Assembly: GCA_949710005.1 (NCBI GenBank)
Contig: OX453278.1
Location: 6,416,097-6,480,096 of the forward strand
Length of the DNA stretch: 64,000 nt
Reading direction: 5' to 3'
From: Ricordea florida
Taxonomy: Eukaryota > Cnidaria > Anthozoa > Corallimorpharia > Ricordeidae
Shown here: positions 1-64,000 of the stretch, piece after piece
Position numbering within the stretch: the stretch's first letter is position 1
How the letters are laid out: every line of letters starts with the position of its first letter
The notes under the pieces: model-generated
The model's database searches: none
Seen by the model: the letters and a program-made list of their open reading frames with translations, nothing else
What the model was told of the DNA's origin: nothing
Translations under genes and position numbers: made by a program

Positions 1-80
1 TTGTTTGATTTACCCAATTTCTTGTGTTTCAATTCCCCACCGGCGCAGCACCAGCTTCTTTAGAAACTACCCCCACAATA
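1..80. mobile_element. Foldback element fragment
   Basis: This matches, in reverse orientation, the outer arm of the foldback element at 830-1054: the shared stretch runs from TTTGATTTACCCA through the CACCGGCGCAGCACCAG region to the TAGAAACTACC end. It is cut by the window edge, so the other half is not visible. Confidence 0.6.
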
Positions 81-531
81 AAACAATCAGCTGAGTTGGT
101 AGGCCGTGTATTCCAATTTGAAATGTTTACTAAAACTAAAATCATTTTCATATACATGAATCTGTGTGTATATAAAATGTAGGTTCATATAAAAGTGTAC
201 ACCGGCTCAGCAACCTTGTCATTTTGAGTAATGTGATTGGCTTATTATCTCAGGATATTCAGTACTATTCACCTTGTAATAGTGCTGGCCGTTCCGGGAA
301 AGCCAGCGGCAAGTGAGTTTTGTTAATGTGTCGTAGCTTATTTTTGGATGGGAGTTTCACTGTGACTTTGATGTGTGTGAGCTCCGTATAGATTCTAGCG
401 CTATCCACAAGCGCAATTGCATACATCCAATTTATCTGTGTGTAAATTACAGTGTAGGTGTTCGGGATAGGCTCCTAGTTCAAGTTATAGTTACGGCTCC
501 TTCATTGTGACGCGATTTGACATTTCAACAG

Positions 532-1481
532 AGCACCACAGAGAAGACAGAAGATACCAGCAAGTCGCAAGAGAAGGAAGGCACTGGTGAACAAATGGAT
601 ACATCGCAGGTTGGTGTGGTGAAACTGAAAAAGTTACTTTACGTGCGAAACGATTAGACTCTTAACTGGGCATGTTGTTGGTCAAATAACTGGTGCTCGG
701 TTGACCCCAACATCCCGCTCAGTTATCACATCCTGAAGATGAAAAGAAAAAAAAATAATGTATCATCTTAGGAACTGCGAATCATCCGCAAGTAAATTCC
801 GATAGATTTAACAATGCATTTGTGAATAGTATTGTGGGGATAGTTTCTAAAGAAACTGGTGCTGCGTCGGTGGGAAGTTGAAACACAAGAAAATGGGTAA
901 ATCAAACGAGTTGATTAAGTAAGTTATACCACCGTAAGGTAAAAGGGAGGTGCTGACGTTTCGAGCGTTAGCCCTTCGTCAGCACCTCCCTTTTACCTTA
1001 CGGTGGTATAACTTACTTAATCAACTCGTTTGATTTACCCATTTTCTTGTCTTTCATTTGTGAATAGGCTTATTTTTAAGTATGATCTGTACTTTATTTT
1101 CCTTAAATATTTTATTGAATATTTCTTAACTTAAGATGTCCCTCCTCTTAGGAGGAATAAAGATTGTTATTATTAAATAACGATGATATATGTGTTCAAA
1201 TTAAATGCAGTGAAACTTCTGCAAGCCTACCTCCAATTAAACGGGCACCCTTTATAAATAAGTGGATACTTAGTGTGGTCCCGAAATAAGCGTATTACAT
1301 TTACCTTTATAACAAGCCCTGATACAGCCGACACCTCTATTAAGCGCACGCGGACATTACATCGAATTTTAGTTTGATAAATTCTATGGTCAAAGCCTCT
1401 ATTATCCGGACGCCGGACTGAATTTAAAATGCATCATTTTGAATTACGTCCTTAACCCTTTCACTCCCAAGGGGTCTCCAT

Positions 1482-1526
<45 letters not shown>

Positions 1527-1595
1527 AGTCACTCTTGGGAGTGAAAGGGTTAAGGGAGATAGTTTTTAACCCTTTCACTCCCAAGGGGTCTCCAT

Positions 1596-1640
<45 letters not shown>

Positions 1641-4600
1641 AGTCACTCTTGGGAGTGAAAGGGTTAAGAGATACGATTGAAAAGTGAGAAGTCCAAACAT
1701 TGACATGTTTTGAAACGGCAGATTACAAACAACAGCAAAGTTGGTAATAACGTTGAACTCAGGATAGGGGACTTAATGGTTGTCAACACGTATTGCGCAA
1801 TTTTTACAAACCTTTACTAACCTGACGCTCTCTATTAAGGGGGCACTTAGGATGGTCCCGAATTTATCCGCTTAATGGGAGTTTCACTGTATTGTTTAAC
1901 TGTTACAATATGAGACCTTTGACTTCAAACGTACTCAGTTTATTATGTACACTCAGCCAGAAGAAAAAGGTGATGAAAACAGTGGCAAAGCTGGAGAGGA
2001 TGGCAAAGAGAATGACAAGAAAACTGGAGGAACACCAGCAAAGAAAAAGAAACAAACGGTGAAGACGGTCGATTTACCAGTGTCTGCTTCAGTACCTGGC
2101 TTAACACAAGCTCAGCTTCAAGTAGCTATAGAAAAAGAGGTTAAAGTTCTTTCATCAATTTACTCCTAACTCAATCATCACTGTTAAATCTGTTGGTGCT
2201 TGCCCACCTTTAGTTCGTCTGGTCAATCTCTGTTCGTCAATTGCTATTATTATTATCGTCATTAATTTATCATCATTAGTATTGATATTAGTAATGGTAT
2301 TGCTCTTGGTACTGGTGTTGTTATTGCTATCGGTATCAGTATTGGTATTAGTAATGGCAGTGCTGTTGGTGTTGGTATGGGTATTGGCATTAGTAGTGGT
2401 ATTGGTATTAGCAGTGGTATTGGTATTGTTATTGATAATGGCGTTGGTATTGGTATTGGTATTCAGTATTGGTAGTACTGTTGGTATTAGTATTGTTCTT
2501 AGTATTGTTATTAGTATTGGTACTGGTATTGGTAGTGGTAGTGGTATTAGTATTAGTATTGGTACTGGTATTGGTATTGGTAGTGGTATCAGTATTGGTA
2601 CTGGTATTGGTAGTGGTATTAGTATTGGTAGTGGTATTAGTATTGGTATTAGTATTGCTATCGGTATCAGTATTGGTACTGGTATTGGTAGTGGTAGTGG
2701 TATTAGTATTGGTATTTGTATCGGCACTAGTATTGTTCTTGGTATTTGTGTTGGTATTCTTATTTGTGTTAGTATTGGCATTATTCTTAGTATTCGATTG
2801 GTATTGGTATTGGTGTTCGTATTCGTATTCGCATTAGTTTTGGCAATAGTCTTGCTATTCGTATTGTATTTCATCCGTTGATTCACTTAGTCTACAACAC
2901 AAAAGAATCCAAACAATACTTTCCCTAGGGCACATAGGGCATAATCAGAGCCCGCCACTCACACTAACACCACGGAACGTTGCCTCAACTCAGTTATTCC
3001 AAGAGTTATTTTCTTTTCGTATTAGAATGAAATGATAATGCAGGACCGGCTCGAGAAAGAGAAAGCGGACGCTAAGAATGCTGTTGAAGCATACGTTTAC
3101 GAAATGAGAGGAAAACTTTATGGCGATCTGGAAAATTTTATAACTGAACAGGTAGGTGTCCTAATATTAATAACCACACTTATAGAAAAACAGTAGCATA
3201 GTGGCTAGTTTGTGCGACATCCGAGCAGGAGGTCCAGAGATCGAGCCTTGGTGATGGCACTGTGTTTTTTCCTTAGACAAGAAACTTAACTCCACACTCT
3301 CTCTCTCCACCCATGTGTACAAATGTGTACCGGCGATATATTGCTAAGGGTAACCCTGCGTTGGACTAGCATCCCATCCGGGGGTGGGGGGAGTAACAAT
3401 ACTCCCAGGTGCGTCATGCTATTGAATCCAGGAAAAGCTGGGCCTCCTGTGGCACCAGTAGGTCTCCTGTGGCACCTGCCATGTGGTCAATGGGTGACCC
3501 TGTGATTGACTAGCATCCCATCCGGGGGGAGTAACAATACTCCCAGGTGCTTCATGTTACTGAACCCAAGATAAGCTGGGCCTCCTGTGGCACCAGTGGG
3601 TCTCCTGTGGCACCTGCTATGTGGTGCACGGGTGACTGTGATTGACTAGCATCCCATCCAGGGGAGAGTAACAATACTCCCAGGTGCTTCATGTTACTGA
3701 ACCCAAGATAAGCTGGGCCTCCTGTGGCACCAGTGGGTCTCCTGTGGCACCTCCCATATGATGCACGGGTGACTCTGTGATTGACTAGCATCCCATCCAG
3801 GGGGGGAGTAATAATACTCCCAGGTGCTTCATGCTACTGAACCCAGGATAAGCTCCAGCTTTAACTATACTTTAGAATAAACGAAACAAATCGTAGGTTA
3901 AGGTTTAATCCATGCTTACACAATATTGAGCTGCTGCGATTTAGGCTGGAAAGGGACTCGAACCAGCTAACGCGCAAATACCGGTGCGTTGCTCGGGCCC
4001 TCTCTTTTCGCCGACTGTCTTGTGGCAGCAACCCCTCGCTTGCAGTACGATAGTTTGCTTCGTTTTGCAATGTAATTTCTTTTGTATTTCAGGATCGAGT
4101 AAAGTTCAGCGCCGTGCTGGAAGCCACGGAGGATTGGCTTTACGAAGAAGAAGAGAGCCAGTCAAAAAAAGTCTACCATGACAAGTTGGCCGAACTGAAG
4201 GTAAGATTCAGTTCTGTATGTGAATTACCAGGAACCCATCACCGTGTGGGCTCCCGGGATTACGTATTATCCCCAAGAGTAACGCTCAACCAAAATAGCA
4301 AATCAAATTATTGCCCCCGCGGGCCAAAATCCGAGGAGACACCCTAGAGCTCCTCGCGTGTAAACATACGAGGAATTTCAAAAAAGTAAGAAATGTGTTT
4401 GTAGTATGCGAAGTATTCCCGATTTGATGAAACTAGGCGCGCACTGTAGGGTGGTCTCGGGGAATATTTTATCAAGCGAGCAAGTTGGTATCGGGTACGC
4501 CTAATTCTTGCAACCACGAGGTCGCGTTTCTGTTACACAGAGTGTACTGTTAATACAATACAGTATGATTGTAATAGATTTCATTGTCAAATTTACAGAG

Positions 4601-6643
4601 AAAAATGTTGACTATATACATGGATGTTAAACTTCAATAAAACTTTCAACTTTCAATTTTCAACAGTCACATGCACAGTATTTGTATTCAATGCACATCG
4701 TCTCAGAAATTCGAAAGCGGGGGTAGCTCTAGTGAACACTATTTCTAGTTTTTTATGGGCATTTGAATCTGTGATGAAAAAGGAATGGTAATTGACATAT
4801 AACTTCATTTTTTGATATCGTGTACAGAAACGAGGAGATCCAATTGTCAGTAGATTTCTCGAATCGTCTGCGAGACCTGCAGCGTTTGAAGAGCTGGGAA
4901 AGAGTCTACAGCTGTTCAGAAAGGCTCTGACACTCTACGCACAAAAGGTGGGACTAGCCGGTATCTACTTCATGTAAGCCTAGAGTTACACCGTTCTCTT
5001 AGTATTAACCGCCGACCGGTTAGCTCAGTGCAGGAGGTTGTGGATTCTAACCTCGGCCGGGCCATCACTCAGGGTCTTTAAATAACTGAGGGGAAAGTGC
5101 TGCCTTTGCAGTGACATCTGTAAATGGTTGGACTTTCAAATCTTCTCGGATGTGGACGATAAACCGAAGGTCCCGTCTCACAACCCTTTAATAGTTGTAG
5201 TAACTTCGTGGGACGTTAAAAAACCCACATACTGTTCTTGAAGTGTAGGGGATTGTAGATCGTTGGTGTTGTGGTCTGGCCTTTGTGTATGTATTTTCAT
5301 CTGATGTGTGGGTTGGGTGGATGGGTGAGATCAAAACATGGTCTTATAGCGGCTGCCAGAGGCGCCTTTACAAAGCTGACGTCCGATCTCACCCTAGAGT
5401 AAGAATTGTAAACCGCCATAAACAAGTCGTGGATATGTGCGGTATATAAATCCATTATCATTACCATTATTAGGGCTCGAGGGAACTAGGTAATTTTGTT
5501 TCTCGAGAGTCCTGATGTTTCCCCGAGACGACAAAACATTAGAACACGAGGGACAACAAAACTAACTGGTTTTCATTTTGGATCTGGCATCCTAGACTTC
5601 CCCGTCAAATGCGGCAAAAAGTAAAGAGCAAATCAGAGAGTGGGGGAACTTATTAAAGCGCAAATTTACTTGTCTAAAACGCTGAAAGAATGATTTACAA
5701 AGCACCTGAAAAAGTGGTCTCTGGACTGAACAAGTTCAGTGACTTCGGAATAAGTTGCTTTTTAGCTTGAGGCTTCGTGTTTGTGTTGTTGTGTTCATTC
5801 ACGATAGTAAAATCTTGCAGTGTTTTTTCCCGCCTTCTATGACACCACTGTGCTTTGGTTACGTGCTTTTGAATCCCAAGCGGGTTGCAATTGCTGAACT
5901 GTAGACCGCTCGGGATACATTTGAATTTTAAGGCCACGTGACCAAGAATTAGCCACTGGCAGTCCCCATTTAGTTGAGTCAAAGTCCAGGAATATAAACG
6001 AAAAATTTGTTTGCCATGTGAGAATTTGTTCTATCAGGATGAAAAATACGAGCATATCGAAGCGGAGGAGATGGGTAAAGTAGAAAAAGCAGTGTTAGCT
6101 AAAGAGCAGTGGCTTAACACTCAGTGGAATGCACAGAACAAGCTTGCTCTGCACCAGGACCCTGCCGTCCAGTCTTCTGCCATTTTAGCTGAAAAGAAGG
6201 TACGTCCAAGCTTTGAAGCCTGCGTCATGTTGTTACATGATAATGTCGAAGTATTTTTTTGCACGTTGTCATACAATTTTTTCTTAATGAATGATAACGT
6301 TATCTATATACATGTACCTACATAAAATTTAACTACACACCATTCACACACACGTACATGCAGAACACCTACTTGCACACCCATGTGCACACATTCTTGT
6401 CTGCTTCATATTCACCACACGGAGGCTGCAGTGATGATTTGGCTATTTCCTCGGATTGCTTCCTCGCAGCTTGCCGCTCGCTACTCCAACAGTGGCTTTG
6501 TGCACCGTGCCCAGAGTCAAGAAAAAAGAAACCGCTTGCCTTCTATTCTGTCGTGAACAGAGTGTACAACTGTAGGGTGGCCCAGAAGCAAATTAGATAT
6601 TGCGGCAAATTTATTAGTTATTTTATATTTATGATTATTATTA

Positions 6644-6679
<36 letters not shown>

Positions 6680-7335
6680 TGTTATTTTTATTTGTTATTA
6701 TTGTTTTTATTATTATTATAAAAGGTGCTGCAATTTGAAATAGTTGTTGTCATTTACCATGTGAAACCTGTATATAACATGCTATCACGTTTGTAACTCC
6801 TTCCGCAAGTAACAGAACCTTTCGGCAAATAATCGCAATCTTTCGGATGCTCTTCGTTTTTTCCGATCAGCTCGCCGGGCTCCGACATCTTCCGGTTTCT
6901 TTGTCTGTTCCGTGACCTACGGAACTAGCATTCAAAACTCTTTTCCTCTTTACTTTTTTGTCTGCTCTTCTTCTCTGCACAGCAACGTCTGCATTGCCAG
7001 CGAGAATGCCGTAGATACATGCATTGCTATACTGCCTATTTTATGCAGCACCTCTTTTTAAAATTCCCATCACCTTAAAGGTCCCTCATTTGAACCATGA
7101 ATGAGACCAACAACTGCTGTTTTTGTTTTCGCAGCAACTTGAGGACACCTGCAACCCAATCCTGAACAAACCGAAACCCAAGATCGAGCCGCCACCAAAG
7201 GAGGAGGAAAAAAAGCAAGCTAATAAAAATGACGAGAAGAAACAAGGAAATATAGATGAAGGAGGTAACAACGCAACGAAAACTGAGCAACAGGGCGATC
7301 CAACGAAAGCTGATACTGACATGGACATCGATTGA
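532..7335 (+). CDS. HSPA4: HSPA4-like (Hsp110 family) chaperone, C-terminal exons
   Basis: Seven consecutive coding exons are visible: 532-609, 1957-2139, 3026-3151, 4093-4200, 4828-4947, 6038-6199 and 7135-7335. Each is bounded by AG/GT, and all introns are phase 0. The 5' part lies left of the window. The first exon is an acidic Ser/Thr/Glu-rich linker. The next ends in a Lys-rich stretch and a short beta segment. The later exons encode the helical C-terminal lid, with the family hallmarks [29 protein letters not shown] and FEELGKS. The protein ends in MDID, the conserved HSPA4 C-terminus. Hsp110 proteins are cytosolic nucleotide-exchange factors for Hsp70 and hold denatured clients. A possible polyadenylation signal AATAAA lies at 7779-7784. 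The reading frame is intact throughout. HSPA4 versus HSPA4L or HSPH1 was not resolved, but the MDID end favours HSPA4. Confidence 0.93.
830..1054. mobile_element. Foldback element with long hairpin
   Basis: The centre (about 908-1028) is a near-perfect hairpin whose arms contain CACCGTAAGGTAAAAGGGAGG and GCTGACG, meeting at a short loop around GAGCGTTAGCCC. The outer part carries the family end sequence. A 13-bp direct repeat, CATTTGTGAATAG, flanks it at 817-829 and 1055-1067 and looks like a target duplication. Related copies lie at 1-80, about 8105-8165, 26442-26680 and about 28060-28140. It sits in an HSPA4 intron. Confidence 0.75.
1452..1667. mobile_element. Dimeric 102-bp MITE with TTAA ends
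   Basis: Two identical 102-bp units (1452-1553 and 1566-1667) are joined by a 12-nt linker. Each starts and ends with TTAA and has terminal inverted repeats TTAACCCTTTCACTCCCAAG. The same 216-bp dimer, with the same linker, occurs in inverse orientation at 54447-54662. TTAA ends suggest mobilisation by a piggyBac-type transposase (inference). Confidence 0.85.
2260..2880. repeat. Degenerate hexamer array (GGTATT/AGTATT)
   Basis: About 600 bp of imperfect 6-bp repeats of the type GGTATT, AGTATT and GGTACT. It lies in the HSPA4 intron between 2139 and 3026. Long reading frames occur on both strands here only because a 6-bp period keeps frames open; they encode monotonous Leu/Val or Asn/Thr runs and are not genes. 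Confidence 0.85.
3190..3860 (+). repeat. SINE-like unit with internal tandem ~120-bp repeats
   Basis: The head resembles a degenerate tRNA-related SINE. It is followed by four imperfect copies of a unit containing GACTAGCATCCCATCC, an ACTCCCAGGTGC box and a CTGTGGCACC pair (near 3361, 3511, 3640 and 3780). Whether the tandem part belongs to the SINE or is a separate minisatellite is not clear. Confidence 0.55.
5010..5466 (+). repeat. tRNA-derived SINE
   Basis: The 5' head has a pol III A box (TTAGCTCAGTGCAGG) and a B-box-like GGATTCTAACC. The body includes GTGGGACGTTAAAAAACCCAC. The 3' end is a short ATT/ATC simple repeat. It lies in the HSPA4 intron between 4947 and 6038. Confidence 0.7.
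6643..6720. repeat. (TTA)n microsatellite
   Basis: A run of TTA triplets, slightly degraded at the 3' side, in the last HSPA4 intron. Confidence 0.9.
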
Positions 7336-8214
7336 TTCGACGCACTATAGAAAAATCTAATGGAAAAATTAATGATAGCAAATGATGTTATTATTAATAG
7401 TAACATTGCACCCGGTCGCTGATTTGCTGTTTAACTTTGACGCAAAGGGAGTTTTGTTCTTGTGCGCAGTGTTAAGCTTGCTTTCAGAAATCGAAGAACT
7501 TTTTTTAACTGTCGATTTCGATTTTAGAAGCCGTTAAGTAGATGTCATGTAAGGTTCGAGCCGAAAGACGAAAACAAGCGTTTAAAAAGAAGTATTTTGA
7601 AAACATAAAAACGCCATTCAGTAAGCTTCTATTTGCGATGGATTAAGTTTGTTCCCAAGTGGTTGAAGTTATTGATTCAAGTGTGTTTCGGCAACCAAGG
7701 TGCATTTGAATTTAGAGTGTAAGGGAAAAGCAAAGGGATTCTCGAGTTGGAATAACCAAATTGTGCAGAATCGAGTTGAATAAAGGTTATCTGGTTGTAA
7801 TTAATATTAATGTTTAGTTTATGTATCTCCGGGCTTCCTTTGGAAACCGTAGATTCTCTGCTATCAAGTTTGTAAGTCCGTCCGTAAGGGATCGTTCATT
7901 TTTTACGACGAAGGGGGGTACTGCTGTGATTCGGGTGATTTAAAAATTGCATGACCCCCCTTGAAGCTGTAATTTTGTCGGATCCCCCCCCCAAAAAAAA
8001 AAAATTTCCAATATCACAGAGAGTTGTTTATCAGAGAGCACAATTCAATGCAATACAATACAATCTTAATGGATTAGTAGACGAAAATCATATTAAAGGA
8101 GTTTAGTTTAGTCTAAAGAAGCTGGTGCTGCCTCGGTGGGAAATTGAAACACAGAGAAACGATTTAAAAAACAAGCTGTGCAGTGAGCCGTCTCAGTAAA
8201 TTGTTATTTTTGAA

Positions 8215-8479
8215 AGAGACCGTTCATTTTCTATTAGGGAGGGGGAAGCACCAATTAAAAATTGCATGACCCCCCTCAGCCTGCCAATTTCCCCCCCCCC
8301 CCCCCCACAGAAGTCAACTTCGGATTAAACATTACGGCATAAAAGTATTGTTAAAATATTTCACATCAACCCCCTTTTCCCTAATTTTTTTGGGATGGCC
8401 CCCCTCAAAAGTAGCTTTTTCGCATGGTCACCCAAATCCCGCCACCCACCCCTCCCTCGTAAAAAATTAACGGTCTCTA
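8215..8479. mobile_element. Short inverted-repeat element with C-rich tracts
   Basis: The ends are inverted repeats around AGACCGTTCATTTT and AAAAATTAACGGTCTCT. The interior has long C tracts and a GCATGACCCCCC block. That block also occurs at about 7940-7990, so a second partial copy is adjacent. Confidence 0.55.
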
Positions 8480-9329
8480 AGTAACTAAAGAATCGTTAAG
8501 CAAATAATCGCGATTTCTCGGATGTTATTCGTTTCCTACTATTCAATCTGTCGGTACCCGATATCTTCCGATTTCTTTGTTTATCCGGCGGCCTACATAG
8601 CAAGCATTCCAAACTACTTTCCTCTTTACTTTTTTGTTCTTCCCCATGCTCTGCACACATGGCACCCGCCGACATCGCTCTAGGAGTCACTGGGGCACGC
8701 AAACCACTCCACCACGAACAGGTCGAAGGGTAGGGGCCAGACGAAGAGGCTCCCTGGTCCTCCAGGCTGGAGGTTGGGCAGATAACCCGCTCCTGTAAAA
8801 AAACTCATTATTACCGAAACCAGAAGCAGAATAATTTCAAATGATCCGGGGGGCGTCATGGTCACTCCATGAGAGGTTCGATGACGCATGGGGGTGAAAG
8901 CCAAACGGAGGTCCCTGGGCAGGTGAGATCACTAGTCCGCCCAAAGAACGTCATGAAGATGAACATCTTTCTATGCACAGCACAATTTGACATGTCTGCT
9001 TTGCCTGTTTTTATTGACTTGCCTTAAACATAATCTTTTTTTATTGGTTAGCAGTGAATCGCTGTAGTTTCAGCCTAGAAATGCGCACTTGTTAACAATC
9101 GGGCACATCGCTACCAAACTGGCAGGTCGCTGGGAAGTCGCCCGCCATTTTACCGATCCATTGGTCTTCATTAGACTCGACCAAAGACGGAAAGGGCCGA
9201 AATTTAGAGAGAGCGAACACAAATTAAGCTCTGTCCACTTTTAAGTAAAATTTTAAGTAAAAATGGGGTCATTATCGTACAACACTGATCAATAGCCTTT
9301 CAACCAATAGCCACTGCATTGAAAAAGCT

Positions 9330-9600
9330 AGAACGAAATCAAATCAAACAGAGTAACACTACAGCACTGTTCAGTTGTTTTCCAAAGAATGGTCGCACTG
9401 CATGGTTTGATCCACAGATAAGAACTTCAGAATCACACTTTATAGTAAAACAAACTACCACAGTACAGTACTGTTCAGTAGCTTTACAAATGGTCGCACT
9501 GCATGGTTTGTTCCACAGATGAAAAAGTCGGAACCACACCAGTGAAACAAACTGTACGACAGTAAAGTATTGTTGTAAAGTATTGAAAAAGTCAAAACGC
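9330..9600 (-). repeat. ~105-bp dispersed repeat, two units
   Basis: Two tandem units contain TGGTCGCACTGCATGGTTTG, a CCACAGAT block and CAGTACTGTTCAG. They are the reverse complement of the larger array at 11750-12420. Confidence 0.7.
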
Positions 9601-9738
9601 ATAGTTACTTTAATAGACTGTGAAAAAATTGTATACCCTCACAGATATTATATATTGCATGTGTTGTTGTACTGATTTGTCTCTAGTTGCTTCCGTTGGG
9701 TTTTAACAGAAAAACAGGTGAAGAACACTGGGAAAGTC

Positions 9739-10590
9739 TTAAGCCTTGTTGCACGATACCAGTTTCTTCCATGCTTTGAAATATTGTCTACTTCGACTGC
9801 AGTAAATAACGGGGTTGAAAGTAGAGCTTGAGAGTCCTATGAATGCCGTCCACTCGTAGATATCGCTGTGATGGCCGGCTTTAGTTGCAAGGGCGTAAGC
9901 AAATGGAAGCCAGCTAACTGCGAAAACAGTTATCACAATGAAAAAAGTGGCAGAAAGCGTCTGTAGCTGCTTTATGCTTCGAACGGAACTGCAGTGAACT
10001 CGGTTGCCTTGAATTCGTAGCTTGATTGAGATCATTGCATAGCTTGCAACTATGACAGAATAAAAACACGGCAGACCTGACAAGATCACTATGGAAAAAT
10101 GCCGCTTGCTGAAGATCTTTGTGACTTCCAGTGTTCCAAAGCCCACCGAGCCGATCCAAGTTGCAGCGATCAGAGCTAGAATCCGTTTTCGTGTTACAAG
10201 TGTGCGATATCGTGCGTGTAACCACACGGCGAGAAAGCGATCAATGCTCATGAGCGAGAGAGTTACGACCGAAACGGCGCATAAAACGTGGGAAATTAAT
10301 TCCAAAACGTCGTGTATTTCCACTGCCGTGCAGTTACCCTGGGAAACGAGAAGATTGTACGCAATGAAAACAGGCATTGCAACAAAGCTTACCAAAAAAT
10401 CCGCCACGCATAGGTCAGCGATTAGATAGCCACAGTTGTTTTGCAATTCTCGTGTCAAAGCAACGACAAGAAAAAGCGAAGCGTTGCTTAGAGTTCCGAA
10501 AACGCTAGAAATTAGCTGGATTGATACAAAAATATATCGATCCTTCGGGCTTCCTTGAAAAGAAATTGCACATTTGGTGCTATGATTCAT
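9739..10590 (-). CDS. Class A (rhodopsin-like) G protein-coupled receptor, intronless
   Basis: The frame extends upstream to 10656, but the Met at 10590 is preferred: it starts a short N-terminus with an N-glycosylation site (NHST) directly before TM1, giving about 283 residues. Seven hydrophobic segments are visible. TM1 has GTLSN (N1.50), TM2 has a D2.50 in DLCVADF, TM3 ends in DRF in place of DRY, TM4 has W, TM6 has SWLP and TM7 has NPVIY. The second extracellular loop is short and shows no cysteine to pair with the one before TM3, so the usual loop disulphide may be absent. It is a plasma-membrane receptor; the ligand cannot be told from sequence. Single-exon GPCRs of this type are typical of large cnidarian receptor expansions (inference). 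Confidence 0.87.
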   Translation of the reverse strand: MNHSTKCAISFQGSPKDRYIFVSIQLISSVFGTLSNASLFLVVALTRELQNNCGYLIADLCVADFLVSFVAMPVFIAYNLLVSQGNCTAVEIHDVLELISHVLCAVSVVTLSLMSIDRFLAVWLHARYRTLVTRKRILALIAATWIGSVGFGTLEVTKIFSKRHFSIVILSGLPCFYSVIVASYAMISIKLRIQGNRVHCSSVRSIKQLQTLSATFFIVITVFAVSWLPFAYALATKAGHHSDIYEWTAFIGLSSSTFNPVIYCSRSRQYFKAWKKLVSCNKA

Positions 10591-11160
10591 AGCTAAACCT
10601 TCGTTAAGTGTTCCTTCAAGTACTCTAACAGTGACTAACTTCGCTATCAGCTGCACACAAACTACGGTGTTGCTCTGTTGGTTGTGCGTACCTCAAATTA
10701 TAACTTCGAAACACCTGTTGGCAGCGCATGAATTTCACATTAACACATTTTGTACAAACATTTTGAGATAGCAATATTTCTGTCCGGTTCGTCAGTGTTA
10801 ACCTTTGACGGATTTGAACAATAAAACTTTCTTTTCTTACAAGAACGAAACAGACGTCAAATTTAGCTGTTATCAAGATGCAATCGTGTACCGCTGTCTC
10901 TGAACTTACCTCTTTGCTGCCATAAAATGGCTCTCTATGAGATTCTGATCCATTTTCAATTAAGAATGTATAACAATGGAATTTCTTAATCTTCGGGGTC
11001 TTGTATTTCGCAGGAAAGCAAATTTCTTTATTAATGGTTGAGTTGCATCTTCTAAAGGAACAAATTACCTAGGGTGGCTTTGTTGAGTTAGAAAATAAGG
11101 TCAGAAATAGGGAGAATCGGCGTGCTTTGAAGTTAAAATTAAGGACAGTTCTTAATGTTA

Positions 11161-11377
11161 CAACGTCAAAATGTAATAAGGGTAAGATCGAAGCCACACA
11201 TATGCGAACTGAGGCGACAGTGGTAGAAGGGATTAAACCCTGTTGCTACCAAAAAAGGATGAAAAAATTGAGCTCATCATCCTTTTTTTTGGTAGCAACA
11301 GGGTTTAATCCCTTCTACCACTGTCGCCTCAGCGCGCATATGTGTGGCTTCGACTTACCCTTATTACATTTTGACGT
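11161..11377. mobile_element. Foldback hairpin element, ~100-bp arms
   Basis: Two near-perfect arms start and end with CAACGTCAAAATGTAATAAG and its complement. They contain AAGCCACACATATG and GGCGACAGTGGTAGAAGGG, and meet at an AT-rich loop near 11266-11275. There is no coding content. The small reading frames across the arms are mirror artefacts. Confidence 0.8.
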
Positions 11378-11749
11378 TGTCATTTCAAGTCACATCCCAC
11401 AACCCTACCATTTTTCATCATCTTAATGTTACAAGTTTTCTTAGCTAATTATATAGATCTGTGTTGTATTTTTTTCTTCATCTTCTTCTTCTCCGTGCCC
11501 CAAACATCGGATTTACGCTGTAGAATCTCATTTCTCTTAGTATTTGTTTCCTTTAAGAGCACAAACTGGATTATTTATCGCGCGCCGAGATGTTGTGTAG
11601 ATGAGGCACATTGTGTTTAGTTTGCTTTTTAAGATCTTTAAAGATTAAAATCTTCGAGCAAACAATAGAGCAGCTGCTATGCCAGTTTTACGATTACGTA
11701 AACGATAAAATGAAGTGACATTTTGTCACAGTGTAAGCATTTTCGGAGA

Positions 11750-12420
11750 GCTACTGAAAAACACTTTTCTGTCGTACCGTTTGTTTTACTGGTGTGGTTC
11801 CTCTGTGGATCAAACCATGAAGTTGGACCAGTCCATTCTTTGGAATTCCAAGTTACTGAACTGTAGTGTACTGTTTGATGCTGTTTTTATTTTTACTGTA
11901 CAGCGTGGTTCTAACTATTTCATCTGTGGATCAAACAATTCAATGTGGCTAATATTTGGTCAGGAATGCTGCTGAACAGTTCTGTACAGTGCTACTATTT
12001 GTTTTACTATACAGTGTGATTCTTAACTTTTTCATCTGGGGATCAAACCATGCAATATGACCATTCTCTGGAAAACTGCTCTGCGATCAATACTGTACTG
12101 TGGTACTGTTTGTTTTACTAGACAGGGTGATTCTAAATTTTTCATCTGTGGATCAAACCATGATGCAGTATGACCATTCTTTGCAACTGGAAAACTGCTG
12201 AACAGTGTTGTACTGTGCAACCGTGTGTTTTACATTACAGTGTGGGGTTGTTCTTTTTACCAATAGACCTGACAAACCATGCAGTGTGACCATTCTTTGG
12301 ACTGCTATAGTGCTCAAAATTTACTTCGGAGGTCACATTTTCGGCATAATACTGCACATTGAACCTGTTTGTTTTATTATAATGTGTGATTCTAAAATTT
12401 TGTTCGTCTTTAGAGCACGC
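11750..12420 (+). repeat. ~105-bp tandem repeat, about six units
   Basis: Each unit holds a TGTTTTACTATACAGTGTGA-type block, TTTTCATCTG, a GGATCAAACCATG block and a TGACCATTCTTTGG block, ending in TACTGT. Units are diverged. The same family is at 9330-9600 and 16070-16200 in the opposite orientation. Confidence 0.75.
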
Positions 12421-14209
12421 CAGTCCTAACAATGTAAAACGCAGCGTTTCCGCCTTGAAATTTACTCTCATTTTGAGAAGAACTGAACTTTGTTTGTCTC
12501 TTGGGAACGGGGACTTGGAAAGATTGATTTCTAAACATATTTTAACGAGAACTCAGTGGACAATAATCAGCAAGACAGAACAACAACTATTCCAAGGGAA
12601 TCATCCTCGATTGTGAAAGCTCGGCGCTCAGACTGCTGTTTTAAAAACTATGCATCAGTGCGCACTTCGAGCGGACAATGTTATATGAAACTTGAAAGTG
12701 CTTTACCTTGAGACCTCACAACATGGTCGCATTTGTGATTTGAACTCGTAACTCCGTTTTAGCCGATCAGAGTTTAGCTATTTTCTCATGTATGTGATCC
12801 CGGATCGCGCGCTCAGATCGCGAACAGCGGCTGGTCATTGAACCTCTTACTGGATTTCAAATGCAAAATTGGTCAGGCGTAATTCAACACCAGCAATGTC
12901 GCCGGTATTTTTTCTTGCTCATAAGCACGTGCATAATGCATAAGAAAAATGCAAAGCAAAAGCTCTAAAAAGGTATTTAAATACTTCAAGTCATTTCCAT
13001 GGATCTCTTTTCTCCGTTTAATATCCGGACCTGTAAATATGGTTCCTTACGGACTTGCACGGATCTCAATTTTAGTTTTAACTTTACGATGTGAAAAATT
13101 ATACCTTGACACAAAACGGGAATAAAACAGTAACAATAAGTATCACCGTGGGGGCGAAATGGAAATTTGGACATCTAAACAATGTGAGCAAATGCCAAAT
13201 TTCGGAAAAGAAATCAACGCGTAAATACTACGTCTTAATTTAACTACATTCAACCTGCAAAGGAAATATATGATTTATTTCATATACTCCCATTGTTAAT
13301 ATCATTCTGAGCGCGAGTATATATGAACCCACTTTTGACCTGTTCAGGCCTGCCCCCATCTTGGAAGGCTGAACCAAAAACAAAGACATGAAAAATGAGA
13401 GCAGAGAACGAAATTTGCTTTTACACAATACTGTATGCACTGGACATTTGAACGTTGCTTTAAGGTGCTGATTATCGATGAATGCCGCTTTCTTCCGCAC
13501 AAAAAGGATTTTCCTTGAAGTTATAATCGGTTCGTTTGGCATTGTACTGATAACGTAACGAGAAGTGTCGCATTGATCAACCTTGGTGGACAAAGATCTC
13601 GAAAAAAAATTGGGACAAAGGTTTGCGAATTTATAAATCAGAGCGATAACTTAGATCCTTTCTTACCTGAAACGTTTAGACTGTAACCCTGTCACTCCCA
13701 ACAGTGACCGATGGGTAACTTCTCCTTACCGATTCCATTTCATTATTAAGCAAACAAATTATGAGAATTAAGAAAAGGATCAAGGTATGGATACTGATTC
13801 GTCCAATATATATTCTTCAAACTTACATATAAGAGAATGTATGGCACTCAGTAATTAAGGAGGATCACTTTTCAGATCTTGAAAGTGAATGGGTTTATAA
13901 CCTGTGTGCAGCTTAACTGCGTAGTTTAGCAAGCCTTAACCACATAAAAATAACATAAGCCCTTTTTTTAACTAAATAAGTGGGGTTCGACACTAACTAG
14001 AGCTTGTCGCCTTTACGGGGGATATAAATGGGAGGCGGTTCTATTCGCAGGTTAGACACCAGCACTCTGTATATAGCAAGCCCTTAATGGCGTGCATACC
14101 CCACCCTGTTATATGGATGTGAGTCATGATTCTTGGTGAGTAGCTAGGGGGAAACAATTGATAGGTGGCAATTAACTTAGACGATTCTTTCACACTGCAT
14201 AGCTACTTC

Positions 14210-15322
14210 TCAATAAGATAGAGAAAAAAATGCAAGTTCTTGTCCTTGGAATTGAGTCAAAACAGGCGTTGAGACCAAACTCGATGAATGCGTTGGAGAC
14301 CTTTTCATGTCGCCTGTCTGAGCGTTAAGACTTCCACTTTTCTTGTGTGGCTTATACTGAGTGGATCTTCCTCTCCAAAATGGACGCACGCGCCGATAGA
14401 ACAGGGTCCGGCGTGATAATGTTTTAAGCGCCAGCTTGTAACGGGGCAGACGGAGCGTGCACAAGAACGGATTAAACGCGCAGTTGGCTTGAAACAAGAC
14501 GAACAGGATCTTAAGTATCCACCAGTTTTCCTGACAAATTTTACAGTAGTCGAAAACCTGCATCATGAGGAACCAGGGCAATGTACAAGCCAAAAAAATC
14601 ACCAACATCAATGACAAGGTCAAAGTCACCTTCTTTTCTCTTTCCGTGGCACGAACAATATAAACATCATCTGAGCAGACGCTTAATCGCTTTAGATTTC
14701 TGGTTTGCTTGCGCAAGGAGTAAACTATGCCACAAAACAGAGCGATAGTCACAATTAAAGCGACATCTACATGACCGCAAAAGATTTCGTTTCTGAGGTT
14801 TACGGCCCACTCCCTCACAACCACGATAAGCAAAGTGCAGTACGCCCAAACGCCTACCACAGAAACATACGCCCTTCTCTTTGTCAGAATTTGGTTGTAT
14901 TGAATAGGGCGTGAAACGGCTAGATGTCTGTCCAGAGTAATCAACATTAGCAGAAACACGGAACACAACAGTAGAAAAGCCGAGGCGCTCTGAAGTTCCT
15001 TTCTTTGTAGAGAAGGTTTTTTATCGAGCGCTACTGCCAGATACCAGTATGCGTTTACAGGCTCCAACGCGCAGCCCACTAGAAAATCCACGAACCCCAA
15101 ACTTGCAACAAGAAGACTAGCCGGCGAACTGCGAATGTTTTTGTTAGGATCTTTCAAAAATAAATACACCACCAGACCATTGGAAAACGACGTTATCAGC
15201 GCTAAAGGAATAGAGAGCACTCCTCTGGCCAGGAAAAATTTGTACAGAGCTTGACGCTGGGTTAAAAACGCTGAACTTCTTGCGGTGCCGTTGAGGAACG
15301 AAGCCGTTTCGTTGTTTTCCAT
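14210..15322 (-). CDS. Class A (rhodopsin-like) G protein-coupled receptor, intronless
   Basis: A single 370-residue frame. The N-terminus carries two N-glycosylation sites (NET, NGT). Seven hydrophobic segments follow: TM1 with SFSN, TM2 with a D in LGFVDFLVG, TM3 ending in DRH, TM4 with W, TM6 with a TLPW motif in which W sits after P (the usual CWxP is altered), and TM7 with NPFLC in place of NPxxY. The third intracellular loop is short and basic. The C-tail is long (~70 residues), basic then Ser/Thr-rich, suggesting phosphorylation and arrestin sites. The altered DRY, CWLP and NPxxY motifs suggest a lineage-specific orphan receptor. It lies on the same strand as the receptor at 9739-10590, but the two are too different to be a recent duplication. 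Confidence 0.86.
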   Translation of the reverse strand: MENNETASFLNGTARSSAFLTQRQALYKFFLARGVLSIPLALITSFSNGLVVYLFLKDPNKNIRSSPASLLVASLGFVDFLVGCALEPVNAYWYLAVALDKKPSLQRKELQSASAFLLLCSVFLLMLITLDRHLAVSRPIQYNQILTKRRAYVSVVGVWAYCTLLIVVVREWAVNLRNEIFCGHVDVALIVTIALFCGIVYSLRKQTRNLKRLSVCSDDVYIVRATEREKKVTLTLSLMLVIFLACTLPWFLMMQVFDYCKICQENWWILKILFVLFQANCAFNPFLCTLRLPRYKLALKTLSRRTLFYRRVRPFWRGRSTQYKPHKKSGSLNAQTGDMKRSPTHSSSLVSTPVLTQFQGQELAFFSLSY

Positions 15323-16069
15323 CGTGGTCTCGCCAGCTGAATATGGCGACGTTATGTTTTCCTCTTCCTTTTATTGTAATGTTTTGTTTTATAACACACT
15401 TACACTAAATGTTTTAAGATTCTAAGCTTGTAAATGGTCTTGCCTGCAGCGATAAGCTGACAACCAATGATTTTTTCTTGACAAACGATTGTGTGACATC
15501 GGGTAAATTGCTTCAAGTACTGATATCCATTTTGAGCAGGTGCTTGGGCACCGGATTTAGAAACTTTGCCGTTGGCAGTGTGTCAGAATAAGGGATATTT
15601 GCTTCTTTAATTATATAAAATATATATTAGTAAGGTCCCTGGTGACTGTTTAGATAAAGCAAAAGGCAAAATTTTGACTTTGCTTCCACTAACCATACAC
15701 TGAAAATTCATCAACGAAATAACACCGTGTGCTTAGATACATTTAGCCATGATCTCTGTAGCGAGTTCCCTCAGAGCACAAACAATGCCGCCACCTTCTT
15801 TAATTTTCGTTAAATTGATACAGAGCGTTAAATATATATTTCAATACAAACTTTATTACTTTTAAGCAATCGGAAAATATCGTTTGTCGGCGGAGAAGCC
15901 GCCTTCTTCCTTTTATTTCCCTTCCAGACTGAAATCGGGTCAGGTCTCAGGTATTTTTTATGCAACCGGCTTCGCGCAGACTATACCAGTTGTTCAAAAG
16001 TACAAAATCGGAAAGAAAACAAGGAAAGTAAGCAAAACTGAAGAGCGCCTTTTTAAAGTGATAACTGGC

Positions 16070-16200
16070 TTCCAAATGCGAACGAATGGCAACACTTCAT
16101 GGTTTAATCTAGCTACAGATCAAAAGTTCGAACCACACTGTATGGTAAAACAAACATACAGTACAGTACTGTTCAGTAGCTTTTCAACAATTGCTAACAC
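16070..16200 (-). repeat. ~105-bp dispersed repeat, single unit
   Basis: One diverged unit in the same orientation as 9330-9600, recognised by CACTTCATGGTTTAATC, CCACACTGTATGGT and CAGTACTGTTCAG. Confidence 0.6.
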
Positions 16201-19200
16201 GGCATTGCATGCATTCGTTTTCCGTAGACTTAAATTTCACCTTGGAACACACGGGATGAAGAAGACGCGGAAAGATGTAGCGATGTCACGGTGAAAAAAA
16301 TAGATTTAAACTATCTTTTTTTTATGTATAATTGTAATCTGGAGGGAGCATATTTCAACAGTACGTGAGAACATAACTTTTCCGACACATGTTTCCCCAT
16401 CTGTACTGATTAACATTATTTCTATTTTTAAATGTTTTAAGATAAAATTAAAAAGCCACGTAGTTTTTTTTTTCTGTACGTGAGATATGAATTTTCCTAT
16501 ACATGTTTCCATTTCCCTTTTGATTGCTATTAGTTTTAAATTCATTTTTCAGTCCACTGCACAGTTCTGGGACAGGATTTGGTGAAAGTACTTTTGGTTT
16601 ATTTCACGCGGCATGATGGCAAAGGCTCTGTATATAACTCCGATGAAAGCGTAATTGAACCTTTAGTAGTTTAGTTTCGTTTGTCCCATTAGTGCACCAG
16701 CAAGATGCTATATACAATTCAAAACATGCGAGAACTGTAAAGCCTTCAAACAAAAAAAATTATTCATCACGGAAACCTTCCATCGCCAATATTCTTAAGA
16801 AGCAATTAAGGCAATAATAGTTAAATGAAAAGCTAAATGCTCGCCGTGGTTTTGGTTTCTGGTTTCTTGTTTCGTTTTTCGTTACGTTCATTGTATCGTT
16901 CGATTTTCGAGAGGGATTCGGGTGATTTTAAAAACTCCCTCAAGCAGACCAGCGGAAAAAAAATACCGTGTTAAGATTAAAGCATAAAAACGTCCTGGAA
17001 AAAATTGAGAACAACAGAAAATTTCCAAACATATATACATCTATACATACATACACATTCCAAACATACTTAAAAAAAAATGCTTGGCAATACCAAACCA
17101 CCGATGGTGACCCGTCCCTTAAATCGCCTAAGAACTGATTCAAAGCCGGAGCCTTAAAAAGTGTTTTTTTTCCCTATATTTCTTATCCTGAAGCCTCGTT
17201 AGAGTTGATATAGTAGGGAAGATTATATTGCAAACTTGAACCCAGATACCATGCTGTGCACGTATAAAGGAAAATTACCACAAACCTGAATTCATTTTGG
17301 CTACTTAAGTTGAGTAAACCAGTATTTCCGGTTTCCACGCTTGCTTGGGGCATTATGTAAGATCCAAGAGTCTGTCCTCCCTCTAGGCAAAGAATCATTT
17401 GCCCTTATGTACCTCATTCTGGCAGTTAAAGGTTTCATCGTCTGATGGGGCTTCCTGAGGAAGTATTACCATTGAATATTCCATGGTTTGATTAGCTATG
17501 CCTTGAAATTTAAAGCTGCTTTAGAAAAAAAAACATTAAAAACGTCGTATTTTTGGAGGAAAATGCATTTTTCAAGGCTTTGAAAAATGTGCATTTTCTT
17601 AAAAAAAAGAATTAATCTTCCAGAATATGTAGGCAAAGAACTGGACATATTTGTTACTTGCTGGATGGCAGGTCTGTACATTTACAGTGTAAATCTAGAA
17701 TCGAAGTCAAAAGTTTGGAAATCCGAAGTCATGTTTTCACCGCAAAGACCAACCTTAACTCGGGAAAAAAAATATATTTATTTCTGCCGACAGGGCGCGG
17801 AAATTAGTGTTATCACCAAATACTGACCTTTTTCACACACACGCACTCATGCGCCGCTCAGCAAATGCAGCACACTACAAAAACATGAATGTTCCAAAGA
17901 GTGATATGTATATATAATTTTCTTATTTTTTTGAATGCACAACTGTACTGAAAAATTTAATGCATGAAAATCGCCTGTCGTATATAAACAGTGATTCGCG
18001 TTTTAGGTTCCTTTTTCTTTTTGAAATTTAAATTTTAAAAATTGTCATGGGTCAAGGTATAAGACGTGACTTTTGCTAAATTTTTCTCTATCCCCTAGAG
18101 CGGTTTTTTTTAGATCGTGAGATCCGGCAAAACAAATGTCCCGATTTTTAAGAATTTATTGATCTATTAAAGATACCTTAATTGCATTGCACCGGGGTGG
18201 CAAAGAAATAGCATATTTTGGCAATCCTTGTCTTTTAAGGCTAAATCGTATTTAGCTTAGGTCTAGTGTACTTTAATTTGTAATAGTCATTTACAATCCT
18301 CTGATTGAGGACGGCACTTAAAATTGGACCTGAATATTTTATCCCTCTAACCCGCAATGTCCTTTTTTTTTTTTAGTAACAACGTTCTCCAAGTTTTCTG
18401 GAAAAAAAGTGCGCTCATTCATTCAATCATTGAGGCTGCAAACACGTGACTTCCTCTTTCGGCTTTCCTAAGAAGTCAGCGAGGGTGATTAGCAAGTTCG
18501 TTATTTGATTATATCCGTGAGGAAAATGTCTCGCATTGCGAATTTCTAAATAATCGTGAACAGCATTGAAAACGTTTCCTCCAAAAAACAGACTCCATAA
18601 CACCGTGCGTTGAGCATTGTATTGAAAACATTTAAGTAGCCAGTCAGAACCGAGAACATCGTCCTATTGTGTTAAAAATAGCTGTTATGAAGAATTATTT
18701 TTGGGATCACTTTGCAACACGTTGAAAAAGATAAATGATAAAAGCAATTTAATCTTCCTACAAATTTATTCAAGCCTCTCTCCTGAGAAGCCTTCACTGG
18801 GGAGCCAATTATCTGTTCAGGAAATGCACGTTCAGATTTGCTGTCGTTTCAACCACGAATCGATGATATTTGAAAGTCACGTACATGCATGTTATATTCG
18901 TGCAACGCTGAGTATATGGAAAGAAATTAACCACATTGTTGTAAAGTGTTCATAACTCGTCTCCTTTTTATTTAAAACAAAGAAACTTAAGGTGGCCCTC
19001 GCCGAGCGCTCTTTGTTTGTGTTGCCCACACCCACACCACCCTACGACTTTCTATGATTCGTCTGTGAATCGCTATCTATTTTTCTGTTTAAATACTTCT
19101 TTACGTCGATTGTCACGCAATAAATCTTGTACAGTTTTAAATGTAACATTCTACCGGGCTAGCTGTGTCCTATTTGGCAATTATGCCTGTGTTTCTATCG

Positions 19201-22200
19201 CGTGACATGGACACCAATATGAAAAAAGTACTTCACGAAACATAAAATTGTCGACAGACAGAAACAGGTATTCATAGCCATGGAAAAGTAACTAAAAGCA
19301 GTTGATGCTTTTTGGCAACGATGAGATTTGTCTTGATTACAACCGTAAAAAATTATCTCATCAGGTATCTTCTTGTAAAGTTTTTGAAATAAAATATACC
19401 AGTGCGAAATCCAAACAAGAAAGAAAGATTGTAATCCAACTCCATCCTTGTCATCCCACTACAACTTAAAAGTTAAGGCTGTGTGTTTTAAGTTTGGCCG
19501 CTGCCACCGTTTCACTTTGGTATTCAAATTCATGTTCTCTTATGGAGAAAGTTATGTATTCACAACTTTGAGATACTATTCACTAGAAGTAAAGAATATG
19601 CCCGTGAAAAGCCCCCTAAACAACTCGAAAGTATTTATGTTTGTTTTTCTTTTTGATCGCTTATCTATGGCGAATGTCTGGCCGACACATTGAATGAATG
19701 AAACCAGGGGGTCTGGAACGAGTGGAAAATATTTCACAAATCCGAGAACCTTTTTTGTCCAAGACCAAGAGTCCCTTACACTCTCTTGCCAAGACTGAAA
19801 AAGAAAGCCATTTTGCTAAATATAAAGTTGAACTCTGACAACAAACAGAGTGCATGGTAATACCGCCCCTGCTTTGATACCAGTCAGGAGCCGATTATGT
19901 GTAGCCTCCATACGGTGTGTGCTGCAACCTTGAATCAACCCTTTCCCGTAAAGAAGTATTTTTAGAACAGGCTTTCCCGCGAGAATACATTGTTTCCGAG
20001 GACGTCTGCATTTTTTCCCCCACGCTTTCCGTCATTGTTGTCAAAGGTGCTTCAGAACACAAAAAGCATATGTAAATGAGCATGACTGAACTGCGCTCTG
20101 ATTGGTTGATTAGTCATTACATATTGGGGCGTGACAAATTTTTCGCGAAAACTATTTCTATAAATAACTTTTCATCAGGAAGGGTTGACTCCAAAGGCTT
20201 GTATGGGAGATGGAGGCTCCTAGTAATCGTCTCCTGTACTAGTTTGAAAAGTTTGGTGTTCTCTTGCCCTGAGTTAATGATCTATTTAATTCTCCCCACC
20301 TATTTTCTTCGCATTGAAATAATGACGAAGAGAGAAGTTGCATATTGGTCAATCTGGAAGTTAAAATAATAAAAGACACCGCATTGAGTAGTTTTCTCAA
20401 GAAGGTAAATATAAGAATGCCCAGGAGATATTTGTTGAAAGGAACTGCAAAATGAAGCGAGAGAGTATTTGTTTTTCTTCTGCTTAAAACAGCAAAGCTT
20501 CCAAATTGAAAAAACATGGCTTCCAAATTGAACAAATGCCGATATTTCAGCGCCTCGTTGGTTAGCATTGCTCAATGAACAAATTCTCGCGACGCTTGGC
20601 ATCTTTTTTGGGGGATTTTAGGAGCTATTTCTTTCGACAGTGAAAGCGAAGTGGGAAAGCTCCAGCGGAAGTAATAAATACTAGCACGACACCATCATAA
20701 AATGGTACCAACCATTTAGAGGAAAAACTCCAAAATTGGAAATATCAAATGACTCACCCCTCCACACTCCTAGAACGTTTTTAAAATCATTTATCTAATC
20801 ATATTACAGCACTTTCAGTGTTCTTTGTAGCGTTTTCTATCAGTGAATTTTTGTGAATTTTCAATTCATTGTTCTGCAGTAAGCCAAAACTGTTTGCGCA
20901 TGACTGTTGCAGCAGGTGGGTCGGAGTAAATGAACACAGCCCGAGTTTTCTACATGACGTATAATTAAAGATTTACCAGGGTAAACTCGTTGGACTCCGA
21001 AAGCACCCCCATATTCGACGAAATTCAGCATAACCTTCGTATGTAAGAATTAAAAAAAAAAATTGATTAAATTTTTCCTACAAAAAATGAGTTTTTTCGT
21101 GTTCTTTATAACAAAGAAATCATTCTGAAGAAATAGAGAAAAGATACGAAGGTTTCACTACCGCTGGGATAACCAGCCAGCTTATTTTTGGCTGAAGCCC
21201 AACCGGGTTTGAGAAATACAGAAAGGGTGTATTTGTCAAAAGAATTGATAAGGAAGTTGCAAGACCGTAAAATGATAGGTAAACGTACGCTTCGAGCGTC
21301 AAGTTTCAAATTCCACCGACAAAGCAGTTTATTTAAGGTGAAACTAACCCAATTTTTGTCGTGTATCGAGACATGCGAGAAAATGTGAGAGAGACAATTG
21401 ATATGAAGTTCTACTTCCAGAAAATGTGAAATTTGAAACTTCTCCACAAAGTCGGCTGGCATCGCCTGAGTTTACTCTCAGTTGTTAGCAATCAGTGTTT
21501 GTTAGTGCTGTGTTCCCTGCCACCTTCATCCAACTGTGGCGTGTTTATGTCTTTTCCCACTACACCATTGACAGCGCCTTATTGTCATTCTTCATATCTG
21601 TATTTTGTTCAGCCTCTTCCCACGTTGTTAATTAAGACTGGGCAGCTTTCATTCAGAAATATTTTTCATCTAATTGGTTAAGAAAAGATTGCGCACTTCC
21701 ACCCTTGTTATCAGTCAGGAAATAAAATCTTACCAGAGCGATAAGAAAATTTGATAAGGAACCGTATTGCACACTGTGCGAAATAGCTGTGGTTGATATT
21801 TTAACACCAGTAAGACCCTTTACTGACGAGACAAGGTAAGCATTTACTTACCTCACTGACGCACATTTGAAATATCACGACTTTGCCAATGTTATCGTGG
21901 TCATGTTGTCAACTTTCCTGCTTTTACAATTCTGCTGTTTCTGTCGGTTTTGTGTTTAACCGTCCAATGCAGTAACCACGCACAGTCAAAGAAAATCCGA
22001 TTTCTATTACATACGTGAGTTTTCATGGTTCGTGAAGCCAAGTTTTAAAAATTGGAGATTTTACATGCACAGAGGAAACGAAAACTAAATTAATTTTGTT
22101 TTGCGCAACTGCCCTTTGACGTTTTTAAAATAATCATGGAAGTGTGTTCTTTTTCTACTTCGTTTCCTAGATGCATGAATAATACTCATGCATTGGCTTT

Positions 22201-22212
22201 TATCTACACCTC

Positions 22213-22253
22213 AATCTCAGTATGTTTTTTCAAAACATACTGAGATTGAAGTC
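22213..22253. repeat. Near-perfect short hairpin
   Basis: CTCAATCTCAGTATGTTTT is followed after two bases by its inverse complement with one mismatch near the outer end. No function is evident. It may be a stem remnant of an inverted-repeat element. Confidence 0.7.
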
Positions 22254-24694
22254 AGAAACGCGCAGCAATACTAGAACAATTTTCTAAAACTTTACCTGTC
22301 GGTTAAGAAAACACTTCTATCGCAACTAAGTTTCAATTATATGGCGCGAAATATCTTTGATATTAGACTTTGCATATCTATCATCCCTTGAACCTGCTTA
22401 GAGTGTCCATAAATTGTTTCCACTGAGAAATGATGGTAAAAATACGCATTTTAAACTGGTTTCTCTTTTCGTTCAGAAGACGTTTTGCTCATCTTGTACG
22501 TAAAAATGTTTGTCGGCAGCGCTGGCTCGTAAATTAATAGAAAAGAATATATCAAAGAGAGTTCTTGAATCTTATGGAACTGATAAACAAAGATGAACAT
22601 TTTTCTCAAAGTAAGTAAGTGAAGAAAATACTATTACTGAGGTATTTGATTAACTCCCTTATTTACGCGATTTTTACCATTTAACGAAAAGAATTTAATT
22701 CTGGTCACAACATGGGTTTCTAACTTTCCTTTTTATTAAACCAAACCATTCAAAAGGACCACTTAGTGCATTAATTTTTATTTCTGCATTTTATTTAATT
22801 GCGCGCTGAAGTTCATTTGCCAGTAACATGGGCCGGGTGCGGTGAGTTGAAAATAATTTCAAACCTGAATACACACCGAAATGAGTCAAAGTTCTAACTT
22901 CTGTCTGCGAGATAAACTTGAAACTTGCGGAATTTTTTTTTGCGTTTTCTCAGATACCTAATTAGGAACTTTTTACAGGAAATGATAAAGCATTTTAAAT
23001 TTGTGTCTTTCTCCTCGTTAATTAATGGCAAACTGTCGCGGTCAAGCCCTGATATTAAAGTTTTTCATATCTTTCAATTCTAGATTACGCTGTAGCGTTA
23101 AATCAGTAATTAAAAATGTAGGAGACATAAATTTATCTTTCCAATTACAGGTTTCTATTACATCTCTTTCCTAGAAAAAAAGTTTATTTATCTTTTCAGA
23201 TAACAAACACTGAAACATGATTGGTGAAAACACCAAACAGGACCTGATACCAATTAGTTCGCTCATCGTTTCAGATATGAATCACAGAAACCTGATTGGT
23301 ACAGATACCACACGTAACCTAATACTACTTTATACTGCTAGACATACGTTTCTAAGAAGGAACTTTGAAATTTCTTTAGTCTGAGCTAAATTGAACCCTC
23401 GTAAATATGGCTGCAGTGAAACAAAACCCAATTTACTTTAGAATAGTTTCGGCGTGCTAGGAATTAGCCGGCCACACGTTTACACATAAAAGGGAAGAGT
23501 GGCGCCACATTCCAACCCAAGTTGCAGAACAGTAATAAGCGGTTAAGTAAAACCATAGTACATGTGCATTATCAACGAAAAGTCACTCTATAACAAACCT
23601 AAAAATCACACGTGAATGAAATAAACTGCGTTGTTGATGACGACTAAAACGTGTTTGTCCCCTCAAGTTTGGAATGAGTCTATAATCAATTCTTAAATGA
23701 TTTTATACAGGCAAAAGCCAGTCTTTATGAAAAAATCAGTTCCCCGTTTTCAATTTGAATCAAGACACCACGTTCAAACGCAGTCGGCTGGTCTGTCGGT
23801 TCTCATTTCAATATGCTTATCAGGCTGCGGAACCGAAGGTATCAGTAGTTTGCTTCGTGACCATGAAAAGACTTAAGACAAACCAAGACATCAAAAGTTT
23901 GTCATAATATACTCTCGTTGCAATTTACTTTTGGCATAAATATTTGCAGCCAATGCAACAATATTTGCTAAGCTTACTCAAAGCCCAGACAAGCTCCAGA
24001 AATTTAATGCACTGTCCTTTGAAAACAAATTCTGTTTCGATGAAACAACGCCGAACAGTATACTCGGCGTAATATCTTGAAAAGTTTACAAAAACCCACT
24101 GGACTTGCAGCAACGCAACTGCAAAGAGAAATTCATGGTTAATCAAGTCTTCTGCCTTTGTTGAAGCAAATCCTTTAAACCAAACCTGCTGAATGGAAAG
24201 TTAAAAAATGTTGCTTGTCGCGAAGCACACTGTATGGTATAGAAATTAACAGTTAAGGAGTACAGTAGTTTCGAAAGGTCGTTGATAATGGTCAATAGCC
24301 TGCTTTCCAACAATAGTCGCCTCTGCATGACTGTATCTGTACCTGGAAAATCTCTAGCCACCTTGTACAATAAAACAAAATTCAACGTTGCGTTTTTAAT
24401 GAAGACCCTGATGGTAGCCATCCACCCCCACCCCCTACTTTTTCGACTGTTTCTTTACGTTCAGGATATCGAGAAAAGTCTTTCTTAAGTAAGATAAAGC
24501 TCCTTTCATAAGGACACCAAGGTGACATGGCATAGTGTCTGTATCATCCGGAGGACTATATGTAGAGCCAGGAGCTCTTCGATGGGCTCCTGAAAGAGCG
24601 GAGTTCCACTGTGGTCAGCTAATTCATCACGAACGGTGTGACATCATATAAATTTTGTTGGATTTTTCACAGGTCCAATCGACGCACGCTTATC

Positions 24695-27145
24695 ATGGTT
24701 GTAAAACCGCTGTTGCTGCTGTTGGCTCTATCAGGCCATGTCATGGGACGCAGCGTTGGGCGAATTCGTTGGAGTAAAGGTCTCTAGTCTCGCTGACAAC
24801 AGATGACCTGATGACATCATAAAATGCTCAAAACCGCGAGTCAAACAAAAGATGAACCACGTTGCTTCATTGCTTCAAGTTTTGAAATTTTATGGTGTCA
24901 TCGAAGTGTTTTCAATAACAATAAAGACAACGAGAAAGAGTACAGTATTGTACTGAACAGGGAGGCCCATCACTCCTGAATAAACAAGCTAGTCTAATGT
25001 GGTTGTCAGGTATCAAGTCGTTTCGTACTCAGGTTCGCAAGTTTCGTTCTCACTCCCGAGTCGTTTCGTACCCAACCTCTGGTCGATTCTTACCCATTTC
25101 CTTGGAAACACATTGAGGAAGGTTAACGACGCCAACAGTGTTCGGATTCATAGCAGTTAAATTTTGCATACAATAACAACTGTTAAAGCTTAAAAGGCTG
25201 TGCACAGAACAACACCTCAGCTGTCTTCTGAAATGAGTTAAGCAATTAGTCCTGAATAAAAGGTCATCGAAGCATTGATTTCACGGTAGCTCTAATGTTA
25301 TAGTTTAGCAGTTCTATAAGTCGACAAATTAAAGTCGTTTGAATTTTCATAACTAAGCCAGAACGTGAATAGATATTTTATTTAGTTGGTGGTAAATGGA
25401 TTTGGACCGTTTCAAACCCAATATATTTAAAAAGAAACCCAAAAGAACTTAACTGTGTAACTGCCTTTGAACGTCTTCATCCACAGCTTCTCCATGTTCA
25501 ACTGATCTACGAAGTACCATATTTGGAAAGCAAAGAAACCAATCAGTGCCAACAGACTCAATTACAAAGACTGGGGCAAGCAGTTTTCAAATATGGCACT
25601 TGGGAAATATTGAACCTGGACAAGCTGTGAACTTGAGTTACAGGTTTAAAGTCTTATGGGATTCTGATGTTTAACCAGCTTAGCTTGTGTAGTGTACAGC
25701 AAAAGACTGGACACTACCCATGTGTTCCCATGAACCTTTGCATGTTGAGAGTCAGAGGACCGCCATGTTGTAATTCTAGCGTGTTTCATTACATTTATCT
25801 GTTTGCATCGAGTGCTTGTTGGGTTATTACAGCTTAGGTACGAAACGACCAACTAGCTTGGGCACGAAACGTCTCAACTAGGTGGGTGCGAAATGTGTGA
25901 GGTGGGTACGAAACGGCTCAGGTAAGAACGAAACGACCAGCAACCGTCTGTCGCAGTCTAGAACATTGAGCACTGAATTAACCAAACAATCTGTTTTCTC
26001 TCACTTATGCAGGTTTGAACGATTTTCCGCTTGGTTTGCCGCCTTTGCCATGTGAGTAGTAGTGTAAGTTCTTATTAAGGACAGTGCTCTTTGCGTCTTT
26101 CTTAGCGCGATTCATGCAGAGAGTGAAGAGGGAACAATAGGCTCAGGATTATATAAATCTAAGGTCCAAGCTTCTTCCCTTATTCCATACGATAATTGAG
26201 GTTGATCACTGTTGACATTACATGAAATCATAGGCTTTGGAACTTCTTTTAAGCAGATACTTTGGTTTTCGGTTTTGTTCAAAATCTATAGCGATTCTTT
26301 GGTTTTGGATGATTTTTCCAGTGGTTTTTCGGATTCGTATTTCAACGCCCCTGTCCATTGTTAAAGTAAAAACTTGAAAACCATTGTTGGAGACATTCAG
26401 CCCAGTCAAACTAATGTTGCTAACTCAAGAATTTGGGATAATCAAACAAGTTGATAAAGTAATTTGTACCACCGTTAGGTAAAAGAGGGGGTGCTGACGT
26501 TTCGAGCGTTAGCTATTCGTGACGAAGTGCTAACGCTCGAAACGTCAGCACCCTCCTCTTTTACCTTACGGTGGTACAAATTACTTAATCAACTTGTTTG
26601 ATTATCCCAATTTCTTGTGTTTCGATTCCCCACCGACGCAACACCAGTCATGTCTTTAGAAACTACCCCACAATATAAATAATGTTGTTAACGTGCGATC
26701 ACCGTGTTCAACACAATGACACCACAGCCAGAAATTTCACAGCCTGAAAACACTGTTGATTATGAGTAATTTTCAGCCCAGTCAAACAACTCTGTGGTAG
26801 ATACCGTCGACGTTAAATTAAAATTTTGTGTAACTGAAACCGGACCATTTCCTCTTGGAGATCTTTCACTCAGCTGCTCAGGGAAAACTAATTCCTTTTC
26901 ATTTTCTAGCCAACTACGGCTGTTTTGTGGGTGATAAGATCTACGAGGTCGGGCAGCGGTTCGACCTAAATAACTGCGGAATGGATTGTGAATGTACAGG
27001 AGCACAAGTCATGTGTTTGCCCATGTGCCCTTATTTTCCACCGCTGGAAATGGAGCCATGTGAGAAAGGAAAACAACTTCAGCCGATCAGCATACCCGCG
27101 GGCTCAGAAGGAAAGTGCACATGTACAGTGCTGCATTGTATCTAG
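24695..27145 (+). CDS. Secreted single VWC-like domain protein, three exons
   Basis: Exons 24695-24773, 26013-26051 and 26910-27145 join in consistent phase (1, 1) with good donors (GTAAAG, GTGAGT) and acceptors. The first encodes a signal peptide: Met, Val-Val-Lys, a Leu-rich core, then a polar stretch. The second is a 13-residue Leu/Pro linker. The third encodes a domain with ten cysteines, spaced like a von Willebrand factor C module: first Cys, then a CxC pair, CxxxC-P, another Cys and a final CTC...C. The stop follows directly. Total length is about 117 residues. Such proteins act outside the cell, often binding TGF-beta/BMP ligands or matrix; that role is only inferred. Intron 1 contains an inverted-repeat element (25001-25945) and intron 2 a foldback element (26442-26680). 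Confidence 0.78.
25001..25945. mobile_element. Inverted-repeat element with CGTTTCGTAC motifs
   Basis: The left end holds several copies of GTCGTTTCGTAC-type motifs, the right end several copies of the complement GTACGAAACGAC. Outer tips GGTTG and CAACC are complementary. The interior has no coding signal. It lies in intron 1 of the VWC-like gene. Confidence 0.65.
26442..26680. mobile_element. Foldback element, second copy
   Basis: Same family as 830-1054: it has TACCACCGTTAGGTAAAAG, GACGTTTCGAGCGTTAGC and the inverted arm. It differs in the loop and by several substitutions, so this copy is older. It lies in intron 2 of the VWC-like gene. Confidence 0.75.
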
Positions 27146-30100
27146 GCCAGCGGAGGGTCATGATACATAGGTGGGGATATACCTCATGATAGAATACCAT
27201 TAACGTTGATAAGTTGTCGTGGCACGTAAACTTGGTCAAAACGGGTAGTACTTCACTTTAGATTTCTTTCGGTTGTGACTTTTTGGGTAGATTTCCAATT
27301 TAGCTAATCCTGGATTAAGTGATGAAAAGGTTATTCTTCGTTAATCATGGGTAAGACCTAATCCACCAAGTTAAAAAAATACCTAACGCGAACTTTAACA
27401 TTGAGTCTCTCATGCAATCTTGACCCATTGAGCTATTCTATATTTTATTTATTTTACTTCTACAGTTGAGCCTTGTGTCATGCACTGATGTGTTTCTTGT
27501 TAGGATTCGACATGCTGCCATCTTCACTTGTACGTGCGAATAAAATAAAAAAAAATGAGAATTTCACCACTCTAACTTGACAGGCTCCAACAACTGAACT
27601 AATTTTATTTCAAGCTAACAATCATACGAGGGTATTTATATACAGGGATTCATTGTGTCATTATCTAAAATAACATTCTTTACATTCAATCTATCGTGGT
27701 TATAGGAAGCGGTCCCATCCCAGGATTACCGGTTTTATTGATTAATCTAATTAGCCGTAATATCAGAGCACGTTGCGGATTCGAACATTTCTACCTTTCA
27801 CTTTGTTACTTCAAGAACGACTGAAATACCAAGTCACAAAACTGAGGTCCTAAATTCACCCTGACAGTCAAGCCTTCAATTATACAACGCGCTTTTATCA
27901 CTTAATCTTCTCCTCAGTCACTCAAACAATTGAAACCAAAGTCAAACAAGTTGCCTGTTGTTTCCAACTTTTAACCATTTCACTTCCAGAGTCAAACCTC
28001 GAATCATACTATTTGGGGGAAGCTGACTTTTCGAGATTTCGCCCTTCGTCAAAACTAAATGTTACGTTGGTATAACTTACTTCTAAAGTGTTTTTGGTGT
28101 GTTTCAATTTCCCACCGACACCGGCGGCACCAGTTTCTTTTGACTTTAACAACAACAACAACACCTTTATTACGTACCCTTGTACTTAAATACATACAGA
28201 CATAAATAGAAAAAAGATAATATTTGTTTGTACAATATAGCCTGGAGCTGAAATAATCCTAAATTTTTTTAGAAACTACTGAATCGTCAGTATACTTGAG
28301 TCATGCAATGCTGTTCATATCCTACGATTGCCTTTCACCAACTCTTGTTGTAGTATAGTGACTAGTAAATTAAGACCTTTGATCATTCAAAGTAAATTTT
28401 AACCGATCAACTTCCAGATCTAGAGCTCGCGATACGCAAAGCCGGGGGGGGGGGGCTCCCCTATAAAAGTGATGGGGGTGCTCGTCGGAAGATTTCGAGA
28501 ACACCCCGAAAAGATACCAGAATCTTGTTTTAGGGCGTGTCCCAAATTCCTTCCACCACTTAGGGGTACGAATTCATCAACAAAAAATTGTATAACTGGC
28601 ACTGCCCATTTTAATGGTAATAAAAATAACTTTCGAACACTTTCTTCTCAAAAACGTTTTGAAAGCATTGTGCGACAACCTTACAGCAGGCCCCTAAAAG
28701 GTACTGAGACAACTCTGGCAGTAGTCATTTTAGGGTTTAGCATTCTAAGCAGTATCAATCCACAAATTTAAACCCCTAAAAGATACTGAGACAACTCTGG
28801 CAGTAGTCATTTTAGGTTTTAGCTCTCTAAGCGGTATCAATCCACAAATTTAAACCCCTAAAAGATACCGAGACAACTCTGGTAGTAGTCATTTTAGGGT
28901 TTAGCATTCTAAGCAGTATCAATCCACAAATTTAAACCCCTAAAAGATACTGAGACAACTCTGGCAGTAGTCATTTTAGGTTTTAGCATTCTAAGCGGTA
29001 TCAATCCACAAATTTAAACCAATAAAAGATACTGAGACAACTCTGGCAGTAGTCATTTTAGGTTTTAGTACTCTAAGCAGTATCAATCCACAAATTTAAA
29101 CCCCTAAAAGATACTGAGACAACTCTGGCAGTAGTCATTTTAGGTTTTAGTACTCTAAGCAGTATCAATCCACAAATTTAAACCCCTAAAAGATACCGAG
29201 ACAACTCTGGCAGTAGTCATTTTAGGTTTTAGCATTCTAAGCGGTATCAATCCACAAATTTAAACCCCTAAAAGATACCGAGACAACTCTGGTAGTAGTC
29301 ATTTTAGGTTTTAGCATTCTAAGCAGTATCAATCCACAAATTTAAACCCCTAAAAGATACTGAGACAACTCTGGCAGTAGTCATTTTAGGTTTTAGCATT
29401 CTAAGCGGTATCAATCCACACCTAAAAGATACCGAGACAACTCTGGTAGTAGTCATTTTAGGGTTTAGCATTCTAAGCAGTATCAATCCACAAATTTAAA
29501 CCCCCAAAAGATACTGAGACAACTCTGGTAGTAGTCATTTTAGGTTTTAGTACTCTAAGCAGTATCAATCCACACATTCAAACCCCCAAAAGATACCGAG
29601 ACAACTCTGGCTGTAGTCATTTTAGGTTTTAGCTCTCTAAGTGGTATCAATCCACAAATTTAAACCCCTAAAAGATACTGAGACAACTCTGGCAGTAGTC
29701 ATTTTAGGTTTTAGCATTCTAAGTGGTACCAATCCACAAATTCAAACCCCTAAGAGGTACGACGAGAACCCCCGTCACTTTAATATCAGGGTACCCCCTC
29801 GGGACGCAAAGTATATCTTCCACAAATTTTCCAGGCTCAAAATATCCCATCTTCATTATTGACACAAACCTTTATTTTTGACATTCAAATCCTGGCGGTC
29901 TGCAGGATGTACGTCCCATGAACCTTGCTTACGGAGTTGCTCCCACGATTCTCCTACAGCTCAGTGGTAGAGCGTCCGAACTAGTGATTGGAAGGTCGTT
30001 CGACTTCATATTGGGGTGAAAAATACAGCTTTCACCAATTTCCAGGCTCAAAATATCCCATCTTCATTATCCACACAACCCTTCTACTCATACATTCAAA

Positions 30101-32500
30101 TCCTGGCAGTCTGCAGGATGTTTGTTCCATGAATGTTGTTTAAGGGCCATGTTCCAAGGATTCTGGTATGGTTCAATCACATAGCGTCGAGCACAGTAGT
30201 GTGCCTGATTCCTATCAAGGGACGGCGGAGCATTTTTTAAAGTGGGGGGAGGAAATGATATTTTTAACATTCTCCATGAGATATTTCTTTAAAAAAGGAC
30301 AACTTGGATAAGAATAAAATGACAAAAAATGTCGCCCCCCCCCCCAACCCCCCCGGCTCCGCCGTCCCTGGTATTGGGAGAACTCGGATTGGCTTTTCCC
30401 GAGTTTGCATGTGACAATGCTAAAAAATACATCTTCGTCAAAAAATATGGTATCTTTATTACTTCACTGTGCGCAAAATAGCTTTATCAGTGATTTCGTA
30501 TTCATCATGAATTCGCGCAGTGAACTCAGTTTCTTTCTAAACAAAAATATAACTTCCTGCATGTTTCGATAATCAGTTCCTGACTGAGTTGTCAGTCTTC
30601 GTTTTGAGGCAATAAGTCATGCAATTAGTTGGTTTACCACTTTCAAAAAGTCCCTGGAAATTCCGGTTAGAGAGTAAACAGAACATATTTTTCCAGGACG
30701 TTCCGATGGGAATTTTCCAGGAGCAACGGAACGTCGGAAAAGATAGTCCTGTTTTTCCGATCGCAATATCACACACGGAATATTCGTGTTACATTTCTTT
30801 TACAGACACCTGCTGATGTCAGTTGCAGATTCTTCGTGCAAACAAGAGTGGGTTTTGCAAATGGTTAGCGACCAAGCCAACTGTCCGTTCATACCATTCG
30901 TCCGGCAAAACTGCACACTGACCGGTTTTCCCATGTAAATGTAAACAACCTTAAATACCAAACATGTCACAAATTTCCTTCTGATCCCTCTTTGCTTTAT
31001 CTTTTCAGGAATGTTTGTATGGAGCAGATGCCCGCGGGGTTAGCTGAACAAGCTTCAGTCAAAAATATAATCCATATCTCATTACCATGCATTTCCACTT
31101 CGTGGTAAAAATCTCGAAATAAAGTGAAGTAATACATCGCAATTCGTGGATTTTACTACCATGCTTCGAGTCGAGGATACTTCTCCAAAACAACAATTTT
31201 CCCAGCAAATTATGCCACAAAAGTGCCTCAATTATAATGTTGGGTTATGGTCTGTGTTTAACATTAGTCAGTGTAATAAAATCAGACTTGTTGCAGTTTT
31301 AAAAGTCCGTGCATCGTTAAGATAACCAGTTGTACTAAATGATAGATTCCCGTTTAATTTTCGCCATTCTCTCACTTGATCAAGTATCTCGAAACTCTTT
31401 AACCTACATACATGCGATAGAACAGCAGTAATAGTACAGTATTATCGCAACGTTCTAACAACCAGAATAACATATTTATTTCAGTTAGATATCGCCCTGC
31501 TCAGTGCGTGGATGTCGAGAAAACAGCGTGGCATGACACCGGATATTCGACGACGTTTTATTTTTGAAGTAATAATGCACGCCTCCGCAAGTATTGTAAT
31601 AGCTCGTTTGCCACATGTCGATTTGTAATCTTGCCCGGGAAGAGTTTTAATTCTTCCTTCTCGAAGAATGGCATTCAAATGTTGAAATTTTCTCGTTCGT
31701 TATTGCATCAAGTTTACTCAGTTTGATATTTAGCTGTATTGCCCAGGTAATAGGAAATAACGAAATGAAAACAGCAGGATAGTTGCGATGCCAAAGACCG
31801 GCCACGCCTTGATTAAAAATAAACTTTATCCCTCTTGACTCGCTCATGGAGGTCGATAGGTTAAGAGTCCTTGTATCACTGCCAAACAGATGCATTGCAG
31901 TCAGTCAGTATAAACCAAGTGGAATTAAAAGGACAAGTTAACACAATCTTGTCCCAAAATTATTGAAAGTTTCAAGCAAAGTACTCTCGTCGCAAAAAGT
32001 GAGGTCTGACACCATCGCGAGAAAACAATCAAACCCTTGCAGAGGCATCGTAGAAAAGGTAAACAATTAACGTTTCTAAAGCGTTAGTTTTGATTTTCTC
32101 GTTTTTCCAATCCTTTGTTTACAGATATACGAACACGAACGCTTGGGGTGCATTGTTTTGTTTGAGAAACTGAATTGCACGCATGTTACACGGATGGCTG
32201 AGTTTATCATGCATTAAAAACGGGAAATTTGTGATAAACCCTGCTAAGTGAAGCGAAGAGGCTAATGTGATTTACACTGCGCCGAAAAGGCTTTGTTAGA
32301 TAGCTGTTTAGTTTGAAACTTGGTACATTGAATGTTTTCGTGTCTGAGACATTTTGTAATAAAACAGGCCGCGTCATAGCAACGACTATCGAACAACAGA
32401 ACAAAAGAAACACTGTTGAGTTTGGCCATAAAAGCACAGTGAGAAAAGCGTCTGTCGAAGTGAACCAGCACAGTACTGAATAACAGGAACAGCTGACAAG
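27146..32500. other. Intergenic between the two VWC-like genes
   Basis: Contains a foldback fragment (about 28060-28140), the 82-bp satellite, a degenerate tRNA-like SINE head near 29945-30010 (CAGCTCAGTGGTAGAGC plus a poor B box) and C-rich tracts near 30335. No gene is supported. Confidence 0.55.
28691..29757. repeat. 82-bp satellite, about 13 copies
   Basis: The unit starts CCCCTAAAAGATACTGAGAC, continues with CTCTGGCAGTAGTCATTTTA and ends with a TATCAATCCACAAATTTAAA block. Copies are very similar, with recurrent variants (AGCATTC, AGTACTC or AGCTCTC; GCAG or GCGG). One copy near 29410-29425 lacks about 10 bp. A degraded edge continues to about 29800. Confidence 0.93.
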
Positions 32501-35500
32501 ATGGCAGTGTTTTTGGTGGTTTTTGTGTTCCTTTTGGCGTCATGCTCGCTCAACTCTGCCGCGTCACCTTTTAAACAGACAGAAAGCGGTGAGTAGTTAA
32601 ACTGCATTTTTACCTGTGCATAACTATATGATTTCTTCAAACTAGGTTCAGGAGACTGTTTATTTCAAGATTTAAAATGACTAACTGTCCCTGCTGAATC
32701 AAAAAGTAATTTACATCTAAAGGGGTTCCTGTCTTGTTTGCAGCAATACGTTTTAGTTTAAGATTTGGTTGCACGCAAGAAATTTCCCATCAAGTTTTCC
32801 GCCTTAAATAATTTGACACAGAGAAATTCAAACCCAAAAAACTTGAAGGTTTACACATAACCCTGATTATCTCAGCTATATATCTGTATATTGAATTCTT
32901 CGGTAACTTTAAACATTACAATTATGACATGCAATTGCATTACTTTCCTTCAAAGCAAATTATTGAATCTCGTCGAAGGCGAAGAAGCTTGAAATGTAAC
33001 GTTCGTAACTTGCCAAGTGGAATATTTCTTACCTAGACTGGACTGCGACTCGGCTGTAATTTTACCCGTTTGAACATGATTTTGCTTAAAAACTAAAGTT
33101 TTTCTGATCAAAAGGTTTCTTTTGGAATTGTAATATGATGTAAGTTTGATGGCTGCTTAAAATTTTTGGCTGGGTACTCCATCATAAAAATTAGTCTTTT
33201 AGCCGATAATGTGTTTATCAGTTGCAAAGCATAGAACACTAAGGTATGCCTATAAACATAAGTAACAAATTTACGTTTACAAACATAGAACACAAATTTG
33301 CGTTTACAAAAAACAAAACCCCACAATTTTGCGCTTAAAAACATAAAACACAAATTTAGGTTGACAAACATAAACAAAGGCACCTATTTGGGTTTACAAA
33401 CAGAGATCACAATTATGGGTTTACAAACAGAGATCATAAAGACGGGCTTACAAGCATAGATCTCAAAGATGGGCTTACGAGCATAGATCACAATTGCAAA
33501 GATGGCGCATGAAAATCCACGTGGCAAGTAATCATATCGCTCCCGATGTCCACAAATGTAGATAGAGACCTAGGGATTCTTTAAAGAAATTGCAGATTTA
33601 CAACCGTAACGAGATCTGGGTGTGGGTGGCTGTTTTTGATACGATGTCTGCTTGATCAGTACTATAATTATACAGTAGCTGAACACAATATTTATGAGGA
33701 TATATTGCTCGGACAATTAATATCCAACTTTGGCGTACCTAAAAAAAAATCCTAGCTGCGCGCCTGGCTGCGGCGTACATATGGAGCCTGTTCCCTCACG
33801 TGATCAGCGGCTACGTTTTTAACGGAAGCAAAAGAAGAAGTTTGCATAAAAATAGAATTTTATTCCTGGAGGATCAGTTTGGGACACCAACATGGCCGCC
33901 TTTTCTTTGTCTGGGGACACCAACATGGCTGCTGTGACGTCATGTGCACACGCTCTATTCGCAAAACGTTTGTCATTCATCGACCGTTGTAGTATTTCGC
34001 ATGAAGTTTTAAACGAAAAACTAGACGTAAAAATCAACGGATTCGCCCCCTCGGTGGGTTCTTCCTATTTAAGCTTCGGTCAGTTCTTCGGGTATTTGTA
34101 GGATTTCGAGTGTTTTTGCCAGTTTATAATCATGTTTGTAATTTATTTCTTATTCTATATAGGTATGTGCTGCTGTGGAGGGTTAATTGTTAATTTTTTT
34201 TTTAAGACGTCTAGTCTGGAAAAGAGTATAGAAAGCTTAAGGTTTGGGTCATTTGAGGGCGAAGGGTCTAATTGTTTTAGTATCACCCAACTAGTCGGAC
34301 AGAAAAAGCAATAATAAAGTTAGCAAATGCAAGTTGAAGAAAGATTTATTTGGGAATAAAACAAAAGAAAGCGCCACGAATTTCGCTACTCGAGGACTAT
34401 TACTAATAGTCCTCTAGTAGCGTAGCCAATCAGATTGCGGCATTTGCATTAGTCCACTAGTTGGGTGATTCTAAAATATTATTTTTAGTCTAGATTTGGA
34501 AACCCTGGGATCGCCACTCAAATAGAAAATAAGATTGGTAAATGTCAATTTACAGGCGGTTCCCTTTAATAGCAAGAAAAGCACTGAAAGAAAAAGCTAC
34601 CATTAAAAACCTTACTGGATATAGGGTGAGATTTTGAGAGTTTAGTCTTGCATAGGGTAGCACGTGCACCATTCAGTCGAACCAGGTCTACAATAGGCTA
34701 AAGGTTCCCAGATGTGCCCCTCTGTGCGTACTGTATCTGGTATGTAAAGATGTTACCGAAAACCTCTTTTTTGTTAGCAGCTAAATATTGCATACATCAA
34801 GGTGAACCCTTCTTACCTGGAATGAAATTTGCCGATAAGTCTTGTGATGGATGGTGTGAGTGCACTAGCACGGGATTTGTGGCGTGTGTAAGTTTATGCC
34901 CCCTCAGACCCAGGCCAAAGTGTCGGCGGGGATTGACTCTTGCCGAACGAGAAGTCCCTTCTTTGGATCCAACAGGAAGATGCAAATGCAAGCAAGAACT
35001 CTGCATTCCTCGTCCACCTCCACCTCCCCTTCCCCCACCCCAAGAATTCGGTGAGTGTATTTTCTCATATTACCTGACCAGTAGAACACGTTATTATTAG
35101 TGGCATGACTATGAACATGAGTATAAGTTTGGTTATTAGTATTAGTGTTACTGTTAGTGTTAGTATTACTGTGTTACTCTCGATGTGAGTGTAAGTGTTA
35201 CTCTTAGTGTTTGTCTGAGTGTTACTGTAAGTGTAAGTCTTAGTGTAAGTGTAAGTCCTAGTCTTAGTAAGTGTGTTCGTGTTACGTAGTATAAGTGTTA
35301 GTGTAAGTGTAAGTGTAAGTGTAAGTGTTAGTGTTAGTGTTGGTCTTGGTGTTGGTGTTAGTGTAAGGGTAAGTGTAATTGTTAGTGTTAATGTTGGGGT
35401 AGTGTAAGTGATAATGATAGTGTAAATGTGAGTGTGAGTTTGAGTGTGTGAGTGTAAGTATGAGTGCGGGTAGTGGTGCTAGTGTCAGTATTAGTATGAG

Positions 35501-35856
35501 TAATAGTGTTAGCGTTTGTGTAAGTCACAAAGGTCACAACGTCTTCTGAGTGAAGGTGGAACTTGTTGAAGGTATACTATTTTACACTTGTTACGAAATG
35601 TTACTTTTAACCATTTTCCATGTCAGTTGTGCCAGAGTGCAGAAATCGTAAGGCTGATGAAGGGTTCGCAAACGAATTGTGTACCGGATGGTGCAAATGT
35701 CAGGGCGGTGGACTTTCTTGTGTGTCCCTCTGTCCGCCAATGTTTGTCCAATGTCCACTGGACCAGGTGAGAGAAGACTTTGAAGAAGCAGTGGACTCGG
35801 AAGGTCGGTGTAGCTGTAAAAGGGAGAGATGTGTATCCAAGGTAGAGGCCTGGTAA
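32501..35856 (+). CDS. Secreted protein with two VWC-like domains, three exons
   Basis: Exon 32501-32588 encodes a signal peptide (Met-Ala, Val/Phe/Leu core, Ala-Ser-Cys) and ends in phase 1 at GTGAGT. Exon 34781-35050 (acceptor alternatively at 34777, one codon earlier) encodes a Cys-rich domain with CDGWCEC, CVSLCP and GRCKCK, then a Pro-rich linker. Exon 35627-35856 encodes a second domain with CTGWCKC, CVSLCP and GRCSCK. The frame closes at TAA 35854-35856. A strong GTAAGT at 35853 overlaps the stop; splicing there onto the 40389 exon would also create an immediate stop. The domains match each other and that of the 24695 gene in cysteine order, so the two genes are probably an old local duplication. 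An extracellular matrix or ligand-binding role is inferred. Confidence 0.77.
33235..33500. repeat. ~28-bp degenerate tandem repeat
   Basis: About nine imperfect units of the type TTTACAAACATAGAACACAAA drift in sequence along the array. It lies in the first intron of the two-VWC gene. Confidence 0.7.
34274..34477. mobile_element. Short inverted-repeat element (MITE)
   Basis: Ends are TTTTAGTATCACCCAACTAG and its near complement CTAGTTGGGTGATTCTAAAA. The centre is a palindrome around GAGGACTATTACTAATAGTCCTC. There is no coding content. It lies in the first intron of the two-VWC gene. Confidence 0.75.
35098..35530. repeat. Hexamer array (GTGTTA/GTGTAA)
   Basis: A long degenerate array of AGTGTTA/AGTGTAA-type units between the two VWC exons. 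It is similar in style to the GGTATT array at 2260-2880. Confidence 0.85.
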
Positions 35857-36872
35857 GTGTACTCATGACACTGCTCTGATGCACTCATGGACTGTTTTAT
35901 TGCCATAAGTGATTAATGGAAATGTTACAAGAATAACCATGACGATAATGATAACGATAACGACAATATGTCGTGATTTATGTCATAGCGTTGCATGACA
36001 TTAGCCATTTGACATATTTTAGGGCGTGTTGTCAATATTTGTCGTAGCGGTGTATATTGCATTGTGGATCCCGTGTTTATGTACCTTCTTCGAGAGTGAG
36101 GGAATAAGCTGGTCTTCAGCCTCAATAAAACGTTCTATTTCAGACAAAGTATAAAAATATCAATAACCATGACAGTGACAGTGACTATGACAATAATGAT
36201 AACGATAACGACGATGATGACAATTGCCACGAGACAGGCAAATATAAGTAAACGAGAACCACTACGTGGAACTTACCGGGGCCCAGTGGGACACGGGATT
36301 GCATAGATAGTTAACATCTTGCACCTCTCACGATGGAAGGTTCACTCAGTGTAGATAGCTTTGATAAGTCGCTCTTATTCTCGATACGTTTCACGATGGA
36401 AGGTTCACTCTTAAGTGATCGCTCGTAAATTTGTCTCTCCAAATATTCACTATTAAATTTTCGCTCATTAACTAATGCATCGTAAAGGATGGAGAACAAA
36501 AAGCTATAATCTTTCTCTTGATTGTCCTCCATCCCTCGTGCTTTTCAAAATGGCGGATAAGATTTCAATGAGCCAGCGAGCAAACGAGCCAGTAACGAGC
36601 CAGCGATATATCTCAGTCAGCGATATATCCCTAACAATGTAACGTTGAAAAAACGACAGAAACCGTCTGCATTCTATAACCGGTGCCAGCCTTCGGCTGG
36701 GCCCCGGTAATAAGCCCGTTTTCTCTGTCCGAACAGAAAGAGTGACAAACGTACTTCAGCTACGAGCTCAACTATTTATTTAAAACTGACAACTGAAAGT
36801 TCGAGTAGTCTACAAACGGAGTGATCGCTAACTTAAATATACGTTAACAAGCTATCTCTTACTTGAAATCTA

Positions 36873-37172
36873 AGGGACGGACCATTAGAAACGTGATTGG
36901 GGGGGGGGTGGGTGGGGAAAAAAAAACAAAAAAAAATTCATGCAAGGGAAAATGCCAAGAAAAAAAATTCATGCAAAGAAGAAGGTAAAAAAAAAATAAT
37001 GCAGAAGTAAGGTCCAATTGCGAGGTTTTCACACGTAGCCAAAAAAATTCGTGCAGAGCTAGGGGCTCACCTGAAAAAAAAAATTCCTGCACAAGCAGTG
37101 AACGAAAAAAAATTCGTGCAAGCTGAAAATTCCCCACCCCCCCCCCCCATCACTTTTCTAATGGTCCGTCCC
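36873..37172. mobile_element. MITE with G/C-tract ends
   Basis: Terminal inverted repeats AGGGACGGACCATTAGAA and TTCTAATGGTCCGTCCCT are each followed inwards by a G or C run. The interior has four or five repeats of AAAAAATTCATGCA or AAAAAATTCGTGCA. Confidence 0.8.
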
Positions 37173-38255
37173 TAAATAAGTTCAGTCACCATTGACTCTT
37201 CATTCAACTCGCGAGCTCCTTTGAGATATCGACTTGGCGGCAAACGACTTCAATTCTTCCTCGGATAGCTTCACAGTCACGGCAAACTCGATCTTCAAAC
37301 AACACCAGACTAATTTCGAGCCTTCGTATGTGCTAGAGCTCTGTGATAACGTTTCTTATATATATATATATATATATTTACAGATAGTTCTAAAACATTC
37401 GAAAGATTACAATAACAACTATTTATAGAAGGATTACTTAACTTGTTTACATCATGTTAGTGTGTTCTAGAATTCTCTGGAAGGAAGATTGCGTGACTAC
37501 GCAAACATCCGCATACTTAATAGGTTCTAGAAACATCTCATAACACAATGCCAATAATAACAATAATAACAATGATAGTCACAATTACAATCAAAATCAT
37601 AAACTTAACAATTTTATAAAATTGTCGTTAACTAAGCAGTTGGCAGGAATTATAAAGATGATCAGCTATTACTTTAGCCAATCACAACTGAGAATGTACG
37701 CAGCTTAATGTGCCAATCGTAACGCAGATCAGTTAAATTTTGTTAGCAACAAGCGCGGGTAAATGTCTTCGAGGTCATCGTTATTATTCGTTGAAAAGTG
37801 GCACGGAATATTTTAACCAATCACCTATCGAAGCAATGCAAATCCAAAGTAAACCTGCGAATCTTTATTGAATTATACTATTAGCGTGAGCTTTTTGCTT
37901 ATTACATATTAAATAGATTTAGGCAAGCCTAAAAGCGGAGCTCCTCACACAGACCCTCACACATTGAAAATGTTGTCACTAAAGTTATTAAATACGCCTG
38001 GTGTACGCAACTACTTAAAGAAGATTCGATAGCTCAAATAAATCGTCAAAAAAAAAAAGATCTAGCTCGCGACTCAACGGAAGAACCATTACCTGGTCAG
38101 CAAAATTATAATAGTTTTAAGGCAACACCAAAAGCAGCTAGGCAGCTCTTTAACAAAGGAAAAATAGACACTCAGCTTTATGCTTATGTCCCTCCAAAAA
38201 CGCTTGAAAACTTGTAGGAAGAAAATTTTTCCTCCAAAACCGCTATGAATATAGA

Positions 38256-38406
38256 GATTACTTCATGGTTAGTGAGGGCGGACGATTTTTCTTCACGAGT
38301 TGTAAAGAATAGAAAACGAACGAGTGAGCGCAGCGAACGAGTGAGTTTACTTTTTTTCACAACGAGTGAAGAAAAATGGTACGGGCGAACTAACCATGAA
38401 GTAATT
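38256..38406. mobile_element. Short inverted-repeat element
   Basis: The inverted ends contain GATTACTTCATGGTTAGT and its near complement ACTAACCATGAAGTAAT. It abuts the next element at 38420. Confidence 0.65.
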
Positions 38407-38419
38407 TGTTTATTTTTTA

Positions 38420-39301
38420 GGTACTGAGATTTACTCCTTACAAAATACTACTAACTGATCATGAATCACGCTGGGCTAGAAATCAAGATACCACAACAAG
38501 GTGCAAAACGCACTTAGCAGGCTTTATTTTGGAGCATACCGAATAAACATGACAGTCAAGTTAAAAATGCGTTCAAAATTTACTTCTCTAAAATGATACA
38601 AACATTGCACGAACTGGAAAATTCTACTTTAAACACTGTTGGAAATGTCGCTAGAAGTATAAGAACCAAAGACAGTTAAAACGTTTTAAAACGACTCGTG
38701 AATGACTCAGGAATGTCTTGTGTACGGGAAATACAATGTAAAATTACCTTTTTGTTTTGATCAGTTTAATGCGGCTCTTGCTTTTTCAAACACCACTTCT
38801 TGAGATGCTGAATCCGTAGCTTTTTTATTCAAATAACCGTTGCGAAAGAGAGAACGGAGCGAACTTGGCTCATAATCTTTGTTTTCCTTCTTTCCCACTG
38901 CTACCGGACAAATTCACTCATGAACTGAATTGAGCTCGTTTGAAGGAATTTCTTCTATGGACCTTGATTCGCCTTTCAACGTCAAGAATTATTTCAGTGA
39001 AGCGACGGGCTGTTCGGATTTGTTATTCGTATTTTTATTTTCTTGATCTTGTATGAAGTCCTCGACTGAAGCTGTATCTGCAAACCTAGAATTTCTCAAA
39101 GAAGAAGCTGAGGAAGAAGCCGTTATTGCTCACTTTTTGCCGAGTTGATGGCGCCAAAACTGATCCCACCTCTATGAACAGTGAATTGGTCGGACCACTT
39201 TTTTTCACTAGTGAAGAAAATGGTCCAACCAATCAAATTGCTTCTAGTTTTTTACAGACTATTTTTCTCACACAGATTTATAAGGAGTAAATCTCAGTAC
39301 C
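38420..39301. mobile_element. Non-autonomous DNA transposon with TA target duplication
   Basis: Terminal inverted repeats GGTACTGAGATTTACTCCTTA and its exact complement, with TA on both sides (38418-38419 and 39302-39303). The ~0.88-kb interior has no supported gene. TA duplication fits Tc1/mariner-type mobilisation. Confidence 0.78.
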
Positions 39302-39747
39302 TATAGAATAAAATCCGTTTCTTCAGCAAAACATTGTAGACTGCTGTAGACTGCTGGCTGTAGGTTGTGTAGCCGCGGCAAGCCGCGAAAAGCGCGCGAA
39401 AAAGAAAGCCTCCTTTCGGTTTAAGACCTTCTAAATATCCCAGATGACTATGACCGCCATGTTGGGGCAACATCGTCGTCGTCGTCGTCGTCGTCGCTAG
39501 GCGCACGCGCCCGCGAGTAATGCCGCTAGTCACGATGACCATGAAAACTCAAACGCATGGTTTTCTCAATTTCTATCCTCGCACGGTAGTTATGGGGCTC
39601 CGCTCTGCGGCTCTTCGAGCCGCTGTGGAGCTCCGCTATTATTTAACAATTATTCACCGAAAGAGAAATCATTATCGGTGAATATTCACCGAGACGAAGT
39701 CAAGGTAAATAGTCACCGATAATCACTGAGCCTGAGGTGAATAATTG

Positions 39748-39959
39748 TTTTAGTATAAATACACAGGTGATTATTTCAAAAAAAAGAAAATAAAAAGCAT
39801 TGTACACCACAAAAAAATTTTATTCCATCAAAAGCGCGCGAATGACTGGCAGCCATTTTGTTCGTCGAGGTGATTATCGGCTGATAATCCCAGGTAGCGA
39901 ACCAATCAAAGCGCGCGATTTTGTATACGGTAATCACCTGAGTATTTATACTAATTACC
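39748..39959. mobile_element. MITE with TAGTATAAATAC ends
   Basis: The ends TTTTAGTATAAATAC...GGTGATTA and TAATCACC...GTATTTATACTAATT are imperfect inverted repeats around an AT-rich, non-coding core. A CGTCGTC microsatellite lies just upstream near 39473-39497. Confidence 0.65.
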
Positions 39960-40093
39960 ATTATTCACTTATTATCATTATTATTATTTATCATTACATA
40001 TTTTATGTTATTTGTGCTTGTATATTATAACTTCCAACTCTGTGGCTGATTCGTGGGTGACAAGACAAAACCGACGGTCTTCAGCTCCCAGTT

Positions 40094-40165
40094 GGCTTGA
40101 TAGCGCAGTTGGTGGAGCACTGCTCCGGTATCGCAGAGGTCATGGGTTCGAATCCCGTTAAGGCC
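40094..40165 (+). tRNA. tRNA-like sequence (Thr-GGT if functional), probably a repeat
   Basis: A 72-nt cloverleaf can be drawn, with a perfect A box (TAGCGCAGTTGG) and B box (GGTTCGAATCC). The anticodon loop CCGGTAT would give anticodon GGT. Single mismatches in the acceptor, D and anticodon stems argue against a working tRNA. It is more likely a tRNA-derived retroelement or pseudogene. Confidence 0.5.
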
Positions 40166-40388
40166 TGAGTTTTTTAAGGCTTTAACTTCACAGCTGCTTA
40201 AGTTGTGTACATAACTGCGATGATCAATTAATGTCATTACATATTACTCCGCAGTTCAAATATATGGTCTTTCATATATTCATTTGAATCGGTCTTCAGA
40301 GTATTTCCGCATAATATTCAACTAACTTGAAATTATAATCTTTCTTTTCCTCACTAATATAATCTCAATTTTTGCTCCTTTTATACAG

Positions 40389-40449
40389 ATGGAAAGATGG
40401 AGGATGCAGGTGTGCCTACTGTGAAAGACGCAATTTTAGCCGCACATAG
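40389..40449 (+). CDS. Orphan terminal exon with a CRC..C motif
   Basis: A pyrimidine-rich tract and TATACAG acceptor precede 40389. In the frame that starts with a split codon ending at 40389, it reads 19 residues with GGCRCAYC and then TAG, like the last cysteines of the VWC-like domains upstream. A polyadenylation signal AATAAA follows at 40537-40542. It does not join in frame to the exon ending at 35852 (that junction makes TGA). It may be the end of a third VWC-like unit whose other exons I cannot find, or a 3' UTR exon. Confidence 0.35.
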
Positions 40450-40916
40450 CAAAATACCTCGTTTAAACTTGACTTCAGGAGCCCAATATATACTGATTGT
40501 TTCAATGTAATTTTAAAAGGTTTTCAACGGTGGACAAATAAATGGTTTGATCGATTTAATCTGTATAGTATCAATAAATGAATGGACGAGAACGCTAAAA
40601 ACATCAACAACAACAACAATAACAACAGCATTTGTTTATACCAAAAAATAAGAAAGATAAAAGCAATACATTAATTTTGAAAATTATAAATAAGATATTA
40701 GCTACCTAGAACAACCATTCGGCTATGAAAATTAGGCAGCTATCTATGAAATACAATTAATAAAATTACGGTCGTGTGTAAAAAGTTAAGAACGCAAAAG
40801 GACTTATTTGAGGATTTCGTGTAGCAGGCTGCGCAGTTAAAATTTAGGTTTCTGACGACTCGTCATCAACATGAGCAAAAAAATGAGACTTAAAATAATG
40901 AGACTATTGGTTAATA

Positions 40917-41380
40917 CACCTATCAATGTAAACCCCGTGGGGGGGGGGGGGGGAGTGCGGGCAAGGGGTGGGGATTTGACCAAGGAGCAAAAATTCTGGT
41001 CAATTGCCCAAGGGTGGGGCAGCATATGTTTATCAAATGTAGTCAAAATCCCCACCCAGGGGCAAAGTACCAAATAAAAGACAAGCTATGCACATACCTT
41101 TAATAACTTGTGACTTAGATGGCCTATGAAGTAGCAGATAAATATCGGTAAAAAACTCACCTTTTCCGAAACCAACGCCATTCCAAAGACAAGAAAGACG
41201 ATGCCAGGTAACCACGCTTTGTCTTGGCCCCAGTCTCTCTGCCGAACAAATCAAATGTCCCGACCCCCGAGCAAAGGTACTCGATCAAATCCCCCACTGA
41301 GGAGATGGATTCCTTGGTCAAATCCCCACCCCTTGCCCGCACTCCCCCCCCCCCCCCCACGGGGTTTACATTGATAGGTG
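40917..41380. mobile_element. MITE with ~70-bp inverted repeats containing G/C runs
   Basis: The left end CACCTATCAATGTAAACCCC, then a G run, then GTGCGGGCAAGGGGTGGGGA, is mirrored at the right end. The ~320-bp interior has no supported gene. Confidence 0.82.
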
Positions 41381-41385
41381 CATAA

Positions 41386-43005
41386 TGCTTAAGAGGCTGT
41401 CCGCGTAAGAACGGAGAAGGCAATTTTCGGACCTTTTTCGATTTGGCTGATTTTTTCAGTGAAAGTCAGCCATTATGTCCCATGTACAAATATCACATTT
41501 GTTTGGATCAATTCGATTTATTTCATTTTTTGCGAGGCGGTTTCTGAGACAACCTCAGTGTTGCCCGATTTGCCTTCCGACACTGTCAGATTTAGCCCTA
41601 TACTTAGGCAGCTGCCAAATAAGAAATTTGTCACGAAACAAGCTGAATTTTTCACATATTCAAGTTTAATCACTCCTTAATACTTGACATGTGGTACAGA
41701 AAATCTTGGAACAAGTTTGATCGAACAAACAGGCTTTGAAGATAACCTCTGTCACAATACAAAATAAGCGAAACGTGACATACCTTCAGTTGAGTAGTAT
41801 TTTCTCCAATGTGGCACCTAAGTTGGGGTAAACTGAATCATAACATGAAAGTACTAAGGCCAGACAAGTGATTTACAGAATAAAATCTGTGGGCACTCTA
41901 CGCCCTGCGTTGTAGGAAATTGTGCTAAATTACCAAATCTGCGCCATTGTGATGTACGCTTACATTTCGGCGGTACGACCGATAAACTAATTGTCCATCT
42001 AAAAACGCTTTGGAACTTAAGTTAACATCAACAGTCCACCTCATTAGTTGCAAATAAACATTTTCGGTTGTTTTTGCCGTTGTTTACTACAGATGCAAAT
42101 GTCCATAACAATGCTATGAAACCAGCGACCGATATCCGATCCGCATCACAAATATGCAAATTGATTGAAAACCCGTGTCTGTTTGTTCCTCATGAAAAAA
42201 CCTTTTTAGGGTTCATTTCCAGGAAATTGGATTAATTTTTACCCGAAAAAAATTGCTTTAAGACTCTACGTGAACGTTCTTTGAAAAATTTCACCTTTTC
42301 GCCCAATGCACTGCATTTTGTTTTTCTGATTTGCGCTCGTTAACTGATTTGCGCTCGTTGAGTAAACCACGGCTCTCCTCGCCCCTACTAGACCCGCATG
42401 GAGTATCAGGGTAAAATTTCACATAAAGAACAAGTGGAAGGAGAAATACTCATTTTTCGAATTTCTTCATTACCGACTGAGAGCCAGGTCTGCGCATCAC
42501 GACAATTCTGAGAAAAATTAACTTTTCAAAGTCGTTTTCATGAAATTAAATTACCGCCAAAGAAGCAGTTTTGTACTCCCCCTAAAAAGAGATAGAAGAA
42601 TTAATATCTCCTTTACTCCAAGAAAAGGTTCTTCATCGGGCACCAAATGGAGTTGTTTTAATATGAGAAAAGACGATTATTTATTTAAAAGTAAGCAGTA
42701 TGATTTATTTGAAGACCGAGCTGCGCCAATGTTGTAATTGAATTGGAATGCAAAATGAAATTGACAGGGGGGGTATGTAAACCACGGGTACGAGGACAAA
42801 AAAAAATTTCAAAAAATGTTCAAGAATTTATCAGAAAATTAAACAGAGATTTTTTTCCCGTTTACAAAAGTATCCGCAAAATCCGAAAAATCAGCAAAAA
42901 TTAATCAAACATTTATCAGAAAATTAAACAGAGATTTTACTAAGAAAGAAAATAAAATTTTGATTTTTAAATATTAATTTAAAGAATTAACTTAAGAAAG
43001 TATAA
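41386..43005. other. Junction zone between host DNA and the Polinton-like element
   Basis: Host-like DNA gives way to very AT-rich DNA at about 42,780. A 28-bp direct repeat (ATTTATCAGAAAATTAAACA and onwards) occurs twice near 42828 and 42910. A 65-residue frame at 42540-42737 has no recognisable feature. No terminal inverted repeat can be assigned, because the opposite terminus is outside the window. Confidence 0.45.
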
Positions 43006-43401
43006 ATGGAAAAGTTACAAAGATTAAAATTTGTGGAATTAAAAAAAATTGCTGAAGAGTTGAAAATTAAAGGACGATCTAGAATGCGTAAAGAAGATTT
43101 TATTAAAGAGTTAAAAAATTTTCCATATGAGGAGATTATTAAATTAATACCAAAAGATACTATTAATAATAAAAATAATAATTATAATTATATTTGTATT
43201 CATGGAAAGTGTAGATATTTTTGTAGAGAGTGTGGAGGTACACAAATATGTGAACATAACAAAATTAAATCTTACTGTAAAGAATGTAAAGGTTCTCAAA
43301 TATGTGAACACAAATTACAAAGGTATATATGTAAAGAGTGTAAAGGTAAAGGAATATGTAAACACAATAAACAGAAGAGGCAATGTAAAGAATGTTGTTA
43401 A
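43006..43401 (+). CDS. SAP-like N-terminus plus CxxC-repeat protein
   Basis: 131 residues. Residues ~5-45 form two charged helices resembling a SAP or Rho-N DNA-binding motif (LKKIAEELKIKGR...RKEDFIKELK). After an Asn-rich linker, four tandem units of the type ICEHNK..CKEC give regularly spaced Cys/His, likely zinc knuckles. The repeat style is familiar from proteins of large DNA viruses and virus-like elements (family knowledge, not searched). A TAATTTAAAGA box lies about 25 nt upstream, and a very similar one precedes the next gene. It is on the strand opposite the virion block, so it may be a regulatory or early gene (inference). Confidence 0.7.
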   Translation: MEKLQRLKFVELKKIAEELKIKGRSRMRKEDFIKELKNFPYEEIIKLIPKDTINNKNNNYNYICIHGKCRYFCRECGGTQICEHNKIKSYCKECKGSQICEHKLQRYICKECKGKGICKHNKQKRQCKECC

Positions 43402-43466
43402 ACATAACAAAAAAAAATGAATTTTTAATGTTAATTTAAAAGATAAAAAAATAATATAAAGAATAA

Positions 43467-44009
43467 ATGGAGAATGAAATTAGCATTATTAATTTTGAAT
43501 ATATTAATGAAAAAGTATTAGGTTTATATGATTTTATTAAGTTAATCAGGACAGATTTTATAAAAAAGATCTCAAAAAATCGTTGTTTTATTGATGAAGA
43601 TATTAACAATTTTTTTGAATTTATAATTGAATTTATTAATGAGGATGGTATAAATAAAATTTATTTTTATGTTGATGTAAAAGAATTTGATAATGGTAAT
43701 TTATATACTTGTAAGTTTGTTGAAGATGTAGCGAAATTTGTTATTGGTTTTGATGATTATATTAATGATGATAGCATTATTGATTATGGTTTTAGAACTG
43801 AAGAATTTAAATTTGATATTAATGATTATATTGATTCATTTGAAGTTAATATATATATAAATGATGATAAGTTATCACATAAACGTAAATTCTATAATGA
43901 TTTGTATGATGGTATAATGGCTGCAGCATGGCATCCAGATAGGTATTTAGATTGGTGTATTGATATTGAGGGTTTAAAGTTTTTGAAAGAGTTATGGGGA
44001 GAAGATTAA
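43467..44009 (+). CDS. Acidic protein with C-terminal AWHP motif, unknown function
   Basis: 180 residues, rich in Ile, Asp, Glu, Phe and Asn. No signal peptide or membrane segment. The C-terminus has AAAWHPDRYLDWC; a short AWHP-R-W motif of this kind recurs at the ends of some proteins of large DNA viruses (recollection, unverified). It is co-oriented with the CxxC-repeat gene, 65 bp downstream, with a shared upstream TTAATTTAAAAGA box, so the two look like a co-regulated pair. Extreme AT bias matches the element, not the host flank. Confidence 0.65.
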   Translation: MENEISIINFEYINEKVLGLYDFIKLIRTDFIKKISKNRCFIDEDINNFFEFIIEFINEDGINKIYFYVDVKEFDNGNLYTCKFVEDVAKFVIGFDDYINDDSIIDYGFRTEEFKFDINDYIDSFEVNIYINDDKLSHKRKFYNDLYDGIMAAAWHPDRYLDWCIDIEGLKFLKELWGED

Positions 44010-44047
44010 GTTATATAACGCTTATATGTGTTACATAACATAAAAAA

Positions 44048-44683
44048 TTATCTAAATCTTAAACTAAAAGTTATTGGAGAACCCTTCAGATCAAGTTTTT
44101 TCCATTCATTATCTAAAATGGTTAAATCGAAGTGGTTTATAACGCTCTCATATTTTCGAACTGGAATTGTCGGATAATCCTTTGAGGGTATGTTTGCAAG
44201 TAGTTGTGATGGTGAGAGTTTCACAAGTTCTCCATATTTAGTGTTATTCATATATGAAGACTTATTATCAACTATACTACACATAAGTCTCAGTGGTTCC
44301 TTAATCTGTATATTTATAGGGTATAATTTACCGGGATTTATAACTTCAGGCACCCCTAAACCAATCGACAACACTCTAGTAAGTTTAATGTTGAAGTTCT
44401 TATTTGAATATAGATAGTCAACAGTATCAGTCTCAATTATTGTTATCTTTTCCCTATCAGTATCTTTTAGAAAGATCGATTGAATATCACGCAACGAATA
44501 TGTACCGGGTTGTATTATTATGAAGCCCCGATTCTTATCATTGAATAATGTCTGTTGATCCTTGAAATTAATCAATCTTTTGGTTTGTATATTACAATCT
44601 AGTAGCTGCATCTCACGAATATTTTTCAGCGGAGGATCTAAATAAATCCTTGTTTCAGACTCATACATGGTAATGCTCAACAT
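44048..44683 (-). CDS. Polinton-type conserved virion-block protein, longer paralogue
   Basis: 211 residues, mostly predicted beta. The N-terminus has RIYLDPPL. The C-terminal half has a CSIVDNKSSY block, LSPSQLLANIPS and HFDLTILD. The 128-residue product at 47705-48091 shares these landmarks in the same order (RIYLDPPL, SKSSYSN, PSQLLAVIPS, YFDLFILD) but lacks about 80 central residues. Proteins with this plan occur next to capsid genes in Polinton/adintovirus-like elements; a minor capsid, penton or fibre-type role is inferred. It is the left-most gene of the minus-strand block. Confidence 0.65.
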   Translation of the reverse strand: MLSITMYESETRIYLDPPLKNIREMQLLDCNIQTKRLINFKDQQTLFNDKNRGFIIIQPGTYSLRDIQSIFLKDTDREKITIIETDTVDYLYSNKNFNIKLTRVLSIGLGVPEVINPGKLYPINIQIKEPLRLMCSIVDNKSSYMNNTKYGELVKLSPSQLLANIPSKDYPTIPVRKYESVINHFDLTILDNEWKKLDLKGSPITFSLRFR

Positions 44684-44738
44684 TTTTATTTTGATTACAC
44701 CATATTCATCTTTTTAAATTTTCTATAATAACCGACTG

Positions 44739-44941
44739 CGATAAAAAAAACGACTTACGCGTAAGCTGAAAAAAAATTGTTATGTTAATTAACCTGTGAT
44801 AAAAAACGACTTACGCGTAAGCTGAAAAAATTGTTATGTTAATTAACCTGTGATAAAAAACGACTTACGCGTAAGCTGAAAAAAAATTGTTATGTTAATT
44901 AACCTGTGATAAAAAACGACTTACGCGTAAGCTGAAAAATC
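44739..44941. repeat. ~55-bp tandem repeat with two palindromes per unit
   Basis: Four copies of the perfect 12-bp palindrome CTTACGCGTAAG at 44754, 44810, 44864 and 44920 alternate with three copies of GTTAATTAAC. Spacing is 54-56 bp. It lies between the 211-residue gene and the displaced tail of the 45375-46958 gene. Confidence 0.93.
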
Positions 44942-44948
44942 CAGTCAT

Positions 44949-45028
44949 CTACCGAAATAGATACCACGCTAATCCACCAGCGACAATTATAAATGCTAAT
45001 ATATTCTTTTCATGTTGCGTTGAGTCAA
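44949..45028 (-). pseudogene. Displaced hydrophobic C-terminal tail of the 45375-46958 gene
   Basis: Read on the minus strand directly after the MITE, the frame of the upstream gene stays open for about 26 codons to TAG at 44951-44949. It encodes a polar stretch and then a run of about 16 hydrophobic residues ending in Arg, a plausible membrane anchor. The MITE at 45031-45406 now separates it from the rest of the gene. Confidence 0.7.
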
Positions 45029-45030
45029 TA

Positions 45031-45406
45031 GGGACCTTAAGCAAGGACGACGCCGACGTCAACGAGAACGACTACGAGAAACATAAATTCGCGTTACTGC
45101 AGTGAAATTGCAATTATGCCAACACATTCTCCTTGTGAAACTCATGCCAACTGTGCAGGAATTTATCTTGCATGAACGGCGTTGATGTTATCCGAGTAAA
45201 TTGAACATTTCTCAACTTGTGCTCACGTCCTCCAGAGAACTGTGAATTTAATCCTTTCACGTCGTTGTTTTGGAGAGAACGGCAACGAAATGTACCAAAA
45301 TGCAAAATGCACGTGCGGGGCGTGCAGAGCCATTGTTTTTGCTCATTATGCCTATTGTATTTTTGACGTTCTCGTTACCGTCGACGTCGTCCTTGCTTAA
45401 GGTCCC
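45031..45406. mobile_element. MITE with TA target duplication inside a virion-block gene
   Basis: Terminal inverted repeats GGGACCTTAAGCAAGGACGA and its complement, flanked by TA at 45029-45030 and 45407-45408. Interior ends carry GACGTC-rich blocks. It is more GC-rich than the surrounding viral DNA, which marks it as a host element. Confidence 0.88.
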
Positions 45407-46958
45407 TAATATCGGCGGAGCCGGGCCCACCTTCCAGGTGGATATTATTTTCCTGTTTCATCGAGTCTGTTTTCGTTGAGGTTTTTGGTTCCTGTGGGTT
45501 TTTATTCGTTTCAGTTTTACCTTCCAGGCGAATATGAGGTAATTTTAACTTTGAAGACCCTAAGTTATGACTTATTCCAACTTGTTTTGCTTCAGTGTTT
45601 AGGGAATTATTCACACCAAAATTCATATCATTACTCGCTTTCATAAGTTTGTTATTAAAACCTGTCACGCTTTCAGTATTGATTATCATATTACTCGGCA
45701 TCAACCACACACCAGGAGCAATAGCTAAATCAAGCCGTAATTTCGCTTCTTGTACAGCTAATTGATACCTTTGGATAGAACTAGAAATGTCATTTTCGAT
45801 CACACTACTTTCAAATAAAGCCAAGAATTCTTGTTGTGTCTCTATCGCCCCACCACCATTACCATAAATCGAGTTTCTAGTGTTAACTTGTGCACCCAAT
45901 ATACAGTAAACAAAAGCTTCAGCAGATCGATTCAATCTACCAAGTCCAGCTTTAGTGAGCCCATGTCCGCTTGTTGGGATAAACCAAGCATATTTGAAAT
46001 CAGCAAAGCCATCATTACGTATAAATGAAATGAGATTACCCTTTTCTTTCTTACCTCCTTCATCAGCGAATTTACCGCCTTCACCGGGCCATTGATCTGC
46101 TTCAATATCATAATTCCTTACAATATGTACATTTTGATATCCACCACCTTTTCCATGATATCCTGCACCATAATCAAGGAATATATCTCCCAATCCGTCG
46201 TTTCTACCACCTTTCCATCTAAAGTCTGAGTTTTTTGATATGCTAAATTCTGCACACAATCGTTGATATGCAACTTTACTATATGGATTATTATTTATCA
46301 CAAAAGGTTGCTCATCAGGTAGGGGAATGCTTAATTCATATAATATTCTCCTTATTGTGAAATATATATGAAACTTAATGAAGCTACTTACTACTTTAGG
46401 ATAATTTAGACTTTCAAAAGGACTTACCCCACAACCAGATGTTGCACACCAAACTGCAAAGTTAAGTTGTTGTGGCCAATAATTCATATCAGGGGCGTTC
46501 AACCATTTTCTACTCTGTTTACCAAATTTGAAAGCAACAACTTGTGATGTAAATATGTTTCTCATCTTTGCTGTGAATTTCTTTGTATTTGAAACGTATA
46601 TATCCAGCGAGGTTAGCATTTTTGTTATATCAGTTGAAAAGTCATCAAAATTAACAGCTGGTATTGGATAAGATAGATTAGTTATAGTTAAACTCTTTGG
46701 GAATGAACTCAATTCATCACCATTCAAGTTCTTCGCTTCGCTCAGCCCCAAATCTTTCCATAAAAGTCTTTTCATATTAGGTGATATGTCATCAGTCCAT
46801 GTTTTTCCAGTAGGATCATCATTTGACATTATTGTTGTTCCATCAACTTTCCACTTAATATATCCACCATACGAATCAGGCACAAATGTGAAATGGCTTA
46901 TATCAGCCCTTGGGTACATATTTCTGAAATCATTGAATAATGACATTTTTTTGTTCAT
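45375..46958 (-). CDS. Large conserved Polinton-type protein, C-terminus altered by a MITE
   Basis: 527 residues as it reads now (Met at 46958, or the fifth residue Met at 46946). The N-terminal two thirds contain YWPQQLNFAVWCATSGCG and Gly-rich loops (GAGYHGKGGGYQN); a later segment has WLMPSNMI. There is no known enzymatic motif. Similar proteins accompany capsid genes in cnidarian Polinton-like elements (recollection), so a virion role is inferred. The last ~11 residues (RDLKQGRRRR and flank) are read from the MITE at 45031-45406, which replaces a hydrophobic tail still present at 44949-45028. One GC hairpin (45413-45423) lies within the frame near its end. Confidence 0.72.
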   Translation of the reverse strand: MNKKMSLFNDFRNMYPRADISHFTFVPDSYGGYIKWKVDGTTIMSNDDPTGKTWTDDISPNMKRLLWKDLGLSEAKNLNGDELSSFPKSLTITNLSYPIPAVNFDDFSTDITKMLTSLDIYVSNTKKFTAKMRNIFTSQVVAFKFGKQSRKWLNAPDMNYWPQQLNFAVWCATSGCGVSPFESLNYPKVVSSFIKFHIYFTIRRILYELSIPLPDEQPFVINNNPYSKVAYQRLCAEFSISKNSDFRWKGGRNDGLGDIFLDYGAGYHGKGGGYQNVHIVRNYDIEADQWPGEGGKFADEGGKKEKGNLISFIRNDGFADFKYAWFIPTSGHGLTKAGLGRLNRSAEAFVYCILGAQVNTRNSIYGNGGGAIETQQEFLALFESSVIENDISSSIQRYQLAVQEAKLRLDLAIAPGVWLMPSNMIINTESVTGFNNKLMKASNDMNFGVNNSLNTEAKQVGISHNLGSSKLKLPHIRLEGKTETNKNPQEPKTSTKTDSMKQENNIHLEGGPGSADIRDLKQGRRRR

Positions 46959-47002
46959 AACATGTTGCTGTTAAATCACCTCTTTTCTAATCCAGCTTCG
47001 CT

Positions 47003-47029
47003 CCGCTTCGCGGGGAGGCCCGGAGGGCC
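47003..47029. repeat. Paired GC hairpins (intergenic copy)
   Basis: CCGCTTCGCGG (47003-47013) and GGCCCGGAGGGCC (47017-47029): two perfect hairpins with 3-nt loops, three bases apart. The same pairing occurs inside the capsid and integrase genes. Confidence 0.9.
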
Positions 47030-47099
47030 GATGGGGAGGACTCCGTCCGATACCCAGCAAAACAATTAAATCCCACATCAGTTCTTTCATATGAAATTT

Positions 47100-47696
47100 T
47101 CAGTGTTCTCGACCGGCCAGTTCCTTTAATATTTCCGCTCGAACCTCTGTTCTTATCTGATTCATATTTAAGTTTTTTTCTGTATCTTTCTGAGTTTTTT
47201 GGCGGATTTCTAGTTTTAGTTTTTCAAACTTGTCCACCTCTGATAAAATTAACGAAAATTCTTGGTCGGATATAGCGTTATCTTTTAGGGCCTTTGAAAC
47301 CAAGTCGTGAATGGTATTTACTTTTGCTTTTGCTAGAGAAACTGTTTGTTCATGTTTACTAACTTTATGTGAAAGTCTTTTAGAAGCAGCACCGAATCCA
47401 ACTGATATTCCCCCACAAATACCTCCAACCGCTCCTAATGGGATACCAACAACGGCACCAAAACCAGTAAGGGAGGTTCCAAGTCCACTTGCAGATAGAA
47501 TAACTGAAATCACCCCACTACAAACACTGATTTTTGTAAATATACCTCTCGCTCGATTATACTTTTTTCTAACTTCCTCATAATGTTTAATTTCCTTCTC
47601 AAGATTTTGAAGCACTTCACATGACTTTTGTAGTCTGAAATTAACTGGATCAACATTATTTGGCAATCGTGGATAAATTCTATTATAGTCTTCCAT
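47100..47696 (-). CDS. Helical protein with central hydrophobic Gly-rich segment
   Basis: The open frame starts at 47714, but a Met at 47696 is preferred because the TTTAAAG-type box (47703-47724) overlaps the earlier Met. About 198 residues: an N-terminal coiled region, then residues ~50-110 very hydrophobic and Gly/Ala-rich (two or three membrane-like helices), then a charged helical C-terminus. This plan (helix, glycine-rich membrane core, helix) is common in cnidarian and fish Polinton-like elements. Function is unknown; membrane interaction or entry is a guess. It lies immediately upstream of the 527-residue gene on the same strand. Confidence 0.68.
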   Translation of the reverse strand: MEDYNRIYPRLPNNVDPVNFRLQKSCEVLQNLEKEIKHYEEVRKKYNRARGIFTKISVCSGVISVILSASGLGTSLTGFGAVVGIPLGAVGGICGGISVGFGAASKRLSHKVSKHEQTVSLAKAKVNTIHDLVSKALKDNAISDQEFSLILSEVDKFEKLKLEIRQKTQKDTEKNLNMNQIRTEVRAEILKELAGREH

Positions 47697-47702
47697 TTTG
47701 AA

Positions 47703-47724
47703 AATCATGAGCAAAGCTTTAAAT
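47703..47724 (-). promoter_or_regulatory. TTTAAAG-type upstream box
   Basis: On the minus strand, TTTAAAGCTTTGCTCATGAT lies just before the preferred start at 47696. It matches the boxes before the starts at 49353, 56550 and 57093 in spacing and pattern. Confidence 0.5.
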
Positions 47725-48091
47725 GAATTCGAAAATGTTCGTTATTTAAGTCAGCCTTTCTTCCCTTTTCATCTAAAATAAACAAATCAAAGTAGTTGAT
47801 CGGATTTTTGGTTTGTAAAACTTTTAAACAAGGATGCTTATTAGATGGAATAACAGCTAGTAGTTGTGATGGTTTAAGTTCTACATTTTCACCTTCGGGG
47901 ATACAACAATTGGAATATGAAGACTTTGACTCTATAAGATCACACATTAAGTAAAAAGGATTACTAGACGACGCTTTAGGAATGTGACTAAATAGCATTT
48001 GTATCTCTTTTACTTGGGTTAAGGGTGGATCCAGATAAATTCTTGTTTTGGGAGTTAGCATATAGATAGATAGAAACGTTGTCTCATTCAT
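47705..48091 (-). CDS. Shorter paralogue of the 44048-44683 virion-block protein
   Basis: 128 residues. It shares RIYLDPPL near the N-terminus, then LMCDLIESKSSYSN, LKPSQLLAVIPS and YFDLFILDE with the 211-residue protein, but lacks the central region. Its stop lies about 10 nt upstream of the preferred start of the next gene, and its own start lies 9 nt after the stop of the coiled-coil gene, so the three are tightly packed and probably co-expressed. Either a genuine short paralogue or an internally deleted duplicate; the frame is intact. Confidence 0.62.
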   Translation of the reverse strand: MNETTFLSIYMLTPKTRIYLDPPLTQVKEIQMLFSHIPKASSSNPFYLMCDLIESKSSYSNCCIPEGENVELKPSQLLAVIPSNKHPCLKVLQTKNPINYFDLFILDEKGRKADLNNEHFRIHLKLCS

Positions 48092-48099
48092 GTTTTTAC

Positions 48100-49353
48100 T
48101 TAGTGCCTCTTCTTTTTAAACTGTTCCACAAAATATAGAACCACAGCCATTATCAACAACCAAGCATTCTTACCTAAAAAGCCAATCACCTCGCCCGCTG
48201 TTTTGAACAGAAAGCTTACAATCGCACCAACCATCCCTGGTAATATTTCACCGAGTTTCTTACCAATAGCTTTAAACCCATTACCAACACCTTTACCTAA
48301 TGTGGATAGGCCTTTAGAAAGATTAGAAACTATAACACCAATAACCACCCCTACAGCACTTACAACTGCAAATACTGTAAAACCATACTTTTTGAAGATA
48401 GCCTTCACACGTTCTCGTAATGGTAGATTTTTAAGTATTTCTTCATTTTTACTCTCCAGATCAGCTATTTGTTCTTGGTTGTAAATAATACTCTTTCTTG
48501 TTAGTTCTCTAAATTTATCAACTTCAGCTTGTAATCTTTCATTACCACGTTCTAACATTGTTAAATTTGACTGTCCCTTCTTATACTTATCTATTTCATC
48601 TTTGTATCGATTCAATTCAACTTTAAGTTTTTCAACCTCTGTTTTAGCTACAACCTTCTGTTCTTCAGCCACATCTAAATAGCTTTCAATTTCGGCAATT
48701 CTGGTTTGTTGTTTTTCAATTATTTCTCTCAACTCTTTTCTATCAATTGTAACATATTGTTCTATCTCCTTTTCACCTGTTTCTATAAAGGCTCTTAAAC
48801 CTTCTAACGCGTTATGTAAATCCTTAATTTTTTTATTAGCTTCATTCAACTGCAATGCTGTATTATAATTTCTTGAAATAAGTGTTTCATAATCACCACC
48901 AATCTCTTTTAATATAGTGTTTGGTAAACCTTTAGTGTTTATTTTCCCATTTTTATCAATCAATATGTGAGGCTTAGCATTACGTCTATTACTCAACATC
49001 ACATTTGTATTTCCTTCACTATCAAAAAATGCTGTAAACGAGGCTTCAAAAGGTTTAAATTCAGGGAAAAAACTTTTTATATATTGCAACGCTTCCATCC
49101 TATTTTCATATTGCTCATCTTTTTCTTTCTGTTCCTCTAATTCTATTTCTTCACTTTGTAATTTAGTATATCCTGATTTTGTTTTAGGTCTAGCACCCTC
49201 ATCCTCATAATTCCTATCACCTCTGGTTGTAGATGTTACTCGAACTTTTTTTTGTGATGGCTTTCTACCAAGTAGTGAACTTTTTTCATCAAAATCATCA
49301 GGATTTTCTTCTTCCCCCAATCCAATGGGATCATCTTCTGGTAATTCTTCCAT
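48100..49353 (-). CDS. Coiled-coil protein with C-terminal membrane helices
   Basis: 417 residues. Residues 1-80 are acidic and disordered. About 85-130 form a globular segment (IKSFFPEFKPFEA). About 165-310 are long heptad-rich coiled coil. The last ~100 residues hold a basic patch (RERVKAIFKKYG), two or three hydrophobic Gly/Val-rich helices and a final membrane helix ending in KKKRH. This architecture recurs beside capsid genes in Polinton-like elements of cnidarians and fish (recollection). A membrane-anchored or minor virion protein is plausible. The start follows a well-formed TTTAAAG-type box at 49361-49385. Confidence 0.72.
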   Translation of the reverse strand: MEELPEDDPIGLGEEENPDDFDEKSSLLGRKPSQKKVRVTSTTRGDRNYEDEGARPKTKSGYTKLQSEEIELEEQKEKDEQYENRMEALQYIKSFFPEFKPFEASFTAFFDSEGNTNVMLSNRRNAKPHILIDKNGKINTKGLPNTILKEIGGDYETLISRNYNTALQLNEANKKIKDLHNALEGLRAFIETGEKEIEQYVTIDRKELREIIEKQQTRIAEIESYLDVAEEQKVVAKTEVEKLKVELNRYKDEIDKYKKGQSNLTMLERGNERLQAEVDKFRELTRKSIIYNQEQIADLESKNEEILKNLPLRERVKAIFKKYGFTVFAVVSAVGVVIGVIVSNLSKGLSTLGKGVGNGFKAIGKKLGEILPGMVGAIVSFLFKTAGEVIGFLGKNAWLLIMAVVLYFVEQFKKKRH

Positions 49354-49360
49354 GATTTTT

Positions 49361-49385
49361 TACTAATCAGTAAGAAATCTTTAGA
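49361..49385 (-). promoter_or_regulatory. TTTAAAG-type upstream box
   Basis: The minus strand reads TCTAAAGATTTCTTACTGAT, ending a few bases before the start at 49353. The box is nearly identical to those at 56561 and 57101. Confidence 0.65.
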
Positions 49386-50846
49386 CCCTTTAGGGCCGCG
49401 AAGCTGGAGCCCTCCCGACAAAGTCGAGCAAACTAATCACATACAATTACCTAAAAGAATTTACTTACCATATAACCTAATGCCAACATACCACCACCTA
49501 CATATACCATTTCACCCATCTTTTGATTGTTACTAGGTTTATAATAGTTAGAGAATTTTGGTTCATGTGTCTCACTATACAATTTCAAAGCTTCATCTGT
49601 ATTCGAAATATTTTTTGATGCCTGATATTTTACATCCTTTTGTTGTACTTTCCAATCAATTAGTTTCTGTCTATTTTCTTGATATTCTGCATAATCTTTT
49701 TGATATTTTTCTATTGCCTTATCGTGTCGTATTCGTTCTGCATCTGTTTTATCACCTGAGAGATATTTTGCAAGATATGATCACTAGACCAAAAGCCACA
49801 TTTTAATCACATTTAAGTTGCATTAAACAACCCTAGAACTTGGGTCTACATTTAAGTCTAGTTTAATTGTTTAAAACATCACTTAAATCAATGCTATTGT
49901 CATAGTGGGGTTTAAGTGCCCCTGAAACATACATTATACACCTGAAGCCATTTAAGTTCCTTAAATGGAGATTAAACATTCTCTAAATTAATGGTTGTGT
50001 TTTGGTTCACATAAATGACTATTTATTGATATATAACAGGAATAGTAAGAATTATAATTGTCCAGTGTGTAACATCACTGTGCACTTCATTGCTCAAGTA
50101 TCTTCAAATTGTCTCTTTTCTCCATAACAGAATCAGAACACCAAAACATGAAAGCAACGTAAAAATGTCTTGACATTTTGAACTCAGTTCAATAAAAAAG
50201 TAATATAATTTTAAAAAAATATCATCAAGAAGAAAAATGACCATATTTCACTAATCACACTAAGACAAGTGTATTAAGAAACTTTAATTTTATCCGTATA
50301 TGTAGTTTCCATGTCCACAGTCATGTACCCTTATTAGCTTATGCATCAAAATTTTGATACAGTGTATATATGTTGTCAAGTAACCACAATGTACAAATGT
50401 GTCAATCTCCAAATCGAAAGACAATGTAAGATGGAACAGAACGATATTTTTACACTTACACAACATTTGCATCAACATTAACACCTGATCTAACAAGTAG
50501 CATATGACAATTTGCAAAAGTGGTGTGAACTGTCAATCAAAAGTAGTCATTTGTATATGCACTTTCCTATGTACCAATTTATTTCAGCTGGTTAAACCTA
50601 AGTTTGTATGCAATCCGTAGTGCCACAGTACTGTTAAGAAAATACTGGTGCCTTCAGAACTCAAATACTGTCCAGTCATATCATAATAAAAATTATTTTT
50701 TCAGAGAAAAAAAGAGAAATAAGGAGAACGTTTGCTTCAATGATACAGTCTCTTCTTAGCTAAGAACCCTATCAATGATTTAATCTAAATCTGTAAAATG
50801 CCAGCACGACGAGGTATAGGGCAAACTGCCATAAGTTTGGCATTAC

Positions 50847-51041
50847 CTAGAGAAAGATAAGCTGCAGTAAAGAGGCTGTGGATTCTGTGCACTTTAGCGA
50901 TTGAGATGAACATTTCGTTTTTGTGTGACGGCGATACGAAGATGAATGTGCGAAGGACTTTCCGCAAGTTTCACACTTATCACAGAAGAAAGGGCTTGGA
51001 GTGTTTTCGACGAAACTTGTTTCAGGATAATCTTCGGCCAT
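50847..51041 (-). CDS. C2HC zinc-finger exon, possible remnant of a transposase gene
   Basis: From the Met at 51041 the frame encodes about 64 residues with C-x2-C, an aromatic, and H-x4-C in CETCGKSFAHSSSYRRHTKTKC order. This fits a single CCHC-type zinc finger. It is transcribed away from the five-exon gene, with a ~280-bp putative bidirectional promoter between them. Only one finger and no catalytic domain are visible, so it may be the first exon of a transposase whose remainder has been deleted. A frame this short could also be chance outside the finger. Confidence 0.45.
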   Translation of the reverse strand: MAEDYPETSFVENTPSPFFCDKCETCGKSFAHSSSYRRHTKTKCSSQSLKCTESTASLLQLIFL

Positions 51042-51323
51042 TTTGTTGATTATCAAAGACGGAAACCGCAATCGGTAATGATTGATTTGCGTCACGAGCC
51101 ATGAATGGCCCTATTGTTATCCCAAGCAATTTGCATTTGGTTTTTCTGCTTCATTGCAATTGGTTGGTTTTCGATAGTAAGCCAATCAGAAAGTGAGAGT
51201 GTCGGTCGCGGGATGTATGTTTCATGTAGTTAGCGTCATTTAGAAGTTCGCATTCCAGCTTCGTTCCTTGCCGTGTGCTCGCTCGTGTTTTACAGTTAGT
51301 TACACTTCACTTTTCCGGTAACG

Positions 51324-54300
51324 ATGACTGCACTAGGTGCTCAACAGGAACGACAGCTTCTTCTGATTGAAAGGATGAGCGGTAAAATGGATGCGATTTG
51401 CGACAGTCAAAAGAGACTCCAGGATGCCAATGCAAGCCTGCGACAGGAGAACGAAAGACTAAGAGACGAATTACAAAAGAAGGAGAAGCAGGGCAACCGA
51501 CGTGGTTTGAGAAATTCACGGCGGAGTTCTACAGTTGAAATTCCAAATGAACTAAGGGTGAGTAGATCTTTTTGTTTTCGTGGAGCAACTTCAGAATACC
51601 CGTCCACTCATTTACATGTGTCGGGGGCTTTTGAAGAACGAGGTATATCACAATGGACTCTTTTGTTATTCATCAGTATGTAAATAAGTGGACGGGTATT
51701 CTGGAGTCTGACGCCATTTCATTTACTTCTTTTTGTTGAAGCAAAACATTGTATGCTAGATGAATTCGAAGTAAAAAGACGAGTACCTATTATTATTAGT
51801 TAGTATACCTATTACTTCGTGTGTGGGCGCATGAAGCTCGAACGTGGTGGTGAGTTAACTTTAGTGTGGGGACGAAGTGACTGGTTTTCAATTTGCATCG
51901 TGTACTCAAGCCACAGCTGTGCGTGTATGAGGGCCATGAGACGGCGATCTTTTCAGTTTTGTTGAAAATCTTTTCAATCTTAGCTTCAGTAAAGATCTTT
52001 TAATCAAAGATTTTAATCTCCTCAAAAACCACAAAAACTCAAGTTCATTTCTTAATATAATTATGCCCCGTACTCATTGCACTTGTTTAGAGAGGGCTTT
52101 GCGGTAAGATTTCCGCACAGGTCCCTACTTCATTATGCATTCTGTAACTATACTATTTCGTTCTTCGAACACAAGAAATATTTGCACGTGAATTACACCA
52201 GACAAGACAGCTTCCGCATGCATAATGAGTAGGGACCTGTGCGGAAATCATTCCGCGCGACTACACCAGGAATAATGAAGTATGGGGTTTAATAGGGAAT
52301 TCTTGCCCTTTTTACAGTGTTTGATTCGATATCTGAGAAGCAGTCTAGTAATACAGGAAAGTGGTTGCATTATCTTCCTTATGCGCGACAATATGTAATT
52401 AGCATCGTGAGGAGCAGTTGTTCCGACCTGTAACCTCAAAAACTTCATTAATTCTTGCACTGATTTTGTATTATCACGCTCTTGCAGAAACGGTTTCGAT
52501 TTATTTACAAGAAGTTGGTGGAAAAGAAGATGTTAAAGGGCTTCATTGTTGATGAGGAGTATGTATTCAATTTCCTTTTACATTATCAGAGCCATGATCA
52601 GTAATTTAGAGATGAACCAAGGCACTTTCCTTTGTCATTTTTTCCTTATTTCCTGTACAACATTTAACATGCTATTGTTTTAAATTTAGTGGAAATTGGG
52701 ATCTTGATGACTTCTGGGGCTATATAAAACACAGAATGTTTGTAAAATAATACTGATCCCATTGCTGTCATCATAAACACCCCAATTATTTAGAAATAGA
52801 ATTTAACCAATTTACATTGCCTCATTTTTTTCTGGTTACATTCTTGGTTGTAGATATAAACACTGAGGACATTTCCTTATTTCCAAATAATTTGACTCAA
52901 GAGTGCGGTGGTGGGCATGTATTTTAAGGTGCTCGGTATTCAGCGATAAATTGTCTAAACAACACTAGTACTTATAACTGGTCTGGGAGCTCTACTACTA
53001 CAGCAAATGAGAAACATGCTGATGCTGGAGCTGGCTACTTAAATTAGTGGTCCTAGCTGGTGGTGTCCACTATAGGTTTATTAGAATTTGTCCATGCACA
53101 AGCGTATAGGTTGTTTTGAGTTTTTGTTGGGTAGGCATTTGTAGAACCGGCTGCTTATGGAAATTTCCATGGGAACCTATATTCCAGAGAGTTAATGTTA
53201 TGTGCTCCACTTAAAGCACAGTCTGTGATGATTGTATTGCATGACCTTAAGTTTTGTTAAATAATTTTAAATATGCTGTTTTTTCTTTTAAGTCCATCGT
53301 CTGAGGGAAACCAGATTGTTTTTACCCAAATTAAAGAAATTTTGAGGAAAGAACATGGTGGCGAAAACTGTCCTTGGACTGAATTACAAATGGAAGGTTT
53401 GTACATTATTTTATTCTGTTCAAAGCTTATTGAGAGATAATATTGTGTGGTGCAAATGTCTTTGTTGAATCAAAACCCAAAGTGTTTTAAAACTGTAGGA
53501 TTCCATTTTATATAAATCCTAGGGAGCACGATTTATTTGATATAATTGTTAATTGATAATTTTTCAACAGCCCAGTTTTGTCGCTATTTCACTACAATAC
53601 GGGAAAGGGACTTGAGGATCAGGACAGGCAAAAATAAAGAACACAAAGAAAAATGCAAAAAGAACAGACGGCTGTTAACTGTGAGTCTAGAAATATATTC
53701 ATTTAATTGATTATTGCATTTTGTAGTAATTATAATTTGTGTGTCAAATTGTTTTAACCATAAAAATGTATCTATTGAGCTGAGGGCTGATAGTTCCTTT
53801 GTCTGAACAATTTGCATTTTGATCCTACTGGGATGTTCAAATGTCCTGCCTGTTTCCATGCTTATAACAGTGTGCACGTAATGTATGGTTCTGAGGGAAA
53901 GTTTCATGAGAGTCCTGATGTTTCCTGAGATGAAGTCGAGGGAAACTTTAGGACCCAGAGGAAAACAAAACTAATCGTTATATACCTAGACTTTCACTCA
54001 ACAAAATGAGCACTGTGATTGGTCGATTGTTGATCACATGCCCCCGATCAAATTTAAATGTGTATTACAGGAAAAATTAACAAAGATGATACAACTGGCA
54101 CACAGACAAAATTCTAATATTTGGATTTATGTTTTGATATTTAGACGCTTATGGTACCGTAGATATGAATTTTTTTGACTAGCTTTTATATTATAAAGAT
54201 TAAGAAAAGTTGGAGAATTCGGACTTCTTAAAGTTCTTATTATTTAAATTTTCAACCCTGCTTTCAGAAATTATCACAAAAAAATATGCAATATAGCAAA

Positions 54301-54473
54301 CAGGTTATTCTTACCCTTGGACTCTCAATGTTTGACAAGTAAATAATTATCCTTGGTATATTTACACATTTGTTGGTTTGGAGAATTTTGTAGGTTAATT
54401 CAGTATTAAAGTGTTGATAATTGTAATGATGTTTATGATATGATGCTTAACCCTTTCACTCCCAAGAGTGACT

Positions 54474-54518
<45 letters not shown>

Positions 54519-54587
54519 ATGGAGACCCCTTGGGAGTGAAAGGGTTAAAAACTATCTCCCTTAACCCTTTCACTCCCAAGAGTGACT

Positions 54588-54632
<45 letters not shown>

Positions 54633-54694
54633 ATGGAGACCCCTTGGGAGTGAAAGGGTTAATGATGATATGATATTAATGTCAGCTGCATTGC

Positions 54695-54738
<44 letters not shown>

Positions 54739-55439
54739 ATGGAGACCCCTTGGGAGTGAAAGGGTTAATGATGATATGATATTAATGTCAGCTGCATTGC
54801 CATAAATTTTCTATCTTATCAAAAAGCTCCTTATAACTTTTAGAGTCAGGGGGTTGGGTAAAAATGAATCACAAACTCATACAATTGAAGGAGTATTAAT
54901 TGAACCTTGGATTAAGCACCTAGAGTGAATCAGGCTTTTTTTTCTTTGCTTTGAGCAATTATTGTTTTTTTCAATGTAGCAATCATCATTTCCTCTTGTA
55001 CTTCTTCTTATGACTTAACTTGCAGCTTCCTTTATTTATTCTCAATTGATTTAATATCATTCTCTGTTAGAAACTGGAAAGACGGAATCGTGCATTTGAG
55101 TTGGTTCAATCAAGCATGACAGCAACACAACGGCAGTGTGCTAGTGAGGTCCTGTTTATTGACTACATGAGCAGTGAGGAGTCAGATTATGATGAGATAG
55201 AGGACCCCATTACAGGAGAAAAGCAGAGAAAACTTGCAAGATACCATAAAAAAAGGTTGCCATGGGAAAGGTCAAGCCTAAAAAACTTGAAACAAAAGTT
55301 GGATCGCGCATACCATGACAGCCTGTCATTGCATGCTAGAGCCATGTCCAAGGCCAGAGAGGTGCATGGTGTGTCAACAAGACCAGCACCTGAAGGTCCA
55401 GCTTGGGCTGTTAGACAGATTGATACTGTTTATTCTTAG
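51324..55439 (+). CDS. Five-exon transposon-borne coiled-coil protein
   Basis: Exons 51324-51557, 52488-52558, 53293-53396, 53571-53680 and 55071-55439 join without a stop, in consistent phases (0, 2, 1, 0), all with GT-AG borders; total 295 residues. Residues ~5-55 form a leucine-zipper-like coiled coil, followed by a basic patch (RRGLRNSRRSS). The middle is a Lys-rich helical region. The C-terminal third has an acidic EESDYDEIED run, a KKRLPWERSSLK motif and a final PAPEGPAWAV block. No catalytic domain is visible. It lies wholly within the CACTA-like element. En/Spm elements often encode a second, DNA-binding, non-catalytic protein; a similar role is inferred. The intact frame suggests recent selection or recent insertion. 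Confidence 0.75.
51591..51704. repeat. Inverted repeat in intron 1 of the transposon gene
   Basis: TCAGAATACCCGTCCACTCA and onwards at 51591-51618 is mirrored at 51677-51704. The insert is ~58 bp. It may be a tiny foldback element. Confidence 0.7.
52108..52250. repeat. Inverted repeat in intron 1 of the transposon gene
   Basis: GATTTCCGCACAGGTCCCTA and the following ~15 bp are mirrored at 52213-52250. There is no coding content. Confidence 0.7.
54447..54662. mobile_element. Dimeric 102-bp MITE, second copy
   Basis: Two 102-bp units (54447-54548, 54561-54662) and a 12-nt linker. This is the reverse complement of 1452-1667; I see no difference in the compared unit. It lies in the last intron of the transposon-borne gene, so it is nested inside the CACTA-like element, itself inside the Polinton-like element. 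Confidence 0.88.
54663..54799. repeat. Local tandem duplication including part of the MITE
   Basis: A ~105-bp segment is repeated. The flank TGATGATATGATATTAATGT and onwards occurs at 54663 and 54768, and the right-hand ~70 bp of the MITE unit recurs between them (54697-54767). Confidence 0.75.
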
Positions 55440-56331
55440 GCCAATGGATCTCATGCTACTTTAAATGAGACCTTTTTTTCACACAGCAGACAATTGGCTC
55501 TACTGTAAAAAATGCTACCAAAAAAGCAGTGTACTTTTAGATATTTTTAGTCACAACATTGTGAAACATTTTTCATATGTAAAGATTTATGACATGTAGG
55601 TCTTACTTAATTGAATAAAAAAAATGTTTTTCTTAATAAAAGGTATTTTTAATATAATCAAACAAGTGTACTGCAAGTGTTGGGTGGGTTTGCTGCAAAG
55701 CAACAACAACTAAGACAACAGCAAATGAAATATACACTGTACATGTAACGACCAAGTAAAAAACACCACTGTTTATGAAGGAATACATTTGGTGGGTGAC
55801 TTAAAACATGCTTATGAAATGAATATGGCCAAAAAGATATAGTTGAACCCTCTAAAATTAAATATAATTATGATCATTTAATTACCCTAAAACATGACTT
55901 TTACACACATTTAGAATGTGTTTAAGTTTCTAATTAAACATAACGTAAACGTCAGAAGATATTTTGGTTGTATTTAATGCTCACTTAAACATACATTAAG
56001 CTTTAGCCTTAAGGGTGTTTAAGGCGGGTTTAAGGTGAAATTAAACATATTTTTAAGTTCTTAAACCTCTAATTAAATGTAGTAAACATAAGTTTAAGCC
56101 AAGATTAATTTCAGTTTAAGTCTGCTTAAATGTTCTTTTTCTCCTTGTGGATCCACCAACAAAGGCGGTTGCATTCAAAATAGCTCCTCCAAACATCATT
56201 GCTATTGTTGCCATGTTTCCGCGTAGCGGGTAGGTCTTTAGACCGTTTCTTCGCTTCGCTCATGTCTATAAATCCTTAATTTGAGGTTCCTCCCCTTTAG
56301 GTCGGTAAAATCGATCGAAGATCGGCCCCGG

Positions 56332-56550
56332 CTACGCCGGTAAAATCTTTTGATCCTCTAAATATGTTTTTAGGTACATACTACCTGACAATACAGCCAC
56401 CCATTTAGCATAATTTGTAATACTTGAGGATGGGTCGTTCATAAATGATTCTTTCATGGCCTTTTTAGCTACATAGCCAACAGCAGCTGCTAACCCAATA
56501 AGTACTGCTGAATCAGTAACAGTTTTCACAAGTTTGTTTTCATTTGACAT
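56332..56550 (-). CDS. Small membrane protein of the virion block
   Basis: 72 residues with a hydrophobic Ala/Gly/Leu segment at about 14-28 and a second at about 47-60, separated by a short polar loop. No known domain. It lies 118 bp before the split gene on the same strand, with a well-formed TTTAAAG-type box at 56561-56583. A GC hairpin (56328-56340) covers its last codons. Small hydrophobic proteins of this kind are common in the capsid blocks of Polinton-like elements (recollection). Confidence 0.6.
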   Translation of the reverse strand: MSNENKLVKTVTDSAVLIGLAAAVGYVAKKAMKESFMNDPSSSITNYAKWVAVLSGSMYLKTYLEDQKILPA

Positions 56551-56560
56551 AATTATTTAC

Positions 56561-56583
56561 TGTATCAGTAAGAAACCTTTAAA
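56561..56583 (-). promoter_or_regulatory. TTTAAAG-type upstream box
   Basis: The minus strand reads TTTAAAGGTTTCTTACTGAT, about 10 bases before the start at 56550. Confidence 0.65.
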
Positions 56584-56619
56584 TCGGCTTTGCCGGCCAG
56601 CTACGCTGAAATCGCTTAC

Positions 56620-57093
56620 TCATATCATTCCCATTTTTGGCGGTTGTGGTTGGGTGGGGATATTCAGCGGAGCTGGTCCTACAGATCTTGTGGGCGGAAC
56701 ATTAGTTGGAACTTGAGATAAATCTACTATTCTATTTTTATTATCCTCCTTTTCAGCGGAGCTGGTCCTACGGATTTGTCGGTATCTCATAAACATGTCA
56801 AATGCTGTAAACCCTATTCCTACAATAGATAAAACGGTTGTAAAAGATAGTTCTGGAAGCCATGCTTTAGACTCACCATCTTCATTGGAATTTTGCTCTT
56901 CTTCCTGTTTCATTTGCTCCTCAGCTCGCAGGGTCTCTCTAGCTAATGCTTCTTTTGCTTTTTTATTATATTCAGCTAATTTCTTACCTGCTGCTACTTT
57001 TTTAGGATCTTTCTCCCTCTTTTTAGAAGTATTACCTTCAGTTTTTTCTTTTGGTTGGTCTCTAGTAATTTGTTCAACAACTTCTTCGGACAT
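56620..57093 (-). CDS. Basic protein with one membrane helix, virion block
   Basis: The open frame begins at 57108, but the Met at 57093 is preferred because the upstream box lies at 57101-57123. About 157 residues: an acidic start, then a strongly basic region (KKREKDPKKVAAGKKLAEYN), a charged helix, a single hydrophobic segment (TTVLSIVGIGFTAFDMFM) and a Pro-rich tail. Two GC hairpins with identical stems CAGC-GGA-GCTG (56665-56675, 56754-56764) lie within the frame and encode short Ala/Pro/Ser inserts. Function is unknown. The basic stretch could contact DNA in the particle (inference). Confidence 0.65.
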   Translation of the reverse strand: MSEEVVEQITRDQPKEKTEGNTSKKREKDPKKVAAGKKLAEYNKKAKEALARETLRAEEQMKQEEEQNSNEDGESKAWLPELSFTTVLSIVGIGFTAFDMFMRYRQIRRTSSAEKEDNKNRIVDLSQVPTNVPPTRSVGPAPLNIPTQPQPPKMGMI

Positions 57094-57100
57094 TATTTTA

Positions 57101-57123
57101 CATATCATTAAGAAATCTTTAGA
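57101..57123 (-). promoter_or_regulatory. TTTAAAG-type upstream box
   Basis: The minus strand reads TCTAAAGATTTCTTAATGAT, directly before the preferred start at 57093. Confidence 0.65.
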
Positions 57124-57192
57124 CCCCTTTAGGGCCGCGAATCGGGCGGAGCCCTCCCCGACAAAGTCGGAGCAAATAACATCATATCATAC

Positions 57193-57864
57193 TTAGTAAA
57201 CAGTATCATACCCAGCAGCAGCTTGGTTAGTAGCCTGCTCAGTTTTGTTGGAATCATCTATATTTTTACTTGTAACTTGTTGTATTTCTGCTCGAAGAGC
57301 AGGCCCAGCTTCGCTGATTTTACCTATTTTAACATGTTTAGCAACCTGAAATAGCCCGCTAGCAAGTGCTGCCAATCTTCCTGCTTTCAATGCTAAGAGC
57401 CCTACAATGTTTGTCAGTTCGCGATTAACCAAGTCATCATTCTTTAAATCCACACAAAGAGCTTCTATATCATCTACTGGAACCATGTAAGAAATAACTT
57501 TAGAAATTAATTGAAGAGATGAATCTACTAACCCACCATTAATTTTCTTACCTAATACTGCCTGATATCGATTATAATATTTTTCAATGTCTTTTACTGA
57601 TAATTTTTTTATATCACCAAGACTCATATCAACCCCTAAATATTCCTTTGTGGTTCCAAGAGCTGCGAGGATGGCTAGTGATTCTTGTTTTTCGGCTACG
57701 CCGGTCTTTAGACTTATTTCAACTTCATTATCATCTTTTACCTCATCTTTTACATCACTAATATAATCTTCAACTTCTGTCATCTTTTGTGATAATACAT
57801 GGATTCTTTTTAAATCGGCTTTGTCGGTCCGAATGAAATCACTTAAGGGATCTCCAAATAACAT
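57193..57864 (-). CDS. Helical virion-block protein, unknown function
   Basis: The frame opens at 57891, but the Met at 57864 (MLFGDPLSDF) is a better start; it then overlaps the end of the ATPase gene by 22 nt. About 223 residues, mostly helical, with a central conserved-looking stretch (LGVDMSLGDIKKLSVKDIEKYYNRYQ) and a hydrophobic Leu/Ala-rich segment near the C-terminus. It resembles a protein found just downstream of the ATPase in other cnidarian Polinton-like elements (recollection). Hairpins at 57290-57300, 57306-57316 and 57693-57703, plus a near-hairpin at 57816, fall inside the frame without breaking it. Confidence 0.66.
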   Translation of the reverse strand: MLFGDPLSDFIRTDKADLKRIHVLSQKMTEVEDYISDVKDEVKDDNEVEISLKTGVAEKQESLAILAALGTTKEYLGVDMSLGDIKKLSVKDIEKYYNRYQAVLGKKINGGLVDSSLQLISKVISYMVPVDDIEALCVDLKNDDLVNRELTNIVGLLALKAGRLAALASGLFQVAKHVKIGKISEAGPALRAEIQQVTSKNIDDSNKTEQATNQAAAGYDTVY

Positions 57865-58460
57865 TGGAATGGATAACGTAAACATAAACAAAGCCTAGAA
57901 TATTTTTCAGTTTTCAGGAGTTGTACAAACTTTTTACTAGTTTCAGGGTCTAAATCACCCCCATAATCTTCAAAAAACATCTTCATACCTTTTTGTGATG
58001 GGTTATGGAAAGTAACAACACAAGCTACATTTTCACGGAATGGTTTTGCTATTGAAGTTAATTGCTGAGTGAGAACCCACATTGATAATCCATGATGTCT
58101 TCCAGAGAATGCTAAATCAATAAACTTGTTCGATCTTTTCTTCAGATCACTCGAAACAGCACAATCATCTAAAATTATTAGTGTATTTGTTCCAGAAAAT
58201 AAAGTTTGACAATCAGTTAGTAACTCATTAATCTCATCAATGTTACTAGAATCTGGCGATAATACAAAGAAACGTTTATCTCCTCGAGCAAAATTATGAT
58301 AAGTTTTATTCTTAGAATAAGTTGGGCATATTAAAACAATGTAATCAAAAATTTTTAGGAATGGTCCTCGAAGCTGTTCAATGAGATATTTTGTTTTCCC
58401 ACAATTTGTTGGGCCTGTTATAATGCAGTGAAAAGGAATTTTATCTCGTAATTCTTCCAT
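57843..58460 (-). CDS. Packaging ATPase (FtsK/HerA-type, Polinton family)
   Basis: 205 residues. Walker A is GPTNCGKT (residues 16-23). Walker B is LIILDDC (94-100) with paired Asp. A downstream sensor-like SMWVLTQQ and a Arg-His-rich GRHHG segment fit the A32/HerA packaging ATPases of Polintons, adintoviruses and virophages. These pump DNA into the preformed capsid. The gene lies directly downstream of the capsid gene on the same strand, as is usual. Length is near the family norm. No break is visible. Confidence 0.9.
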   Translation of the reverse strand: MEELRDKIPFHCIITGPTNCGKTKYLIEQLRGPFLKIFDYIVLICPTYSKNKTYHNFARGDKRFFVLSPDSSNIDEINELLTDCQTLFSGTNTLIILDDCAVSSDLKKRSNKFIDLAFSGRHHGLSMWVLTQQLTSIAKPFRENVACVVTFHNPSQKGMKMFFEDYGGDLDPETSKKFVQLLKTEKYSRLCLCLRYPFQCYLEIP

Positions 58461-58500
58461 GATTTTTTTGTATCATAACATAAGGTTTTTTAAGTCGCTT

Positions 58501-58527
58501 CCAGCTTCGCTGGGGAGGGCTCCGCCC
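58501..58527. repeat. Paired GC hairpins (intergenic copy)
   Basis: CCAGCTTCGCTGG (58501-58513) and GGGCTCCGCCC (58517-58527), each a perfect stem with a 3-nt loop, between the capsid and ATPase genes. Confidence 0.9.
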
Positions 58528-58547
58528 GATCGCGGGCCCGGAGGGTT

Positions 58548-59846
58548 TTAGTACATGATTGATCTTAAGTTTGAATTCATAACCTCCATTAACGCATCAG
58601 CTACAACAAACATGTAACAAGTCATAATACCAGACCCACTAACTTTTCTTTTAATTTCTATTTTTACACCATCTTGTGCATTGTTTAAGGCTAGACCTCC
58701 TCCATGAATATCTTTATCTGGGTGGGTTCTCAAATCTATCCACAGAGCAAACTTTTTATTATAAAAATCCTTTTCCTTTACCGACCATCGAGCAAAGCTC
58801 TCCCCGGCGAACGGCCCGAAGGGCCTAGCCGCGAAGCGGAAGCCGGAACGGGAGGAACCAAATCGTTTCTTTACCGACTCCCAGAGGTCTGAAGGTACCA
58901 TCCCCTTAGAGTAGAAACGATTTGGCACACCATTAACATCGATATTGATTGAGGTGATACCTGGATTGAAAAAATTCTCAGAATCTCGTGCTCCTCCACC
59001 ATATGGTACTGTAAACAAACATAATATCCCTGTAATTGACCTTCTAGGTAGATTAATATGCTGGTTTATAACACTGTCTGTAGGTCTGGATATGGTGAAA
59101 GTTTTGTGTAGAGTGACATTCTCATAAAAGAATCCCTTACCAACCTGATAAGCCGCTTGTGCCTCACGAGCTAAGTATTCGCTTGATATGCAAGAATATT
59201 CCAACTCAAGGTTTGTGATTTTATAAGTTGGAGTCTTGGCCGTATCAGAATAAACAACAATATCGTTAACTGGAGCTAGTGTAATCTCAAAGATTAGTTG
59301 ATGATCTAATGCCTTTGGGTAGAAAACTCCATGATCGTTGAGAATAGGATGGTTTAGTAGGATATTATACTTGGTGTTGTGTACTACTGCAAGAGCTACT
59401 TCCTTCGCATCTGTGTCTACCTTATCACCCGCATTTGTCCTGAGTTTCCTCATGTTTTCAGAAGAAATACCCTGTCTTAATCTATCCTCACGTTCTTCAT
59501 CTGTTAAGAATAAGTCATGGTATGTTTGAAATAGATCGTATCTTTGAGTATCCTGTAGTGTTTCACCACCAAAAAGAACCCTGAGTCTGGATACAAGATT
59601 ACTACCTACATTATTCACAAGGGTGTTATCTTCATGACCATCAACAGCCAGGTTAAATACTAGAGATACACTTCCTGGTACAATCACTAAATTTTCAGAA
59701 AGTTTAGGAATATTTATATATAGTGTTTCTCCAGGATTAGCTGATGATGGGTTTAGTGTAATTCTATTCAATGTTGATTCCGCTTTCAAACCGAGTGGCT
59801 CTCTTGGAATCCTGTTTGGATTAATTTTTTCAGATACGGTTGTCAT
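58548..59846 (-). CDS. Major capsid protein, double jelly-roll (Polinton/adintovirus type)
   Basis: 432 residues. The beta-rich pattern matches double jelly-roll capsid proteins: an N-terminal strand region with PGETLYINIPKL, DHQLIFEITLAPVND in the middle, and a C-terminal signature FALWIDLRTH...GSGIMTCYMFVVADALMEV. Such proteins form the trimeric capsomers of icosahedral particles. An unusual Arg/Phe/Gly-rich run (about residues 330-350) is encoded by paired GC hairpins at 58813-58825 and 58829-58839 and looks like an in-frame insert. The gene starts 33 bp from the divergent integrase start. Apart from that insert the frame is intact. Confidence 0.9.
   Translation of the reverse strand: MTTVSEKINPNRIPREPLGLKAESTLNRITLNPSSANPGETLYINIPKLSENLVIVPGSVSLVFNLAVDGHEDNTLVNNVGSNLVSRLRVLFGGETLQDTQRYDLFQTYHDLFLTDEEREDRLRQGISSENMRKLRTNAGDKVDTDAKEVALAVVHNTKYNILLNHPILNDHGVFYPKALDHQLIFEITLAPVNDIVVYSDTAKTPTYKITNLELEYSCISSEYLAREAQAAYQVGKGFFYENVTLHKTFTISRPTDSVINQHINLPRRSITGILCLFTVPYGGGARDSENFFNPGITSINIDVNGVPNRFYSKGMVPSDLWESVKKRFGSSRSGFRFAARPFGPFAGESFARWSVKEKDFYNKKFALWIDLRTHPDKDIHGGGLALNNAQDGVKIEIKRKVSGSGIMTCYMFVVADALMEVMNSNLRSIMY
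58813..58839. repeat. Paired GC hairpins inside the capsid gene
   Basis: GGCCCGAAGGGCC (58813-58825) and CCGCGAAGCGG (58829-58839), in a ~60-bp GC-rich block flanked by AT-rich coding sequence. Confidence 0.92.
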
Positions 59847-59879
59847 ATTTATTTTAAGGAAGGGAGGAGTAATCTTTAA
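59847..59879. promoter_or_regulatory. Divergent intergenic region, capsid/integrase
   Basis: Only 33 bp separate the two start codons. The plus strand has a GGAAGGGAGGAG purine run and ATCTTTAAA next to the integrase ATG. Read on the minus strand that is the TTTAAAGAT box in front of the capsid gene, so part of each promoter must overlap the other gene. Confidence 0.6.
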
Positions 59880-60992
59880 ATGAGTTCTACCTTATCAAAA
59901 AATTTCAGTAGGATATATTATTCAACTGGGGGATATTGGAAAGGGTATTCTGCAATTCCTAAATTAGCTGAAAAGGCGAAAGTAAGTGAAGATGTAGCAA
60001 AACAATGGTTACAAAAACAGGCAATATGGCAAATATATCTTCCACCTCCAAAGTATATTCCTAGACCGCACTGGACTGTGGATAAACCTAATCAGATTCA
60101 CCAAGCGGATTTATTATTTTTACCACATGATAGAGTTGGAAGAAAAACATATAAATACGCATTAGTTGTGGTTGATGTTGCCTCAAGATATAAAGATGCT
60201 GAACCATTAACCTCAAAAGAAAGTCGGGAAATTTCAAATGCTTTTGAAAAAATATATTCTAGAAAAATAGACCGCGAATCGGGCAACGCCCTCCCACGAA
60301 CGGCCCGTAGGGCCTCCCCGCTCCGCGGAAGTGAAGCGAAAATGAAATATCCTAAAACATTAATGGTTGATCCTGGAAGAGAATTTATGGGTGATGTGAC
60401 AAAACTTATGAATTACCATAACGTAAAAATACAGAGAAGTGAAGCTGGAAATCATAGAGCTCAGGCATTTGTTGAAAGTGCAAACAAAATATTGGGTGAA
60501 AAATTATTTAGTCATCAATATGCACAAGAAATGGTCGGCATAGCCGGGCCTTTAGGTTTAGGAACTGAAAGGTCTAGAGTATGGGTGAAACGATTACCAC
60601 ATATTCTAAAAACTTTGAATAATACACCAACGAGAATAACTGGTAAAGAGCCTGATAAAGCTATAAAAATGAAAGAGGTAGATATTGAACCAAAAAACTA
60701 CCAACGTGTGGTGGGCCTTGATGAGGTTAGATTACCTCCTTTTGTTAGAGTTAGATATTTATTATCTCCTGGGGAACTTGAAGGTGGTGAAAAAAGGCGA
60801 GCCACAGATCCTATTTGGAGTATCAAAGTTTATAATATTACGCGTAACGTTGTTTCACCTAATCAACCAGTTTTATATCATATCCAACAAGAGGGCGGGC
60901 AAGATGGTCCTAGACGAGGATTTGTAAGGGAAGAATTGCAGGTTATTCCTTATGATACTGAGTTACCTCCAGATTCTGTTTTGGAAAGATAA
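59880..60992 (+). CDS. Retrovirus-type DDE integrase (Polinton family)
   Basis: 370 residues. The N-terminal ~60 residues form a helix-turn-helix-like region. The catalytic core has Asp77 in HQADLLFLP, Asp164 in VDPGREF and Glu199 in FVESANK, the spacing expected of a D,D35E core. The C-terminal domain is beta-rich and ends EELQVIPYD. It would insert the element into host DNA. A ~22-residue segment between residues ~130 and 154 is encoded by GC hairpins at 60302-60314 and 60318-60328, just before the second catalytic Asp; a smaller one (60536-60546) lies after the Glu. Both look like in-frame inserts. The last 50 bp overlap the 3' end of the polymerase gene on the other strand. Confidence 0.88.
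   Translation: MSSTLSKNFSRIYYSTGGYWKGYSAIPKLAEKAKVSEDVAKQWLQKQAIWQIYLPPPKYIPRPHWTVDKPNQIHQADLLFLPHDRVGRKTYKYALVVVDVASRYKDAEPLTSKESREISNAFEKIYSRKIDRESGNALPRTARRASPLRGSEAKMKYPKTLMVDPGREFMGDVTKLMNYHNVKIQRSEAGNHRAQAFVESANKILGEKLFSHQYAQEMVGIAGPLGLGTERSRVWVKRLPHILKTLNNTPTRITGKEPDKAIKMKEVDIEPKNYQRVVGLDEVRLPPFVRVRYLLSPGELEGGEKRRATDPIWSIKVYNITRNVVSPNQPVLYHIQQEGGQDGPRRGFVREELQVIPYDTELPPDSVLER
60302..60328. repeat. Paired GC hairpins inside the integrase gene
   Basis: GGCCCGTAGGGCC (60302-60314) and CCGCTCCGCGG (60318-60328), within a ~70-bp GC-rich block. The pairing and spacing match the intergenic copy at 47003-47029 (inverse order) and the capsid copy. Confidence 0.92.
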
Positions 60993-63900
60993 TGTTCATA
61001 TTATCATCTAATTTTGTTTCGGAAAGATAATGTCCATATGCTAAAGTATTTATTTTATTTTTACAAATTATTCTCTTATCATCATCAGAAGATAAAGCAA
61101 TTTTATTAATTGTTACTGTATAAACATCATGCTTATAGCTTCTAATAACATTCATCTTTCTAAATTGTTTTTCTCCAGTATCCAGGCAATCCTTATAATG
61201 ATTAAATATTATTTTCTTTTTTATAACTGCTGTCTTCATTCCTTTACATTTCTTTATTTCATCACCACGCTCCATTAGATAAGAGTATAACTTTGCTCTC
61301 AAACCAACAAACTCCTTTATTATCATTCCACCAGCTTCATCTTTAAACATATTAACAACTTTCTTATTCACACCAGTCTCAATGCCAGATGGATGTTTTT
61401 TAGGAAAATTACTTGTATCGAACCTATCTCTAACATCTAGACTTATATCCTTATAAAAATCTTCTGTTTCTATATGATAAACAAGACTGTCTGTATCTGT
61501 CATAAGTAATTTTGCTTTTTCTCCATATTTAGGTTTGATATAATTATAATGAAAATCATACATTATTGTTTTACTTAAATCTAAAATACACATACCTAAG
61601 TAAACAGGTTTATTGAATGTTAATGATGTTTTCTTCATATGTATAGCCGCTAAATTTTCAGAAAATATGGTAAAATGATGAAAGTTAGGTTTTGTTGTTA
61701 ATTTTTTTGCATCTTTTTCATTAGTAACTAAACGAATGTCTACCCTTTTTCTAATATTTTCCATTGTTTTACCAAACACAGAGTTATTCATTAGTTTGAA
61801 GAAATCCTTATCAAAATCATTAGTTGCTTGAGATCTTAATTTAGTATTCAAATCAATGTAAGGTTTTAACCATGCAGACTCTTCAAATTTAATACCTTTA
61901 TGAATCTTTATTATTTTAAATCCTAAACTTACATAAAGTTTTAGGGTTTTATGGTGAAGTATATATTCTTTCTTATCAAAAAGGTTTGGAATTAATTTCT
62001 TAACTTTATTAACTGTAATTTTCTGTGGAGCAAGAGGATAATCATTATGTAAATCATGAAGATGTTTAGGATATTCCAAATCAACCATATATACTCCTGG
62101 AATATTTCTCCAGTTTTTAAGATCTTTTTCTTTCACCCAACCAAAACCGTGTGTGGGCAGTTTTTCACTCATTGCTCCACCATATAGATTATTTGCATCT
62201 AGATATATAATATATGATTTGATTATACCTGATATAAAGTTTTCCATGTATGGGTTATTAGCTTTAGCATATCTATTTGATATTTGAGAAACACCTCCTC
62301 GCACACCTTGTTCAAACATAAGTAACATATCAATGTCAGTTAGTAACTCCAATTTTACTTTAGTTAACTTTAACATTGCATCCCAAGCTAATGAAGGTAC
62401 AGTAAAATACCAGACTGGATCTAATCCATAGTTTTTAATACATACATTTCTAAAATTTTCGAATACATCTGCTAAGAGTAGTACATCTGTTTTTAGATAT
62501 AGATCGTGATATTCTCTCATTATTTTTATATTAAATATTTCACAAACTTTTTTAGCATATTGGTAGTCATCTTCTGTTATATCTTCATCATTTAGTTTTG
62601 AGTAAAATGCCTCCTTTTGCGGAAGTTCAGTTTCATTTAGTTTATCAAGACTATCAAAATAATCGTAAAAGAAAACACCCTTTCTAAGCATAAACCTGGT
62701 TTTTTCTTTGAAATATTTTCTAGTAAGAGTTAGTTTATCATCTGTTGGTGAAATACACTTACTTTCAGCTAATTTACAATTTTTACATTGACCACATTTT
62801 CCAATACCTTTGTACTGAATAACTTTTCCATCTTTTATGTATCTCATTAAACAATCCCCTGGTTTACATGCATCACACTTTCCACATTTTGTAAGATTAT
62901 CAACTAAATTACTAAGACTACTTGACATAAATTTAAATGAATCTATGAATCTTAATTCTATTGTTATTGGTTGTTTCTTACCATTTTCATCAATATAACT
63001 ATCTACCACAACATCTTTTTTGAAATAAATATAATTTTCCTCATTTTTTGGTAAACAGCCTATTTTACCTTTTGTTAATCCAAGATAATTTACAATAAAA
63101 TGCGAATCATACCTAGATAAGTTGTGAAATATTACTGGAATGAAGTTAGGAATTTTATAATCTAAGTTGCATTTTTTATGTGCGGCTCCTCTATACTTTC
63201 CTGTTAGATGGCAATGATCTAATACTTTATCTTCTCCTAATTTATTCTCACAAATATGGCAGTGAGTAGCATATTCATAATCTATTTTATCCTCTTCACT
63301 CATAACTACCTTTTTATAATATTCTTTATCTCTAGATTTTTTAATTTCATAAATTTTCTTTGCTTCTTTCTCTAATGATAATACAAGTTTCTTTCCTACA
63401 TCATCCTCTGAGGAATTAGCGGTATAATTTTTAAGAGCAGGTTTATATATTTTATCATCAAAAAATTTTGTAAGATAACTAAATCCTGACGGTTTATGCT
63501 TCTGATATTTTTCAGTATAACTTTTACTTTTATCTGGAGAGCATGAATCCATTTTTTCATTAATACACTCAAGATCAGCATATATAACAAAAGGTACTTT
63601 CATTTTTTTATTAAATTTATTGAATTCAATATGCTTTGGACTCCCATCTTCATTCTTTGGCATTTTTATCATAACTTCTTCATTATTATAACAAATTATT
63701 TTATGTTCTTCTAATGTCTGTTCTGAATAAAATGAATTTTGACAATTATCACAATAGAAACGAGCACACTTATTATTGTTATAATTTTTATTATTTATCC
63801 TTCCAATATTTTTAATAAAACAGAAATGTGTTTTTTCGCCCTCTGTTAAAAAAAGCAAATTTATCTTTTCCACTCCTAATTTTCTACTTCTATTAATTAT

Positions 63901-64000
63901 TCTTAACTCTCCTTTTTCATAAGAAAAAACATTAATACCATATGGATTTTGACTTTCAAACTTTTTTATCTGATTTGTTCCAAAAACTGAAACAGGAAAC
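60943..64000 (-). CDS. polB: Protein-primed family B DNA polymerase (Polinton), 5' end outside window
   Basis: The frame is open to the right edge, so the N-terminus is missing; the first in-frame GTG near 63873 is not a convincing start, since recognisable family sequence continues upstream of it. Visible parts, N to C: a C2H2-like finger (FYCDNC...HKIIC), an exonuclease I motif YADLE near 63575, a Cys/His cluster resembling endonuclease VII (CHICENKLG...DHCHLTGKYRGAAHKKCN), NLSRYDSHF (Exo II), two Cys-rich knots (CGKCDACK, CGQCKNCK), Exo III-like DLYLKTDVLLL, then polymerase motifs A (YLDANNLYGG, ~62180-62210), B (NSVFGKTMEN, ~61760-61790) and C (MTDTDSL, ~61480-61503). All catalytic acids are present. 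It replicates the element from a protein primer. The stop is at 60943. Confidence 0.93.
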   Translation of the reverse strand, partial: FPVSVFGTNQIKKFESQNPYGINVFSYEKGELRIINRSRKLGVEKINLLFLTEGEKTHFCFIKNIGRINNKNYNNNKCARFYCDNCQNSFYSEQTLEEHKIICYNNEEVMIKMPKNEDGSPKHIEFNKFNKKMKVPFVIYADLECINEKMDSCSPDKSKSYTEKYQKHKPSGFSYLTKFFDDKIYKPALKNYTANSSEDDVGKKLVLSLEKEAKKIYEIKKSRDKEYYKKVVMSEEDKIDYEYATHCHICENKLGEDKVLDHCHLTGKYRGAAHKKCNLDYKIPNFIPVIFHNLSRYDSHFIVNYLGLTKGKIGCLPKNEENYIYFKKDVVVDSYIDENGKKQPITIELRFIDSFKFMSSSLSNLVDNLTKCGKCDACKPGDCLMRYIKDGKVIQYKGIGKCGQCKNCKLAESKCISPTDDKLTLTRKYFKEKTRFMLRKGVFFYDYFDSLDKLNETELPQKEAFYSKLNDEDITEDDYQYAKKVCEIFNIKIMREYHDLYLKTDVLLLADVFENFRNVCIKNYGLDPVWYFTVPSLAWDAMLKLTKVKLELLTDIDMLLMFEQGVRGGVSQISNRYAKANNPYMENFISGIIKSYIIYLDANNLYGGAMSEKLPTHGFGWVKEKDLKNWRNIPGVYMVDLEYPKHLHDLHNDYPLAPQKITVNKVKKLIPNLFDKKEYILHHKTLKLYVSLGFKIIKIHKGIKFEESAWLKPYIDLNTKLRSQATNDFDKDFFKLMNNSVFGKTMENIRKRVDIRLVTNEKDAKKLTTKPNFHHFTIFSENLAAIHMKKTSLTFNKPVYLGMCILDLSKTIMYDFHYNYIKPKYGEKAKLLMTDTDSLVYHIETEDFYKDISLDVRDRFDTSNFPKKHPSGIETGVNKKVVNMFKDEAGGMIIKEFVGLRAKLYSYLMERGDEIKKCKGMKTAVIKKKIIFNHYKDCLDTGEKQFRKMNVIRSYKHDVYTVTINKIALSSDDDKRIICKNKINTLAYGHYLSETKLDDNMNIIFPKQNLEVTQYHKE

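Follow-up and report, generated by a model that had tools for sequence, protein, structure and literature searches.

The genome of the corallimorpharian Ricordea florida contains a virus-like element whose AT-rich DNA is punctuated by GC-rich hairpins with loops of exactly three nucleotides, raising the question of what these structures are and how they came to lie both between and inside its genes. We addressed this in a 64,000-nucleotide stretch of contig OX453278.1 (hereafter the window), for which an initial annotation had proposed either mobile cassettes or nicking, recombination or RNA-processing signals. The carrier possesses the hallmarks of a Polinton, namely an rve integrase, an A32-type ATPase and a double jelly-roll capsid protein, and its right end apparently lies beyond the window edge. 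Its recognisable genes are:

57843..58460, reverse strand, packaging ATPase gene (Pox_A32)
58548..59846, reverse strand, major capsid protein (MCP) gene, double jelly-roll fold
59880..60992, forward strand, rve integrase gene
60943..63873, reverse strand, ORF of 976 amino acids with an Endonuclease_7 domain

Judged from its position and length, the last of these is probably the Polinton polymerase, expected to be a protein-primed type B DNA polymerase; Pfam gave Endonuclease_7 alone for this ORF, PDB sequences and NCBIfam gave no match, and no polymerase match was detected. The capsid region is present in the same genome in 97 or more close copies, and 70 of these, all from that genome, form the allele comparison described below. 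We detected no relative among IMG/VR viral contigs in scans with the capsid protein, an integrase alignment, a capsid alignment and one hairpin pattern, and a literature search covering few subscription journals did not find hairpin cassettes in Polintons as a subject.

A scan for perfect hairpins with 3-nt loops, stems of at least 4 bp and a GC content of at least 80% returned 26 in the whole window, 17 of them at 45413-60546. The hairpins are real rather than a product of base composition, since the 17 present in 42501-64000 compare with a mean of 0.42 and a maximum of 3 in 100 dinucleotide shuffles, and with a mean of 0.96 and a maximum of 4 when shuffling is confined to 200-base blocks (n=100), such that shuffled sequence fails to reach the observed count. 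Loop lengths of 2 and 4-12 nt gave 0-5 hairpins in the same region against means of 0.30-0.75 (20 shuffles each); the count for 5-nt loops consists in part of 3-nt-loop hairpins counted again with their inner pair dropped. Lowering the GC limit to 60% raised the total to 31, some of which are probably due to chance. Counting against specificity, the host part of the window (1-42000) contains 9 three-nucleotide-loop hairpins versus 2.6 in shuffles, and other loop lengths (2 nt and 4-12 nt) show a similar excess there (6-11 versus approximately 2-3.3).

The loops themselves follow a simple rule. All 17 in the element are closed by C-G, 16 are of the form R-N-A or its complement T-N-Y, and 13 are GNA or TNC, so that the loop types initially listed (GAA, GTA, GGA, AAA and ATA, or their complements) prove an incomplete subset of a wider pattern; just 4 of the 9 host-part hairpins obey the C-closed R-N-A/T-N-Y rule. 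Additionally, double hairpins of any composition number 15 in the element, against a shuffle mean of 4.72 and a maximum of 10 (n=100). By our reading 11 of these are GC-rich, and in nine the two hairpins are exactly 3 nt apart. At 49801-56200 the scan of the element found no double hairpin at all.

The typical unit consists of two GC-rich hairpins with 3-nt loops, separated by a 3-nt spacer, and two classes can be distinguished. Class I units have stems of 4+5 or 5+4 bp, usually the spacer GGA, and a 27-nt core with GAT or GTT directly after it, giving a net gain of 30 nt. Class II units have 10 bp of stem in total, a spacer that is usually GCC or GGC, and a 29-nt core, with a net gain of 33 nt and A/T direct repeats no longer than 4 nt. 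The initial annotation had overlooked the spacer and the unit length of 30 or 33 nt, as well as the nesting and the compensatory changes in the stems described below. The units and related hairpins of the window are as follows:

45413..45441, class II double hairpin (CGGC GGA GCCG, spacer GGC, CCACCT TCC AGGTGG), within the 3' part of ORF 45375-46958
47003..47032, forward strand, intergenic class I double hairpin (CCGC TTC GCGG, GGA, GGCCC GGA GGGCC, then GAT)
47038..47048, single hairpin (GGAC TCC GTCC) adjoining unit 47003..47032
56219..56247, forward strand, class I unit (CCGC GTA GCGG, GTA, GGTC TTTA GACC, then GTT), the second hairpin with the loop TTTA
56312..56340, double hairpin (CGATC GAA GATCG, spacer GCC, CCGGC TAC GCCGG)
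56585..56608, double hairpin with a 2-nt spacer (CGGC TTT GCCG, GC, CAGC TAC GCTG)
57141..57170, reverse strand, intergenic class I unit (CCGAC TTT GTCGG, GGA, GGGC TCC GCCC, GAT)
57288..57316, class II unit with AAAT on either side, in ORF 57196-57891, corresponding to a 33-nt gap with a 4-nt repeat
57693..57713, double hairpin without a spacer (CGGC TAC GCCG, GTC TTTA GAC), in ORF 57196-57891
58501..58530, forward strand, class I unit (CCAGC TTC GCTGG, GGA, GGGC TCC GCCC, GAT), in the MCP-ATPase spacer
58787..58846, reverse strand, pair of class I units of 30 nt each, one nested in the other, inserted in frame into the capsid gene
60266..60340, reverse strand, 75-nt in-frame cassette of three levels, in the integrase gene
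60536..60546, hairpin (CGGC ATA GCCG) forming part of a 24-nt integrase-gene insertion

Units are present in both orientations and in coding and non-coding DNA, and because their length is a multiple of three, reading frames are kept. Their stems differ from site to site by compensatory changes, with 47 of 54 free stem pairs (alpha) and 22 of 24 (beta) forming Watson-Crick pairs whose type varies with the site. Among 30 distinct double hairpins, 56 of the 60 loops are R-N-A or T-N-Y, and 42 are GNA or TNC. The ends of class I units are near-constant: a T precedes the unit at 14 of 15 sites, and GAT (11) or GTT (3) follows. Direct repeats at the unit feet are weak, and we count this against our overall explanation given below. 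At class I feet the best repeat is 0 nt at 9 of 14 sites, 1 nt at 2 and 3 nt at 3, and a 4-nt repeat was read at 2 of 8 class II sites, some of the feet in this reading being off by one base; a comparison of gaps gave 4-nt class II repeats at three sites.

Evidence on the origin of the units derives from the 70 copies, in which 64 double hairpins with a 3-nt spacer fall into 18 site groups, each filled in between 1 and 22 copies. Exact empty alleles exist, and these join cleanly. At the integrase site near 60582, six copies carry exactly 30 additional nucleotides, 63 carry none and one carries a single nucleotide, while one of the six (L047) has a different unit at the identical place. The non-coding MCP-ATPase spacer measures 30 nt when empty and 60 nt when filled; its unit in the window (58501..58530) is complete in 2 of 70 copies, and the first hairpin is found in 3. 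Elsewhere, the first hairpin of 57141..57170 occurs in the window's own copy alone (1/70), the site of 57288..57316 is filled in 9 of 70 copies (by hairpin call), that of 57693..57713 in 6 (4 with the window's hairpin), and the 60536..60546 hairpin is present in 2 of 70, both with 24 extra nucleotides. When gaps between copies were called blind to hairpins, 30-nt gaps occurred at 18 places, 13 with a hairpin, and 33-nt gaps at 13 places, 11 with a hairpin. Gaps of 18 and 21 nt, at 19 places each, are as common as those of 30 nt and by our test mostly lack a hairpin. Single hairpins and further short variants of 12-24 nt occur too.

Some units lie within the triloop of another. In the capsid gene, the inner unit (58813-58839; present in 3 of 70 copies) sits in the first triloop of an outer unit (CCGGC TTC GCCGG, GGA, GAGC TTT GCTC, GAT), and the entire 58787..58846 block is missing from 120 of 120 homologous capsid proteins. 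The integrase cassette at 60266..60340 comprises an 18-nt single hairpin, a 27-nt unit and a 30-nt class I unit (core 60302-60328), and its site, near 60347, holds 0 nt in 55 of 70 copies, 18 nt in 14 and 75 nt in the window copy. A nested composite, CACTT[unit]GTTCGTG..., occurs at three integrase-gene sites (in the window, L030 and L062). A search for units inside longer loops found no peak at unit lengths, and so the case for nesting rests on direct allele comparison. Back-translation of insert peptides allowed a GC-rich double hairpin in 5 of 8 cases (two being the window's own) and excluded it in 3, against 1 of 600 random 30-amino-acid control windows.

Allowing up to 2 mismatches, one unit sequence matched the genome 219 times and a control 0 times. 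Among its 54 exact matches (context known for 27), 20 are no more than 20 kb from a listed capsid match, and a further 7 were placed by eye close to an integrase match, at distances within 1.6 kb for six and of 8.6 kb for one; the lists comprise the 97 capsid and 111 integrase candidates that were scored, out of 6201 and 5481, respectively, at first look. The units compared here sit in nuclear-type contigs, beside GPCR genes and inside Polinton genes, and not in a mitochondrial location.

The exact filled and empty alleles, recurring unit sizes, near-constant class I ends, compensatory stem changes, and recurrence of a unit sequence and of a nested composite at separate sites lead us to conclude with high confidence that the double-hairpin units are mobile. 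Related copies do not share their GC segments position for position, and this presence and absence at exact places supports the original proposal of mobile cassettes comparable to mitochondrial double-hairpin elements and Rickettsia palindromic elements. A wider reading, which appears probable to us, treats the hairpins as tiny non-autonomous mobile elements that form a family of their own and inhabit a large family of Polintons in a single animal genome. The hairpins might instead be functional signals under selection (terminators, nicking sites, or signals for mRNA ends or processing), and several do lie between genes of one strand, where they may be used after arrival; however, minority occupancy, both orientations and in-frame placement within the capsid, integrase and other ORFs make a general role of this kind scarcely credible. 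Alternatively, the units may represent old sequence deleted from most copies, or exchanged by recombination alone. On the capsid tree, filled states are indeed dispersed nearly as they are after shuffling, parsimony on that tree did not separate repeated insertion from recombination, and recombination between copies may consequently move units as much as transposition does. Yet clean joins in empty alleles, sites mostly filled in few copies, identical units and composites at different sites in both orientations, units inside intact triloops, and the absence of the capsid block from all 120 homologs render deletion or exchange as the whole explanation very improbable.

How mobile units of this kind might move is suggested by their structure. 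GNA-class loops make hairpins in single-stranded DNA extraordinarily stable and nuclease-resistant (PMC10527192), and the prevalence of R-N-A/T-N-Y loops, many of the stable GNA class, favours a single-stranded form. DNA energy parameters do not distinguish triloops and show no loop preference, and so the stability argument rests on the literature. We tentatively suggest folded single-stranded DNA as the moving form, a suggestion to which we give somewhat less than even weight. A single strand would arise as the virus-like element replicates by strand displacement, and would fold as two very stable mini-hairpins; some nuclease, ligase or transposase would cut it at the feet of these hairpins and join it behind a T, and it would thereby reach new sites in either orientation, within or between genes, or inside the triloops of older units. 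The full scheme, in which a foot-cut strand of about 30 nt with two triloop mini-hairpins is pasted after T during strand-displacement replication, and structure more than sequence is the inherited and selected trait, is more speculative still.

The identity of the mobilising activity bears on several further alternatives. A special form of this explanation invokes an HUH/Y1-type single-strand transposase acting in trans, like IS200/IS605 enzymes or TnpA_REP, with the two hairpins as ends, both cut after T, and insertion without duplication. Two small terminal hairpins, insertion 3' of T, a fixed right end (GAT/GTT) and the lack of a constant duplication are consistent with this, and REPs also occur in frame in genes (PMC6006769). 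However, a Pfam search of 15 element ORFs recognised no mobilising enzyme and no HUH/Y1 transposase at E 0.1, the REP guide GTAG/GTGG lies 0-2 nt 5' of the hairpin foot at only 1 of 15 class I sites, and class II units have 4-nt repeats, leaving such an enzyme unlikely. Dispensing with a dedicated enzyme is a less doubtful option, either through template switching by a polymerase stalled at a hairpin, or through nuclease-resistant hairpin fragments that prime synthesis or are ligated where 1-4 bases are shared. Direct repeats varying from 0 to 4 nt, insertion into triloops and the existence of single hairpins and short variants would fit, whereas the fixed unit sizes, together with the constant T and GWT at the ends of class I units, point to ends that are chosen precisely. 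Finally, hairpin RNA could be reverse-transcribed into DNA, as proposed for yeast GC clusters and suspected for GC42 (PMC4478555), and the units fold as RNA as well; yet we find no poly(A) trace and no reverse transcriptase match in the 15 element ORFs scanned, and the loops obey a rule known for DNA hairpins, such that this route seems distinctly improbable.

Several known systems resemble these mobile units. Double-hairpin elements (DHE) of Allomyces and other fungal mtDNA, and Repetitive Hairpin-forming Elements (RHE) of sponge mtDNA, likewise carry two (or three) GC-rich hairpins per putatively mobile unit and vary in number and place between near relatives (PMC5910586, PMC2800124), and sponge RHEs also occur within protein genes (PMC7813641). 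In contrast, the carrier here is a nuclear Polinton, with exact 3-nt loops, a 3-nt spacer and a 30/33-nt unit, and whereas sponge RHEs are described as changing mainly in their loops, the Polinton units show compensatory stem changes. Yeast mtDNA GC clusters are also short GC-rich hairpin units in AT-rich DNA, with positions filled or empty between strains and fusion into larger clusters; GC42, however, measures 42 nt, resides in an organelle and has AG as putative target duplication (PMC4478555), a duplication that class I units, inserted after T and ending in GAT/GTT, do not show. Rickettsia palindromic elements (RPEs) are mobile palindromes similarly fused in frame in conserved protein genes, but are bacterial, 105-146 bp long, and have long stem-loops and 12-bp terminal repeats (PMC2229807). 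REP and IS200-IS605 ends are small hairpins of 20-65 nt acting in ssDNA, sometimes in frame in genes, that insert beside a short fixed sequence, as class I units do after T (PMC6006769); the Polinton units differ in lacking the guide tetranucleotide at 14 of 15 sites, in that no transposase was recognised among the 15 element ORFs scanned, and in their eukaryotic host. With regard to MITE features, class II units show 4-nt repeats (three sites) and class I repeats of 0-3 nt.

By analogy, the units behave like mitochondrial DHEs, yeast GC clusters and RPEs, although their carrier is virus-like and lies in an animal nuclear genome. The mechanism of organelle mobile hairpins is described as still open (PMC4478555). 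Because the Polinton copies offer many pairs of exactly filled and empty alleles, ends that hardly vary and a nesting from which the order of arrival can be read, such a mechanism now becomes testable. If our explanation is correct, these units would be among the smallest classes of mobile DNA, residing in a eukaryotic nuclear virus-like element, and a length in multiples of three would let them colonise capsid and integrase genes and vary protein loops. Insertions of this kind supply in-frame variation to both proteins, capsid and integrase, in a lineage of eukaryotic DNA viruses.

The window contains 26 perfect hairpins with a 3-nt loop and a stem of at least 4 bp at 80% GC or more, and 17 lie within 45413-60546. 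The initial annotation's proposal that they exceed chance was borne out, since dinucleotide shuffles of 42501-64000 yielded a mean of 0.42 and at most 3 in 100 replicates against the 17 observed. Block-wise shuffles gave a mean of 0.96 (maximum 4 in 100), and other loop lengths (2 and 4-12 nt) returned only 0-5 hairpins each. A C-G pair closes every one of the 17 loops; 16 are of the form R-N-A or its complement T-N-Y, and 13 are GNA or TNC. The element contains 11 GC-rich double hairpins, the spacer being exactly 3 nt in 9, and none was found when 49801-56200 was scanned. This tract, which has few long ORFs and is flanked on either side by Polinton genes, looks like a further insertion into the window's Polinton copy; within it, 54410-54673 holds a short coding-like repeat in two tandem copies.

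The carrier encodes a double jelly-roll capsid protein, modelled at pLDDT 84.5, which matches the PBCV-1 capsid (PDB 6ncl, E 4e-16) and mavirus (6g45, E 2.4e-12). It also encodes a Pox_A32 ATPase and an rve integrase, and its long ORF (60946-63873) contains an Endonuclease_7 domain (E 4.5e-5). The host flank has two single-exon ORFs (9742-10656 and 14213-15322) that match rhodopsin-type GPCRs, which marks the host as an animal, perhaps a cnidarian. In the assembly (538 Mb, 48 contigs), at least 97 capsid-gene copies (98 rows) were scored at an identity of at least 91%, from 6201 first-look candidates; 95 of the 98 rows lack a stop and three have one each. At least 111 integrase candidates were likewise scored, from 5481. 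This Polinton family is unusually large and fresh. Our comparisons cover one genome and 70 of the at least 97 copies (including L069, which contains 522 N), with the element's left half read in the window copy alone.

The capsid protein carries an extra block, corresponding to the hairpin cluster 58787-58846, that is missing from all 120 aligned homologs (P0067 and P0108 being gapped or cut short there), and residues 332-351 are disordered in the model (pLDDT below 50). The window integrase has its own 25-residue block, and different blocks occupy different places in related integrases from the database (P0121, P0123, P0130, P0132 and others). Across the 70 copies we called 282 GC-rich triloop hairpins, 120 distinct by place and sequence, of which 98 have a C-G-closed R-N-A or T-N-Y loop; 64 double hairpins with 3-nt spacers fall into 18 site groups, each occupied in 1-22 copies. 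Near 60582 in the integrase gene, six copies gain 30 nt (one, L047, by a different unit), 63 gain none and one gains 1 nt. At 60347, the site is empty in 55 copies and holds 18 nt in 14, whereas the window copy holds 75 nt, which we read as pieces of 18, 27 and 30 nt sitting inside each other's loops. In L030 this nested composite recurs close to the start of the integrase gene, and L062 has it at a third site in that gene. In the capsid gene a simple unit is common, and the window copy, L012 and L020 bear a second unit within its first triloop. Genome-wide, a single alpha sequence was matched 219 times with no more than 2 mismatches (114 forward, 105 reverse; control 0), context being established for half of the exact matches.

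We called 1158 gaps between near copies, blind to hairpins; grouped by place and length they come to 251. Hairpins occur at 13 of 18 places with 30-nt gaps, 11 of 13 with 33-nt and 9 of 12 with 27-nt gaps, at 4 and 6 of the 19 places each with 18-nt and 21-nt gaps, and at none of the 13 places each with 12-nt and 15-nt gaps. Double hairpins therefore come in sizes of 27, 30 and 33 nt; the shorter gap classes are partly single hairpins and partly other coding variation. The non-coding MCP-ATPase spacer also shows the 30-nt quantum (30 nt empty, 60 nt filled, plus many other lengths), and hence unit size is a property of the unit itself and not only of frame selection. In L049 and other copies, units are piled stepwise in this spacer up to 153 nt, versus 25 nt elsewhere. 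Of 15 class I sites (30-nt gain) read on the GGA strand, 14 have a T just before the unit and GAT (11) or GTT (3) after it; the lone exception is a poor fit to the model, and the same composite accounts for two of the 15. Class II gaps (33 nt) show 4-nt repeats at three sites (ATAT, AAAT, AATT). A count of direct repeats at the feet, partly misplaced, gave none at 9 of the 14 class I sites and at 3 of the 8 class II sites.

With anchors placed outside the tested pairs, 47 of 54 free stem pairs in alpha are Watson-Crick, 2 are G-T and 5 mismatched, and in beta 22 of 24 are Watson-Crick; pair types at these positions vary from site to site. Structure is kept and sequence is free. The 30 distinct double hairpins have 60 loops, 56 of them R-N-A or T-N-Y and 42 GNA or TNC; a purine-type loop precedes a pyrimidine-type loop in 16, the order is reversed in 3, both are alike in 7, and 4 are otherwise arranged. 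At 58813-58839 (the window copy, L012 and L020), the same hairpin carries a TTC loop in a single copy where others have GAA, as if loops flip through small inversions. In single-stranded DNA, C(GNA)G loops have extraordinary stability. Such mini-hairpins combine high thermostability with nuclease resistance, according to one account (PMC10527192), which cites Yoshizawa 1994 on d(GCGAAGC).

The units are discrete, with recurring sizes and near-constant ends, and they occupy several positions in both orientations, nest and keep their pairing. Judging from published descriptions, they share part of their behaviour with mitochondrial double-hairpin elements and sponge RHEs, yeast GC clusters, Rickettsia palindromic elements and bacterial REPs, yet match the full set of defining features of none. 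A literature search by title and abstract opening, with most subscription journals outside its reach, found no such elements in Polintons. We suggest that the moving form would be a folded single strand, because the unit is two hairpins and nothing more, its borders coincide with the feet of those hairpins, a T before the insertion and GAT/GTT at its end are reminiscent of single-strand transposition, and protein-primed strand displacement is the presumed mode of Polinton replication. The Endonuclease_7 ORF is a candidate for hairpin cutting, since nucleases of this type act on branched DNA, although the domain may be common in such polymerases. Alternatively, a transposase supplied in trans may move the units, and the 15 element ORFs scanned gave no transposase match besides the rve integrase; unguided template switching or an RNA route may also do so.

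Measured against the window's gene borders, lengths are multiples of three in 67 of 70 capsid, 63 of 70 integrase and 58 of 70 ATPase genes, and MCP-ATPase spacer lengths divide among the three remainders as 32, 21 and 17 copies. Core capsid columns have a mean identity of 92.7% (87.4-99.9%). On the capsid tree, filled states at four sites require 10, 4, 11 and 9 changes, versus 12.1, 5.9, 13.8 and 9.6 when shuffled. Filled states are scattered over this tree, and the family undergoes repeated insertion, recombination among its copies, or both.
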